Of a DNA stretch of 64,000 nucleotides, positions 1 through 64,000 are shown piece by piece. Source of the DNA: Irpex lacteus (Eukaryota; Basidiomycota; Agaricomycetes; Polyporales; Irpicaceae); the NCBI GenBank assembly GCA_001986395.2, contig MQVO02000048.1:1-64000 (forward strand). The letters are read 5' to 3'. The notes below the pieces were generated by a model, which was given only the letters and a program-made list of their open reading frames with translations, made no database searches and was not told the DNA's origin. The first letter of the stretch is position 1, and the number at the start of each line of letters is the position of its first letter. Both the position numbers and the translations under genes were made by a program.

Positions 1-1166
1 CCTTCGTGTAAATGTACCTGGTCTAGGACGTGGTCCTACACAGCGTTCGGAGCATGGCAAGGAATGATATGCATAAGACGAGCGAGAACCGGCTGAAAAC
101 TTGAAGCTGATCTACCTCATGTTCAGACCCGAGCGTTCCTATGTCTGAAGCCTCACGGCAAAAACAGGGACGTCGGAATCCATTGAAGAAAGATCTTCAT
201 GAACAACGCCTTCTGGCTATCCAACCAGTGCCACAGAACGCATCGTGGTGATATATTCGATGGCATCCTTCATCCTAGTCAACTCCGATAGCAAATTGTC
301 GCTGATAGCATTGTAACAAGAGAGATTCCTGTGCATCTATAGAGATTCGATGGTGGATCTCAGTGTCGAGGAGAAACTCAAAGCATGAGACTGAGGATGA
401 GAAACCTTTATCGAACCTTGGGCAGCTGATGATCAGAGCACGTTCAGTCGGAGGCACCGTCCGAGGGGCCTCATGTTAGTCGTTTGAATAGCAAGCTATT
501 CCTTCAATCATCCACGACTGTCCTAGGAAAAATTTACGACAGCTTCTGTAACTATGCGGTGCAGTTCGTGTAGTAAGCATACCCACTTTGTTGATAAGTA
601 CGAGTAGAGGTGTTGACCGGGGGCGTACAGATTGTCTACTCGTGATAGTTTGATGGTGTGAAACTGATCGAGCTTCGATTCATCTTGCTTGTCTGTCCAA
701 GGTATCTCAAATGCACGAGAGGCAGTCCGCTTTTCGAGAAGCCAGGCGGGTTGCCAGAGATCGAGGTGGAAACAAAAGTGAGCGCCGGGTTTTTTTGTCT
801 GGTGCGTTGCAAGCAGATGGAGAGGTCGATAGGTCTTTTTGTGCGGTGCGGTGGAATACGGAGGAGCAGTGGCAGAAATCAATGTTAACAATAAAGGTCT
901 GAGGTCAAAGCAGAGCGTGAGGTGCAGAGACAAAAAGCAAAGTCCAGATTCCGACGCCCAAATAGGCAGGATGGGCGCCTATTCAAAGAGCTTCACAATT
1001 AGGGTGTGACTGCACGAGTTCACCTCCGAACGCCATGAACTCGAATATCTTGCTGCCTTGCAGCTCGTCTCTGCAGTATAAACAACACAGACAATAGCGA
1101 AGATGGCACAAGCAAATCCATCCACCTCACAAAAATCCTCCTGCGCAACGCCGCCTCCGATCACCA
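1..1166. other. No confident gene; upstream flank of MYND gene
   Basis: Both strands hold only short open frames. The longest is a 136-codon minus-strand frame at 523-933 that shows no recognisable domain and has a biased composition. The last 180 bases are probably the promoter of the gene starting at 1167. I see no repeat or RNA gene here. Confidence 0.4.
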
Positions 1167-2124
1167 ATGGCCTACGCACAACCCGCCGCTGCTAACTACT
1201 ACACCACACCCTCCAACCCGACTCCTAAGCAAAGGGGTTACCGGCTATGCGACAATGCGGTGCCATTGAACAACCAAACATGAGGTTCCGTCTCTGTGGT
1301 GGTTGCGTAAGTACCAGCTCTTACTTCGAGATTAGATATAGATTGACTTATGACGTACTCTCATATAGATGACCACTCAATACTGCGTACGTCTCATCCA
1401 TACTCCTCTCCGAGCTCGACAAAACTAACAACTTTATAGTCTCAGGAATGCCAAAAGTCACACTGGCCATCACACAAGGCAATCTGCCAACACACGTCTA
1501 GCCAGGTGTCTTCTTCGAAGCAGCAATCAATGAGTGCAGGTGTAAGCGAAGACATCGTCAAGGGTCTCCGCAAATTCACATCCGCACACTCGACACTCCT
1601 TGGCTGGGCTGGCTTCCAAGCTCTTCAGCTAAAGCGTATGCCCGCCAACATCCGTCAGCATGCTCTGCTGGTCGAACTTCGCTACCAACCCGGCACCGAT
1701 TCTCTCCGAAGGTTCGTCTTAGCCCGTGTATTTTATACCGCTGTCTGACATGTATCCAACAGATTCTCTGTCAAGTCGACACACATCGTTCCGAGAACTT
1801 TTGTGACAGACAGCGACCGCTCGTAGCGAAGACATCCGTCGCCGCGAAGAACGCTGCCGCAAGAACGGCGGTATTGGAACAGCAGTCATCATCATCCAAT
1901 GCGGCGAGATCAGCCAAGTCATGCCTGTCGAGGTTGACTCTCCCAACAAAATTACATGGGATATGCGCGAAGACTGGTCAGACGTTCTGCGCCACTTTGT
2001 CGACTCTGGTCGCACCGACTTCAAGCCCATATCGACGACCTCCCGAGGGTGAGTCTAATATCAGTTCTTTTTCTTAGCTATGGTATTAACAGACTGCTCT
2101 TCTTTCAGAGTCGTCTACGGTTGA
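1167..2124 (+). pseudogene. MYND-type zinc finger protein, two apparent frameshifts
   Basis: Reading across frames and introns gives an N-terminal MYND zinc finger. It starts with a Cys-x-x-Cys pair near 1248-1262, then an LCGGC segment, then (after two introns near 1310-1370 and 1400-1440) YCSQECQKSHW and HKAIC. These are the typical zinc ligands of a MYND domain, a protein-interaction module. Downstream, the segment around GWAGFQALQLKR (about 1600-1640) and the C-terminal end SRG-VVYG (2030-2124) belong to a MYND family I associate with mushroom genomes. Introns near 1713-1763 and 2047-2108 are well formed. Two one-base shifts break the frame: within the first Cys pair (about 1252-1256) and near 1806-1812. 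Either the gene is decayed or these are assembly indels. The molecular role is unknown. Confidence 0.7.
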
Positions 2125-2721
2125 TCTACCGTATTTCATCTTCAGCACTTGTCTGATCTAGACCCTTCGGAATTTCCTTGACGATCTTGACGACGTGGAC
2201 TTCGGCCTCCTTGAGCACAGGTGCTCTCGGTTTCATCTTCCTTTTTCCCTCTTCGCCTCGCAAGGACAGCATCCCATCCATTGTATTCTACATCTGCATT
2301 CATCATCCTTGCTTTCGCATACTTTGCTGTACTTTCTAATTCGCTTTGCTTTTTTCTTGGATTCGTCGCGACGTCGTAAATTATCGTATTTGATAGTGTC
2401 GGCAAATGTATGATAGCACCTAGCATTTCGTTCTACAAATGATACAGACAAGGATCTGATGATCCACTCGTTTTTACTCGGAAGTTTAAGTTTCGACTAT
2501 GTATTGTGCGACTCGCGCTTTATGTCGAAGATACACAAAGCCTTTGCAACGCCACTACGAAGAATAAAAGAGGCGCTAAACATGATACTTTACTACGACG
2601 GTTTAGCAGGGCCACCACAGTCGTGAATCTCGGTGAATGCCACCAGACTATTAGAGGTGGACATACTTACTCGCACATCCGAAGTTGGAACCACTCTTGC
2701 CATCAATCCCCATCACCAAAG
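2125..2721. other. Intergenic, no gene seen
   Basis: Contains only short frames on both strands. An open frame continues upstream from the Ctf8 gene to 2506, but it lacks an ATG at that position and its translation there does not resemble Ctf8, so it is taken as 5' untranslated sequence. Confidence 0.5.
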
Positions 2722-3204
2722 ATGATAATTCCAGTGAACATCGCCATGCCCTCCGATGGGTCGACGCTTCCACCCCAACTCGCGAAGTTTGGAACGGATG
2801 AGTTGGTATTGATTGAGTTGCAAGGGTCATTGGAGGTAGACGGGGACAGTGCTGGTCAACTCGTAGGAAAGCTAGACCTTGAGACCGATCCAGTAGGTCA
2901 TAATACGACGGTGTTCATTTTGCGTAATCCTCACGGCCACGTCTTCGTTCTGCAGAAAAAACCGACGCTGTTGATCGGACACCATCTCTTGGAGGGAAAG
3001 TTGCAAAACTTGGGAAAACCGCTCGCAGTCATGCACAAAACGTCAGGAAGATCATCCGAGAATGGGGAGGAGGTGCACGAGCTGGTTTCAAGTTCGTCGC
3101 CGGAATGGAACATTGTGGCAGTTGTGAAGCGGAAGATGGTGTTCGCCAAACGACCAATGCCAATGGTAGGCAGGGTACCGGTCACAACAGACACGATACG
3201 TTAG
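2722..3204 (+). CDS. CTF8: Chromosome transmission fidelity protein 8 (Ctf8)
   Basis: Ctf8 is the small subunit that, with Dcc1 and Ctf18, forms the alternative RFC clamp loader acting on PCNA during S phase and in sister-chromatid cohesion. The translation shows the family core: LPPQLAKFGTDELVLIELQG near residues 13-32, then QLVGKLDLE, then KPTLLIGHHLLEGK and LGKPLAVMHK. The ATG at 2722 is chosen because the conserved part starts shortly after it. A stop-free insertion lies between GKLDLETDP and KKPTLLIG. It is flanked by GTAGGT at 2893 and CTGCAG ending at 2955, so it is best read as a 63-nt intron. Splicing gives about 139 residues, the usual size for this family. If the intron is retained the frame stays open (160 residues). 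Confidence 0.9.
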   Translation: MIIPVNIAMPSDGSTLPPQLAKFGTDELVLIELQGSLEVDGDSAGQLVGKLDLETDPVGHNTTVFILRNPHGHVFVLQKKPTLLIGHHLLEGKLQNLGKPLAVMHKTSGRSSENGEEVHELVSSSSPEWNIVAVVKRKMVFAKRPMPMVGRVPVTTDTIR

Positions 3205-3404
3205 CATGTCAGGGTATCTTGCATGTAATATAGCACGAGCACAAACTTCACCGAAGCCAGGACGTTCACAAGGTATGCACGCAAAGAAGTGGTAGTAGAA
3301 TCGACCATAACCATTCAGATTTGCGTACATACGTGTAAGAGATAAGATGTAGTGTCTCCCCACGAGCGAGCCCTTCCTCCTTCCAGCCAACCTCCCGCCT
3401 CATC

Positions 3405-3811
3405 ATGAGCCTCAGCCGAAACGGCGATGCCTCCAGGGCGACAGAACCAACCAGTCAAAACGGGGAAAGGACCAAGCTCGAAGAAGAGAAACAGACGTTC
3501 ACTCTAGAGGACTGGAACGCGGACAAGGAGACGGAAGAGAAAACCACCGAGCCCGAACTTTTGTGTCCTCATGGATTTGTTCAAAGAATTTTCTTCACCC
3601 ATGTCTGCACTTTTTATACCTGCGAGAGTTCGGCGTCTATTGTGGAATTCCCACGATTGGCTACGCAGTTGCAGCTGATATTCGTGACCGCTCTTACTGC
3701 ATCATCGCGATGGGGTTTGTGCACGACTTGGACCGGAACCGTGACTATGCCATTCGTTTCTTGACCTTTACGACCACCACAGCAACACTGGGCCTGTCTC
3801 AAAGAGCTTAA
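3405..3811 (+). CDS. Unrecognised small protein, structure uncertain
   Basis: An ATG at 3405 opens a hydrophilic, Glu/Lys-rich stretch (LEEEKQTFTLEDWNADKE) of about 50 residues. The next conserved-looking segment, around FGVYCGIPTIGYAV and RDRSYCIIAMGF, lies in a different frame at about 3625-3740. An intron (possibly GT at about 3564 to AG near 3626) or a one-base shift could join them. The second part is mildly hydrophobic and could be a membrane segment. I do not recognise the family. It ends just upstream of the PEX11 gene on the same strand. Confidence 0.3.
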
Positions 3812-3818
3812 CAAAACG

Positions 3819-5048
3819 ATGTCGAAGACCAGCAAGCCACTCACTTTGTCGCGGATTGAGGACCTTACTCTCGGAGCTTTCGCATATGTTCCAACTTCAA
3901 GCACTCTCGAGCACCTGAATGCATACCTAAATACATGGCAGGGAACCGAGTGAGTCATGCTTGCAAGTTCTGTGCAGCTTGTACTGACAGTTTGGTACAG
4001 GAAGTCATTCGCGGTGTGTCAATTCGCGCCTGCGTATGGCAGCTGTAACTCAATAACCATGCGCTGTGCAGGTTCTGCAATACGCGCTGCAACTCCTGGT
4101 GCCCTTTTTGAAGTGGAGAGCTAGGATTCAACACGCGAATGGTGCTCGCGCATCGCCCGTTAGCACCACAGCACCACGGCTCGCAAAGCTAGCGGGATTG
4201 CTTAGTGACGCAAGAGCGCTGTTTAGCCTGTTCGGTACGTACATCCTGGTTGTGCTCTCAGAAAGTTTGCTTGTGATATGCTGAGAGGCTTTCCACGGTA
4301 TCTTATTCAGGAATCTTGCCAATTGTTCAGTGGCTCGGCTCTATCGAGCGAAAAGCTCCTGCTACACGAAATATACTCACAATCGAGCGTATCCAGGCGT
4401 GGTCCATGTTGTTCTTCTACCCTCTCGATCACACGAGATATCTCCTCTCCCACTCTGTCATTAGCGATAAGACGTCGTCTGTGCTTGCCCGTATCACTGG
4501 CACGACAAAGAAGTCTGCCGATGGGACCACATCGCTCGATGCAGGCAAGATTTCCCGCCTCTCGTGTCAGCTGTGGCTGCTGTACACTATCATGCAACTC
4601 GGTCATCTTCGTGAGGACAGGAGAATTTTGGTCGCTGAAGCACGCACCCTTAGCAAGTCAAAGGTGAAGTCGCAAAGTTTTGTGCATATTCCACACCTGA
4701 TTGATCTTATTCTTGTGTAGGCAATCGCAGCACAAGCAGCAAGAGCGAAAGTACAAGAGCGTCTGAACTACCTATGGCCAGGTTTGCTGACGAACGCTTG
4801 CGACCTGCTTTGTGCACTTCACTGGTACGTCTTTTGCATATACAGTTTTCCCAATCTTGCGTTGTCCTACTTTTGCTTTTCCCTCGAACACTGCCACAGA
4901 CCCACACGCATTTGTCGCTCATCTTGAGCACCTGCTTACCACGGTACTCCTGGTCTGGGGATGTCCTAGGCTTTTACCCACCTGCATCTCAGCCGATGGC
5001 GCGTCATCCACATTGCCGTCACGCCTATTTGGCATAGGCTGTGCATAG
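3819..5048 (+). CDS. PEX11: Peroxisomal membrane protein PEX11 family
   Basis: PEX11 proteins elongate and divide peroxisomes. Exons at 3819-3949, 4014-spliced through to 4072-4234, 4311-4663 and 4721-4824 join in frame. They give a protein that starts with a helical N-terminus (TLEHLNAYLNTW), then KSFAVLQYALQLLVPFLKW. Next come KLAGLLSDARALFSLFG, IERIQAWSMLFFYPLDH, KISRLSCQLWLLYTIMQ and LGHLREDRR, then NACDLLCALHW. This is the order and spacing of fungal PEX11/PEX11C proteins: N-terminal amphipathic helices followed by hydrophobic segments. Introns are 51-76 nt. The C-terminal exon is not resolved. After the donor near 4825 no acceptor restores a familiar PEX11 tail, and the candidate frame ending at 5048 may be wrong, so the 3' end could be damaged. 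Confidence 0.8.
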
Positions 5049-8000
5049 CGTCTACGATCTACGACTCCCTAACCAACAGCAAGGTTCCCTGCCAATTTCT
5101 CGCCGTCCCGTGGCAGGAACCAGGCTATAAGGAGCGATAGAACATTCTTCACCTTCCATCTTCGTCCCTTTTATTACATCCCATCTCCGCTACAGTTGGC
5201 AGAGGCTGTGCGCAGATGTTCTAGCCGCTCCAGTTATCCACTAATTTGGTGCTTTCGTACGTGTTCGAACGTGCGGATCGCTGGCTGCTGCTCGGCGGGG
5301 AGCCGCGGTATTACGCATACGTGAACCTCCATGGCTTCGCATGTCATAGTAGGCTATGCAGGGGAGCCTCGAGGTCTGATCCTTGGCATGAGGATTCGTC
5401 TCGTTAACGGGGAAGACTGATATTTGCGGTACGATATCCGCCCTTCAAAGCTCAGGGATCTTTGCGAAGACCCTGTCTTTGAAGGATGCGATATTGTATC
5501 GTATACTTCCACTTTATGTGGATAATCCAGACATCCACGAATGGGTTGCAATACTCGTTCAGGAGGTTTACAACCAGATCACTATTCCAGTGGAGATGCC
5601 AGAATGATTCAGGGTCTGGTAATATGTAATCGAGGCTGCACTGCCGCCTGCGTTTTCTATGCGTGTACTCCTTCTAGTGGCTGCATAAGATTCGGCGTGC
5701 ATGTTTGGTAAACGAGCCTGACACCTTGCACAATGTTGGTGTACCCAGATTGAACGCTGTACATTCCAAGGGCATGTTTCTTTGGGTTGGATAGCTTGGA
5801 ACTCAGCACTTGTATCTACATTTGCTATCTTGTCACACCGCGTTACAGCAAAGCTCGATATCAGATACTGACCTCCATTATCTCAACAGGTCGCTAGAAC
5901 ATGGTTTATTCAAGAACTCGGTGAGACTCCTCTTCCCGCATACAACCCAACAGGAGACGCGACTCGCTCCCGCAAATGTCCAACGAGACGCCTTTGAGCC
6001 GTATATTCTCACTGCGCCGCAATTTGTTCTGCTGCTTATTTGTTTCTTGACGTATTTGCCGATACAATACGGAGGCTGACCAACGCTCTTACACAGGTAT
6101 ACCCTGACTTGCTGATGTTCATCTCTGCTGTGGTCGGCTGGAGAAATGGTTTCAGAGCGATTCGTGCGGCGGCGCCTGCTGTGGCTGAGAAGCCGGATGT
6201 TTTGGTAGACCTCGATCTTCAGCCCGTTGGGTTGAACGCCGGCCTTGACGAAATCTAGTGGTTTGGGACGCTGAGAGTAAGTTATATCTTCCTTTATCCG
6301 TGACGTGGCTGACATTTACGTGATAAAAGACAGGTATATCGTAATAGACATCTATATATCATCGTCCTATTCTAAATCGAATACACGGTTTCTAACCTTC
6401 AACACCGTTGAGTACGGAGGCGGATCATCTAACGACATTTTCCTCGGCTTCTCGATGCACCCGACATAATGCAAGTCTCTTCATGATACAGCTTGATTTC
6501 TGTGGCAGCACAAACTCCCAATGATCAGTCCTGGCTCTATGACGAAGGTACGCATCCTCCCGGAAAATGAGGATATGTGCAGTAATCGATCAAAGTATGT
6601 AGCCCAGTTGATCAATGATTGGTGGACCCACAACTGTTGACAGTTGCTTATCGTTTGCTTGGCTTGATCAGGATCATTACCTCATACGGTGTGCCTTTTT
6701 CCATGTCTATCTACTCACGTGCAACGCGTTAACCATACCGTCCGTAGCGTCTCAAATCCTAATATTCAAGTCTCATTTACAAACCCAAGTTCATACGAAG
6801 TTGCATAAAACTATGATGCGCATCAGGGGTTGTCATCCTTGTATTTTCCATGGCTCAATTTGCTGATTGAAGACGGCCACACATCGGTACACGTTAAGTA
6901 TGCCAATTACGCCGCAATCTCCAGTCGGTAGCAACCGCGCACACGGGTCCTTTGCCGTAGATTTGCGGTTGAAAAACTTGTACAACACCCTGTACAAGCA
7001 AGTGTGACATGGAACAATACGGAAACGTGTGCGCGTACGACACTGACGTGGGGATGACGTCGGAAGTCAGAAATTTTATGCATTCTTCTTCTAAGACGCA
7101 TGCCGTGTTCTCATTGCATCCGTCCTGGGCATATCGTTTGGGGCTGATAAGAGGCGGTGCTTTCTCTGAGATCGGAGCAGAGGTAAGCAATAGGAAACGG
7201 TAAGAAGTCTTCGAGGATACTGCGCTCGCTAGATTGTCGTAATCGTTTGCTCATTGTTTTCGTTTCGCCTAGATACGATTCAGGCGGGTGCGGTAGTGTT
7301 ACACTGCCTTTCTGACTCTGCTTTAGTTGTTCTGCCAATTCACATCTTCGATGGATCAGGATCGTGGGGTTTAGCCTCTTGACATTGGGCCCGCGGAGAG
7401 GAGCTGCCAAATAGACATAGCAGGCTGTTCAGTGTCCCGTTGACACAAGCCTATGTCCGCTAGAGTATTAAGTCCCCCGCAGCACCTCATGAAGCGGATA
7501 TACACCGCATCATAGACAAGGCCAACGAGATTCCAAAGTTTGGACTACCTTTAGCCACAACATTAGGAAAGCTCAAAATTCGCTCCAATTCGCCAGTCAT
7601 TGTTCGAAGTGTGCAACTCAGTTCACCTGCGGCCTTAAAATACACTCACTATCGACTCATAATGTCGTTTAGACTGTGACTATGAGACTCTCTTTATGGA
7701 ACCGTACGCGTTCAACTAAATCACTTATATGGTGGAAATTTCGCGCGCCTGTTGTATACAGCTATCCCTTCAAGTTTCGTCAAGCAACATTCCTATGGAG
7801 GCTGTGAAAGACTGTAGAGTGCCATATATGTATAACTGGCACCATTGCAAAACTGGCGCAGTATTGCATCGGTATCACCGTTGTCTTTGCTGCGCTCCTG
7901 CACGCCGGCGTCATCCATCACATTCCAAGTCCCAGCCACGCACATGCAGCACGTTCGTGTACCCATGTCAACACTGTGCGTGTATTCCTGATCCTATAAC

Positions 8001-9593
8001 TCGTCAAGCTGGAAAGTCAACCGTCAAGTTCTCGCCGCCAACAAAGCAGCGTGACTCCAGTTTATGTACATCATGACCGAAGCTCCGAGGCATGCATAGC
8101 CTCTGAGCGAGGTAAACACGTTCAAAGGTCAGGGTGTCCCTCAGTCTCCTGAGAGTCAGATACGGTGATCGGGAGACAGAACGGTCACCGGACATGGATT
8201 GCACAGCAGTAGTTGGACCCTCCCTAAGACAGTGGCAGTAAGTCTTCTATGTTAAGATATGTATACGGTACCAATAGAAGTTGACTTACCGGTTCCGTAA
8301 CGTAGCCTGAGTATATTCTCGAGCTGCGCCCAACACACTTCTCATGTGACGGCAACAAGTACTGCGCAATTGTAGCGGTCACCTACAGGTGAGGCCTAAC
8401 TATTGCATAACCCGTTTGAAGCACACAGGACTCACGCTCTCCTTGGGAGCTCGATCACATGCCTGAATATCCGGCCGTATTGATGTAATTCGTCGCGCAT
8501 AGTACGTACCTTGAACATGCCAAGCAGCTGGAGCATCAAGAGCCGTTCAGAGGCCACTTGACGAGTGCTATAGTCGTCAGTAGATAGACACAAGTTTATC
8601 GTGCGGCTGTAACATCATATTAGTAGTATCTGAGTCTGGCTCTTTAGGTTCCGTGTCCTTCTTCATGTCCGAGGGAACGGGATGCCGTCGCTTTTCAGGG
8701 GGAGGCTATCGCAGCATAAAGCTAGTCTCACACCCTAACGTTCAAAAGGCGTATGAGTTCAGAGTTGGACCACACACTAGTATCTACACGGCTTACCGTA
8801 TGAAATGCAGCTTCTCTACCTGATCTAGGGAGTTTTCAGCGCTACTGATTGAACTTGTTTGTTTCTTTCGTACTTGCAGGCAACTATGCAAACGCTCATT
8901 CCGTGCAAAAAGTTGCTGCTGCTCGTTGCCCTATATTTAATAATAACAATCATTGCATAGGACAGTGGAGTATGGCACGCTCAAAAATGACCCACAGATA
9001 TGTAAGGCATTACTTCCAGAGGGGTCCTCCCAAACTCATTCTTCGAACTAAACAATCAGTAGATGTCGCAGAATCGGAATGATGCTGTCAGCGTACCTTA
9101 GCGCCGCCTATCCCGGGCTATACAGAGCGTACCGACAGTTCATAATAGTATCCATTCACAGCTTTCAACTTGAACATGCAACTAAATGCTGGCCATACGC
9201 CGTTGCATACTAGTAAGTAGTGACGCCGCCGTGAGTCCAAGAAGCGACTGTTTAGCTCCTGCGAAGTGAGTGGGTCAGCCGAGTACTCGTGTACTGTGTT
9301 CAATTCAACCACTGTCATCCTAGCATAGAGAGTTCAATGTGCAGACTCGGAGTGCTGGAAAGTGTGACATATGTGGCATGAAAAATTTACGGATGGAAAT
9401 GAACGCACCCACAGCCGTGATAGCTTCCAGTCCCTCGGTCAATGTTCTGACATAGAAGTACAGTACTTATCGCCCCATCTACCCAATTTTGTACCAACGT
9501 CGAGGCTGTGCACAGTCTTCAGACATCGGTCGATAGTATCGGAGGCACGTATACCCTTCACGAAGCTGTGACCACTATCTTCAGGGCTCTCAT
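5049..9593. other. Gene-poor stretch with possible decayed exons
   Basis: No gene can be supported over about 4.5 kb. One coding-like fragment on the plus strand at about 6089-6258 (PDLLMFISAVVGWRNGFRA and onward to a stop) follows a good acceptor site and could be the last exon of a lost gene. Another hydrophobic fragment lies near 7850-7930. Splice-site-like motifs on the minus strand between about 8280 and 8620 hint at a further decayed gene. None joins into a convincing reading frame. The right end abuts the target-site duplication of the transposon-like element. Confidence 0.35.
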
Positions 9594-9602
9594 GGCTCAG
9601 AG
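9594..9602. repeat. Target-site duplication, left copy
   Basis: GGCTCAGAG lies directly before the left terminal inverted repeat. The same nine bases follow the right terminal repeat at 15811-15819. Nine bases is the only length at which both copies abut symmetric CAGGCTCC termini. Confidence 0.8.
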
Positions 9603-9849
9603 CAGGCTCCTACCCAGCTCTCCCTGGCGTCGTCAATCTCACCAGCGTCAGGTTATTCTAAGTCTCAGTAATGGTAGGGCTCGAGTTTCTATTGGTCGGG
9701 GATATCCGAGTATTTCAGGTACCGATTGATCGCACCCCTGTAATAATGAGGCTCCGACGAATCTAAAACTCAGATTTAACCTAAGCACTTTAAGGACGAC
9801 GCCAGGGAGGCTGGCAAACAACATGGGCGCTGTGCTTGGTCAGCTTTTC
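9603..9849 (+). repeat. Left terminal inverted repeat
   Basis: The outer 55 bases and the inner 83 bases (9767-9849) match the right end in inverted orientation; the middle is diverged. It carries CTCCCTGGCGTCGTC at 9620-9634 and its reverse complement at 9795-9809, so the repeat can fold on itself. The start codon of the DUF6589 gene (9823) lies in the identical inner part. Confidence 0.85.
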
Positions 9850-12720
9850 GCACGTTCCGATTTTGGTGAGAGGTCACAGAGGTACGCGGTTTGTCACAAT
9901 CGGTCACATTACTAACGCGCTCTCATTAACTGCAGGCGCGGCGCTTCGTCGACGACCTCTCGACGACCTTGCATGGACCTCGCTATTGTCGACGCCGTGC
10001 TCTCACTACTTGGCCAGCACTCCATCTCTCAACTTCTGGTGACGGTTTTGCTCAACTCCCGGTACGATGGGCACCCTCAGAAGCAGACTTTCATTCAGCA
10101 ATGGCCGGACCTCCTTGCATTCCTGGCCTCGCACTCCGCACTCGAAAATTCGACCAACAACTTCACATTCACCAAGTTCAAGACAATCCTCACCAAGGAG
10201 ATCAAGCATATGGCGGAGAAAGAGAGTGGCTGGCATATAGGTGCGAAGCACGTTCGCGCTGAACAGTTGGACGCCTTCACCATCGACGGCATGGCGCACC
10301 GCATGCAAGAGCAAGCTCCCGTTTTGTCCGCCCTTCTGGCTACCCTACTGGACAGTGACCCGCGTCGAACCCTACGTCAAGAGGAGTTTCTTATGAACAG
10401 TCAGCGCGTGCAAGATGGATGGGATGAGGAAGACGAATACTGGTGGGCGGCCGACCTTGACATGCTCGGGGACGACGTAGACGAGGAGATGGATATGGGT
10501 CATGGAAGCGTCGATGCGGAGAGGGGACAGCAGGGGGGAGGATTTGAGGGTGCAAGTTCTGGCGAGGAATCTCAAGCTGTGCGACGAAGAAAGAGGCAGC
10601 AAAATGCGGCTAATCGCAGAAGGAAGCTGCTTATTATTGTGAGTGAAATCCTCGCTCCTTTTCTATTCCTGTGCTCACTCCCGCACCAGAGACGTGTTGT
10701 TATTTCGTCTATTCTGTTGTTCAGTACGAACCAGAAGTGTAATGCATTGCCCGCTGTGATGGGCTTATTTTTACACTCCAACTCCACGCCCGAGGTCGCT
10801 GTTGAGGTCTTCGCTCACGCGGGACTCTCAGTATCAGTCACATCGACTCATAACATGGTGAATTCTCTCTCCGTGTCTGTTCACGATAAGCTGCGCGGCG
10901 TGACGAAGACGAAGACATTTGCGCTTGCCCATGACAACTTCGACATCGACTTCAAAAGTTGGTCACCTACCATCGAGCATCCTCAGGACACACTCAAGCA
11001 CGCAACATCGGCGCTCGCTTTACCGCTTGAACATGACGTCGTCGCGGAACACCTGGAATACTGTGGCCCATTATGGCTCACTAACCCGCTCAACCCCGCC
11101 ATACCGCCAGAGCAACGTAGGCCGACTCGTACTTGGATCGACCTGCTGCACTCGCCGCGACCTGAAGAGCTGGGACGTCAAGACCGAATCTTCGCCTGGC
11201 ACTTCCGTAACGCACTAGTGACGCACGGCGAACACTTCGAATCTTTTCGTGATCGTCTTGGCTTCCCTGAGACCATTATGCAAATTCCGGTCAAGCAAAC
11301 TACTCACATCCCTTGTCGTGCGATGGACATAAACTCCACAACTCCCGATGGCCAATCCGACATTCTCGAGGATCTCTTCGCACAAGCCAATATCGGAGAT
11401 CCGACAGATACTCCAGGCGTTGAAGATATCCGTGACCACGTTGTCATCGTGCATGGTGATTTGGGCACGGGAGAACGGCTCGAGGGTGCACAGGCCTCCC
11501 GTCGGATTGAGCGCAAACCAGTTCGCGGTCTTCGCAACATCGTCTTTGTCTTTGGTCTTTTCCACATGCAGATGGCGGCTGCGGAGGCGATCTGGAGAAT
11601 GTTCATCGAGCCCAAGTCTCAGCGCACCGAACCAAACGGGTTATACCAACAAGCATGCAAAGTACGCCCGCATGACTCCGGACGTATCGGAAGCAAGCCT
11701 ACCTATCGACTCTTGCACGAACTGATTCTACAATGTGCCGCTGCCCGTATGTTGGATGTTTGGCGTGTCGAAGTCGACAAGCGGCGAGGTCTTACGCTTG
11801 AGCAGTTTTCGAAGGTCGCCACATGGTCAGAAATCGAAAGCCTATCGGTTACACTGGCACAGAAGTACATGGATAAAGCTGGCTCGAAGGATCACGAATT
11901 TCGTAACAACTCTCTTATACTGGCTCGCCTGCTGGATTACGTCGAGCTAGCTCACGCTATGAAACACGGCGATATTGGACGCGTAGAAGCTACGTTCTTA
12001 CACTGGGCATTCATTTTCAAAAGCGTTGGAAAGCACAAGTACGCAGCGCAGCTTGTGAAAACCGCGAATGATCTCAAGTACGTCTATCCTGAGAAACTAT
12101 CGTGCGTGTTAGTCTAGTCTATTTTGCTACGTATTCGGCTGACACGATGATCATCTTTAGGAGGGCGATACGCCTCAACTGGCTTTGTAATCCCACTGGC
12201 AAACGAGATGGTTTTCGCGCTGTTGATTGGCTGGTGGAGTTAATGAATCTGCACATCAAGGTAAGCGTCAGCAGTGTTGTCTCTGTTGGGTCTAAATCAG
12301 CTAACAATACTTTTCTGTGTACTCGAGTAGGTCGTCTACGGAAGTTCAGGTTATACAAGGACATTCCAATTGATTCTAAAGCACTCACCGCTGATAGAGA
12401 TCTTTCGACGTGTTCACCGAACTATGCAAGATAACTTTCATCTCTTGCACCGAACAGTTCGCCATGCACCTCCGAACATCACTAACACCATACGTGCACT
12501 ATGTATGATGCTTCGCGAGCATAAAGCGCACGAAGTTCAGGACGGTCGGAAGTCGTATGACCTTCCTGATCATGTACACGATGGCATTCTCAAGTTTCAA
12601 ACGAGTACTACTGTTACTAATGAGCGGGAGTCCAATGATCCAGAGGTTTCTAGGATTGATGATGAAGAACTTGATATAGATGAGGAGTACAATGTAGATG
12701 ACTTCGAAGCAATGCTATAA
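9823..12720 (+). CDS. DUF6589-family protein, candidate transposase of the element
   Basis: Exons 9823-9881, 9936-10638, 10690-12101, 12161-12260 and 12331-12720 join in frame to about 887 residues. The first intron has a perfect ACTAAC branch site, and the 51-nt second intron is stop-free. The N-terminal third is helical, followed by an acidic and then a basic linker. The DUF6589 core runs from about residue 320 to 700 and includes HDNFDIDFKSW, the signature VIVHGDLGTGERLEG, and FGLFHMQMAAAEAIWR. The C-terminus ends in an Asp/Glu-rich tail. DUF6589 is a fungal domain of unknown function. Because this is the larger of only two genes within inverted termini, I infer it is the transposase. Candidate acidic residues are about D336, D511 and E553. 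An ATG at 9973 is an alternative start if the first intron is not used. Confidence 0.85.
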
Positions 12721-12902
12721 TGTCTATCTCTGATCCACTGCAGTACTATAGCAAAGGCCCGGCACCTAGGCTGTCCGTGAACCTGCCCTATCAATCACCG
12801 CAGTCAAGCTGTACTTGACTTTCCTTTGCACAACGGACTATTGCCTGTTAATGCGCAGTGTATGCCGAGTGAGAGTGTGCAAATGCTAGACAACGTGTGT
12901 AG

Positions 12903-15415
12903 TTACTTACTACGATGGCCTTTGGTATTACAGACGCTGCAAGTTGGCGCTGCACGCACACGTTTTGTACTACCGGTAGATCGCTCTTGTTCCCGTGACT
13001 CGCTAAGAGGGACCGTTGTGAATGGTACAGAGGCAGGAGTCTGTGGTGTAGACGCAGCGTGTGGGCAATACTTGTGTACCAACTCGAGTACGGCGGCTCC
13101 ATACTGAGACGAGAAGCACCAACCCGTCTGATTGAGCAGATCGTCAGTAGTATCGAGCCTGCGCACATGAGCGAGTTCGACAACTCGCTCAATGAGGGAA
13201 TGATGCATCAGGATATCCCCACCGTAACGTTCGTATTGTGCATATGTAGCTTTCGCAGTCTCTTCTCGCCATTTAAACAGTGCGTTACGAAGTTCTTGCT
13301 CTTGAGACGACATTGCAAACTTGTCAACCTTGATCTTGCGAGGCTTTCTTGTCTTGGCAATCGCAGTGTCGTTGCGAACTGGTATAAGCTCAAGGATCCT
13401 TGCTTCGTGACAGATGTCGCAGCAAATCTCTGGCTCCTTCACAGCACAGCGATCACAACAGAAATTTGAGTCTTTCGCTAAGCCCAATCCAATTAGCGCA
13501 TGTACAGCTGTGGTCAAACAGAGCGAAAACTTACGAGCTTTGTCGTTTGCGTAATACGCGTTCGTATGATAACGATGACAGTTACGTGGTGATTGAAGGA
13601 CGTGAGCGTTGATAAATAGACACATCTCTGGATCAAGGGTACGGGGCTGGTGAGATGTTGACTTGCCCTTCTTTGACTTCAAATTGACTGCTTTCTCGAG
13701 CATGGCAATCACCTCGTCTTCTGTAACCTTAACTCCACTGCCCTCTCTTCGCCTCTCTTCCTCCGCATCAGCATTCACCTCCGTGACTTCCTCTTCTTCG
13801 CTCTCGCTCGCTGCCATATCATCAAGCTCGTCGTTGCAATCGTCTGCTTGACCACCAACTGGTAGTGTTCGCATGAGTGTAGGAACAGCCACTGAGAACT
13901 GCGGAGCACCAAGACGTTCAGCTGGTGCGATGGACTCCCTCGAAATACGATTGGCACGAGAAGATGGCGAAAGTATACCGAGTGTCGTCTGAGATATTTG
14001 GTGTGTCCTCGAATTTGTCTCGGAGTTTTCAGACTGGTCAACGCGTGCTCGTTTGGCCGGAGAACTTGGCCGATCTGTAATTCTAGGTGCTTTGCGTTTG
14101 GCCCGTTCGCGTCGTTTTGTGCGTTCGTGTTCTAGACGTACTTGCTCTTCATAGAAGAACTGGGGTTCCGCAATCAAGATCGCAACACCCTTACGGGTGA
14201 CATCACGCGCAGCACGTCCGAACCGTTGGACCATCGTGTTCATATCCCCGGGGACCTTCCATTGGACATCAATATCGACATCAGGAACATCGAGCCCCTT
14301 CAAGTTGAAGATGGCGGTAAGCATTTACATTCGAGATTCATAGTGAAGATGACTTACGAGACCACCCGAGTCGGTTGTTTTAAAACCCCAGAGCTGCAAG
14401 GCCTCTCCATTGTCTCCACGAAGATTCCCGACCTCTTCCAGTCGGAAGAATTTCGACATCCCCGCATGAAACCAGGGAAGCTTCTGCCGTAGCTCCAAGG
14501 ATACACGGCTCTGCAAGAACGCTGCCGCCGCCTCTGCCTCCTTCTTGTTGTCAAAGAAAACCATGAACTTCTTTGGCGGCGGATCTCCGGTCTTCCAATT
14601 CTTTGGTACGAGAAACGCGAGGTCTTCAAACGAATTTGCAGGGTGCTTCATGCGGCGAACAACAAGTGTAACATTCGGCCTATCGTTCGAGCGATGAAAG
14701 ACGATGGTGTTTTGCTCGTTTAGATGGAACATCTCCTTTAGCTGTGTGATCATCTTCGGGGGGATAGTTGCAGACGACAGGTACAGTGGAGTCTTCGGCA
14801 AGTAAAACAAGATATTTGTGGCTTCTTTGTATACTACGCGGAACGACTTGCCCCATTGGGGAACACAATGCGCTTCGTCGAATATGATCCGTTCGACTTT
14901 GGCAGTAAACTTCTTGTCCAACCATAGCATGGACTGGCAGCGTCCACCTCGCTTCATCATGATATCGGGGCTGAATATGACGACTCGGTATTTTAGATTC
15001 TTTATGCCCTGGACAGATATAAGGTGTATGATGGATCTCCACGAATAGCATATATTCTCACCTTGAACACTTCGTTCGTATCGTTCTTTCCATTAACAGA
15101 CTTTGCCGAGAACCCAGCGGCAAGTGCCTCACGCTCGAACTGATCCCCGAGAACATTCAGAGCGGTAACAATAATCACAACACCGTCGGTAGAGTCGATA
15201 AGGGGTAGGAAATATGTGAGTGTCTTCCCTGATCCAGTACGTGCAATGCTGATGATATTTTTGGTATTCTTCTGAGCACGGTAAAGCTCGAGCTGCCAAT
15301 CGCAGGGGCGTTTCTTGAAGTGTGCTTGCATCTTGGCACGTATCTCATCATTGTTCGGGGTTGTCTGGGCAGCAGAAGCCGCATCTGGGGGGTGAGAACG
15401 TTGCTGAGAAGCCAT
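12903..15415 (-). CDS. RecQ-like DEAH-box DNA helicase of the element
   Basis: Exons 15415-15062, 15008-14358 and 14297-12903 join to about 799 residues. Helicase landmarks appear in order. The motif-0-like DWQLEL is near residue 40, Walker A ARTGSGKT near 58-65, DEAH at about 162-165, SSAT as motif III, TTDSGGLGLDVPD, and QRFGRAARD (motif VI) near 359-367. These are superfamily 2 RecQ features; RecQ proteins unwind DNA 3' to 5' using ATP. After the helicase core comes a basic/acidic linker and a C-terminal region with two cysteine clusters (CCDRCAVKEPEICCDIC and CSVCNTKGH), probably zinc binding. The gene is convergent with the DUF6589 gene and lies within the same inverted termini, so a role in mobilisation or repair of the element is likely. 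It lacks an obvious HRDC domain. Confidence 0.88.
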
Positions 15416-15563
15416 GATAACGTCATATAGAGGAAGTCAATTCAATCAAAATTCTCTCAACAAAACACGCCAGTACGCGTCGCGTTCTGCACGTGATGCA
15501 ATAGTCACAAATGTTACTTTCGAGTGACTGGAGAGTGACAGAGACAAGATCACGCAGGCGTGT

Positions 15564-15810
15564 GAAAAGCTGACCAAGCACAGCGCCCATGTTGTTTGCC
15601 AGCCTCCCTGGCGTCGTCCTTAAAGTGCTTAGGTTAAATCTGAGTTCGTTTTCGTCGGAGCTTTAATATTACAGTGGTACCATCAGTCGGATCATGAATA
15701 TTCGCGGTCATTTCCGGTGGCCATACAGCAAGCGGTAATTCTACTGAGACAAAGAATAACCTACGTTTGGTGAGATTGGACGACGCCAGGGAGTGCTGGG
15801 TAGGAGCCTG
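15564..15810 (-). repeat. Right terminal inverted repeat
   Basis: This is the inverted counterpart of 9603-9849, with 83 identical bases at 15564-15646 and matching outer bases to 15810. It contains the 15-base CTCCCTGGCGTCGTC unit at 15604-15618 and its reverse complement at 15779-15793. The ATG that starts the DUF6589 gene at the left end is mirrored here (minus strand, about 15590), but it leads into a short frame not joined to the helicase. The helicase promoter must lie in or next to this repeat. Confidence 0.85.
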
Positions 15811-15819
15811 GGCTCAGAG
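15811..15819. repeat. Target-site duplication, right copy
   Basis: GGCTCAGAG follows the right terminus and matches 9594-9602. Confidence 0.8.
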
Positions 15820-18800
15820 CTTGTGATTTGAAGGACTTCGCACCTCTTCGCACCTGATTCCAATTTGATCGCTCGCCAAGCTTCCTATGTTCTTTTAAGA
15901 ATGAACGACTGTGTACTGTATTGTAGTGAGCCGGGCTTGGAGCCTGGATCTTGCAGGATATCTTACGGATGCTTTATCCGTATTACCAATCATAGGTGCG
16001 TCGATCATGACATGAGTCTCAGCTTGGCTATGGCTATACATCGAAAGAACCAAGAAATATGCCATCATCGTGTATTTGGGTTCAGTGACGCGAAGACACT
16101 CACAGCACTAACAGCCATACAGTCTTCCGCCGTCCAGGAAGAGATGCTGCAATACTAACAGCGATCTATCGGACCACAAATGCATCTAAGCTTTTTAACA
16201 TGCTACTTATGCGCACCATCCGCGATTTGTACGAATCCACGACATTGGGTGCGTCACCACTGTTCTTGGCTCTCGGCGTCCAAGACATTAAAGCCAAGTT
16301 GACCCCTAATTCGAGCGAGCGGATCTAGATGGACTCCATATGAGTTTGTAGTAACCTGTGCAGCAGGCACGCGATCAACTTACGATACCCATCCGCACTT
16401 TCATGCAAGAACGCCACAAGACGTTGAAGTTGCGAGCAAGAGACACTGGCATGAAGTTGTCATTAGCCGCCTGCTAGCCACGTGGTTTTGCCCCGGGAGT
16501 GCGCTAAATCGTGATAAGTCCGAATGAAGTACTTGTTCCGTTTGACCAGTGTGCCGCGGCGGTAGTTTAGATGCGTTCTTGCAGTGCATACTGTGCATCG
16601 TAATACTCTCAGGCTACTCACGGCACAGTCGGGATACTATCGTCCGTGCAGTGCTCGTGGGTAGAACAATGCTGCGGACGGACACTGCGACGGAGGATAT
16701 TCATGGACATGCTCGCATAGGGCCACGATTAAAGCTTGAAATCATGAAAGGGAAGTGCCACGACATTCGAAAATTCTACTCACAGTATGTCACACTTTCG
16801 AGCTGGGGTATTGCTTGTCACGCGTTCGAATCAACCAATATACGATCAGCACGCACATAGGTATGCGTATACCAACACGCAGCATATACCCGAAATTACC
16901 TTCGACTACGCTCATGCAATGTGGTGAACCTGTGCAAGCATCAAGCCCAAGAGTGTGCTTTCGGAGAAACTCGTACGATAACTATGCTTCGAGGCGTGCG
17001 TTGTGGCTTCCGATTTACTATCCTTGAAAGACCTTCGCACCTGCCGGATATGCACATACTGAGCTTCTAAGCCCAGAGTCATCCTTGTCACGCAAGGCTC
17101 GAATAGGCTCGGATCGTCCTCATTATGGGAACCATGCAAGTTCGAAAGGGCGTGTAGATCGTCCCAGGCTCGAGTAGATGCGAGTAGAATGAGACTGGAG
17201 TATTCGGTATGCCGTCAGCTGTCACGAAGTTGCTTTATAGGGCAGGTTAGGATCAACGCGTGTCGGGGTCAGTTGCGATGGTGATGAAGGCCTGAATATC
17301 TTGCAAAGAGGCTTTACGTTATGTATTTGAGTGATAAATATGGTGCATACGCATAGTTGTGTGGGTGGTCAGGTCAACAGGATTTGTAAATCGAAGAGAA
17401 GGTAGACGAACCAGGGTGTCTGTCAGGTGTATATGGCTCTGAGAATCGAATAGGATGAATACGGTTATGTAAGTGATCAGCTGGTCTACTATGTTGATCC
17501 GTCGATGAAGAAGAGAGCGTCACTCACACAGGTACAGGACAGTGGCCTCTATTATAGAAGTTCGTGTGCATTGACGTTCTCCTTGGCTATGCGGAAAGAG
17601 CACGCGGTTCTTCTGTATTGAATGAAGCTTTCAAAGACGTCAGTGAAAGGACTATAGTGGATCAGCCTCCTATCTATACATGATGAAAGCTGGGAGTTGA
17701 ACCCACAATGACGGATATGGTTTGCACAGGTGGAAGAGGTCAGCCCATCGCTGTCAAAGGGTGGATTCTAATCAGACGCGCAGAGATATGCCATCAGGAA
17801 CCTACGGTATTGAATTCAACGACATTGCAAGGCATGCAACCTCCAAGGGTGTAGGGAGAGCCGCCGTACCGTAAAATCTAGGATCCACCTGGGCAGCTAA
17901 GTAGGGTTCGTACACATGTTCTGGGTACACAGCCCCCTTTACTAGAGCTTCTATGGATTCGTACTCGCCCGAATTGTCGTACAGGGCCTACGAAGTGAAT
18001 AAGCATCGTAATCTATCTCGGGTTTCCCCATGGTTTTAGATACTTACTATCAGAGAGTTGGAATATTTGACGGCATCTACTGTGTACTAGGTTAGCGGGA
18101 CTTTCCGAACCTTAGTTGAGTTTACAACATTAACTTCGAACCCAAAACTTACAAGTAGACGAACCAACGTGCGCGATGCATATCTGATAAGTTGGATAGT
18201 AGCAACTCTGCGATAGTACATTTGGAATCAGAGTACCTCTCCGGCTCTATCGAACCACTATAGAACGCACAGCCTTGGCTCACAGCGCCATCTCAAAGGT
18301 ACCTGAGTATGGAATGAATCGATAACAACAATTTGACGACGTCTTCAATTAAGTACCAGAGCTTACCTGGGTGAAGGCGCGCGAATATTAGATTGCGTCC
18401 GCGTGGCGATGTTGAATAGCAACGTTTTGTATGTTTGATTGGCTCGTCGAGCGTTTTCGACATACCTGGGAATGTCATGATGCGCTGTCTAGATGTGCTT
18501 TGTCCACATGCCGCTCATTAGATGTTCTTGCTGAAGTACCGGACCTGAGAAGATATCTTGACGCTTCAGTGGAACGCAGTGATCATTCTTGATCATGAGC
18601 CTTACCTTCGGTCCCGTCTACCTGCCTAGGGTCCTGAGAGCGCTTTGACTGGTCCTAGAAGAACGGTGCATATCAGGCATGTATTGATATCGACGTGGGA
18701 GGCAAAGTATGAACGGAACAGGATAGTTGGATTTCGATGTCATACCTAGGGAAGACGCGTTTAGGTTCGCGTGCTGTAGGTAGCGCTAGCGCATAGAGGG

Positions 18801-19989
18801 CGTCGTTCGTCGCAAGTTGGAAAACAAACCTGTCATGAGCAACATGCTAAAGCCGCAGAGTCCGAAAGGCAGGCGATGGTCGTCGAAGGTGGCGTGGCCT
18901 CAAAAGAATGGAGTGGCGTGTATTTGAAGGGTTTAGCAGGCATTGGAAAGGTGAGGTGTGAAGGCAACTCAACCTGTCAGATCGCAGGCGACAAGGCGCC
19001 TTCATGTGGAGACCGTGTTCATAAAGTCGTCATTTCCAACCAATACCAATTGCTCGGAGAGGTGTAGGAGGCAAGGATAATGGGTTCCTTCGAAAGATAA
19101 CGCCCTGTAACTTAGTACCACACACAAGGTTGCCCCCGGAGTGCGTAAGTACATGACGGTTACCTAGTAAAGTTCAGTTACTGGAAGAACATGAACCTAA
19201 TCGAGCAGCGGTTCGTTACTGACTCACCGAAACTGGAATCTTGGTTGACTGAGATCATTTGATATTTCGTGTACCTGCGGAGTTTGCAGTAGTGATGTTC
19301 CCCTGTGCTCTCCGGTACGACCTGTAAACATGCTTGAGTCAACCGATAACCGTTGTACGTTCCGCGAGGCCAATGCGGGGGTCCGGATTGCTTGGCAAAC
19401 ACAACTGCCGATAACCATGCATTTACTGTGTGCTGTGTCCCGCTGTACTGCTACGGCTGATAATAAATCGCATAGAGCTTGTACAATACGGTAGTGTGGT
19501 CTCGGTACGTCGGACTGTGCATACCCAGCGGATGTACTTAGACTGAATGTTCTTGGCTTTTGGGGCTGGAGGCGGTGGACTATGACTGTATTTGGCCTTG
19601 CCGCCTGCAGTATTGTGCCGACGGAAATGCTGTTTGGCCACTGCCATAGTCGCGCTCAAGTGAAGGTATATGCGACGACAGCTGCAGTGCAAGATATTCT
19701 GCGGAGGAGTTGGTTCTGGTAGAAACATAAGAGAGCTACATGAGAAGGGCGAATGGCTGGGCATATATTCGTCCAAAAAGGGGAGGTTCACGTACTGTAA
19801 GCGCCCACACCGCCTCAGTTCGAATGGAACCTTTCCTCGTTCTTGCCAGTGAGAGCTCCTTGAAAACGTCCTGACCACGCTCTTTCATGCACCTTTCTTT
19901 CCCCCCTGCTCCTGACTTTTCAGTATTCTCTGTGTTGTTTTCCCCACCACAGCATCTCGACCTCCGCGATACCTATTAATAGCCTACCT
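15820..19989. other. Gene-poor stretch
   Basis: No complete gene is supported over about 4.2 kb. Minus-strand splice-like signals are frequent between 17.8 and 18.8 kb (see the candidate exon at 17802-18085), and a 61-codon frame at 18293-18478 may belong to the same decayed gene. The final 100 bases before 19990 are pyrimidine-rich and are probably the leader of the Ca2+-ATPase gene. Confidence 0.35.
17802..18085 (-). pseudogene. Possible last two exons of an unrecognised gene
   Basis: On the minus strand, VDAVKYSNSLI ends at a GTAAGT donor near 18050. A good acceptor at 17988 then opens a 61-codon frame containing NSGEYESIEALVKGAVYP and ending at a stop at 17802-17804. The composition looks protein-like, but I do not recognise the family and no convincing upstream exons or start codon can be joined. 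It could be a remnant or part of a gene with very short exons. Confidence 0.3.
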
Positions 19990-22900
19990 ATGTCTCACGA
20001 TGATGACAACGGCGCTTCCGACACCCACCTGAACACTCGGTTGCGCGTGGACAGCAGGCCAGAAATACCAACTATCATCACCTCTGACTTGTCCTCCAAC
20101 GTTTCTTTGTCACCCCCACATTATCTGGAGGATCATGCAGCTTCAAGTCCGGAGGCTACAGGCCAACTCTCAAGTTCGCCGCACAACGCAACGTCAGACC
20201 GCGGCCTGCTTAGCCCTACCTCAATTCTGAGACCGGGACGAACCTCTATCGACGCTCCTAGTTCTCCAACAGGCTCTGCATGGGGTTCAGATGCTACCCA
20301 TGTACCAGCTTCGCCTACGTCTTCCATTCACTCCGTACCATCCGTTTCTTTCGCTCAACCTTCTACTCTAGCGCTTCGCGATAATAATCCAAACGCGAAT
20401 AGCGGTTTCTCGTCCTTGGGACTTCTTCATCCGTCGTCTCATGGAGGAGGCCATCGACGAAAGGGCAGCAATGCTAGCTCTGTCGGCAGCGAGACCGACC
20501 CAGACTCCCATTCTATCTCCATGAACACCCTGGCGCCCTCCGTATCCCCTACCCATTCACACTTCGACGGAGCAAGTGACGCCGGGACTACCATCCGTGA
20601 ACGCTCACCTTCGCGCTCCAAGTCTCACAAAGGCAAGGACTCGATAAGCGACGACGCCAACCCGGATGACGACAAAGAGCCCGAGCGGCCAGCCGCTCCC
20701 GACGTTACGCTAGATGCCGACATTGACGCTGCGCCGTTCAAGTTCAAACCGTATCAACTTGCATCGCTTGTGGACCCTAAGAATATGCCTGCGCTTACGG
20801 AAATGGGCGGCGTGACTGGTCTGCTGAAGGGATTGGGCACGCATGCGAAGTATGGTATATCCGACCACGCGACTGCCACGAGTGCGGGAAGTAGAACCCA
20901 CGGACCCGGAGACGGAAGTAGAACCGGGGCTGGGGATGGCGTGTCTCATAGACATGAACCTCCCGGTGGTGGCGGGGCTGCTGGAGATGCGGTGCCCGAC
21001 ATCAAGGTGATAGGGGATGACGGCGAGGAAGGGGAGGCTGAAATGGTCGATGATAGCCATCTGGATGAGAACCTGACGGGCGACGCGGACTATCAGGCAG
21101 TCTACGCAGCCACCATGGAAGACCGTCACCGCGTGTTTGGAGAGAACGTGCTTCCGATTAGGAAAACGAAGAGTCTGCTCCAGCTCATGTGGATGGCATT
21201 GAAGGATAAAGTTTTGGTGAGTCTTCGATTCAATAACCCGCATATATGCGCAGTTACTTAATTCCGTTCTCTAGGTACTTCTTTCTATCGCAGCCGTTGT
21301 CTCGTTGGCTCTTGGATTCTTCCAAGATTTCGGAACCCCGAGGCCAGAAGGCGAACCCCCGGTCGATTGGGTAGAAGGCGTGGCTATCATTGTGGCTATT
21401 ATCATCGTGGTAAATTTCAAACGTTCTTCCTACTGGCTATACGCGCTGATATTTCTGCTGATTAGGTTATGGTCGGTTCCCTCAACGACTTCCAGAAGGA
21501 GCGCCAGTTCCAGTCTTTGAATGAGAAGAAGGAAGAACGTGGCGTCAAGGTCATTCGTAACGACGTTGAGCAGATTATCGACATCAAGCAGGTCGTAGTC
21601 GGCGACGTAGCCTTGCTGGAACCCGGTGAGATCGTACCGTGCGACGGCGTCTTCCTCTCCGGCCATAATGTCAAGTGCGACGAGAGTGGCGCTACCGGCG
21701 AGTCCGACGCTATCCGGAAGGTTTCCTACGACGACTTGATGAAGACGCCGAAGGGTCAAGAGCACGGCCACACCGACTGTTTTATCGTATCCGGTTCCAA
21801 GGTTCTCGAGGGCTATGGAAGATATGTCGTTATTGCTGTTGGTACCAAGAGCTTCAACGGCCGTATCATGATGGGTAGGCTTTTTTACATGTTAGTTTCA
21901 ATTATCATATCTGATACTTTGTCTTCGTGGTACAGCATTACGAGGAGACGCCGAGAATACCCCCTTGCAGCTGAAATTGAACGATCTCGCTGAACTGATC
22001 GCCAAGTTGGGAAGTGCGGCGGGTCTTATCTTATTCACAGCTTTAATGATTCGGTTCTTCGTCCAACTCGGTACGAACGACCCGCCTCGGACAGCCAACG
22101 AGAAAGGTATCGCGTTCGTACAAATTCTTATCATTTCTGTGACTTTGATTGTTGTCGCTGTGCCTGAAGGTTTGTCATCTTCCCTCGTACTTCGCAAAAT
22201 ACAGTTTGCTAATTTATCCGCCGCTAGGTCTACCTTTGGCTGTAACACTCGCTCTAGCGTTCGCGACGAAGCGGATGACCAAGGAGCGGCTGCTCGTTCG
22301 TGTACTTGGCTCTTGCGAGACGATGGCAAACGCTTCGGTTGTCTGCACGGACAAGACCGGTACTCTTACTCAGAACGAGATGACCGTTGTCGCTGGCTCC
22401 ATCGGAATTCACTGCAAATTCGTACATGAGCTCTCTGCAAACCAGACACGGACGAACGCCGGCGAGGAAGCTGGCGGGAAGCCCCGTTCCGAAGGCGCGA
22501 GGAAGCACGCAGAGGACTTTAGCATCGACCAAACCGAACTCAACACCGTACTGAGCCCTCAGCTGAAGGACCTCATAAACTCTGCGATCGCGATCAACTC
22601 CACGGCGTTCGAGGACAAGGACCCGGAGAGCGGGGAACTTGTGTTCGTCGGAAGCAAGACGGAGACGGCCCTCTTGAAGTTCGCGAAGCAGAACGGCTGG
22701 GACGACTGGAAGGAGACGCGTGAGAGCGCCGACATCGTCCAGATGGTCCCGTTCTCGAGCGAACGGAAGGCTATGGGCGTCGTCGTTAAGCTTCCTCACA
22801 ATGCCGGGTACCGACTCTACTTGAAAGGTGCGAGCGAGATTCTGACGAAGAAGTGTACGCGTCATGTTGTGGTGAAGAAGGATGGTGGTTATGAAGGCGA

Positions 22901-24817
22901 CATCGAGACGAGGGAGATCGACGAACTAGTCAACGACAATATTCAGCGGACGATCATCTTCTATGCGAACCAGACTCTCCGAACTATCGCGCTCTGCTAC
23001 CGTGACATGGACTCTTGGCCACCTCGCGGCTGCGACGCACCGTTGGAGGATGACGAGGTAAGTTGGTATTTTCTATATCTTTCAACTTATGCTAACCTTG
23101 GGTTCATAGGTTCCGTACGATATTCTCGCGCAGGACATGACCCTCATCGGTATCACCGGTATTGAGGATCCATTACGACCTGGTGTGCGCGAGGCCGTCG
23201 CCCAATGTCACAAGGCGGGCGTAACCGTGAAGATGTGCACCGGTGACAACGTCCTCACAGCCCGGTCGATCGCCCTGCAGTGCGGAATCTACACACCAGG
23301 TGGTATCATCATGGAGGGTCCAGTCTTCCGTCAGCTCAGCCCACAAGAACGGTTGGAAGTTGTGCCTCGTCTTCAGGTTCTTGCGCGTTCGTCACCGGAG
23401 GATAAGAAGGTTCTTGTCGAGCAATTGAGATCACTTGGTGAGATTGTTGGTGTGACGGGTGACGGAACAAACGATGGACCTGCTCTGAAGACGGCCGACG
23501 TCGGCTTTTCTATGGGTATTGCTGGCACGGAAGTCGCGAAGGAAGCGTCCGATATTATCCTTATGGACGACAACTTCTCCTCTATCGTCAAGGCCATTAT
23601 TTGGGGTCGCGCTGTCAACGACGCCGTTCGCAAATTCCTGCAATTCCAAATATCGACAAACATCACCGCCGTCATCATCACTTTCGTATCTGCTGTCGCG
23701 TCTGCATCTGAAGAGTCTGTCTTGTCCGCCGTGCAGCTGCTATGGATCAACATTATCATGGACACTTTCGCCGCCCTCGCTCTGGCTACTGATCCCGCAT
23801 CATACAAGTCCTTGGAGCGCAAGCCTGAGAAGAAGGACGCCGCGTTGTTCACAGTCGACATGTACAAGCAGATTTTCGGACAGTCAGCATACCAGACTAT
23901 CATCACTCTCATCTTCCACTTCCTAGGCGCGAAGATTCTCGGGTTCCACCATGAGGGCGACGCAGCCTTACAGAAGAAACATGACAGTATTGTCCAGACG
24001 CTTGTGTTCAACATTTTCGTGTTCGCTCAGGTCTTCAACTCGATCAATTCTCGCCGACTCGACAACAAGCTCAATATCTTTGAGGGTATACAGAGGAACT
24101 ACTACTTCATGGGTATTACATTGATCGGTGAGTATCGTGTAGCGTCACATGCTCGTCCTTTACGCTGACCTGTCCTTGGCAGAGATTGGTGTTCAGATCT
24201 TGATCGTCTTTGTCGGTGGCGCCGCCTTCCAAGTTACGCATATCGGTGGGCGCGAATGGGGAATCTCCCTGGCTCTCGGCTTTGTTTCTATCCCTCTCGG
24301 CGCCCTCCTCAGATTTATACCCAATGCTCCCGTGCACCGATTCTTCATCTGGACCAGACTTATGCGTGATCCTCAAGAATTACCCGTCGAACGACCGAAC
24401 GCCTCGGAATGGAACTCCGCCATCGAGCTGGTCCGGGACAATTTGGCTACCTTTGCGAACCTTCGTGGTGGACGTATGCGTGCGTCGTCATACGTGGACA
24501 GGAGTCGGAAAGCCCACCCTGACCAGGGCCCCGTTGCACTGTAAGTTCGCGTATCAGATGTCTCTTGTTGCGCGTGCATTAACATTTGTGCTAGGTCTTC
24601 TCTTATGACGATGGTTCCGTCTCTTGTTGCGTCTTCTATCGGTGCTGGATGGGCACCACAGTCACCGAGTGGACTGTCTGATCCTGCCCACTTTGATCCG
24701 TCGAAGTCTTCGGCCGCTCTATGGGAAAACAAGGTTCAGATCCACCCAGAAACGAAACCCGATGACCCCGTCTATCAGAGGTTTGCAAAGTATGCCAAGG
24801 CTCAGCAGATGGCGTGA
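19990..24817 (+). CDS. PMC1: P-type Ca2+-transporting ATPase, PMC1/PMCA class
   Basis: Eight exons (19990-21216, 21275-21409, 21466-21874, 21936-22169, 22228-23057, 23110-24127, 24183-24540, 24595-24817) join to about 1477 residues. The enzyme pumps cytosolic Ca2+ out of the cytoplasm, into the vacuole in fungal PMC1. A Ser/Pro-rich, probably disordered extension of about 340 residues precedes the ATPase core, which is typical of fungal members. Visible motifs are CDESGATGESD (actuator TGES), VAVPEGLPLAVTLALAF (ion-binding helix), TDKTGTLTQNEMT with the phosphorylated Asp near residue 710, KGASE (nucleotide binding) and TGDGTNDGPAL with Asp near 1063. The C-terminal membrane segments follow, including WINIIMDTFAALALATDP. 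Introns are 52-61 nt. The frame is intact throughout. Confidence 0.95.
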
Positions 24818-26006
24818 ATCCTTTCGCTCGATATCACTCCTTGTCAAAAATACGTTCATGCAATACAATTCACATACCCACATCGCTTCCGCGCATCAGG
24901 CTGGTATCATCATCAGTCCCCCTCATTCCCAAGCATCCCGCGCCGTTGGCCACTTCCTCGTCACGTCAGAATTCACGATTTACGACACGCGATGTTTCTA
25001 TACCTTAGGTCTTTCCTTCATAAATATCGTAAGGTTCATAACTTTAAACATTGTCGCTCTCCTATTTGTTTGGCCTCGTCTCGACTTATTCCTGCCTGGT
25101 TGCATATTCTTTCGCATTCATCTACGCAATGTCCAGTTATATTCTCTGCACTCAATAGACACATTTTTTTCACAAAACATCTCACGAATAGAGCGATGAT
25201 CACGCGCACGATCTGCAAAGTAGCACTGTCAAACTATTCCCACCTTTCTGGGAGTCAGGCCTCAGGTGTTAGCGCTTACCGTAAACTGAGGCGTCATGCG
25301 TCCGAGTCCGCGGTACAGTAACTCAATTACAAGAGTACTAGTCTACCATGCTTACTTGTGTTCTCCAAGTCCTCAGTCACATAGATCGTTTAGTCTCAAG
25401 TCACTAACCACGCATGTCTGTATCTACAGCTCAACCAACATTCAAGAAACTTTCCATTCCGGCATCGGCAAACAGCATTCCCTGCCAGTGGTTAATCTGT
25501 CCAAAGCCGTTGTCAACTCTGAAGTTCGAAACTCTAACTGCTCGACTCCTTAGCTGCTCCTAGCCTCTTGCTTCTTATCATGATATTAGTATGCTGAGAC
25601 CATGCTGGGTATGTAAAGCGGATATATCTCGCCTTTGACTGACTTATGACGACACATAGGCGTATTGCGTATGTTAGATGTCGTCAATGTCTATACAGAA
25701 CACGGAGCTCTGCTTTCTCTATGCCGTCACGCACCAGGATGGAGGCAATAGTCACAACGCTCGTATGCATGGTGGTAGAGAACGTGGTGAGTTCCAAGGA
25801 CGACTAAATAAATGCCGATATCGGATATGTATAGCGGATTACTAATGTCTATCCGAATTACAGGTGTGCTGTCGTCTAGGTCTATGACCGAGTCTTTCGT
25901 TGCATTGCGACAGTGTTTCTGGCTGGAAAAGCTTCTCATCTTTGTGGGTGACGTTGAACGATGTCCGGCTTCACGGAGTATCGGTTTCACGGAGTATCTT
26001 GCTCAC
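24818..26006. other. 3' region of ATPase and intergenic spacer
   Basis: Only short frames occur. The first few hundred bases are T-rich and are likely 3' untranslated sequence. From about 25800 on, the sequence resembles the region upstream of the second NmrA-like gene (about 28490-28750), so the promoter was copied along with the gene. Confidence 0.4.
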
Positions 26007-26014
26007 TATAAAAG
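26007..26014 (+). promoter_or_regulatory. TATA box of first NmrA-like gene
   Basis: TATAAAAG lies 75 bases before the ATG at 26089. The second copy of the gene has a TATAAGGG at a similar distance (28685-28692). Confidence 0.5.
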
Positions 26015-26088
26015 GTCGATCAACATACCATCCGTCCAGGACAAGTTCCTTGCAAATCATACTCGATACAGCTATATCAATTACCACG

Positions 26089-27504
26089 ATGAGCAAAACA
26101 CCCATTCTCTTCCTAGGAGCTACTGGTATGCGATCCCGACTGAATCCGCTATCGCTATTGAGGCCCTCTGACCTGCATCGTTGTTCAACCCAGGCTATAT
26201 CGGGGGCGCAGTACTCTCCCGTCTGCTTTCCCACCACAACAGGGAACACTTTGACATCATAGCTCTCGTTCGTGATTCAGATAAGGCGAAGAAACTCGAG
26301 GAATTTGGTATCAAGACAGTTGTTGGCTCATTCAAGGATGCACCTCTAGTCGAGCAGCTGGCCGAGAACGCGCACGTCATTTTCTCCACGGTACGTCCAT
26401 TAAGGAGTACGATGAACAACAGCCACTTATGCTTACTTTACTTTCAGGCCGACTCAGACGACCTAGGTGCAGTGACCGCTTTTCTTGTAGGCTTGAAGAA
26501 GAGACACGAGAAGACCGGCGATCTGCCCATCTTGATACATACTTCTGGACTTGGTAAGGCCTTCGTATATTTTTTGAGACCAATTAAGATACAGTACTTA
26601 AAGCTAATTTACTTTTCAAGGTCTTCTGACAGCAGGAGAGGCCAGCACGAAAGGGCTAAGTGTGTCAGAGAAGATATTCAGTGACGACGATCCGGATGAC
26701 CTCGAGAGATCCATTCTTCCCGAGGCTATACATCGCAATGTTGACCTTGCGATTGTTAAAGCTGATCAAGAAGGTATGCATACACTTGCAGTCTGCTTCG
26801 TTGGCTTGTCAAATGGTTAATTCCCGTAATCCCTAGGTTATGTAAGGTCTTATATCATTGCTCCCGGCATCATCTGGTCTCCAGCTCAAAACACACTTGT
26901 CGAATCTGGGATCTCCAACAATATCTCGAGAGGGCTTCACATGCTCATCCAGTCAGCTATCAAGGGAGGCAAAGTGGGCATTGTTGGGAAAGGACGAGCC
27001 GTATGGCCTGCAGTCCATATCAACGATCGTAGGTGATGGTGTTTAAATCTTCTTACATTGCTCCTGAAATCATGGTACTCGATCATAGAGGCCGACTTTT
27101 TCATCGTTTTATACGATGCGATTGTTTCCAACCCAGAGAAGGTCGATCATGGGCGAAACGGGTTCTATTTCGGAGAGAATGGTGAAGTCTCCTGGTACAG
27201 TATCAGCAAAGCCGTTGGAAAGTCTCTAGTCAAACGGGGACTGATCAAATCGGATGAACCTTCGACGTTCACAGACGAGGAACTTGTTGAGTATTTCGGT
27301 TCAGTGGTTAGTCGATCATCCTTGCCCATTAGTGTTCTCTTATGTAATTTCCGACAGGAATTTGGCAATGTATTTGGAAGCAACTCTCGCGCCCGTGGTC
27401 CTCACTCTCGATCTCTCGGATGGACTCCGAAACTTACTGCACAAGACTTCGTTGATTCCATAGACGCTGAAGTCGAGGCAGCCCTTCAGAACCAGAAAGC
27501 ATAG
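26089..27504 (+). CDS. NmrA-like NAD(P)-binding Rossmann protein, copy 1
   Basis: Seven exons (26089-26125, 26194-26390, 26448-26553, 26621-26773, 26837-27028, 27089-27306, 27358-27504) give 349 residues. The N-terminus has a Rossmann dinucleotide-binding loop, LFLGATGYIGGAVLSRLL. It is followed by LVRDSDKAKKLEEFGIK, VVGSFKD and HVIFSTADSDD, the layout of atypical short-chain dehydrogenases of the NmrA/isoflavone-reductase-like type. Later segments IIAPGIIWSP, GKGRAVWPAVHIND and LYDAIVSNPE match the substrate-side half. The substrate is unknown; members act as redox sensors or reductases. No signal peptide is seen, so it is probably cytosolic. It is tandem with a paralogue whose exons are identical in length, pointing to a recent duplication. 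Confidence 0.88.
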
Positions 27505-28684
27505 AAAGCCAAGTCTGCGATCTGGATAACTAATTACGTAGTAACTGAGTTGTATAAGTCTTTTCAAGTCCCCTTATCACAGAGATCCGTGGCTTAAGTT
27601 ATACAGTTACGTCCAGAATTCCCAGCGTGATGGCCCTCAAATCTCCAGAAAAAAGTTGTCCGAGTCTCTCAGAACTTAGTTCTTTCCCAGCACACCGTAT
27701 CCTCGTAATGATATACTGGACGATATGCAGCATGAGACGCGCCATATTTACTTAAGCATTCCTTCTGGAATTGTCGCCTTTACTAGTAGCAATTTGTTTA
27801 CTAGTCCTGTTCCAACTTCCGAACGTTCTCGCATATCTTCGCGCATTTGTTCATGCCTTGGATTTTGCTACACTGAAACCCAACACGCGTATGTTAAGAA
27901 TAAATTCCAGCCTCGCTATGCATATGATTACTTCTGCGTCATATGACGGGCGCCGCGGCTTTACAACTACATTGCCCTTTCGGGAAGTGGGTGCTGGCTG
28001 TCGACTCGGACGGCTTGCCAGCAGCGCTTGCGTCACTGATCCCATTCTTCGAGCTCTCAAGTTCTCACTTCTCACAAGTGTCTCCCTTCAGGATCAGGTG
28101 CGTAAACGTGTAGCCTCGCTTGACATGCCCTTGACAAATACCGCCTGACAAACGTCGTATCTCGGCCAGAGGTACTACTAGTATCATTACTGACGTGAAA
28201 CGTCACGGTGTCTTCAATCCATCCCCTGACTTATGCCTATTGGTGATGACAGTGCGAGAATCGTTACTGAGCAGGACATCCTTCTCTAATAGTCCCATAA
28301 CCGCCGCGAAGTTTGCTTATTTTGGATGCCGAAGGGCCTAGAAGAAGATAGTTTGTCAAGGCTTATGCGAATACTGAGGCCCGAGGCCCGAGATGCGTAG
28401 CAGTGGTGGGACAGAAATACTGCGCTCGAAGGAGCCCCGCGCCTGCTGAAGACGTATTAGGGCACCGTGGTGAGTGCTACAACTCTCTCATACGCCATAT
28501 AAATGCCGGTATCGGATACTGTAGCTATTCTAAGCATTACCAATGTATCACTCTACATCCCTCTTCGTTACGAGACGAACAGTACTCTGTAGACTTGTCG
28601 CGGACTTTTTGGCTGGACACGCCTCTTCCTGCGTTTGGGCGAAGTTAACGGATATCCGATACTACGGAATTTCCTTCCCCGCAT
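27505..28684. other. Spacer between the two NmrA-like genes
   Basis: No gene is seen. The part from about 28490 resembles the upstream region of the first copy (about 25805-26088), including an AAATGCCG-TATCGGATA motif and the TATA region. The duplication therefore covers promoter and gene. Confidence 0.45.
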
Positions 28685-28692
28685 TATAAGGG
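28685..28692 (+). promoter_or_regulatory. TATA-like box of second NmrA-like gene
   Basis: TATAAGGG lies about 70 bases upstream of the ATG at 28755, in a position equivalent to the box of copy 1. Confidence 0.4.
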
Positions 28693-28754
28693 AATCGTTA
28701 GCGGGCCCACCAGACAGTATCCGTTCTCACTCACAGAATTATCAGCCAAAAGGG

Positions 28755-30158
28755 ATGAGTAAAATACCGATCTTCTTCCTTGGAGCCACTGGTTTGTAGT
28801 TCTTCCCTCGCGTCGTTGTAACTCTCAGACTCTAATACATGTCCTCTTGCCTTAGGCTACATCGGGGGTTCTGTACTCTCTAGGCTTCTCTCCCATCCTA
28901 ACCAGAATAGCTTTGACATAACGGTTCTCGTCCGTGACTCTGACAAAGCGAAGAAGCTCGAGAGACTTGGTGTCAAGGCAGTCGTCGGCTCCTTCAAGGA
29001 TACGCCGCTAGTTGAGCAACTGGCAGAGAATGCTCATGTCGTCTTCTCTACGGTACATTCATACAATTTGTCTTGTGGCATGACAAGCTGAGACGGCCCT
29101 GTCAGGCCGATGCAGATGACTTGGGTGCAGCCAACGCCTTGCTAGTCGGCTTGAAGCGAAGACACGAGAAGACTGGCGACATTCCGGTATTAATACATAC
29201 GTCGGGGGTTGGTACGTACTCCTCGGTCACATACCAATTTGGTGTGAACTCGTCATCATTCTCATTCCGTTGCTTCCAGGTTTTTTGACGGCAGGCGATG
29301 CTGGTACCAAGGGGCTTGGTATCTCAGAGAAGATCTTCAGTGACGATGATCCCGATGACCTCGAAAGGTCTCTTCCTCCGGAGGCATTCCACCGCAATGT
29401 TGATCTAGCGATCATCCAAGCAGATAATGAAGGTTGACATTATCATAGCTCTACCCTCGGGCTATACTAAGGCTTATTTCTCTGACAGGATACTTGAAGT
29501 CTTACATTGTTGCCCCTGGCATTATCTGGGCTCCTGCAAAGAATCTGCTTGTGGATGCCGGAATTTCCAACAACATCTCCAAAGGACTGCACGCGCTTAT
29601 TCAGGTGGCTATCGCCAGAGGGACAGTGGGCATAGTAGGGAAAGGCCAGGCGCTGTGGCCTTATATCAACATTGATGAGCGTTCGTCGAGGTGTTTCTTT
29701 CTCAAGCGATGCGTGGCTGACAATTTTGCGATGGACTGCAGAGGCCTCCCTCTTTATTCAGTTGTACGACGCGATCGTCTCAAACCCAGAACAGGTTGGA
29801 CATGGACGCAACGGCTTTTATTTCGGAGAGAATGGCGAAGTGACATGGTATAATCTCAGCAAAGCTATCGCGAAATCCCTAGTCAAGCGGGGATTGATTC
29901 AAACAGACGAACCGTCAACGTTCACGCCTGAAGAGCTCGTCAAATATTTTGGCTCGGAGGTGAGATGTCTGCTCCAGTTTTGTTTGAATCTTTCATAGAT
30001 TATCACCACAGTTCATTGGGAACCTTTTTGGGAGCAACTCTCGCGCGCGGAGTCCACATTCCAGATCTCTTGGATGGGCTCCAAAGCTCACCATACAAGA
30101 TCTTCTTGACGATGTTGATGCCGAAGTAGACGCAGCTCTTCAGAATCAGAAGGCGTAG
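28755..30158 (+). CDS. NmrA-like NAD(P)-binding Rossmann protein, copy 2
   Basis: Exons 28755-28791, 28856-29052, 29106-29211, 29280-29432, 29489-29680, 29742-29959 and 30012-30158 give 349 residues. Every exon has exactly the same length as in copy 1; only intron lengths and sequences differ. The dinucleotide loop is FFLGATGYIGGSVLSRLL. LERLGVKAVVGSFKD, APGIIWAPAKN, INIDEQASLFIQLYDAI and GSNSRAR parallel the first copy. Divergence is moderate at both DNA and protein level, so both copies are probably functional. The substrate is unknown; the tandem pair may act on related substrates. Confidence 0.88.
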
Positions 30159-30764
30159 GCAACAAGGAATCGTATCATGAAGTAACGTAGCATACGTAGC
30201 AACGGAAACGTATAAGACCCGTCGTATATAAAGTGTTTACCAACAATAACTCCGGGTCGTGGCCTACCTTGTCTGGAGTCAGGCTGGCCAAGTACTGCCA
30301 TCACTGACAGCCGCAAACAGCTGCATGCTTATACGGCAATGGCCAGCTGCCCCGCCGACCAACAGTGGAAGTTATATGCGCCATTTGGTCAAGGTCATCG
30401 TAACCTGCGCTGTGTAATATCAGGATCATCGTTCAGGGAACATCAAGTCTCTACGAAGCTAATTTAACGTGGCCCCTTACCAACGACAACATTCCATCTA
30501 CAAAGAACTAAGAATACTGCTTACATACTGAGAATCAGCACAACATCGCATACACTAGCACTGACAGATTCGGATAGTACAGCTTGAAATACCGGACCAG
30601 AAACGACACTGATACTACTAATGCCCAACCGAACATAGGTACGGCGGTGCTGAAAGTCGTACGTTCCAGATATCTGGTAAGATCAGAATGAGATACTGTA
30701 TTGCTCAGCCCCTACATGACTTCACGCTCGAGCTCACCTTGCATGGTTACTCCGTCAACTTTGG
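30159..30764. other. Intergenic, no gene seen
   Basis: Convergent 3' flanks of the second NmrA-like gene (+) and the F-box gene (-). Only short frames occur. Confidence 0.5.
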
Positions 30765-32682
30765 TCAATTACCAACATCGGAGGCACTAATACTACCCAA
30801 GGCATCGTGCTCTCTCCTAGGACCACTCAGAGCATGGGCTGCCAGTAATTCTTTGACTTCCCCGAGGTCCATATTTGCGTAGCGAGCCCAGTTCTTGCCC
30901 ACTTGGTTGACCCAGCTGATTGAGTCGGAGGAGATGGCAATGAGCTGATCAAGTCGAGGAAACATGAGCCGAATGGCTAAGGCCATGAGAACATCGCGTC
31001 CGCTTTCTGAACCGTGACCACCGGTCGTCTCGAACCCCAAAAGCAGCATTTCCAGAGCAGATGAGCGGTCCTGACCTTGAGGTATGCTAAGAGAATTATT
31101 GATTCTTGGAAGTTGGTCCGTCACGGCGAGGCAGACCTGTGCTAGATTCCGACATCCATTGTAGAGGGCCTGGACACCAACGAGTGTAGTGTGCACCGCT
31201 GGGGTAACCGGGAAGTGGTCTCGGTCTTTAATATCGTCAAGAATAAAAAGTTCAAGATCTGGCCACGCCGTAGCGGCATTGCTCAGGTCCTGGTCTGTGA
31301 GAGATGTGTTGAAGAATCCCACCAATCGGAGGCATCGTAATCCTCGGATCGGAAACAGTGCCGCCAGGAGTTCTCCGGACAGAACAGGAGAGGACGAACT
31401 CGTCTCCCACCCCTTCAGGATGAGATGGATGTTCTTCAAGCAGCGAATTTGTGAGATAGCTGCTATAACCCTCGACGCCGGAGTGATGATCTCATCTTCA
31501 TGTAGCCTATAGCACAATTCAATATCAACGGTCAGGAGCGACCTTGATTGTTGTAGAGCATGCAGCAGTGGCATGGGGGAGTCAGGTTCGTCCACGACCA
31601 CCTTTAAGTCTGTAAGCGAAGGAAAGCACGGAGTCGGGAGTTGATTGAGGTCGGGATTAGGTGTGGTAGCATGCCCCCCCTTAAGTTCGAGTGAGCACAG
31701 ATGGGGTAAAGTGGAGAGGGTTTTGATGAGGGAGCCACGTAGAGAGATATCAGCGCGAAACGATCGCAGTTGCGAGACACGTTGTATCCATTCGTTAATG
31801 TCGTCCAAATAGTCTTCGATGGAGCCGCCCAATCCTACCATTCCAGAATGAGCAGAAAGGTGCAGAGAGCGGAGGCCGGGCCACGCCATTTGTAGCTTGG
31901 GCAACACCTCTGAGAGATCTACACACGACTCGAGGTAGCCATCTGCGCCTCTCGGAGAGGGAAAGCCAAAGTCGAGCATAAACGACCGTACGGAATGGGC
32001 AAGCAGGGAGAGTACGTATTTGGGAAACCACTCGCCGTTTCGGACGCTGGAGATCTGGAAAGTCGAGATATTGGGAAACAGAGCATGCTCGGTGTTGTAT
32101 GATTGGATGAACTGTGTTATGACGTTCGTCGCGTCTGGTGTGAGTCGATAGAATGTAGTACTGAGAGGATGTTTCCCCCGATCTCGAAGGTTTTGGAAGC
32201 TATTTGTGTCCGTAAATTTCTTGACTCTACGCGCGTGTTTGCTGAATTGCAACCAGTCGAACAATGTGAGGTCACGGCTAAAACTCTGGTACACACCAAA
32301 TATAGGTAAGATATCTGTAATGCTTGTAATGCTTGATTAAAAGAACTCACGATGTCGATATTACGAGAGCCTGGCCGATTGCGCACCGCTTGGCGAGGTA
32401 CTGTGACGGTGTATACCAAGGCATCGGATGCCACGCATCGGACAAATGGGATCAGACTATCGATGTCCGCCCACACTACATCCATGGCCTGTTCGTAGAA
32501 CAATTTGCAGGTACGTGCGAGTTGTGCGCACTCGGAGGCCCTGAGAGACCCAAAGATCAACGACTGTATCTCGGTGATGCGCAGGCACTGGTGCATTGAC
32601 GCCCCCTTATTTGTTCTACAACGTATAGAGTTTATATCAGCATAATGTATAACGTATGAACGCGAACTCACCCAGACGACAT
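30765..32682 (-). CDS. F-box/LRR-like protein
   Basis: Exons 32682-32672 (11 nt), 32615-32351 and 32285-30765 join to about 598 residues. The N-terminus carries an F-box-like segment (LRITEIQSLIFGSL followed by ECAQLARTCKLFYEQAMDVVW). This is the common Agaricomycete form in which Leu/Ile-x-Glu-Ile opens helix 1. The rest has repeated Leu-rich stretches (for example TLPHLCSLELKGG, FPSLTDLKVVVDEPD and LRCLRLVGFFN), consistent with irregular leucine-rich repeats. F-box proteins bring substrates to SCF ubiquitin ligases through Skp1; the substrate is unknown. The start is set by the tiny first exon: its MSSG joins in frame to TNKGASMHQ. An internal Met at 32596 is the alternative start. Such proteins are strongly expanded in mushrooms. 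Confidence 0.8.
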
Positions 32683-33178
32683 GGTTGTTCGTGTGGAAGG
32701 TGGTGGAAAGGAGGAAAGCGCCGACCCTTGCCTATTGTGAAATAACGTTCATGCCGACGATCGAGTGATGCGCCTCGGGAAATACTAAAGCAGCCAACCA
32801 TGGAAGATTAGCCTAGCTCACTGGTGCGGTAGAACGTCAGCTAAGGATATTCGTACTCTCCTACGAGAATATATTCGTGACCGTACCCGTCCTCGCATAC
32901 TCGTATACAAGGATCCTGAGTTCGATTACCGTCAACTCTCGTATGGCAATCTGCTGAATGGTAGCGACTTTGTACATCAGAGGGCGTTGTGTCAGACTGC
33001 GATGAATCAATTTGAACACTATCCACGGCATTTCAGTCAGCTTTCAGTTCTGTAAATTCTATGGAGATAGTGAGTTTCATGATAGAGGTCCGATCTCTTC
33101 AAATTCTGGTAAGCATATTGTAGTCCAAAGAAGAAGTTCCTTACAGCTAGCATCCTTTGCTATGAACAATATTAATAG
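32683..33178. other. Intergenic, no gene seen
   Basis: Promoter side of the F-box gene and 3' flank of COQ9. Only short frames are present. Confidence 0.45.
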
Positions 33179-34151
33179 TTACAAGAGAACTCCCCGACTC
33201 TTGATGATCCCTATCCAGCTTCTGCCAACGTAAGAAGAGAATTGTCCAACATCATCCACCACGTTCTCAAGTCTCGAGGAAGTATGAATTAGGTCGGCAA
33301 GAAAATCACTCGCCGTTCCAGGCGAGTTTAGTTGGTGAAGCTCTGTTTAGACGTCTAATTCAGCGCGCTCTAAAAAACCATCACGGGGAAAGCTTACCGG
33401 CAGCTGTATATACGGCAGCGAGCGAGGCCCTGCGGCATACCATGACGGCTATGCGAAGTAATTTAGGAGCTATTCTGATATCAACCATGTCTGTCAACTT
33501 ACTCCAATAGCTTTATCACCATGTACGTTGCAGGCCTCGTCGGCTATCGAGGTGCTATGTCTTAGAGCAGGTTTGACATCTAAAATATGTAGACCAGAAG
33601 GTGTAGCCAGCGTAGCAAATGCCTGGATATACACATATCAAACCATGAGAATTAATGCATGCAGATATGTTACCTCTGGCAATAAGCCAACACTGGCTCA
33701 TTGTAGCGCAGTCTGTGGCTCAGAATGTCTTTCAGGGATTTAGACGGGGCGTTTTTCATGTCCGCGAGACCCTCGTTCAGCCAAGCTTCAATTAGTGTCC
33801 TACGAGCATCTTCTCCGTTGCCGAATAGGGCTGATACTGCTGTTTCGCTCAAAGGAGCAGAATGCGGCTGCGGGAGGGAAAGTACAGAGCGTGACAACGC
33901 TTCTCGCGTGAACCCGTGTGTCCGCACATGGTGCAGCGCGAGTCGCAATAGTTGCCTTCTACACACGGATGTCATTTACTTGTTTATTGTTTATTACATG
34001 CAAGACTGGAAGAGACGACTCACTGTACTGTGGTGGCCATTCTTGTAGCAGTCCAAGCTGTAGTATTGTAGCGCCCAACGCGCGAGCCCACACATGTGTT
34101 CGGTTCGTTTGCTGAATCGAACCGGCAAGCGGTACGCGGAATTTCCGTCAT
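33179..34151 (-). CDS. COQ9: Ubiquinone biosynthesis protein COQ9, two apparent one-base deletions
   Basis: COQ9 is a lipid-binding mitochondrial protein that supports COQ7 in the coenzyme Q synthome. Exons at 34151-34024, 33958-33674, 33622-33503, 33458-33398 and 33342-33179 read RQLLRLALHHVRTHGFTREA, then ETAVSALFGNGE, LIEAWLNEGLADM, HRLRYNEPVLAY, AFATLATPSGLHILDVKPAL, ADEACNVHGDKA, SWYA and RASLAAVYTAAELHQLNSP, ending in SYVGRSWIGI. All are clear COQ9 blocks in order. The N-terminus from 34151 is Arg-rich with few acidic residues and may be the mitochondrial presequence; 34040 is a later ATG. Two junctions need one extra base to stay in frame: near 33680 (after VLAY) and near 33448 (after SWYA). 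The second sits next to a CC pair. These may be assembly errors. Confidence 0.85.
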
Positions 34152-34265
34152 ATTTCTTCTGATTTTGTCCACATTCACGACCACAGCGACCAGGAGACTT
34201 CGACGACGACTCAAGTATGAAAGACAACGCCGGCTCGTACTAGAACTAGGTATATTCTGTGAAGC
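34152..34265. promoter_or_regulatory. Short divergent promoter between COQ9 and RUS gene
   Basis: The two start codons face away from each other with 114 bases between them if COQ9 starts at 34151 (225 if at 34040). No TATA box is evident. Such a short spacer implies shared control elements. Confidence 0.5.
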
Positions 34266-36148
34266 ATGAACTATTTCGTCGCTGCGCCTGGACTTCTTCA
34301 TCCACGTATTATTCTTCCTCGTCATCGTGCACTATGCTCTCGAAATCTACAGCGCAGGACACAGTCGACCAAGCCGTCTGTGCAGCACCGAGTTCACCGA
34401 GAAACTGAAACAAGATTGACACCTCCTCCACCGGGATTGCCCACAGGCCCGTTCGCTATAGAACATGTCGACGGAAGAGCAAGACATTTAACGTGGTCAG
34501 AAACAGGTCAGGTGAAGAAGGAATGGAGAGATATTGCTTTGCAGGGGTCGAAGCCTGGTCAACGATTATCTCAGTTCAGCAAAATCACAGCATGGCTACG
34601 ACAGATGTTCCTGCCAACCAACTATCCACAGTCGGTTCACCGGTCGTGAGTGTACGCCATCCCTTGTTACAGTCACGCCCAGTTTAGTTATTAACGTCGC
34701 ACACAGATATCTCGCCTACCACCTCCTACAGTTCGCAGAAACTATTGTTGGCACTGTAGTCTCAGTGCTTTGCAATCAAGCGCTGCTAGTGTCGGTGGGA
34801 GTCAGTGCTGAAGGCAGCATATTCGGTGCTGTTGCAGTACAATGGATAATTAAGGACGGTGTGGGAGAGGTGGTCAAACTCTTCTTCATACGCAGATTCT
34901 CGCCCTACTTCGACAGGTTAGTGGCCGCTATATTTCGCGCTTGTTACACAGTTAACCTTGGACTTCGATAAATAGCCATCCCAAGACTTTCAACCTCCTA
35001 GGGTCAGCCGGAGTATTGCTTGGATCAGGTCTTCAACTTGCGGCTTTGGTAGCACCTCCAACTACTGGCTACTTCTTGATGTGCGCAGGTTAGTATATGC
35101 AATGCCACCCTGACGTACTACTTATTGACCTTGCGCGCAATTGTAGCCGGCGGCAATGTCTTCAAGTTAATTGGCAACGCTGTTAGTTGTCCAGTTTATA
35201 GCCCATGCCCTTAATGCTCACGGTATGCTGTTGTAGATCTGGTTCACCACCCACATCAAGTTTGTGCGCTTCTTTGCTCAACAAGGGAATATGGGGGACG
35301 TCGCAGCGAAGTCGGAATCTCAATCATCTGTTGGGCAACTACTAGGATACGCCGCTGGCATTGGCCTTCTGACCTTCTCTCACTCGGCCGCCTACCTCTA
35401 CTCTATCTTCGCGGTGTCGGTCCCACTGCATATGATCGTCACGGGATGGATGCTGAAAGTGGCCTCTTTCGAGATGCTTACACTACCACGGATCAGCAGG
35501 CTCGCCAGCGAATACGTGGCAGTCTCCCCTGGTACAATCTCCAAGCCGTCGCGCGGTATCGTGTCCCTGACCGAGTTGGACGCCACTGAACAGACAGGTT
35601 TCTTCGGGGAGTTCTATAAAGTGAGAAGAGACAACTACCTGCGTTTAGCACCTCAGATAGAAGACGTACTCTCATCGGCTACCGCCGCTGAGCGACAACG
35701 ATGGGAGGCTTGTGTGAATTCATTCGATGTAAGTCTTTGGTGTACTTTTACGATGATTCCGCGCTCATTCTGCTCCTTAAAGCACGAACGATACCTTCTA
35801 TACCCCTCACAGTCTCGACGACACTCTATCTCTATTTTCTACCACCCACAGGCTGACTCTGACGACATACTACGCTCAATTTTGCATGCCTCGGCTCTAC
35901 GACGGATGCTCATCAACCAAGAGTTCTTTGACCACCTGCCTGCCCACATTTCAGACCTCGACGAGAGGAACTCAAAACGGAAGATGGAAATCCTGCGGAA
36001 GTCGTTGCACCGTTCCAGTTTGTGGACAGCGACACATTTCAAGCTATTCAAGACGGGGCTCGAGGAGCATGGGTGGCGCACCGATGATGTTGCCTTCGCG
36101 GACCATGGACGGCGAGTGCTGTGGGGTAGTGCTGCAGGCATCTCGTAA
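34266..36148 (+). CDS. RUS family (DUF647) protein
   Basis: Exons 34266-34645, 34707-34916, 34976-35088, 35147-35181, 35237-35728 and 35852-36148 give about 508 residues. After a basic, Pro-rich N-terminus comes the DUF647 core: FLPTNYPQSV, then YLAYHLLQFAETIVGTVVSV, GSIFGAVAVQWIIKDGVGE and HPKTFNLLGSAGVLLGSGLQ. A Gly/Ala-rich helix follows, then FVRFFAQQGNMGDVAAKSES and VGQLLGYAAGIGLL. The stretch GNMGDVAAKSESQ is a clear match to the family pattern. Plant RUS1/RUS2 affect UV-B responses and vitamin B6 homeostasis; fungal members are uncharacterised membrane-associated proteins. Several hydrophobic segments suggest an organellar membrane. The last intron (123 nt) is stop-free. The gene shares its promoter region with COQ9, which may mean a mitochondrial role. 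Confidence 0.88.
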
Positions 36149-36740
36149 TATCCAGTTGTATCTCGTGAGTTTTCCGTGCAAAATCACCATACATCCACGC
36201 AGCGCTGATACATTGTCCAGCATATACAGTATCTGTCGACGCTGCCATACTATCGGTAACGCCCATTCATCATCGTTCACGATGTATCCCGCTCGGGTAT
36301 ACAAGTATGTACGGATCGTGCTATATATATGACTGATAGAGTATCATATAGAGGTAAATTACAGTTTAGGAGTACACTAATTATAGATGGGTGCGTGAAT
36401 ATCGTACACGTCTGTGTCATTCCATACTCATATGTAATCGAATGTATCTTGAGATTAATAAAATCCCCCGCTCCCATGTTTTCTATGAACCCACGAGCTT
36501 GCGATGTATATACCGCCAGCATATGGAGACCCCATGGTAATTTGTACGCTCCTGGATGGCTAATAGCTCAAGGTTGAGGCTAGTCCTGCGAATGATATTA
36601 CTTTGTTGTCTGAGCTTGGCCTGATGATAGGGTGTATTTGGAACTTATGGACGTCGAGCTCAGTCAGTGTGCGTGTATAACAACTTATCCTCTTTAATAC
36701 AAAGAGGGTCGCGCTCGCTCCACCGTGTTTTACGCGTCAC
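36149..36740. other. Intergenic, no gene seen
   Basis: 3' flank of the RUS gene, AT-rich in places. No coding frame can be supported. Confidence 0.45.
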
Positions 36741-36801
36741 GATTGGCTGAGACAAACACGCTTCTCCATTGGCTGTGCTGTTAAACTCAACTTTTGATTG
36801 G
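36741..36801 (-). promoter_or_regulatory. Cluster of three inverted CCAAT boxes
   Basis: ATTGG occurs at 36742-36746, 36768-36772 and 36797-36801, each in an extended GATTGG or CATTGG context. A pyrimidine-rich leader follows, with an ATG in good context (ACCATGG) at 36931. Multiple CCAAT boxes are typical of strong fungal promoters bound by the HAP/NF-Y complex. Confidence 0.5.
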
Positions 36802-36930
36802 TCTTCCAGCTGGCGCTCCGGCAAACGGCACAGCCGGTCAGCGCTTCCATTCGACACGCGTCGTTTCCTTCGAACTTCGTCTTTGTCTTCACACCATCCA
36901 CACCGTCCGCCCGTCCCCCCCTCGACAACC

Positions 36931-37513
36931 ATGGTACCTGTTGTTCGACATGTTGAGATAACGTTGAACTTCACTAAGCTTCATTGCCCGCTGGTGCGTT
37001 GAAATCTAATGTTATTTCCTCCTCATCAAACTACTCCGAAAATCTCCGGTGACACGTAGGCGTAATGACATGAATCCTGGCGTGGAAAAGGGCGCTAACG
37101 CTCTCCATCCCAGGATTCGCGTCATATACCTCCTGTCAGCAGATTCGATGAAGCTTTCACCGCCTCCCGCCCCTTCACCATGTCCATGGTTGGACCTTGG
37201 TTGGTGTGTACTACCTGCTGTATCAAAGACGTTACTAACCTTTCACTAGCATTATCTTCTTTATCATATTCAACTTATCATGCTTCAAAATTTGCATACC
37301 TCAATGTCCATCGCGCCCACGTGCTCTTTCCGCCCGACACACGTCTCCGACCGCGCAAGCGCTCGAACGCGCATCACTGCCTCCCGCCTTCTCTCCTTCT
37401 CCTTGCACTCATCCTCTCCTCATTCGGTCCTTTAAAGCTTCGCTCTTCACGCCTTCCCCGTTCTGTTCACATGCTGCCTGTTCATAAAGGCTTTTTTCCT
37501 GTTCGCACTTAAT
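36931..37513 (+). CDS. Possible small gene after the CCAAT promoter, unrecognised
   Basis: An ATG in strong context starts a 21-codon exon ending at a GTGCGT donor (about 36994). A later exon after CATCCCAG (about 37114) and a third after TTTCACTAG (about 37250) could continue a frame with a hydrophobic segment (IIFFIIFNLSCFK). I do not recognise the product, and the exon chain is tentative. It may be truncated by the Helitron downstream, whose 5' end is not located. Confidence 0.25.
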
Positions 37514-37621
37514 TTATGTACATATTAACTTTTTCCAGGAAATTGATTAAATTGTTTTGCCCGACGAGCGTGCCTGGCCCTATCCACTAAGTGGCGGACT
37601 CACCGGTTGCGTCGATGATCG

Positions 37622-37637
37622 CCCGACGGCCGTCGGG
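37622..37637. repeat. Perfect 16-bp palindrome
   Basis: CCCGACGGCCGTCGGG is fully self-complementary. It lies about 190 bases before the Helitron Rep-like start codon and could be a subterminal element of the Helitron 5' end or a dimeric protein-binding site. Confidence 0.5.
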
Positions 37638-37826
37638 AATATGGATGGAATTCTCGAAAATTCATTAATACTTTATACTTACAGCAGCGGACCCCAATGT
37701 CTCCGTTGTCTGAAACAGAGACCGCGCTCTAGGATTCTCGGTACGTGCCTGTTTTTCAGCTTGCTATTACCTGTTTCTGAAATTTGGATACTTTGTCGCA
37801 TTCAGATCAACAAGCCGTACAATTTC

Positions 37827-39595
37827 ATGCAACCGGATGATAACCATGCCTCCGCGCGGCGCCGTGGATCATGGACTGGTACACTTCAGGTAAGCCGTCT
37901 TCATTACTATCATAAACTACTTTTATTCTTACGCTGGCGAACATTAATAGGAACGTATCACTTCGTCTCTGGAGCGAGTACGACAGGCTGTTCGAAGTCG
38001 GCGACGTATGCTCAGTCCTCCAACCCCAAGCCGGCGGCGAGTTCCTGCTGCTACTACAACTGAGCCGCAAATACTGCAGCAGGATTCACAAGTGCAACAG
38101 GCTAATCCAGAGGGTATTACTCTCCCTGTACCTGTGAGAAGCGGTGAGCTGACTGTAATCAATGTGTTCGCTGCGGGGAAACAAGTAAAAACTAATCAGT
38201 AATATTTTTGCAGGCATGTCGAGCCGCTTTCTATCCCCTCCTCTGACTCCTTCGTCATCTCCGAACCCCGATAATCGTTCTCTCAACTCAGATTCCCCGC
38301 TACCGCCTACGCAACGCCAATTGGCACAACGCATGCGCCGCGAGCGTGAGCGTGCTCAACGCACGCAGAGTGCCCCAATGGTTAATACCAATCCCTCCAT
38401 CAGTCTCCCGTCCATGTCGCCTGGCCATCGGTTGTCCACTTCCTCCCTCTATCCATCATCCACTTCCTCCTTCCATCAACTGTCCACTTCGTCTTCCCGT
38501 CGATTTCGTAGTATCTTGCCCACACCCCCGAGAACTCAAGATATTGATACTCAGCCACATTGTTCACATGGAGAGCAGGGTACGTCAGTTCACTTCAAAT
38601 CTCTGCTTCATTTGCACTGATGTTTATCATTTGCATACGGTCCTTTAGCCTCCGTGCAGCCAGTATCACGTCATCGCAGACCACTGAATCAGTCATCTTC
38701 GCTTCCGCGCGCCAGAAAACCTTACGTGGAAGAGGACATCGTGCCAGCCGACTTTGGTTCGATGGATGTGGTTTGCCATCACTTTGGTGCTCTGCATTGG
38801 CTGGAAGAGCGTGTCCGCAGCTCTCGCTCCCGTCCAGAGTTTGGGCTTTGCTGCCATCACGGTCAAGTCCATCTGGACGCATCACCTCCACCTCCATCGG
38901 CGCTCAGAGAGCTTCTTACCAGTGATTCCCTCCAAGCCCGCGAATTCCGTGATCATATTAGGCAGTACAATGCTGCACTCTCCTTTACATCGTTTAATGT
39001 CAACGAGCAGAATGTCAACACCGGTCCAGGTCCGTGGATTTTCAAGATGGGCTATCAATTATATCACTGCGCTGGAAGCCTTCTACCGATTGAGGGACAA
39101 CGCCCGCAATATGCACAACTTCTCTTCTACGATCCCGATGAAGCTCTTGACCATCGCATGCACCGCAACCCGAATCTGTGTCCAGACACCATGCGGCTCC
39201 TTCAAGAGATCATTTTCAACTCTCATCGCTATACCCGCATATACAAGCAGGCCTACGAGATACTTGAGGACGAACAGGCCGATGACATGGCTGTGCTTCT
39301 GATTGCTGACCCAACACAAGACCAGCGTCGCTATAACCTTCCCACTGCAACGGAGGTTGCCGTTATCGTTCCTGGGGACCAAAACACCGTGCCGCGCGAT
39401 GGACGTGATATTATACTTCGACGCCGAGGTGGAGCCCTTCAGCGCATCAACGACACATCACCTCTTTACGCACCGCTGCACTACGTCCTCCTATTTCCTT
39501 GGGGCACAAAGGGTTGGACCTACACCTTGCGCCTTCGTGATCGCGAGTTCACCGACTCAGTATCCTTGGCCCTTCTGGAACTATCCAATGCTTAA
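37827..39595 (+). CDS. Truncated Helitron Rep-helicase, N-terminal region
   Basis: Exons 37827-37889, 37951-38143, 38214-38579 and 38649-39595 join to about 522 residues. The first half is a Ser/Pro/Arg-rich linker containing TQRQLAQRMRRERERAQR and Ser/Thr-Ser repeats. The second half shows the conserved pre-Rep region of Helitron proteins: CHHFGALHWLEER, FGLCCHHGQVHLD, LRELLTSDSL, IRQYNAALSFTS, GPWIFKMGYQLYH, RPQYAQLLFYDPDEALDHR and LFPWGTKGWTY. An intact element would continue into the HUH nuclease and the SF1 helicase (full proteins exceed 1300 residues). Here the frame stops at 39595, just after the last conserved block, so a deletion removed the catalytic domains. Confidence 0.8.
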
Positions 39596-39697
39596 ATCCC
39601 CGCTGTAGATGAAAGCTATAAATTAACAACGCAACAACGTTGCAGATGCGCATCAAACCCGCTGTCTCACCGACATTCGCACACTTCCGCCACCCTC

Positions 39698-40758
39698 ATG
39701 CCTGAGCCAGGATATTGCGAGATCTCTTGCATCAGTGCCTTCGAAAGCCCCACCCATCCCGATAGCAGTAAGCCAAATACTGTCGCTGTCGATGCTCATC
39801 TATTTGGGAGCGGCGCAGAGAACAACACAGCCCCCCCTGCGGATTCGGTTCTACAACCGCGACGACTTGATCTTTGATGAACAAGGCACATTGGTCAAGA
39901 CCGATCTTCGGGTAAGTATATCAACTATACGGTGACCGTTGTAGGGGCATGTTACTGACTTGATCTTATATTCTTTTAGATCGCAAGTGTCTTCCACTCA
40001 AACGAGACAACAAGTAGTACTTTTTCGCGTGAAGAGTATGTTGGCATTGGCGACGCAAAATCAGTAGGGATATCTTTTCTGTTCCATTCATGTCCCATGC
40101 ACCACGGCTGATGGCATACTCTTTAACAGTGCACAGTGATTGAGGGCTCTAATGTAGATGTGACGTCTCAGTACGCACGCTTCATCATCGTAGGCACAGT
40201 CGATACAGTCCAAGTAGACCCTCCCGCCTTTACCATGCAGATCCCACAATATCTTTCTGTGACGGGACGTGAGTCTCGCCCAATCCTGTATCTCCGGTGT
40301 CATCTTGCCAATAGCAAGATTTGGAAGGATCCGAAGGCTCTTCTCCCGCAGGCAAAGAGTATTGTCAGTTGTGCAGGAACCTTCTCGCACTACGAATGGG
40401 AAACACGTAACGGAACTCGCATTGCGCGGTTGAACATCAACCTCGATTCAATTGAGTTCTTACTGAAGACTAATCCTACATTGGCTACAACACCCACGAG
40501 TAAGTTTATGTTTTTTTTTTCATAACTGATAATCGTCTCATACTTTGCACTCCAGAAACCGAAGGCAATCCGACCAGTCCATTTGCAAAGTCCCGCTTTG
40601 CGCGCAAGACTGGCTGTCAAAGTCCATCGGCTGCGCAAACATCACTACCGCCAAGTCCAAGTCCCGCAATGAAGCGCAAGACTCCTGACTCACCCGATGA
40701 ACGAAGCGAGGCTGACACACTTCACGCTCACCACGTGAAGAGTAGCCGTCTCAACTAG
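39698..40758 (+). CDS. Helitron-associated protein, possibly OB-fold/RPA-like
   Basis: The frame from ATG 39698 runs into a poly-C tract at 39831-39837. One C fewer would continue it in the downstream frame (LRIRFYNRDDLIFDEQGTL). Exons 39980-40063, 40130-40499 and 40556-40758 then continue, giving IASVFHSNETT, then YARFIIVGTVDTVQVDPPAF, YLRCHLANSKIWKDP and RIARLNINLDSIEFLL, with a basic tail containing MKRKTPDSPDE. Strand-rich blocks of this kind and the location within a Helitron suggest an ssDNA-binding OB-fold protein like the RPA-type genes carried by some Helitrons. That function is inference. The poly-C shift is either decay or a sequencing error. Confidence 0.55.
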
Positions 40759-41168
40759 AGAACCACTACAGTACATACTTATGCCCATTAAGTACTATAT
40801 TATATACAGTTGAATTACCATCTTAAACACCTCATAGAGCACACATTTGAGATGCTAATGTACTGGATTGAGCTCTGGCTTCCAACGTGTGTGAATTCAA
40901 GTTACGGCGACAAGCCTGAGCTCTACCACAACCACCGGGTCGGCTGCAACTTGAACTACGACACAGTGCAGTGTGCATTGGCAGGAGTCCTACTGGAGTT
41001 TCGGAATAGGGTCCAGCTTACATATCTGTATTGTACACTTATTTGAGACATTACTGTAGGTGATATAAAACAGTTCCGAACATTACACAAACTACGCGAC
41101 ATGTTCAACGGCAGCGACGACGCACAATGAGTGAGCGCTTTGGAGGCGCTTACATAGGCTACATGTAT
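40759..41168. other. Helitron 3' region without a gene
   Basis: Between the second Helitron gene and the terminal hairpin. Only a short plus-strand frame is present (40810-41046), with no recognisable domain. Confidence 0.45.
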
Positions 41169-41195
41169 CCCGTGCAGGGCACGGGTTTTTGCTAG
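41169..41195 (+). repeat. Helitron 3' terminal hairpin and CTAG
   Basis: CCCGTGC pairs perfectly with GCACGGG around an AGG loop. TTTTTG and CTAG follow, and the flanking base is T, as expected for insertion between A and T. Confidence 0.85.
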
Positions 41196-41333
41196 TTTTC
41201 CATATAACATAGTTTTGTTGAGCTATTGATAAATGAGTGGAGGAACTAGTAGTCAATCGGCATGCACTTAATGTACGAAATAGAGTGGGGGTGGAAGGTA
41301 ATGTAGGACGCTATAATACTTGGATAACGCGAT

Positions 41334-43650
41334 CTAAGTAGAAGAAATGAACGGAAACATATCCTTCGCCTTCACTTCAAAATCTTTTCCGTTTTCACTG
41401 AAACTCGTGGACACAGGGTCCCAATCGTCAACTTCTCCAAAACGTTGCAATAGCGACTGCACCAAGCCTGGCCCGGTTTGCTTCTGGTTCTGAGCGTCGC
41501 GTCTTTCGAAATCCAGCAGAGTATAGAGAATGCCAGTGTAATTACTGACATAGATCAGCTCATCAGTTTTGTAGCTCTGTTCCGTGTTTGCAAAGTCGAC
41601 GAAGATGGCATGCTCGATTTTGCTGTTTGGATTGGTGTAGAAGAGAATTTGACCACCGTGCCAGTCGCATTGAGCGATATCCGCCACGTCAAGGACCCGC
41701 GCTCCATGCCGGCAGCTTTGTATCTAGACAAGGCACAATTTAGGCGGAAGTTCAGGGGGAAAATATGTGGAGATATGTAAAACGTACCAATGCAGTTTTT
41801 CTATCAGTGTTGAGTGCAAGCTGAACGGCAGAAACGAGGTTGGTGGCGCCTTCAATATATTCCAAAAGCACACCGAAGAGGTGCATCCCCCAGGAAGCAT
41901 AAACTAGAGCGTGTAATCAGCCTTGATAGTCGCTGGATTTCCAGATATAACAATCATTGACCTTGTATGCTCCATAGAACCAAGGTACGATAGATCCTTG
42001 TACCGGACGTAGCTTATGGTATGCAGCCACCTCCGACATGAGTGGCCGATCGGCACTCCGTGCGAGACCGATGTAATGGGGAAGTACGTTCACTAGATTT
42101 TCCTTGAATTGTTCATCTGGCATTCTCCGCCAAATTCCTTTATGCCAATGTTCCGCCCAACTGCCGGGGCCTTCTAAAGGTTGAAATCTATCGTCGTATA
42201 ATTTGAGGCATATACTTGGCGAATCCGGCACCGTTTGATCGTCGAGGGAGATGATTCGGCAGCGATAAAGAGAGGATACGCTCTTAGCGGAGCCTGCGGT
42301 AATGACATCCTCAATCTTGAGAGAAAACGACTTGCATCTTTTTAGCTTATCTTCGACACCAGAGGCGGCAAGAGGCGACGGACGCTGTATAGCGTTAAGA
42401 TGTTTCAGGGTTTCAGCTGGTAGCTCATGGTGAGGATCGAAGGGAAAGAGTGGTTTCATGCGGGCATAAGAGGGAGGTACTTGGTATGTTGTAGCGACAA
42501 TTTCGTCATCCGGCTTCGCCACGAGCTTGGGGCAGTATTCCTGGGCATATTTGAGCCACCGAAAGAACTGCAACGCTCTCGGGGGGTCCCTGTATAACGT
42601 TGGTTCGTCGAAGTCGGAATAGCGCTGGTGAGTCGCAAACACTTGTTCATCTGGCAGTAGGGACTCCTTCGGATCCGTTGGTGGCCCCGCCGCAAGTTCC
42701 TCGTCGTCAGGTTCCAGGTCAGGAGTGCTGAGAAAATCATTGCTATTCGACATTTCACTCATGTACGCCATCGTCGTGGCACGTAGTGCTAATGCAGGCT
42801 GACAGGAAGAAATTTCAGTGACAGTCGGCACGAGTAAGGATTGAAACACGGCGATATCCTTGAAATTAGTTACGATTATTGCTCTTGTGCTGTTGCCATG
42901 TTCAAGGGCTTTGGATACAGCAGATAGAGCTATTGATGAAGGGTCCCCATGCGTATCAAACAATGCATCCGGCTTTATCGAGGTAGATTGTCAACAGCGA
43001 GTACTAGTAATCACGATTGATGATATGACCTACGATTGACACAATAATCGGGGCTGCGTTCCAATTCCTAGCCCCAGGAGCTATGAAAGTCACTCCGTTG
43101 ATGGCTGGATGAGCCCTATAAGCCCTGAATTAGTTGAGACGACGAGGGAATCGGGCTCACAGTCGCCAAATTCGACACGTATGCATTGTACAGGGTTTGG
43201 AAGAACACCAGGTTTGTGCAACTCGTTGAACAGATTGACCAATGGCTGAAGTAAAGGCTGCAAATACTCGTTTGCTGGAAGTCTGTCGAAGTATCAACGG
43301 TAGATCAGAGGTCATTAACATACTGACCAAGCATACCTAGCCAAACTGGATTCATCTGCTGGCCACGGCACTTTGCGCTTATGAATGGAGCGAAGCGTCT
43401 CTTGAAGTCGGTCAAGTGTCGAGAGAACATAAGATTCTTTCAGACTGCATCTTCTCCACTGCAAATCGGGAGTCGTTGGGGGAGAGACTTTGAAATGCAC
43501 TGAGGTCCAAGGACGTGGTTCAGGCGGAGGCTTCGCAAATATTTGGTCGGGGTGCACCAGAACCACCGTGCTGGCAGACCGTACGCTCAACCTGAGGCCA
43601 TGATGAGAAGTTACAGGTCTGAGTACCTGCCTCATCCACGGTCGGAGCAT
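41334..43650 (-). CDS. Kinase-like orphan protein of basidiomycetes
   Basis: At least five exons on the minus strand are visible. The N-terminal exon is 43650-43315. Next comes an exon with EYLQPLLQPLVNLFNELHKP, one with FIAPGARNWNAAPIIV, a long exon 42963-41940, a hinge-like exon (LFGVLLEYIEGATNLV, about 41897-41790), and the last exon ending at 41334. The last part has VLDVADIAQCDWHGGQILF followed by HAIFVDFAN. This spacing recalls the catalytic loop and DFG region of protein kinase-like or aminoglycoside-phosphotransferase folds, but the usual loop Asn is replaced and the DFG Gly is Ala. The exon order between about 43120 and 43310 is uncertain. The function is unknown; it may be a pseudokinase. 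Confidence 0.6.
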
Positions 43651-44295
43651 GATGATGGTCCTGCCGGAGTGCTTAAGCTTGGTGTTCAGGCCTTCACTTG
43701 CTTGAAGCTTCAGTATCAGGTTTGCAGAGTCTCAGGCTCGAGCTCGATCCAGTGCATGCTTGGTACTCAACTTCGAATACCGATGAGCGGCGACCCTGCC
43801 AGGCGTTGAGCAAACTAAACAGCTGTTTGCATAAGCCATGAGTGAATAAAACCTTAGTCTTCTGAACGATACGACGAACGACTGGGTCATGCGTCCTGCA
43901 TATCAGCATCGTTGAACCCTCGGACTAAGATGCATAATTCGAATATCGAGAGAAAGCGATTGCCCACGCTTCCAAATTCACGCTCAGCGAACACAGCACC
44001 GGCGTTTCCCGATTTCTCCCAGCAATGGTCGTGGAATGGGATTGGTGTCGCTTCAACGCTAGGCTCTAATAAGCAAACATGTATGTGCCATCTGATGATA
44101 TACAGAATTCGATGAATAGCTACAATCGCCAAGAGGCAGAAGAAAAAACAGGAACAATGAGCGTGCAAAGTAGATGCCAGTGTCTGTGAAAGCGTGCGAT
44201 GAGAACGGAGTAACGACGGACGAAAAGAGTGCAGAACGAAAGCGTAGACAGGATTAGAGCCGGTCAAGTAATGTAAGGATGAGTTGGTAGCCTGT
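43651..44295. other. Intergenic, no gene supported
   Basis: A 139-codon minus-strand frame at 43887-44306 overlaps the 3' end of the next gene and has no recognisable features, so it is not called. Confidence 0.4.
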
Positions 44296-45888
44296 TTAGA
44301 AATCAAGGAATGCAGCCTCTGTCAGGCGTCTCATCTCCTCGTCCTCGATCGTCTCTGCCATGATCGCCATACTCGCCCGATTGTGCATCGTCAAGTTGGT
44401 AGGGCTGACGATTGCTGTCGGGCGTGCACCGACAGTCTGTGCGTGTCGTGGTCTTGGTCGTAGGCCCACACCGACAGTGTTAACTGGTGCCGACTTTTCT
44501 TCAGGGGATTGAGGGGATAGTGTAGACGAAGACGTGTCGATGACCAGACTTCTAGGGCGAAAGCCAAGCTTACTGCCAAGGCTGGCAAAGGAACGCTTGG
44601 GGCGAGGTTGTGCAGGCGGGAACGACGGTGGAGGCGGTAGTTGGTCCAGTGGCGGTTTCTACACGAGTCAGAGAAGAATTAGCAACCCGCGCGTGGTTAC
44701 ATAGAGATAAAGGTTACTGACGGCATTGCCAAACCGATGACGAGATCCGAATATCCCACTTCTCCTCTCTACGACAGGAGGTGTGGTTTGCGACTTCTGC
44801 GGACGAGGACGAGGCTTCACCTCCTCATTGCTAGCTGCGCTCACTTCTACCTTCGACGCGGGCAGCCGTCCGAACTCCAATCCAGCATCGTCCGATATCT
44901 CGACGATGACCTCCTTCACAGCAGTCGGCCTGAACAGCTCTCCATCACTCCCCGCCTCGTCCTCACCACCCGAATGGCTCTTAGACGAAGATGCTCGCCT
45001 TACGCGAGCCGTATCTGCATGTACACCAGGCGATAGCGGTGTTTGCGGAACGTCTGGGTCCGAGCATGTCGACTCGGACGATCCAGACGCGATCAGCTCT
45101 GAACTGTCGGTAACGGCGTCAGAAACCTGTCTGGGTCGGTTCCACGCTGAAGGGGGAGAGTAGGATGAGGGAGAAGTAGACCACGATCGAACTTCTGCCT
45201 TCTGACTAGGCCTACGTGCAGGATCTGCCGGCGGTGTGGTGGGAACGGGTGGGAGAGGTTTGGGGCCTTGAACGACAGTGAGCTCTTCATCTACGTGTAG
45301 AGGACCGGGGACTGGAGAGGAGAGATCTTTATGCGTCGTAGACCGAGAGGGAGAAGGACGAGCATCGTGGCCGTCTTCACTGGTACCTTCTGCCGAAACC
45401 TTGTCCATGCTGTTGTGCCTAGCCAACCACGCCTCCCGAATCTTTTGCGATTCACTCTCTGCTTCTTCATCTATTTCCCCTTTCCCCCTCCTTCCGCTCC
45501 TGGTCGACGTGGGATCGGGAACGACCTTGGCGTACATCTCGTCCATCTCCTTCTCCATCTCGCTCATCGTCATCGCGGGCTTCAAGCCCACAGATCTCAA
45601 AGCGGCCGCCCGCTGTTCCCTTTGAACAGGTATGTACCCGTTTCCCGCATGATCCCTGGAATGAGTGGGTACGGGACCAAAGAGGGTTTTGCGGCGGGTG
45701 ACAGGGATAGGTGCAGAGTCTGACTTGGGGGGTCGCCGTGTGGGTTGAGAGACTGAGGTGGATGGTGGTGGAGGCGGCGCTGGAGAAGACTTCGATGAGG
45801 ATGATGTGGAAGGTCGGGTGATAGAGCGGAATCGATTGAAGAAACCGCCTTTCGGGGATGTGGAAGGGTGTACTGGCGAGGTGGCCAT
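44296..45888 (-). CDS. Ser/Pro-rich orphan protein, probably disordered
   Basis: A long first exon (45888 to about 44722) and a last exon (44658-44296) join to about 509 residues. The protein starts with a short basic segment (KGGFFNRFRSITRPST), then Ser/Pro-rich runs. It has one short helical candidate (LRSVGLKPAMTMSEMEKEMD), acidic patches, and a C-terminal half with PKRSFASLGSKLGFRPRSL and RLTEAAFLDF near the end. No catalytic domain is visible; the composition suggests a scaffold or regulatory protein. The donor used (GTCAGT at 44721) is non-consensus. The GTAACC four bases on would shift the frame, so the exon boundary is tentative. Confidence 0.65.
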
Positions 45889-48800
45889 TGCGTTCCTCAG
45901 GTGTGTAAGGACAGTTGAGTATCTAAAGACAAACGGGTGGGAGCAGAAACGTTAGCATATTCGTGGTATTATAGACTCTCGAACAAGGAACGTCTAGAAC
46001 AGAAGACTGCGTATTACAGCAAAGGGTGGCATAGCATGTGAACGCATCAATACACTGTATGTGACAATGCAAGAGAGATCGAGCGGACAGTGACATCGGG
46101 GACAGCAGAAAACAGCAGGTGTGGACGGCGGAAACACACACTGACAACAAACCATCAATCAAAGAAGCAAGGATCATCATTATGAACGCTGTCGGCGCGC
46201 CCAGAATCCCGCCCGCTCTGTCGCCGGGTACGCCTCATCGAGGTCCGACGTCAAAAGCCACCCGTACTCATCGTCAATTTCTGCATATGGACAGCACGTC
46301 GGTGCGTCGGCGCGTCGGGGATGACGGGCGATGGCGCACGATGCGGCGGGGGCTGTATCGCAGCCACAACACCAAAGTATCCACCGCCGCAACCCCTTGC
46401 AGAAGCACGCAGCATGCTGTACACATGAGAAAATATGCAACCCACACCACTGAATGACTGAATTACATGGACACTTGCCTTCGAAAGAATTGATGCGTGC
46501 ACGCGGGAGCAATAACACGCGGGGTCGTGTGAGAGCCGGTGTACCGCTTGCAGCCAAGCTCCGCTACCGACCGTAAGGAGACTTACGGACACTAGATCTC
46601 TGTATGTTGGATGAGCATCTATGCGGTAACGGGTGGGATGGAATATGAGAAGAACTGCAGACAGTCCCGATACAAGCGACAGTCTGTTTGAAGGACAACA
46701 GACGGTGTCAAGCCCTATGTCAAGCTCAAACTGCCGTATACTTGCCAGGGGCGACAAGCAGCACACAGACACATACGTTTGCGACATCGCCAGGCCGGAC
46801 TCGAACGCTGGAATGGACTGGGCCTGGCAAGGGCGAACAAAAATGAGACTGTAGAAGCGAACCTTAAGTTGTTTGTTCACACTACTCCAGAGAAATACGC
46901 TCGCGATAGTCGCAACTGGTGTGATTACACGCGATTAGTATAGGGAATGTATCTCATTATGAAGAGAGAAAACGCACCGTTAATCAACGCTCAACAACTG
47001 GATGCCCAAACTTGTCGGGATTGCGTACGAAGCCCTTGTTAGAGACAAGGGGAGACACCTCTTGAGGGTAAGACAAGAGAATGCGCTGTCGATTGATGTG
47101 GGAGATTACCAGAGAAAACGGACGGGTGCGGCGAGGAAGACGAAGACGCGAAGGCAGTCAATATATCCTCACAGAGGGCGGATCGGCTCGATTTGGGTAT
47201 ATTGGTCTTTGGTGTCGGGTATACGCTGCGCCTTCTGTGAGTCGGCAATTTCCAGAGAGATAACAAACGTCCAGTCGAGTAGGACTGTTTAGCGAAAAGT
47301 TGAGTGAGGAGGGATGGTGGAAAAGGACGTACATAGTGTGTGGGGTAAGCTGGGTTTAAATAATCACAAGACAAGATGCGGGGTATAAACGCACGAGGGC
47401 CGTGCCAGCTGGATTAGGCTTCGCGAACCACAAGTTCCGGAGACTCGACAAACCCAGTCAGACGAGCAGGGACAACGTGCAATGGAAAGGCTAAACTGTG
47501 ATGAGCACTCCTCGTCGAGAATGATGAACAGCCACCATCGCTCGTAGCCAGGTCAGAGTGTTATATGGGCGTGTGCGTGGGAGTAGGAAGAGGCTCGGGC
47601 GAACAATGGCATGTGCTCCGCCACAAAGCCTTCTGACTGGAGTTGCGCTTCCCATCAACAACATAGTCCCATGATCTTTCCCATTCGGGTCATCTCTTCG
47701 GTGGTTCCTGTGCTAGAATTCGAATACGCCTTTGTCCCTAGATCACCGACACCTCGACTCAGCTTCCAGGTGCACCATAATTTTTACCTCACATGTACTC
47801 ACCTTCAAGTACAAAAGCCTCCCCATAGCAGCCTCCATCGTGGTTATGATATCACGCAGAAAACGAGGGAGTGGTCGCGGTGAGAGAACCACAACCTAAT
47901 TTGACGCGATTGATCGCCACGCTCATCGCAACGAGCAAATCACGCACTTCCCGAATAGGAAGGTCCTGTCGATCTACTTCCGGTACCGAAGTTTTATCCG
48001 GTCGATCGTGGTTCTGGCCACAGATAACGACTTCCGTACTTTGGTCTAGCCGCATTAATCACTCTTCTCTGTATGTTATCTTCCTGAAAAATGTCTGCAA
48101 AGTTGAACAAGGTGCGGATACCGCGGCAATGCGACGCGTTGTTAGCACATGTTGTGAAACCGTGGCAACAGAACTTCATAGATGCTAAGAAGCCTAATTG
48201 CCCGAGAGATGCAGCAGGGCGAACATACGGCTTTATTCCAAATGATCTTGGGAACATCCACGAGTTTTGAGCGACCGTGTGAGCCATGACGTGTTATCGC
48301 GTGAAATTTCTTTTCAGCATTGCCAGTGGTGACGAAACTTTACAAGCATGCCTCAAAACACGCATTGCTTACTGCGGGAAGTTTTCTGTCTTTTCCGCCG
48401 CTTACTACATATCTCTGTTCACAATTTCAATCACTTCGGTAGTTGTAAACTTTTCATCCACCGAAAACATATAACGAAACTACAACACATTATGTTACAA
48501 ATATATGCCATTTCCGGGCTGCAAACAGTTCAAGAAATCTGATTCTGCGGTGATGTACAAATACTTCATCATTTAGATAACCTGCGCATTTCATGTAACC
48601 TTATAATTCTTATACTATCAATACCAGAAGAGAAACTTCATATTTCGGAGCAGCGATTACTTCATGCTTACATAGCACAAAATGTGTGATAATTATATGA
48701 TATCATTGCCCACTTATTTACAAAACTAAAAAAAGAAATATTCTTATATTTACTCATATTACGAAAACTTCAAGTTCAGGAGCCGAGGCCCACTCATCGC

Positions 48801-49085
48801 CCACTCAGCGCCCACTCAGCGCCCACTCAGCGCCCACTCAATGCCGACTTGATGCCCACTCAGCGCCCTGTGCCCGCTCTGCACGTGTGGCTGCTCAGCA
48901 ACGAACATACACATTAAATTGCACAAAACAACAAGTAAACATAAAAAATATCTTCGACCGAGAACATACATGCAGACCGGAATCAATGTCCATGATGATC
49001 ATGTTAATCAAAAAGGTAGGGGCAGCACAAGGCAACACTACATGAATCTAAATAAACATGTAAACAATATAATAAGGGATTATAC
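45889..49085. other. Gene-poor stretch
   Basis: Promoter of the preceding gene, then about 3 kb without a supported gene. A minus-strand frame at 46180-46557 ending in EIDDEYGWLLTSDLDEAYP looks protein-like and could be a last exon, but nothing upstream joins to it convincingly. The part from 48540 to 48780 is very AT-rich, followed by a minisatellite. Confidence 0.35.
48788..48866 (+). repeat. Minisatellite, about 11-bp GCCCACTCAGC units
   Basis: Five to seven copies of GCCCACTCAGC or close variants occur in tandem. They interrupt an otherwise AT-rich stretch. Confidence 0.75.
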
Positions 49086-49685
49086 TCACCTGCTACAAGC
49101 CAATGCCAAGGTTGATGCGGGAGAGGGAGGACGGTACCAGGGCTGTACAAGCAGCACAGCCATGGGCGAGCTGTGGTCGCATGGCTCTGCCCAAACAACC
49201 ATCCCCTCAACCAAATCCTTCGTGACCAACTTCTCCTGCACACGATGAGGTTTCCCGCCAAGGTAGACCAGCTCCCCCTTCTCAACACTCAGGGCCTGGG
49301 CAGGATCGGTGTACATGATCCACTGCGTGATATGAATGACGGTGATGAGGGTGGCCGAAGTATTGGCGGAGGGGACTGGTGGCGGTGGCGGAGGGAGGGA
49401 AGGCGGGGCTGGTATAGCTGCGGAAGGCGGGGTTGGCAGTGGCGGAGCCACGAAAGATTGAGTCGAGGGTGTGCCTATGTTGGCCGCGGAGCGCGACCGC
49501 CGGATGAAGTTGAGCGGGCCTGCGCGCGACGATCCGGAAGACTCTGACTCAGAGTCAGAGGCGCCGATGGTAAAGATAGGTATGCGCTCACGAGAGGAGC
49601 TGGCGGGTGGGGCGGTAGGCGTGATGGGCGGAGACGGCTGAGATTGGTAACGACCACAACGAAGGAAAAGGCGGGAGAGAGGCAT
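49086..49685 (-). CDS. Pro/Ser-rich hypothetical protein
   Basis: A single 199-codon frame starts with ATG at 49685. The first two thirds are Pro/Ser-rich with a Pro run (PSLPPPPPPVPS). The last 70 residues are more ordered (LITVIHITQWIMYTDPAQAL, then VEKGELVYLGGKPHRVQEKL). That end could be a short beta-rich fold. I do not recognise the family. It may have further exons downstream, because a GTGAGT donor lies at about 49090 on the minus strand. Confidence 0.4.
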   Translation of the reverse strand: MPLSRLFLRCGRYQSQPSPPITPTAPPASSSRERIPIFTIGASDSESESSGSSRAGPLNFIRRSRSAANIGTPSTQSFVAPPLPTPPSAAIPAPPSLPPPPPPVPSANTSATLITVIHITQWIMYTDPAQALSVEKGELVYLGGKPHRVQEKLVTKDLVEGMVVWAEPCDHSSPMAVLLVQPWYRPPSPASTLALACSR

Positions 49686-49963
49686 CTCGGGAGCAGAGTG
49701 GGTGCGCCGTCGTAACCTCAGGAGTACTTTAACCTTATAAACATCTGAAAAGAACCATTAGCGTATTATCGCGGGACAATGTCAGTACACAAGCGAAGAT
49801 GCGCGAGAGGCGTACGAAATTTGCCGTAACTTTTTGATGAAGCGACCGGATGATGTCAAGACGACTGACGGCGGGCTGAACCATACAGGGCACAGTGAGA
49901 AACAAGATGGCCGATCATATGAAAACGGAGATCGAGAAGACATTCTAATATACATGCGATCAA

Positions 49964-52900
49964 TCAATTTGGAGCACGCGGGAGCGACTTTGCAGCAAGT
50001 TCGCGAGACGTCTCGAGCATTGGCCGAGTAAAGGCCTCGTAATGCCTGAGTACGGACTTCCAGCCCAATGCGGTCTTCGGTCCCGCCGATCCATCACGAA
50101 TCTTTGCTAAACGATCCTGGTACCAAGCTTCGAGCGATGGATTCCAGTAGCCGATGTCGAAAGACGAGCCCTCCCATTGCGAAACAGGCGGCCACCACGA
50201 CCGATACGATGGCGAATTACCATCATGTTTGGTGCCGGGCTCTGAAGATGTAGATGAGAGACAGCTACATAAAAGAGATGTTATACCACTTACCAGGCAT
50301 GAGACGATAAACCCCACAGATGACGTCGAGCTCGTGCTCATTGAGCGTGTCGTCGACAAATCCGTTGCCATTGAAACTGACATAGTCAGCGGCAGTGGGA
50401 TATTCACTCGGGCCATCGAGGACGGAGTAGTGGTCGTCCATTTCTGCCCTCGCCAGACGCCAGACTATTCCGCCACGCAAAAACGCAGCTCGCCCACGAC
50501 TGCTCGTAATGAGCTCGTTACGACGCTCGAGATATGCTTCGTAATCCTCGAGAGTGAACTCGGACTGCGTGTGTGAGCGTACACCGAGGCCCAACGGTAC
50601 TCCATGTTTAAAGAGCAGCATTGGATGGGGAGGCAGCATGAGGTACCGGGGATGTGGATACGGTCGAAGCGTTTTGAACGGAATCCCCGCGTTCACCAGC
50701 ACGTCCGCAAGTTGATACTTGGTGTGCGCGGAGCTGCCTCGTAAGATCTGGTTGACGGCCAGCGGATCCTTGATGGCAACTAAGTACCAGACATCGCGTT
50801 CAGAGCGCCGTGAGGGGTCGACGATGTACCACACTTCTCTGTTAATGCGGCCGGGAATCACGATGAAGTTGTGCGGAAGCTGGTATGGGTGCTCAGGGGG
50901 ATCCGACAATGTGTCTGTGAGCGAGGGAGGCAGCGAAACCTTCGCAGAGATGCAAGCGATGTAGACCCGCAACTCTTCAGCTTGATCGTCCGGTAGTGCC
51001 TCCATCCAGTGTCCGAGAGCAGATGCCGCTACGTGCAATTTGAGCTTTGTGTAAGCCTTCTCGAATTGCTTGGACTGAGGGAGTTGAAAGCCTGTAGGAA
51101 GGCGCTGGAAGCCGTAGCGATACCTCAATGTCTTGCGTATGTCATCAGATGGTAACACCACCCTGTCCGGTTTTTCCTTAGGAGTCACGTTGGCAGTTCC
51201 AGATGGAACTAGAGCCGATGGACCAGGGGAAGGGGGACGAACAGGAAGTTGGTGACGAGGGGGCGGGGGGATCGAATGGCGTGGCGGTGACGAGAGACGA
51301 GGAGACGGTGACGGAGGACGAGGGCGCGATGGATAACGGCGAGGAGGCGAATGACGACGAGAGGACGACGGATAGCGAGGAGGAGATGGATAACGGCGGG
51401 GAGGCGATTGATAACGGCGGGGAGGCGATTGATAACGGCGGGGAGGCGATTGATAACGGCGGGGAGGCGAGCGGCGACGAGAAGACGACGGGTGACGAGA
51501 GGGTGACGGAGAGCGACGACGAGAAGACGACGGATGACGAGAGGGTGATGGAGAGCGACGAGACGACGAATAACGCGAGGGTGACGCAGAACGACGAGAC
51601 GAGGAGTAACGCGAGGGTGATGCAGACCGACGAGAAGACGAGGGAACGCGAGGAGGTGATGGAGGACGATAAGATGTAGTTGCGATTGCCCCAGAAGGTG
51701 CGGGGGTGTCTACATCCATGGAACTGTCTTGCTGGGAAAAATACGACCATTCCATCTCCTCCATCTCCTCCTCCTCCTCCTCGGTCATCTCTGGCGCTAG
51801 GAAGGAGCAGATATCCCACTGGTCGCTCACAGGATTGTACCTGCGTTGAGCTTTTGTGGAAGCTGCGAATGCAGCTGCCCACCGCTTCCTTCCCAGTAGA
51901 GTACGATTCTCATCCACGTCCCAGTAGAATACCAGGGTATTGCATTTGCCCTCCCGAGTGGGACACTCCAAATCCGCGTGCTTCTCCTTACGACTGGTCC
52001 ACAGCTGTATCTGTTCCGGCGTCCCAGTGGCAAAAGCGTGACGCACGCGCTCGTCCATTCTCGCGAAGAACTCTTGATGCGATTCGTTCACGCGTTGACC
52101 GGTCTGCTCGTTGACCGGAATGCGAGTGACATCGTGAGGGGTAGTAACGTGTGTAGAGGGAAGATACGGCGTAGGGCGAGCATTGCTAACACTGTCAGGC
52201 CAGTCGACACTGGGGGGCACAGAGCTCGATACGTCTGCCAATGTAAGCGTCCCCTTTGACCTCGACGGTGGTCATGAGACGGCGGACATCGTCATCGGAG
52301 GGGAAGTATTTCACGCCCAGAACGTCGTATGAGGAGGTGTTGACGTGGGGGTTCCACGTAGGACCGTAATAGATCCAATACGGTAGGCTGAAGGGCGTGA
52401 TGAGTTTATCAATATCCTCTCTAATGACACCCTTGAGCGGCACTCTGCCATCGTAGATTAACCCAATCCGCTCCATGGGTTGCCCGTCGACAGATCCGGT
52501 GCAGACCATGGACAGGCGTAGATTGTCGACTTCAGAAAGCGAGAGGTGCTTGTGCTCGTATCCCCAGTCAACCCAGGAATTCCAATCACTCCGCTCGGCC
52601 TTCCTCTTAGCGGAGACGAAACCCAGAAACTGAAGCTGGACAATCCACGCCATGAACACTGCTCGTATTTTGCGAACATGGCTTGTAGCCCATTTCTTCT
52701 GCTCAAAACACCTCCCTATTACGTACTCCGAGGGGCGCGGGCAATGGCTCCTACCCACTTTGGTGTCTAACCCTATGAGAGCTTTGCTGGCCACGATTTT
52801 GAAGCACCGAAAGATGAAATCGTCGAGGGCCTCCCACTCCTTTACGGTCTCGGGAGGGATACACCACTGTCCTCGCGTGTTCGTCTCTACAGTTGTCGAG

Positions 52901-53202
52901 TTCAACGACTTGAGAAAACCGTCGAACCGTTGCTGCCGGGGAAGCAAACAAGTCCAATATCGATCCAACTGTTCGCCGCTCATTGTCGGGGCATAGAACC
53001 AAGTCCACGGGTCTGGGAATCTGTAACTGTCACTGCCGTCCTTCTTTCTACCTTCCTGGAAGAAAACAGAAGTGGGCGAGACATAGAGACCCCCGGAGAA
53101 GCTTGAGTCTGCCGACACCCAGAACAGAGTGGCGCGCGGGAGTTTGGGGACCTCAGTGGCGGGAACCTCAGTGGCGGGAACCTCAGTGGTGGACGAAGAC
53201 AT
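49964..53202 (-). CDS. Large SR-rich orphan protein, one apparent frameshift
   Basis: Two overlapping frames are best read as one gene of about 1,040-1,070 residues. The part from 53202 begins MSSSTTEVPATEVP (three near-identical 15-bp repeats). It continues through RYWTCLLPRQQRFDGFLKSL and IYDGRVPLKGVIREDIDKLI to VEVKGDAYIG. The frame from 52241 continues with SVDWPDSVSN and RMDERVRHAFATGTPEQIQLW, then an Arg/Ser-rich block with SPPRRYQ-type heptads (51180-51660). It then runs to RREVWYIV-type and QSEFTLEDYEAYLERRNELI segments and, after a 52-nt intron (50293-50242), SWWPPVSQWEGSSFDIGYW. A run of six G at 52212-52217 marks the shift; one extra base restores the frame. The WWP...GYW end is typical of a lineage-expanded Agaricomycete family of unknown function. 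Confidence 0.7.
51389..51472 (-). repeat. Four 21-bp tandem repeats inside the SR-rich gene
   Basis: Four copies of a 21-bp unit (GATAACGGCGGGGAGGCGAT plus T) encode SPPRRYQ heptads on the minus strand. The repeat lies inside a longer Arg/Ser-rich region. Confidence 0.75.
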
Positions 53203-53287
53203 GGCTGGACAAAGGCAAGACAGCACAGATTGGTGAGATGATCTAGATGAAAGTATGGGAATTGAGGGCTTACCTGGAGAAGCGGGA

Positions 53288-53460
53288 GTACGACAGAGAT
53301 GGGAGCAGAGGATATTTAGAAGAGCGGCGGCGAGCTAGAGTAAAGCGTGTGAGCAGGCATAGGATATCGTAGCGACAGAGACTAACCGACGATGGAGTAT
53401 ATTAGAACGACAGAGATTAAAGCAGAAGATATTTAGAAGAGCGGCAGAGAGCTAGAGTTA
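53288..53460. repeat. Imperfect tandem duplication, about 115-bp period
   Basis: The segment around 53288-53340 (ACGACAGAGAT, GGATATTTAGAAGAGCGGC, GAGCTAGAGT) recurs at about 53403-53460 with few changes. Confidence 0.6.
53343..53403 (+). repeat. Direct repeat copy 1 (pair with 54652-54713)
   Basis: About 60 bases starting AGCGTGTGAGCAGGCATAGG are repeated almost exactly at 54652-54713. The copies are 1.3 kb apart and flank a segment with two tRNA-like fragments. Confidence 0.75.
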
Positions 53461-53810
53461 CGATTTCTGAGTGTAACGAAGATAATCGTCTTCAGTTCGG
53501 TCAGGATCTGCCAGGTTTTGTCAGTAACGCGACCTGCTGTCAATGCGTGGGAATGTGCCTTCTGTTACTGAGTAACAAGTTCCATTAGAAACATTTGTAG
53601 TTGGGCGCTTTTTTATGGGAATCTGTATTTGATGGATAGAGAGCCCAAAACTAAGTCATTCGATATGATTGTTGCACCAGATTATAGCTACGGAGTAGGC
53701 CTACCAGATGGTAAAACTACTATGAAGTAATCCCATCTATGAGGAGAGATATGAGCTGGATGGTATTGGATGAGGACTTGAGGTTCAAACTCAGCCAAAC
53801 TCCGAAAAAA

Positions 53811-53885
53811 GCGCCCAAGTGCGCAAGCAACTCGCACCAACTGCTTCAGAAGGTTGTGGGTTCAATTCCTCCTTGGGTCATATTT
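53811..53885 (+). repeat. tRNA-like, possibly SINE-derived fragment
   Basis: CCCAAG near 53814 can pair with CTTGGG near 53872. Between them lie a D-arm-like TGCG/CGCA pairing, an anticodon-like arm around CTTCAGAAGGTTG and a B-box-like GGTTCAATTCC. The anticodon arm does not fold cleanly, so a functional tRNA is not claimed. Confidence 0.35.
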
Positions 53886-54159
53886 TATAAGTTGCTCACT
53901 TTTGATCATGTAGTGTCCGAAAAATACTGTAAAATGGGTAAAATAATCTATTGACATGGGTGTGCGTTCAATGTAATTTATTATAATGTATATATGTTTC
54001 AATTCACGATATATGGTTAGGCATAGTAAAATAGTAACTGACCTGAGTGCCATCATATTATGTGCCATATTAAGTGATATAAAAATCGCAGATGTGGCAA
54101 TGGATTATTTTTGCATTTAATAGTATTTTACGAAGCATTATAGAATAAGAGAATGGGTG

Positions 54160-54240
54160 AAACAAAAAAGTGGCCTGTGAGGGATTGGAACTCGCAACCT
54201 TCTGAAGATGTATGTAATCATGCTTAGCCAATCTAGGCAA
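54160..54240 (-). repeat. Second tRNA-like fragment, opposite strand
   Basis: On the minus strand, an A-box-like TTGGCTAAGCATG precedes CTTCAGAAGGTTGCGAGTTC and a B-box-like element, then a run of T, as in a Pol III terminator. It shares the CTTCAGAAGGTTG core with the fragment at 53811-53885. Confidence 0.35.
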
Positions 54241-54651
54241 AGTTAGCGGAAGCAAAATATTTGAGGTAGCTAGATTGGTCAATACTGTTTAGTAAGCAAT
54301 TTGAAGCTTAATCAAGTAGACAAATCATATAAATTGTATACTTTTGTCAATAAACTGGTTCCTAAAGGATGTTATGCTCAATGATCACATGCTTTCTTTC
54401 AGATAGCTCAAGAGGACAGTGGTATAGACTCACCGCTTCTTTTGGCGCTTATTTTGCTGTTTCCAGATGTTGTCACATGACACAGTTATGTGCAAGTGTG
54501 AAAAATGAAAATATGATTTCTGGACCGGATTTTGCTCAGGATTCCGAATATGAGCTCCAAATGTCAGTAGCTGCAGTATTTCAAGAGATATTTAGCAAAA
54601 AGACACTCAGAAATCGTTATCTGCCACTTGATGGCCACACTCCCACAAGTG

Positions 54652-54713
54652 AAGCGTGTGAGCAGGCATAGGATATCGTAGCGACAGAGACTGACCGACG
54701 ATGGAGTATACTA
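54652..54713 (+). repeat. Direct repeat copy 2 (pair with 53343-53403)
   Basis: Near-identical to 53343-53403 and immediately followed by the GAC-rich block. Confidence 0.75.
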
Positions 54714-54770
54714 TGACGACGACAACGACGACGATGATGACCGGGACGACGACGGCGATTGACAACGACA

Positions 54771-54818
<48 letters not shown>

Positions 54819-55060
54819 GCAGGCTCGAGCAGCGGAAACTTCCACTGGGCACGAGAGGTGGTGGAGGACGCGCGAGCGGTGAAGTTGTGGTGGTCGGACG
54901 ACGACGACAAGGACGTTGACCGGGACGACGACGACAACGACGGTGGTGACTGGGACGACGACGACGTTGACGGTGACGATGGCGGCAGGCTCGAGCAGCG
55001 GAAACTTCCACTGGGCACGAGAGGTGGTGGAGGACGCGCGAGCGGTGAAGTTGTGGTGGT

Positions 55061-55092
<32 letters not shown>

Positions 55093-55835
55093 CGGGACGA
55101 CGACGACGGCGGTGGTGACTGGGACGGCGACGACGACGAGCTCGAGCAGCGGAAATTTCCACTGGGCACGAGAGGCGGGGGGCGGGAGGCAGAGAGCACC
55201 TTGCGCAGCGGAAACTTCCACTGGATGCAAGGGCGGGATGGTGGTGGTGGATGAACAAGAAGGGCTGGTCGCCGTCACAGTGACAGACGGTAACGCGTGG
55301 AACGGGCGCTGTAGTAGCCAGCCTCGTGGAACGGGCGCTCTGGTAACCAACCTCGTGGAACGGGCGCTTTGGGAGCCATCAAGCATCAATCCTCGGGCGA
55401 CTCTACTCTCACACTCACACCACCACCACCTCAGTGATCCCGCACGAAATTTCGGCGGCCGCTGAGGTGTCCTCGTCGTCGCCGCCTTCCTCGTCGTCGT
55501 CGCCACCATCCACCTCCACACCCCATCACAGCGATCCCGCTCGAAATTTCGGCGGTCGTTGTGTCTCTTCGCCATCCTCCACCACCTCAGTGATCCCGCT
55601 CGAAATTTCGGCGGCCGCTGTGGTGTTCCCGTCGTCGCCACCATCGTCGCCGTCGTCGTCGTCGCCACCATCGTCGCCGTCGTCGTCGTCGCCACCATCG
55701 TCGCCGTCGTCGTCGTCGCCACCATCGTCGTCGTCGTCGTCGTCGCCGCCACCACCACCACCACCGTCGTCGTCGCCGCCGCCGCCACCACCACCACCGT
55801 CGTCGTCGTCGTCGCCGCCACCACCACCACCGTCG

Positions 55836-55882
<47 letters not shown>

Positions 55883-56050
55883 GCCGCCACCAACACCATC
55901 GCCACCACTGTCGTTGTCGTCGTCGCTGCTACCACCAGCACCACCACCGTCGTCGCCACCATCCTCTTCTACACCGCCACCACAGCGTTCCTGTTCGAAA
56001 TTTCGGCAGTCGCTGTGCATCCTCGTCGTCTTCGCCATGGTCCTTTGAAT
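54714..56050. repeat. GAC/GTC trinucleotide-rich satellite-like block
   Basis: From 54714 to 55140 the plus strand is rich in GAC triplets; from 55470 to 55960 it is rich in GTC and ACC triplets, so the strand bias inverts. Embedded are higher-order units. A 108-bp unit with GGAAACTTCCACTGGGCACG recurs at 54803-54910 and 54969-55076, with partial copies at 55138 and 55205. A unit with CGAAATTTCGGCGG recurs near 55445, 55542, 55601 and 55995. Long open frames on both strands (for example 54607-55962 minus) are artefacts of the triplet repeat and are not called as genes. Confidence 0.75.
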
Positions 56051-56053
56051 TGC

Positions 56054-56259
56054 CATCGCCGCTCTTCACCACCGCTACCATTGTCGTCGACTTCATCAAT
56101 CTCGAGCCTCCTCCTCGCCTCTGTCATCACACGTACCGCATGAAATTCCGTCGGCCGCAGCCCTCTATGGCTCGCTATTACTGGTCGTGCCCACCGATCA
56201 AACTATGTGCCACATAATACATTGTTCATATACATCGTTCAATGTCCTACATGTCCAAC
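56054..56259 (+). repeat. Inverted repeat, left copy (206 bp)
   Basis: This segment is, as far as I can see, an exact reverse complement of 63795-64000. The inner edge is at ATGTCCAAC (56259), 16 bases from the stop codon of the WD40 gene. The outer part merges into the GTC-rich block. Confidence 0.9.
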
Positions 56260-56275
56260 TTTGCTCGTCGAAGAC

Positions 56276-57944
56276 TCACTCTGCTCCCCACACCGTCAGC
56301 CCTTTGGATCCAGCTTTGCCCTTCGCGGTCCTCTTTCCCTTATTGTGTCCCGCCGCAGTACCCTTTCCTCCCTTCTTTGCTTTTGCAACACGCGTCTTGC
56401 CGGGCTTCGCGTTGAACGGCTTTGGCGGAGGGATGTTGAAGTTGGTGATATGATCGTCAATGACCATCCGTGCTGCGTGGGCGTATGTGGCGATGGCTTG
56501 AGGGGGGGAAAGATAGTCCCAAGCTTGCACGTTCTCCACCACGCGATCGACTACCGTCTTCAGATAGCTCTGTTCGTCTGGTGAGTTTATTAACACATTC
56601 TCTAGTGACTTGCTTACAGGTGGAGCTGTGTTCTGCGCCAGGAAACCCAAAGCAGCCAGCACTACCAGTAGCTGTATCACCCATCTCAAGAATTTCTGGA
56701 TGGCCACTCGCCAACTCCCCCTCTTTGCTCGGTCTCCACGGCGGGTCCAAACCCATATAGTGTTGTCCGATTTCAGGGCGGTAGATGCAGCGATGATGGT
56801 GCTGTTTCCGTCGATCCAAGCAGTCTAGTATCATTATTGGTTAGTGATATGTGCATTCACGAAGTCATGTGCTTACGTGGACCGTTTGTACCAGTCCCTT
56901 CGTTAGCTTGAAGGTCTCAAGCACGCTGGCCGTCCTGCGGTCATAGATCGACACGGTACCGTTATCACTACCACCAACTACCACTCTACCACCTTCCCCG
57001 AATGTTACCTGCCTGGGTAACGTTCTTGCTCGCGCGGGAGTTGGAAAGTTGTGTATATGTGTTCCGGTATCGACTTCGTGCAACGCGAAGCCATTGGATA
57101 CACTATCAATAACCATCAGGGCGGGGCGACTGCTCACAGCCACATGGCCGCTTCCAGAAGATGTCAGGCTCGAGTATAGAGATAGCGTGATGTGAGACAT
57201 GGACGTACATGATGCCTCCGAGCTGTCTGCTAGAGGTTACAGCGCCGGTTCTCCCATTGAGTACGTGCCTTTAATCTTGTTAGACATCTCTTCTATCTAG
57301 TTCAATTCATGCTTACATTCTACCGGCTACCAGGTCAAAAAATAAAATGTCCCCACCCGGATTGGCTGCAAAGGCTAGGCCGATAGGGATTGTGTTGGTG
57401 AAGTTCAAGGAAAAGGTGTTCTCCAATCTGTTCGGGAGAGTGAACACCCACGCCTGAACTAAGCCATCCCTGGATGCGGTCGCAAGGCGCATGGCGGCCC
57501 TGTCCGAAGTACCTGTCGCGACACAGGTAATCGCTGTACCGCTGCCTAGCCGTCTGGCCAAGACTTCCTCGAAACGCCTTTGCTGTCCGGCACTCTCGCG
57601 GCAGAAGACCAACATACCAAGGCTGGTGGCGTAGCAGAAGGTCAAATAGGCATCGCTAGGAATTAACCATGACACTGCGCTGATTGCGTCGTTGTACATG
57701 CGTTGGGGTGGTGCGGAGATCTCCTTGTATGACTTCATATCCCATAGTCTGAGGCCGTCGTATCCTATTCGACGTGAGTTATTCCTCGATCTACGAGATG
57801 TGCTACGGGCTTACCACCGCTTGCGAGAACACTACCGTCCTTGGAGAGGGAGACACAGGTGATCGCATCGGTGTGTCCTGAGAGGCGGGCCACCAGCACA
57901 TAGCGTCCGGTGAGACGTTTGTGTACACTGAGGATGATTCCCAT
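56276..57944 (-). CDS. WD40-repeat protein with a transmembrane segment
   Basis: Exons 57944-57815, 57764-57317, 57268-57209, 57168-56877 and 56824-56276 join to 492 residues. WD40 blades are evident. SGHTDAITCVSLSKDGSVLA with YDGLRLWD is near the start. RLATASRDGLVQAWVF is in the middle, and RVVVGGSDNGTVSIYDRR is followed by DNTIWVWTRRGD. WD40 propellers are protein-interaction platforms. After the propeller comes one hydrophobic helix (VIQLLVVLAALGFLA), then a helical segment and a Lys/Gly-rich basic tail (AKKGGKGTAAGHNKGKR). The combination of propeller, membrane helix and basic tail is unusual. The gene runs leftward and stops 16 bases before the inverted repeat. The specific role is unknown. 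Confidence 0.82.
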
Positions 57945-58481
57945 GGCTTGTGGTGTGTGTCGTCGATTGCTGTTTGCTTGTCGTTGGGTTCAGCTTCACT
58001 GACTCTCGGCCTTTATTAAACAGTCGGCACTCCGTTTCGTCGGCTTCAACATTCTTTATTCTTCTTATTGTATTACTTGCAGAGCCTGACGCCCGTAGTT
58101 AACAGGTAACCGCTGGCGACGATATACTATCCCTCGTCGACAGATATACTATTGTTATGCGCATTGTTGTCCCTCCCGTGGTTGTTGTGGGCGAGTAACC
58201 GTCGACGACGTATCTTTGTCGTGCAATGTAAGCCATCATCGTCGCGCAGAAGCTCATATCCTTCGAATCACTGCGAGTGAGTAACTTTTGTTATTAGCAG
58301 GTCCTGCGCTTATAGAAGACTTGCTGCAGCCTGCCCTTCTTCAAGTGGCTTATTGTCAAAGTAGTTGTCATCGAAAAGGCTGCCTGCCCTTGTACGGTAC
58401 TTAAGGCGTTGAATCGTCAAGTCAGTGGTTTTATATCTACAGTCACTCACTAACCGGCCAACCATTTTCGACTACCTAATC
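57945..58481. other. Divergent promoter region
   Basis: 537 bases between the divergent WD40 gene and the next plus-strand gene. No frame is supported. An open frame extends upstream of 58482 to 58425 but has no ATG there. Confidence 0.5.
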
Positions 58482-59483
58482 ATGTCTCTGTCCAGTCATC
58501 GTGTTCCCCCCTTCTTCGAAGAGTCCAAAATTCCCGCAACTATCACCATGCTTATGGGCCACACGGAGCTGGCTCCGTCTGGACCAAACAGCCTTCTCCT
58601 CTGCAGTCAAGAGCTATCCGCCGCCCTTCCTATTTCTTTTCCTTCTGCGGACACCACCAGCATCAGAAAACGCGGGAGGTCTCTGTCTAGGGCCCCCTCT
58701 CCTGCAGGTGTGCCCGATGCGAGAACGCCCAGCCGTGGGCCCTCGCGGGCAACATCTTCCGCACCAAGCCCTCCCTCCCGTGCTGTTTCCATTGAACCAC
58801 TCAACGCACCATCATCGAGCACCCGCACAACCCGTGCACGTTCTCGCGCACGCTCTCGTGCCATATCCACAACACCTCCACCCGTGCCCAGAGGTCGATC
58901 GCGTTCAGCGTCTCAGCCACCGAAGAAGCAGCGACGAGTGCAACTCCGGTCACCGTCCCCTGTATTATCAGATCTGACCGCCACGGAGACCGCGAGCGGG
59001 TCTGATGGTATGGTAGAGTCTGATGAGACTGACGACGACGACGACACCATCGGCCTGATTCCGAAGCCTTCCGGTGAGGCTGGGCGCCCTGGTCGTGGTG
59101 GATATAACTTGAAAGATACCTTAGGATGGGCAGCAAATGATTACGAGGACTTTAAGGTGAGTTCTATCTCGATCTACAGTATGCGTGGTCTCATACATGC
59201 CACAGAAAAAGGTTGATCGTCTTATTCACAAGCATCTTGACGAGAACAAGTCGTTCGTCAAGCAGAGGCAAATAGATGTTGCGACAGTCATAGAGAAAGT
59301 GAGTTCTCCTTACCAGTGACAGTGACACGGAAACTTACCCCAATCTTGTAGGCCGTCGAGAGCACACCCATCCTCATGAAGTATGCGGACCACTGGCCGC
59401 TGACCGATCTCTTGAAGTTACGTCTTAAGTATATGTCGAGCAAGGGCAAGAAGACCAGGCGGGTGAAGAAAGAATCAAAGTAA
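58482..59483 (+). CDS. Orphan protein with Arg/Ser-rich linker and conserved C-terminus
   Basis: Exons 58482-59156, 59206-59298 and 59352-59483 give 299 residues. The middle is rich in Ser, Arg and Pro (SRGPSRATSSAPSPPSRA, RARSRARSRA) and ends in an acidic run (DETDDDDDT). The C-terminal 80 residues are more conserved in character. They read GGYNLKDTLGWAANDYEDFK, then KKVDRLIHKHLDENKSFVKQ, then ILMKYADHWPLTDLLKLRLK with a Lys-rich end. I believe this tail defines a mushroom-specific family that often occurs as many copies; no function is known. The basic, repetitive linker suggests nucleic-acid or chromatin association (inference). The ATG at 58482 is the first in frame. Confidence 0.7.
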
Positions 59484-60098
59484 TACCAAGGCGGCTCCGT
59501 ACGTAGATGCGCCTCTCGGACTATTTTTTTTCTATATGCCCTACGCTGTGAACACTGTGATTCTGTTTTGTTGACTTTACGATAGCGCATCGGACACTGT
59601 ACTGGTATCTCTATGTTGAACAATACTTCTTGTATGTGTATCTGAGCCATCAATCCATATCCTCTGCCGTTCTACGCAGCTGAAGTCATTGTTCGATCGC
59701 GATGCAACTTAGTCCTCCAAATCGCTGCATCGTAATGATAATGTAAGTATAATTGTTACCTTTGATATGTCACAACTGTCATAAGGGTCCTCCAAATCGC
59801 TGTGTCGCGATGAGTATATTGTTACTACTGATATGTCACAACTATCACAAGGGTTGTCTGTAGGGACACTTGTTTACGATGTAAATTCGAAGACTTATGC
59901 ATATGATGTTCTCAAGTCAAAATACATTTGGATTGGGTATCAACGGCGAGCACTATTACAAATGCCTTAAGTTGTAGCGACTGGGGTGAGCATAACGTGG
60001 GCTACGGTCGGACTTCATAATGTCTATGCTGGTTGGGGGAACACGTCGAGTCATCCTCCGATTACATGCTAATCTGCGAAGTACTGTTAGCCATATAG
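59484..60098. other. Intergenic, short duplicated motif
   Basis: No gene is seen. Around 59714-59850 a phrase (TCCTCCAAATCGCTG, then GATATGTCACAACT) occurs twice about 75 bases apart, a small local duplication. Confidence 0.5.
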
Positions 60099-60707
60099 TC
60101 ACAGCAATTGCGTAATTGTGAACCTTTCAACGGCCCAATTCGCGAGTATTCGATCTCTTCCCCGCATATTGATAACTTTGCCATTGCATGAGGTCCGCAT
60201 CACCAGAAGGTCACCACGGAAGACGCCTCGATTACGAGGCAAACGGCAATGCCTTTTGAAGAAGATAAGAAAAGACGTCCAGCGCCCTCCCTCGTGAACA
60301 CGCAGGGAACAGTCGTGTATGTACGGCTGCAGTACTGCGTGATCGAGTACGGATTCAACGAACGGATACCGCTCGTGCTGCACACAACGTGTTGAGACCT
60401 TGACAGTGCGCGAAGGTGTCGTGACAGGATATAGGCGACTGTTGAGTTGTATAACACTCGCCTGAGAGCATGTAAGTGTGCGGTACCAGTTGTAAAGAAA
60501 GGGGACATACCCAGGAAGACGGGGCGGAATATGCTCGTCGATTCGGCATGGAGGAATGTGTAGTACCAGTACTACCGGCGAAAACTGGGATGAAGAGTCA
60601 TCGGAGGAAGGATCTTTAATATATGTGAAGTAAAAGTCTAGCTGGTAGGTCGAGCAAGTAAGTTGCGGTTTACTACTCGACACAGATAATTTGAATATGG
60701 TTGCCAC
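60099..60707 (-). CDS. Orphan protein, about 200 residues
   Basis: A single frame of 202 codons. It looks like a folded domain: PPRLPGYVPFLYNWYRTL, then PFVESVLDHAVLQPYIHD, FRGDLLVMR and VINMRGRDRILANWAVERFT. There is no low complexity and no recognisable catalytic motif. The GDLLVMR and VINMRGRD segments recall an orphan family common in mushroom genomes, but I cannot assign a function. The true start may lie upstream in another exon, since the first 25 residues look less protein-like. Confidence 0.5.
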   Translation of the reverse strand: MATIFKLSVSSSKPQLTCSTYQLDFYFTYIKDPSSDDSSSQFSPVVLVLHIPPCRIDEHIPPRLPGYVPFLYNWYRTLTCSQASVIQLNSRLYPVTTPSRTVKVSTRCVQHERYPFVESVLDHAVLQPYIHDCSLRVHEGGRWTSFLIFFKRHCRLPRNRGVFRGDLLVMRTSCNGKVINMRGRDRILANWAVERFTITQLL

Positions 60708-60741
60708 TTCTGATTGCTTACACTTTGTCTACTCGTCGCGC

Positions 60742-60900
60742 CCTTCGACACCTTGTTGTCTCTTCGTCTCGTCTCGCGATCCTTCGCTGTTAGCCCGTCG
60801 TTTCTTCATCTCGTCCTGCAATACCTTGCTATTAGCTAGCTGTTATTTCATATGGTCTTGCGATACTTCGCTTGTAGCTTGTTGTCTCTTTGCCCACTCG
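60742..60900 (-). repeat. Imperfect tandem repeat of about 48 bp, coding-like on the minus strand
   Basis: Three to four diverged units. On the minus strand they encode a polar heptad-like repeat (for example LANSKVLQDEMKKRRANSEG) interrupted by one stop. This may be a decayed coiled-coil exon upstream of the gene at 60099-60707. Confidence 0.45.
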
Positions 60901-61237
60901 TCGCCCACCCAGTTATTGCGTCGCTGAACGACGGAGATTAGCACAAGAGTGGCTGCACCATGAAAGCTGTAAAAGTAAGGTACTAATTGTCAATGCGTAA
61001 CAACAATGCCCACGACGTACCGGACAGGAGCAGCCGCTCGAGAGTGACAATACGTGTGGGGGCGCTTGCGTTCAACCTCGCGCTTACGATGCGAGGCCCA
61101 TAAAGGCAGTCGACGGTTTCACCAATCATCCCAACACTCTAACCCTCGAGTACCCAGTAGAAGTTTCTGCTGCACTCAAGGAAACCATTAAATATTCCAT
61201 ACGATCACTGAACGAGCTGGCCTCGTCTCTCCCCATT

Positions 61238-63749
61238 ATGTCCACCCCAAACTACTTCGACGACGACGTAGATATGTCAGGGATGCCCGGAGCATTCGAC
61301 TTCGCGTTCGATCAACCACCAAGGAAACGACGCACCTCACATAAAGACGACAGCACCACTGCCACTTCCACCTCCACCTCCACCCCCTCAACATCCTACA
61401 CTACATCATCAGCAACAACTGCAGGCCCCTCGCGAACCATTCCGAGTGCGTCGTTGCCAGGACGCCCTTACGCACACCTCGCGCCAAGGTCAGCGCAAGT
61501 AATCGGCCACCGGAGGGTGGAAAAGCTTAAGGCCATCATGAGCCTAGAGCATAATGTGCGTAGTTTTTCCCATTTGTTGGACGATAGTAACCAAGCAGTT
61601 ATAGATCAACGATGTGCTGCGAGGGTCTTTGGCGGAGACGCAATATGTAGGTGTCAAATGATGTGTCGAAACAAGTTTTAATGATTGCCCCAGGAGAATA
61701 TTACTCTGCGCAACGGTATTCACAGCACGGTATTTGAAAATACCACATTGCGCGCAGGCATTCATATGCAGCAGGAGGAAACCCAGGAGACTTTGGCTGC
61801 GTACAAGCAAACAATCGAGCAACTGGAGGCTTCGAACAAGGCCGCCGAGGAGAACATGAAGAAGACAATGACCGCAAAGCTAGCGGAGATCGAAGCAGCT
61901 ATACGGGAGGAAAAGGCTCGAGTGGTAGAAGAGCTAGTGAGCGAGCGAGACCGAACTGTCCGTGAAGCAGAGGCAACGTATGCGGGAAAGTTGAACGATG
62001 TGCAAGCAGAGGCGTTCAAATGGTTTGAAAGCCTCCAAAAGCAAACAGCGGAGTTGATAGAGGTCGCAAAGAAGTCGACTGAGACAGAGGCACAACGAAG
62101 AGAGGTGAGAAGCGTACTGCACTGGTGGATGCACCCAGCTCATGTGTCGTTGAAGATAGCCTTCGAGAAGGAGATAGCCTCGTTGATAGCAAGACTAGAA
62201 GGTGTACGAGTAAGTACCGTGAGTGTTTATGCTGCGTCGACAAATCCTCATTAACATCATCCCTTCAGCGCGTCCCCGCTCACGAGACAGCGGCCAATGA
62301 CGATGAGGGATCCCAATCTCGCCTCGCCGGACAACCGTCTCCTCACGACGGTCATACGATCCCAGAGGCACGACACACGCCTTCGAGTGTTCAGGGTGGC
62401 AGAGAACAACCCGCCTCGCGCCCTGGGAAGTCTCCTGGGACCGAAGTCCTGAAGAATCTTCAACGGATACGGCGCTCAGCAACTCCGATAACCACACGCC
62501 CTGTCCTGCATGTAAAAATACCAGCTCCCCCGAGTCCCACATATTCGGAACCTCCAATTGATTCTTCCCGAGCGTCGACATCAGCCCGGCGTCCAGGCAA
62601 GGAGCGCGCAACGGTACCCAAATCACGTCGAGGCCAGGAGCCAGACTCAGATTCCGACCTTGCACCGATTCTCGAAGAATTCGACAATTCAGAGACTGAT
62701 GAAGCCGATGACGAGTCGCAGCCCAGCAGGAAACATCGTCGTAAGAGTACGAAATCCTCGCTTGCGAAGAGAGTGCAGCTGCAGAGGAGCTCGTTGGACA
62801 AGGCGGAGACTACGAAGTTGAATCGCGAAGTTCGCGAGTTGGTGAAGGGGGTATGGGGTTTGAAGAAGGACGCGGACATCGAATTTGAGACGGTTGCTTC
62901 TGCTGCAGATGTTCGAGCATATGAGGATGGAACAGGCGACGGACCCGATGGAGACACCCCTCGTCTGTATATGAGGGGCTCGATGTCGTGCGAGTGGAAT
63001 CGAGAAGTCTGCAACATCCTGCTGAAGATCTTCAAGGAAGAGAACCGCATGAAGAAGGTGAAGTTTGCTTCAGAAGAGTTGGTCATGGATACTATCGTGC
63101 GCAAGTGTACGACGCTACGCGACGCCTGGAGGAGGACGCAGCCTCGCCTGCAAGCCGATGGCCGAGTTGAGAGTGTGGACGAAGCGGCGGATCGACTTCA
63201 AGAAGATACACGTATTATCAAGAAACGCGCAAGACAAGCCGGTCGAAGAACAACTGTGAGTAACTTGGTGCGGCTGTGAATATGAGGAAACTAACATACC
63301 TGCAGAGATATAACAATCGCTTGAAACTCGTTACGACGACCATCAGTGTCAAGGAATCTGAAAATGCCGAAGATCTCGACGTGTGGAGATGGTTGAAAGA
63401 GCTAATCCTTCTGTTAAATGTTGACGGCATGAGTTCTGACGAAAGTGACGAAGAGGGAGATATCTATATAACGTACAGGAAGAAGAAGCTGCCGTGGAGG
63501 AGAAATATGGACAAGCTGCTGACGAATCTCGACAAGTTGCGGCTCACTGACAAGGAGATCTGGGCTAATCAAGGGTCCAAGCCGATACCGAGACGAGCGA
63601 GCGAGCTCGTAAGTACCAGGGGCGCAGTGACGAATTTGCCTCGGCAGCTTTATGACGACAGATGGTTCAACTCGTTGACAGAGTCGGAAAAGAAACAGCT
63701 TGATGTAGCCCAGGAGCCGTACACCTGGTATGATGTGACTTTGGAGTAG
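61238..63749 (+). CDS. Coiled-coil orphan protein
   Basis: A first exon from 61238 (MSTPNYFDDDVDMSG, a basic patch PPRKRRTSHKDD, Ser/Thr run, then VEKLKAIMSLEHN) is joined by one or two introns between 61556 and 61693 to ENITLRNGIHSTVF. Then comes a long coiled coil (about 61760-62104) with Glu/Lys/Ala heptads. Exons 62156-62209, 62269-63255 and 63306-63749 follow in frame. The last two carry a Ser/Arg linker and a conserved C-terminus: REVRELVKGVWGLKKDADIE, NREVCNILLKIFKEENRMKK, then DLDVWRWLKELILLLNVDGM and RKKKLPWRRNMDKLLTNLDK. The GMSSDES and LPWRR segments mark a large mushroom-specific family without known function. The gene stops 45 bases before the right inverted repeat. Confidence 0.7.
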
Positions 63750-63751
63750 AC

Positions 63752-63794
63752 AATTGGACATGCCGGACACTGAACGACGATATGAGCGATGTAT
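63752..63794 (-). repeat. Extra tandem copy of the inverted-repeat end
   Basis: A diverged copy of the terminal 35-40 bases (TTGGACATG followed by GGACACTGAACGA) stands just inside the right inverted repeat. The left side has only one copy. Confidence 0.6.
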
Positions 63795-64000
63795 GTTGGA
63801 CATGTAGGACATTGAACGATGTATATGAACAATGTATTATGTGGCACATAGTTTGATCGGTGGGCACGACCAGTAATAGCGAGCCATAGAGGGCTGCGGC
63901 CGACGGAATTTCATGCGGTACGTGTGATGACAGAGGCGAGGAGGAGGCTCGAGATTGATGAAGTCGACGACAATGGTAGCGGTGGTGAAGAGCGGCGATG
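63795..64000 (-). repeat. Inverted repeat, right copy (continues past the window)
   Basis: Reverse complement of 56054-56259 up to the last base of the window, so the repeat is longer than 206 bp. Confidence 0.9.

Follow-up and report, generated by a model that had tools for sequence, protein, structure and literature searches.

A probable AcademH-kind DNA transposon of Irpex lacteus with a candidate DUF6589 transposase and a RecQ-type helicase

The window analyzed here comprises 64,000 nucleotides of the basidiomycete Irpex lacteus (assembly GCA_001986395.2, contig MQVO02000048.1, hereafter C57, positions 1 to 64,000 of the forward strand). As read from the sequence, it contains a 6208-bp element at positions 9603–15810, with two genes enclosed by long inverted termini. 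The features of the element and its borders are as follows.

9594–9602, no strand: left target-site duplication GGCTCAGAG, 9 bp, occurring once in the C20 empty site
9603–9854, + strand: left terminal inverted repeat, 252 bp (outer 164 bp and inner 88 bp)
9614–9634, + strand: outer arm of the left subterminal inverted pair, bases 12–32
9795–9814, − strand: inner inverted arm of the left subterminal pair, bases 193–212
9973–12720, + strand: DUF6589 gene, putative DDE transposase, 855 codons when spliced, stop codon ending at 12720, product matching PF20231
10933–10935, + strand: codon of the first putative catalytic Asp, D304, from conservation and fold position
11458–11460, + strand: codon of the second putative catalytic Asp, D479, from conservation and fold position
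11986–11988, + strand: codon of the putative catalytic Glu, E655, from conservation and fold position
12903–15415, − strand: RecQ-type helicase gene, 799 aa when spliced, ATG at 15415, from Pfam and the fold of a homologue
15559–15810, − strand: right terminal inverted repeat, 252 bp, pairing with the left repeat
15599–15619, + strand: inner arm of the right subterminal inverted pair
15778–15799, − strand: outer arm of the right subterminal pair, bases 12–33 from the right tip
15811–15819, no strand: right target-site duplication GGCTCAGAG, 9 bp, an exact copy of the left one

To the right of the element, frames of a P-type cation-transporting ATPase lie on the + strand at 19864–24168 (Pfam: Cation_ATPase, Cation_ATPase_C and HAD hydrolase, with Cation_ATPase_N slightly below the cut-off). 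Seven long stop-to-stop frames of 357–668 aa follow (30765–32336, 41917–42990, 44668–45951, 50265–52271, 52195–53334, 54607–55968 and 62083–63279), none with a Pfam match at E ≤ 0.001.

The tip of the element at 9603, CAGGCTCCTACCCAGC, recurs as its exact reverse complement at 15810, and the 16 outermost bases at both tips are perfect inverted copies. The two 252-bp termini are 82% identical overall, with an uneven distribution: the outer 164 bp (9603–9766 versus 15647–15810) are only 71% identical, and the inner 88-nt arms (9767–9854 and 15559–15646) match at 98–99%. The same pattern recurs in a 2.4-kb relative on C187 (68% outer, 94% inner). The inner blocks stop ~120–145 bp upstream of the start codons at 9973 and 15415; their high identity might reflect a common promoter function or else gene conversion. 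Each tip abuts an exact copy of GGCTCAGAG; for a 9-bp stretch whose position is set in advance, the chance of a perfect match is 4^-9. The original prediction had described inverted termini with 83 identical inner bases and a 9-bp duplication abutting both ends, in agreement with the 252-bp repeats, the 99% complementarity of the 88-nt inner arms and the GGCTCAGAG copies at 9594–9602 and 15811–15819.

The DUF6589 gene is interrupted by introns at 10639–10689, 12102–12160 and 12261–12330 (51, 59 and 70 nt), the first of which is supported by a 17-residue gap relative to an Irpex homologue, and the helicase gene by introns at 15061–15009 and 14357–14298 (53 and 60 nt); the intron borders of both genes were read from splice signals in the DNA alone. 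The genes had been described as convergent and open: their convergent arrangement is intact, and they are open solely after splicing. The DUF6589 product matches Pfam PF20231 with an E value of 3.7e-64. The helicase matches DEAD (4.6e-17) and Helicase_C (1.9e-8) and has a zinc-knuckle-like C-terminal end; a homologue of it has the RecQ fold.

An empty site is present in the same assembly: the joined flanks of the element match C20:293510–294046 over 537 of 537 bases, with one copy of GGCTCAGAG. Because window positions 1–9602 and 15811–20000 are collinear with C20:284184–298016 (98% to the left and 93% to the right of the element), C57 most likely represents the alternate haplotype of the C20 stretch, with an insertion that is heterozygous or nucleus-specific. 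It is also possible that the C20 match reflects a segmental duplication and not an allele. Window positions 20000–30000 gave short matches alone (65–89%) against the assembly. The search for an empty site, suggested together with the prediction, thus led to a probable allele on C20 that lacks the entire element, not to one that has both genes and no inverted termini. For the element on C229, a second place 19 kb away on the opposite strand aligns to the joined flanks with 185 of 185 bases identical; for those on C18, C20, C185a, C185b, C255 and C54, no contiguous junction match was found with 110 + 110 bases each. A sister family is represented by copies on C20, C185 and C255 that are 99.5–99.6% identical over the 3.0–3.3 kb compared and occupy three sites with three different 9-bp duplications, which points to recent movement of this family. 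The exact empty site and the three sister copies at different sites support the claim that the window element is mobile.

We merged the 71 exon matches of DUF6589 in the genome into 36 loci and the helicase matches from two queries (for one, 54 of 89 candidates were scored) into 32. A helicase match lies within 8 kb at 26 of the 36 DUF6589 loci, in tail-to-tail (16), head-to-head (8) or same-strand (2) orientation, and the remaining ten have none within this distance. One of the tail-to-tail cases, C214:490539, probably borrows the helicase of a neighbor. Conversely, 25 of the 32 helicase loci are near a DUF6589 locus, versus 0.013 expected for random positions; among the seven unpaired ones, C187:1206910 lies inside a 2368-bp derivative and C58:1341392 beside a lone terminus. 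The two same-strand loci (C143:2742–8576 and C187:834719–840550) have matching spacing and scores, and 770-bp elements that share their flanks are found on these contigs (C143:22912 and C187:858811); the two loci are probably one locus assembled twice.

Ten paired loci were read on both sides, and nine of them have two termini and exact 9-bp duplications, a proportion that does not represent a rate for all 36 loci because most of the ten were picked for termini already found. At the C6 locus, one terminus alone was seen, and the right end was not found in the 2.1 kb examined. The tail-to-tail elements with both termini (C57, C18, C20, C185a, C185b and C255; 6.1–6.8 kb) end in CAGGCTCC or CAGACTCC, and the head-to-head elements (C54, 8210 bp, with its right end at 314753; C229, 7389 bp; C185c, 7400 bp) carry TAGGCTCG and TAGACTCG at opposite ends. 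All nine have CAG or TAG termini and 9-bp duplications of unrelated sequence, so that eight further DUF6589 loci in this genome share the inverted ends and duplications first noted in the window.

Fifteen shorter terminus pairs, from 68 bp to 3.1 kb, look like non-autonomous derivatives. Nine are flanked by an exact 9-bp duplication, one (C66) by a duplication with 3 mismatches, and five (C213, C308a, C308b, C143n and C187n2, of which C143n and C187n2 are alike in their flanks) by none. The 2368-bp sequence at C187:1205303–1207670 (L075) is a deletion derivative of a relative of the window family and retains both ends, pieces matching parts of both genes, and an exact 9-bp duplication. The 18 exact duplications reveal no strict target; A is over-represented at position 8 and C at position 9 (each in 10 of 18, as a simple count). 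A sequence two mismatches away from the element tip, CAAGCTCCTTCCCAGC, occurs on many contigs (e.g., C76:3808, C94:8418, C105:947, C114:6379, C120:5518 and C133:17818) and perhaps belongs to a different repeat.

In other species, at least 255 relatives of the DUF6589 protein were detected at E ≤ 0.001 among the 7993 candidates sharing most words, and the named ones among the 120 listed come, as far as they were read, from mushroom-forming fungi. Eight of the 34 fungal-named helicase homologues (P0122–P0154 and P0158) come from the same species as a listed DUF6589 protein and from a contig of exactly equal length, namely those of Irpex rosettiformis, Cytidiella melzeri, Hygrophoropsis aurantiaca, Flammula alnicola, Hermanssonia centrifuga (tags 2v2001 and 2v1999), Lyophyllum shimeji, Gymnopilus dilepis (tags 001805 and 001802) and Fomitopsis serialis; with the 120 listed proteins as the comparison set and contigs whose identity we infer, eight species is a lower bound. 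The proposed pairing of DUF6589 and RecQ genes is therefore seen at 26 of 36 loci genome-wide and, by the inferred shared contigs, in eight other species. None of the 16 stretches of bacterial or archaeal contigs that matched the pattern of the window DUF6589 exon was confirmed, nor were any of the 31 stretches of viral contigs found with alignment A1, and a Foldseek comparison with viral models gave no match at E ≤ 0.001.

A confident structure model of a DUF6589 homologue has an RNase H-like DDE transposase fold, in which the conserved D-D-E of the family sits as expected, and its best structural matches are hAT (Hermes) and the P element. By this model, D304, D479 and E655 of the window protein would be the catalytic residues, and the fold and the conserved D-D-E support the original proposal that the DUF6589 protein is the DDE transposase of the element. 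A PDB sequence search with the homologue P0002 gave no match at E ≤ 1. Like hAT (Hermes) and the P element, the modeled protein appears to combine the RNase H-like fold with a large helical insertion, but it does not keep their C/DxxH signature: between the second D and the E, P0002 has GxxH at the invariant H506 and RxxH at H557 (His kept in 57 of 60 homologues), and C/DxxH is not kept at these two inspected positions. Transposons of the hAT and P types make 8-bp duplications and are not known to have a helicase gene.

A helicase-encoding lineage of the Academ superfamily, AcademH, was reportedly distinguished by Kojima in 2020 in Mob DNA 11:15. Passages that discuss it give AcademH 9- or 10-bp duplications and AcademX 3- or 4-bp ones, and relate the difference to the encoded helicase and nuclease (PMC10045372). 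AcademH is further described as a group of low-copy elements of Basidiomycota, Ascomycota and Mucoromycota (PMC10799480), and Academ is counted among the DDD/E superfamilies (PMC9587614). Academ elements of the mushroom Marasmius oreades have been looked for and curated (PMC8290104), and 1,568 of 1,938 fungal Academ copies are stated to have recognizable domains, such as DEAD helicase and recQ, and often to be annotated as host genes (PMC6416283). The window element resembles AcademH, as portrayed in these passages, in encoding a helicase besides a transposase that is of the DDD/E type by its homologue-model fold and conserved D-D-E, in its duplication (exactly 9 bp in nine of nine complete elements) and in its basidiomycete host. 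By gene content, duplication length and modeled fold, we place it as a probable new and exceptionally well documented member of the AcademH kind. The class itself is already known (AcademH, 2020), and RecQ/DEAD helicase domains have been published for fungal Academ elements (PMC6416283). Relative to AcademH as portrayed in citing passages, the DUF6589 transposase is possibly new, and so is the coexistence of tail-to-tail and head-to-head gene orders in one genome, which the primary AcademH paper may describe. The word DUF6589 was not found in the literature searched, where the sole match to PF20231 concerns, by its title, optics.

The long inverted ends and the 9-bp duplication would also suit a Mutator-like element (MULE) with an acquired helicase, the main rival reading, as MULEs (MuDR) have long inverted ends and 8–11-bp duplications, typically of 9 bp. 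However, all 60 DUF6589 homologues strongly match DUF6589 alone, and no MULE model is present among the 25 families listed out of 33 Pfam families matching them at E ≤ 1. We consider this origin unlikely. RecQ helicases occur also as host genes, and the ten DUF6589 loci with no helicase nearby are compatible with host RecQ and host DUF6589 genes having been captured or flanked by a transposon, with their proteins as passengers. Yet the pairing recurs in three strand arrangements and, by inference, across species, and the DUF6589 model itself resembles DDE transposases; we thus regard passenger genes as very improbable. Helitrons are not known to have inverted ends or target duplications, both of which the window element has, and were rejected.

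KolobokH, a fungal DDE transposon that likewise has a RecQ helicase, is described with TTAA 4-bp duplications, RR..YY ends and C/DxxH between the second D and the E (PMC9587614). In contrast, the duplications here are 9 bp and non-TTAA in nine of nine complete elements, the termini are CAG or TAG, and C/DxxH is absent at the conserved His, so that assignment to KolobokH seems extremely improbable. AcademX belongs to the same superfamily by name and was rejected because its reported 3- or 4-bp duplications, associated with a nuclease in place of a helicase, have the wrong length (PMC10045372). The 8-bp duplication given for Zisupton and the 2–5-bp duplication given for CMC/Plavaka (PMC12730594), compared with 9 bp here, led us to reject Zisupton/KDZ and Plavaka/CMC as well.

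The ends of the complete elements share a further property. At each of the 18 ends of these nine elements, the tip region's best inverted match begins at base 11–13 with CCAG (once ACCAG), and its partner arm stops 49–217 bases from the tip. The arm score exceeded all of 60 shuffles at 17 ends and was reached by 1 of 60 at the left end of C185c. In an earlier gap-free test with 300 shuffles, 14 of the 18 ends were reached by none, and the others by 1 to 19 (C57 left, 2; C57 right, 1; C229 right, 8; C185c right, 19). These 18 ends are not independent cases because the copies are related, with about five families represented: C20, C185b and C255 are near-identical, C229 and C185c are 83–95% alike in the end stretches compared, and the ends of C18 and C185a are 73–75% alike. 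Among 11 non-autonomous copies, a set that leaves out the short pairs C308a, C308b, C187n2 and C251, the arm was found at base 11–13 in 12 of 22 ends; both ends of C213, C54n, C187n and C187dn and the left ends of C296n and C143n lack it. The arm is possibly new, although the primary AcademH paper may describe it.

Single-stranded DNA folding was applied to five of the six head-to-head ends, and all five did better than 200 of 200 shuffles (z from −3.9 to −6.3); the main stem starts at base 11–13 in the minimum-energy structures of four ends and in the centroid structure of the fifth. The stems vary from family to family, and in C54 and C229 even between the two ends of a single element; nonetheless, each end pairs with its own inner arm. 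For the tail-to-tail elements, two inverted transposase binding sites could explain the arms equally well. The unlike stems within one element, as in C54 and C229, suit a structural role better. As a lead, we tentatively hypothesize, with less confidence than doubt, that the ends may be recognized as folded DNA besides their sequence, through a 10–12-base tip and a hairpin whose stem varies by family (in head-to-head elements also by end) while its pairing is kept, and that the element's own RecQ helicase may form or open these hairpins. A literature search combining Academ and 'hairpin' returned, judging by titles, nothing on Academ ends. If true, the hairpin reading would account for the retention of a helicase gene in a cut-and-paste transposon of the DDE type.

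The element has defined boundaries, a target duplication and an empty site, a sister family has near-identical copies at different sites, and the two genes recur as a pair. Very probably, it is a complete DNA transposon of the AcademH kind that moves by cut and paste, is probably autonomous and has the DUF6589 protein as its DDE transposase. The transposase would recognize the two inverted ends, excise the element and join its 3' ends to the target in a 9-bp stagger, which host repair would fill, creating the 9-bp duplication. The RecQ-type helicase would most likely act around the DDE step, where it may open the subterminal inverted arms or else resolve and repair the strand-transfer joint. 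A likely function, that of a DDE transposase, is thereby offered for a Pfam family whose function is listed as unknown and which is present here at 36 loci; many mushroom genes annotated as 'hypothetical protein' and helicase are then probably transposon genes. Full-length copies, three of them more than 99.5% identical in the compared stretch, and an exact empty site in one genome make this fungus well suited to finding out why certain cut-and-paste transposons have a RecQ helicase of their own.
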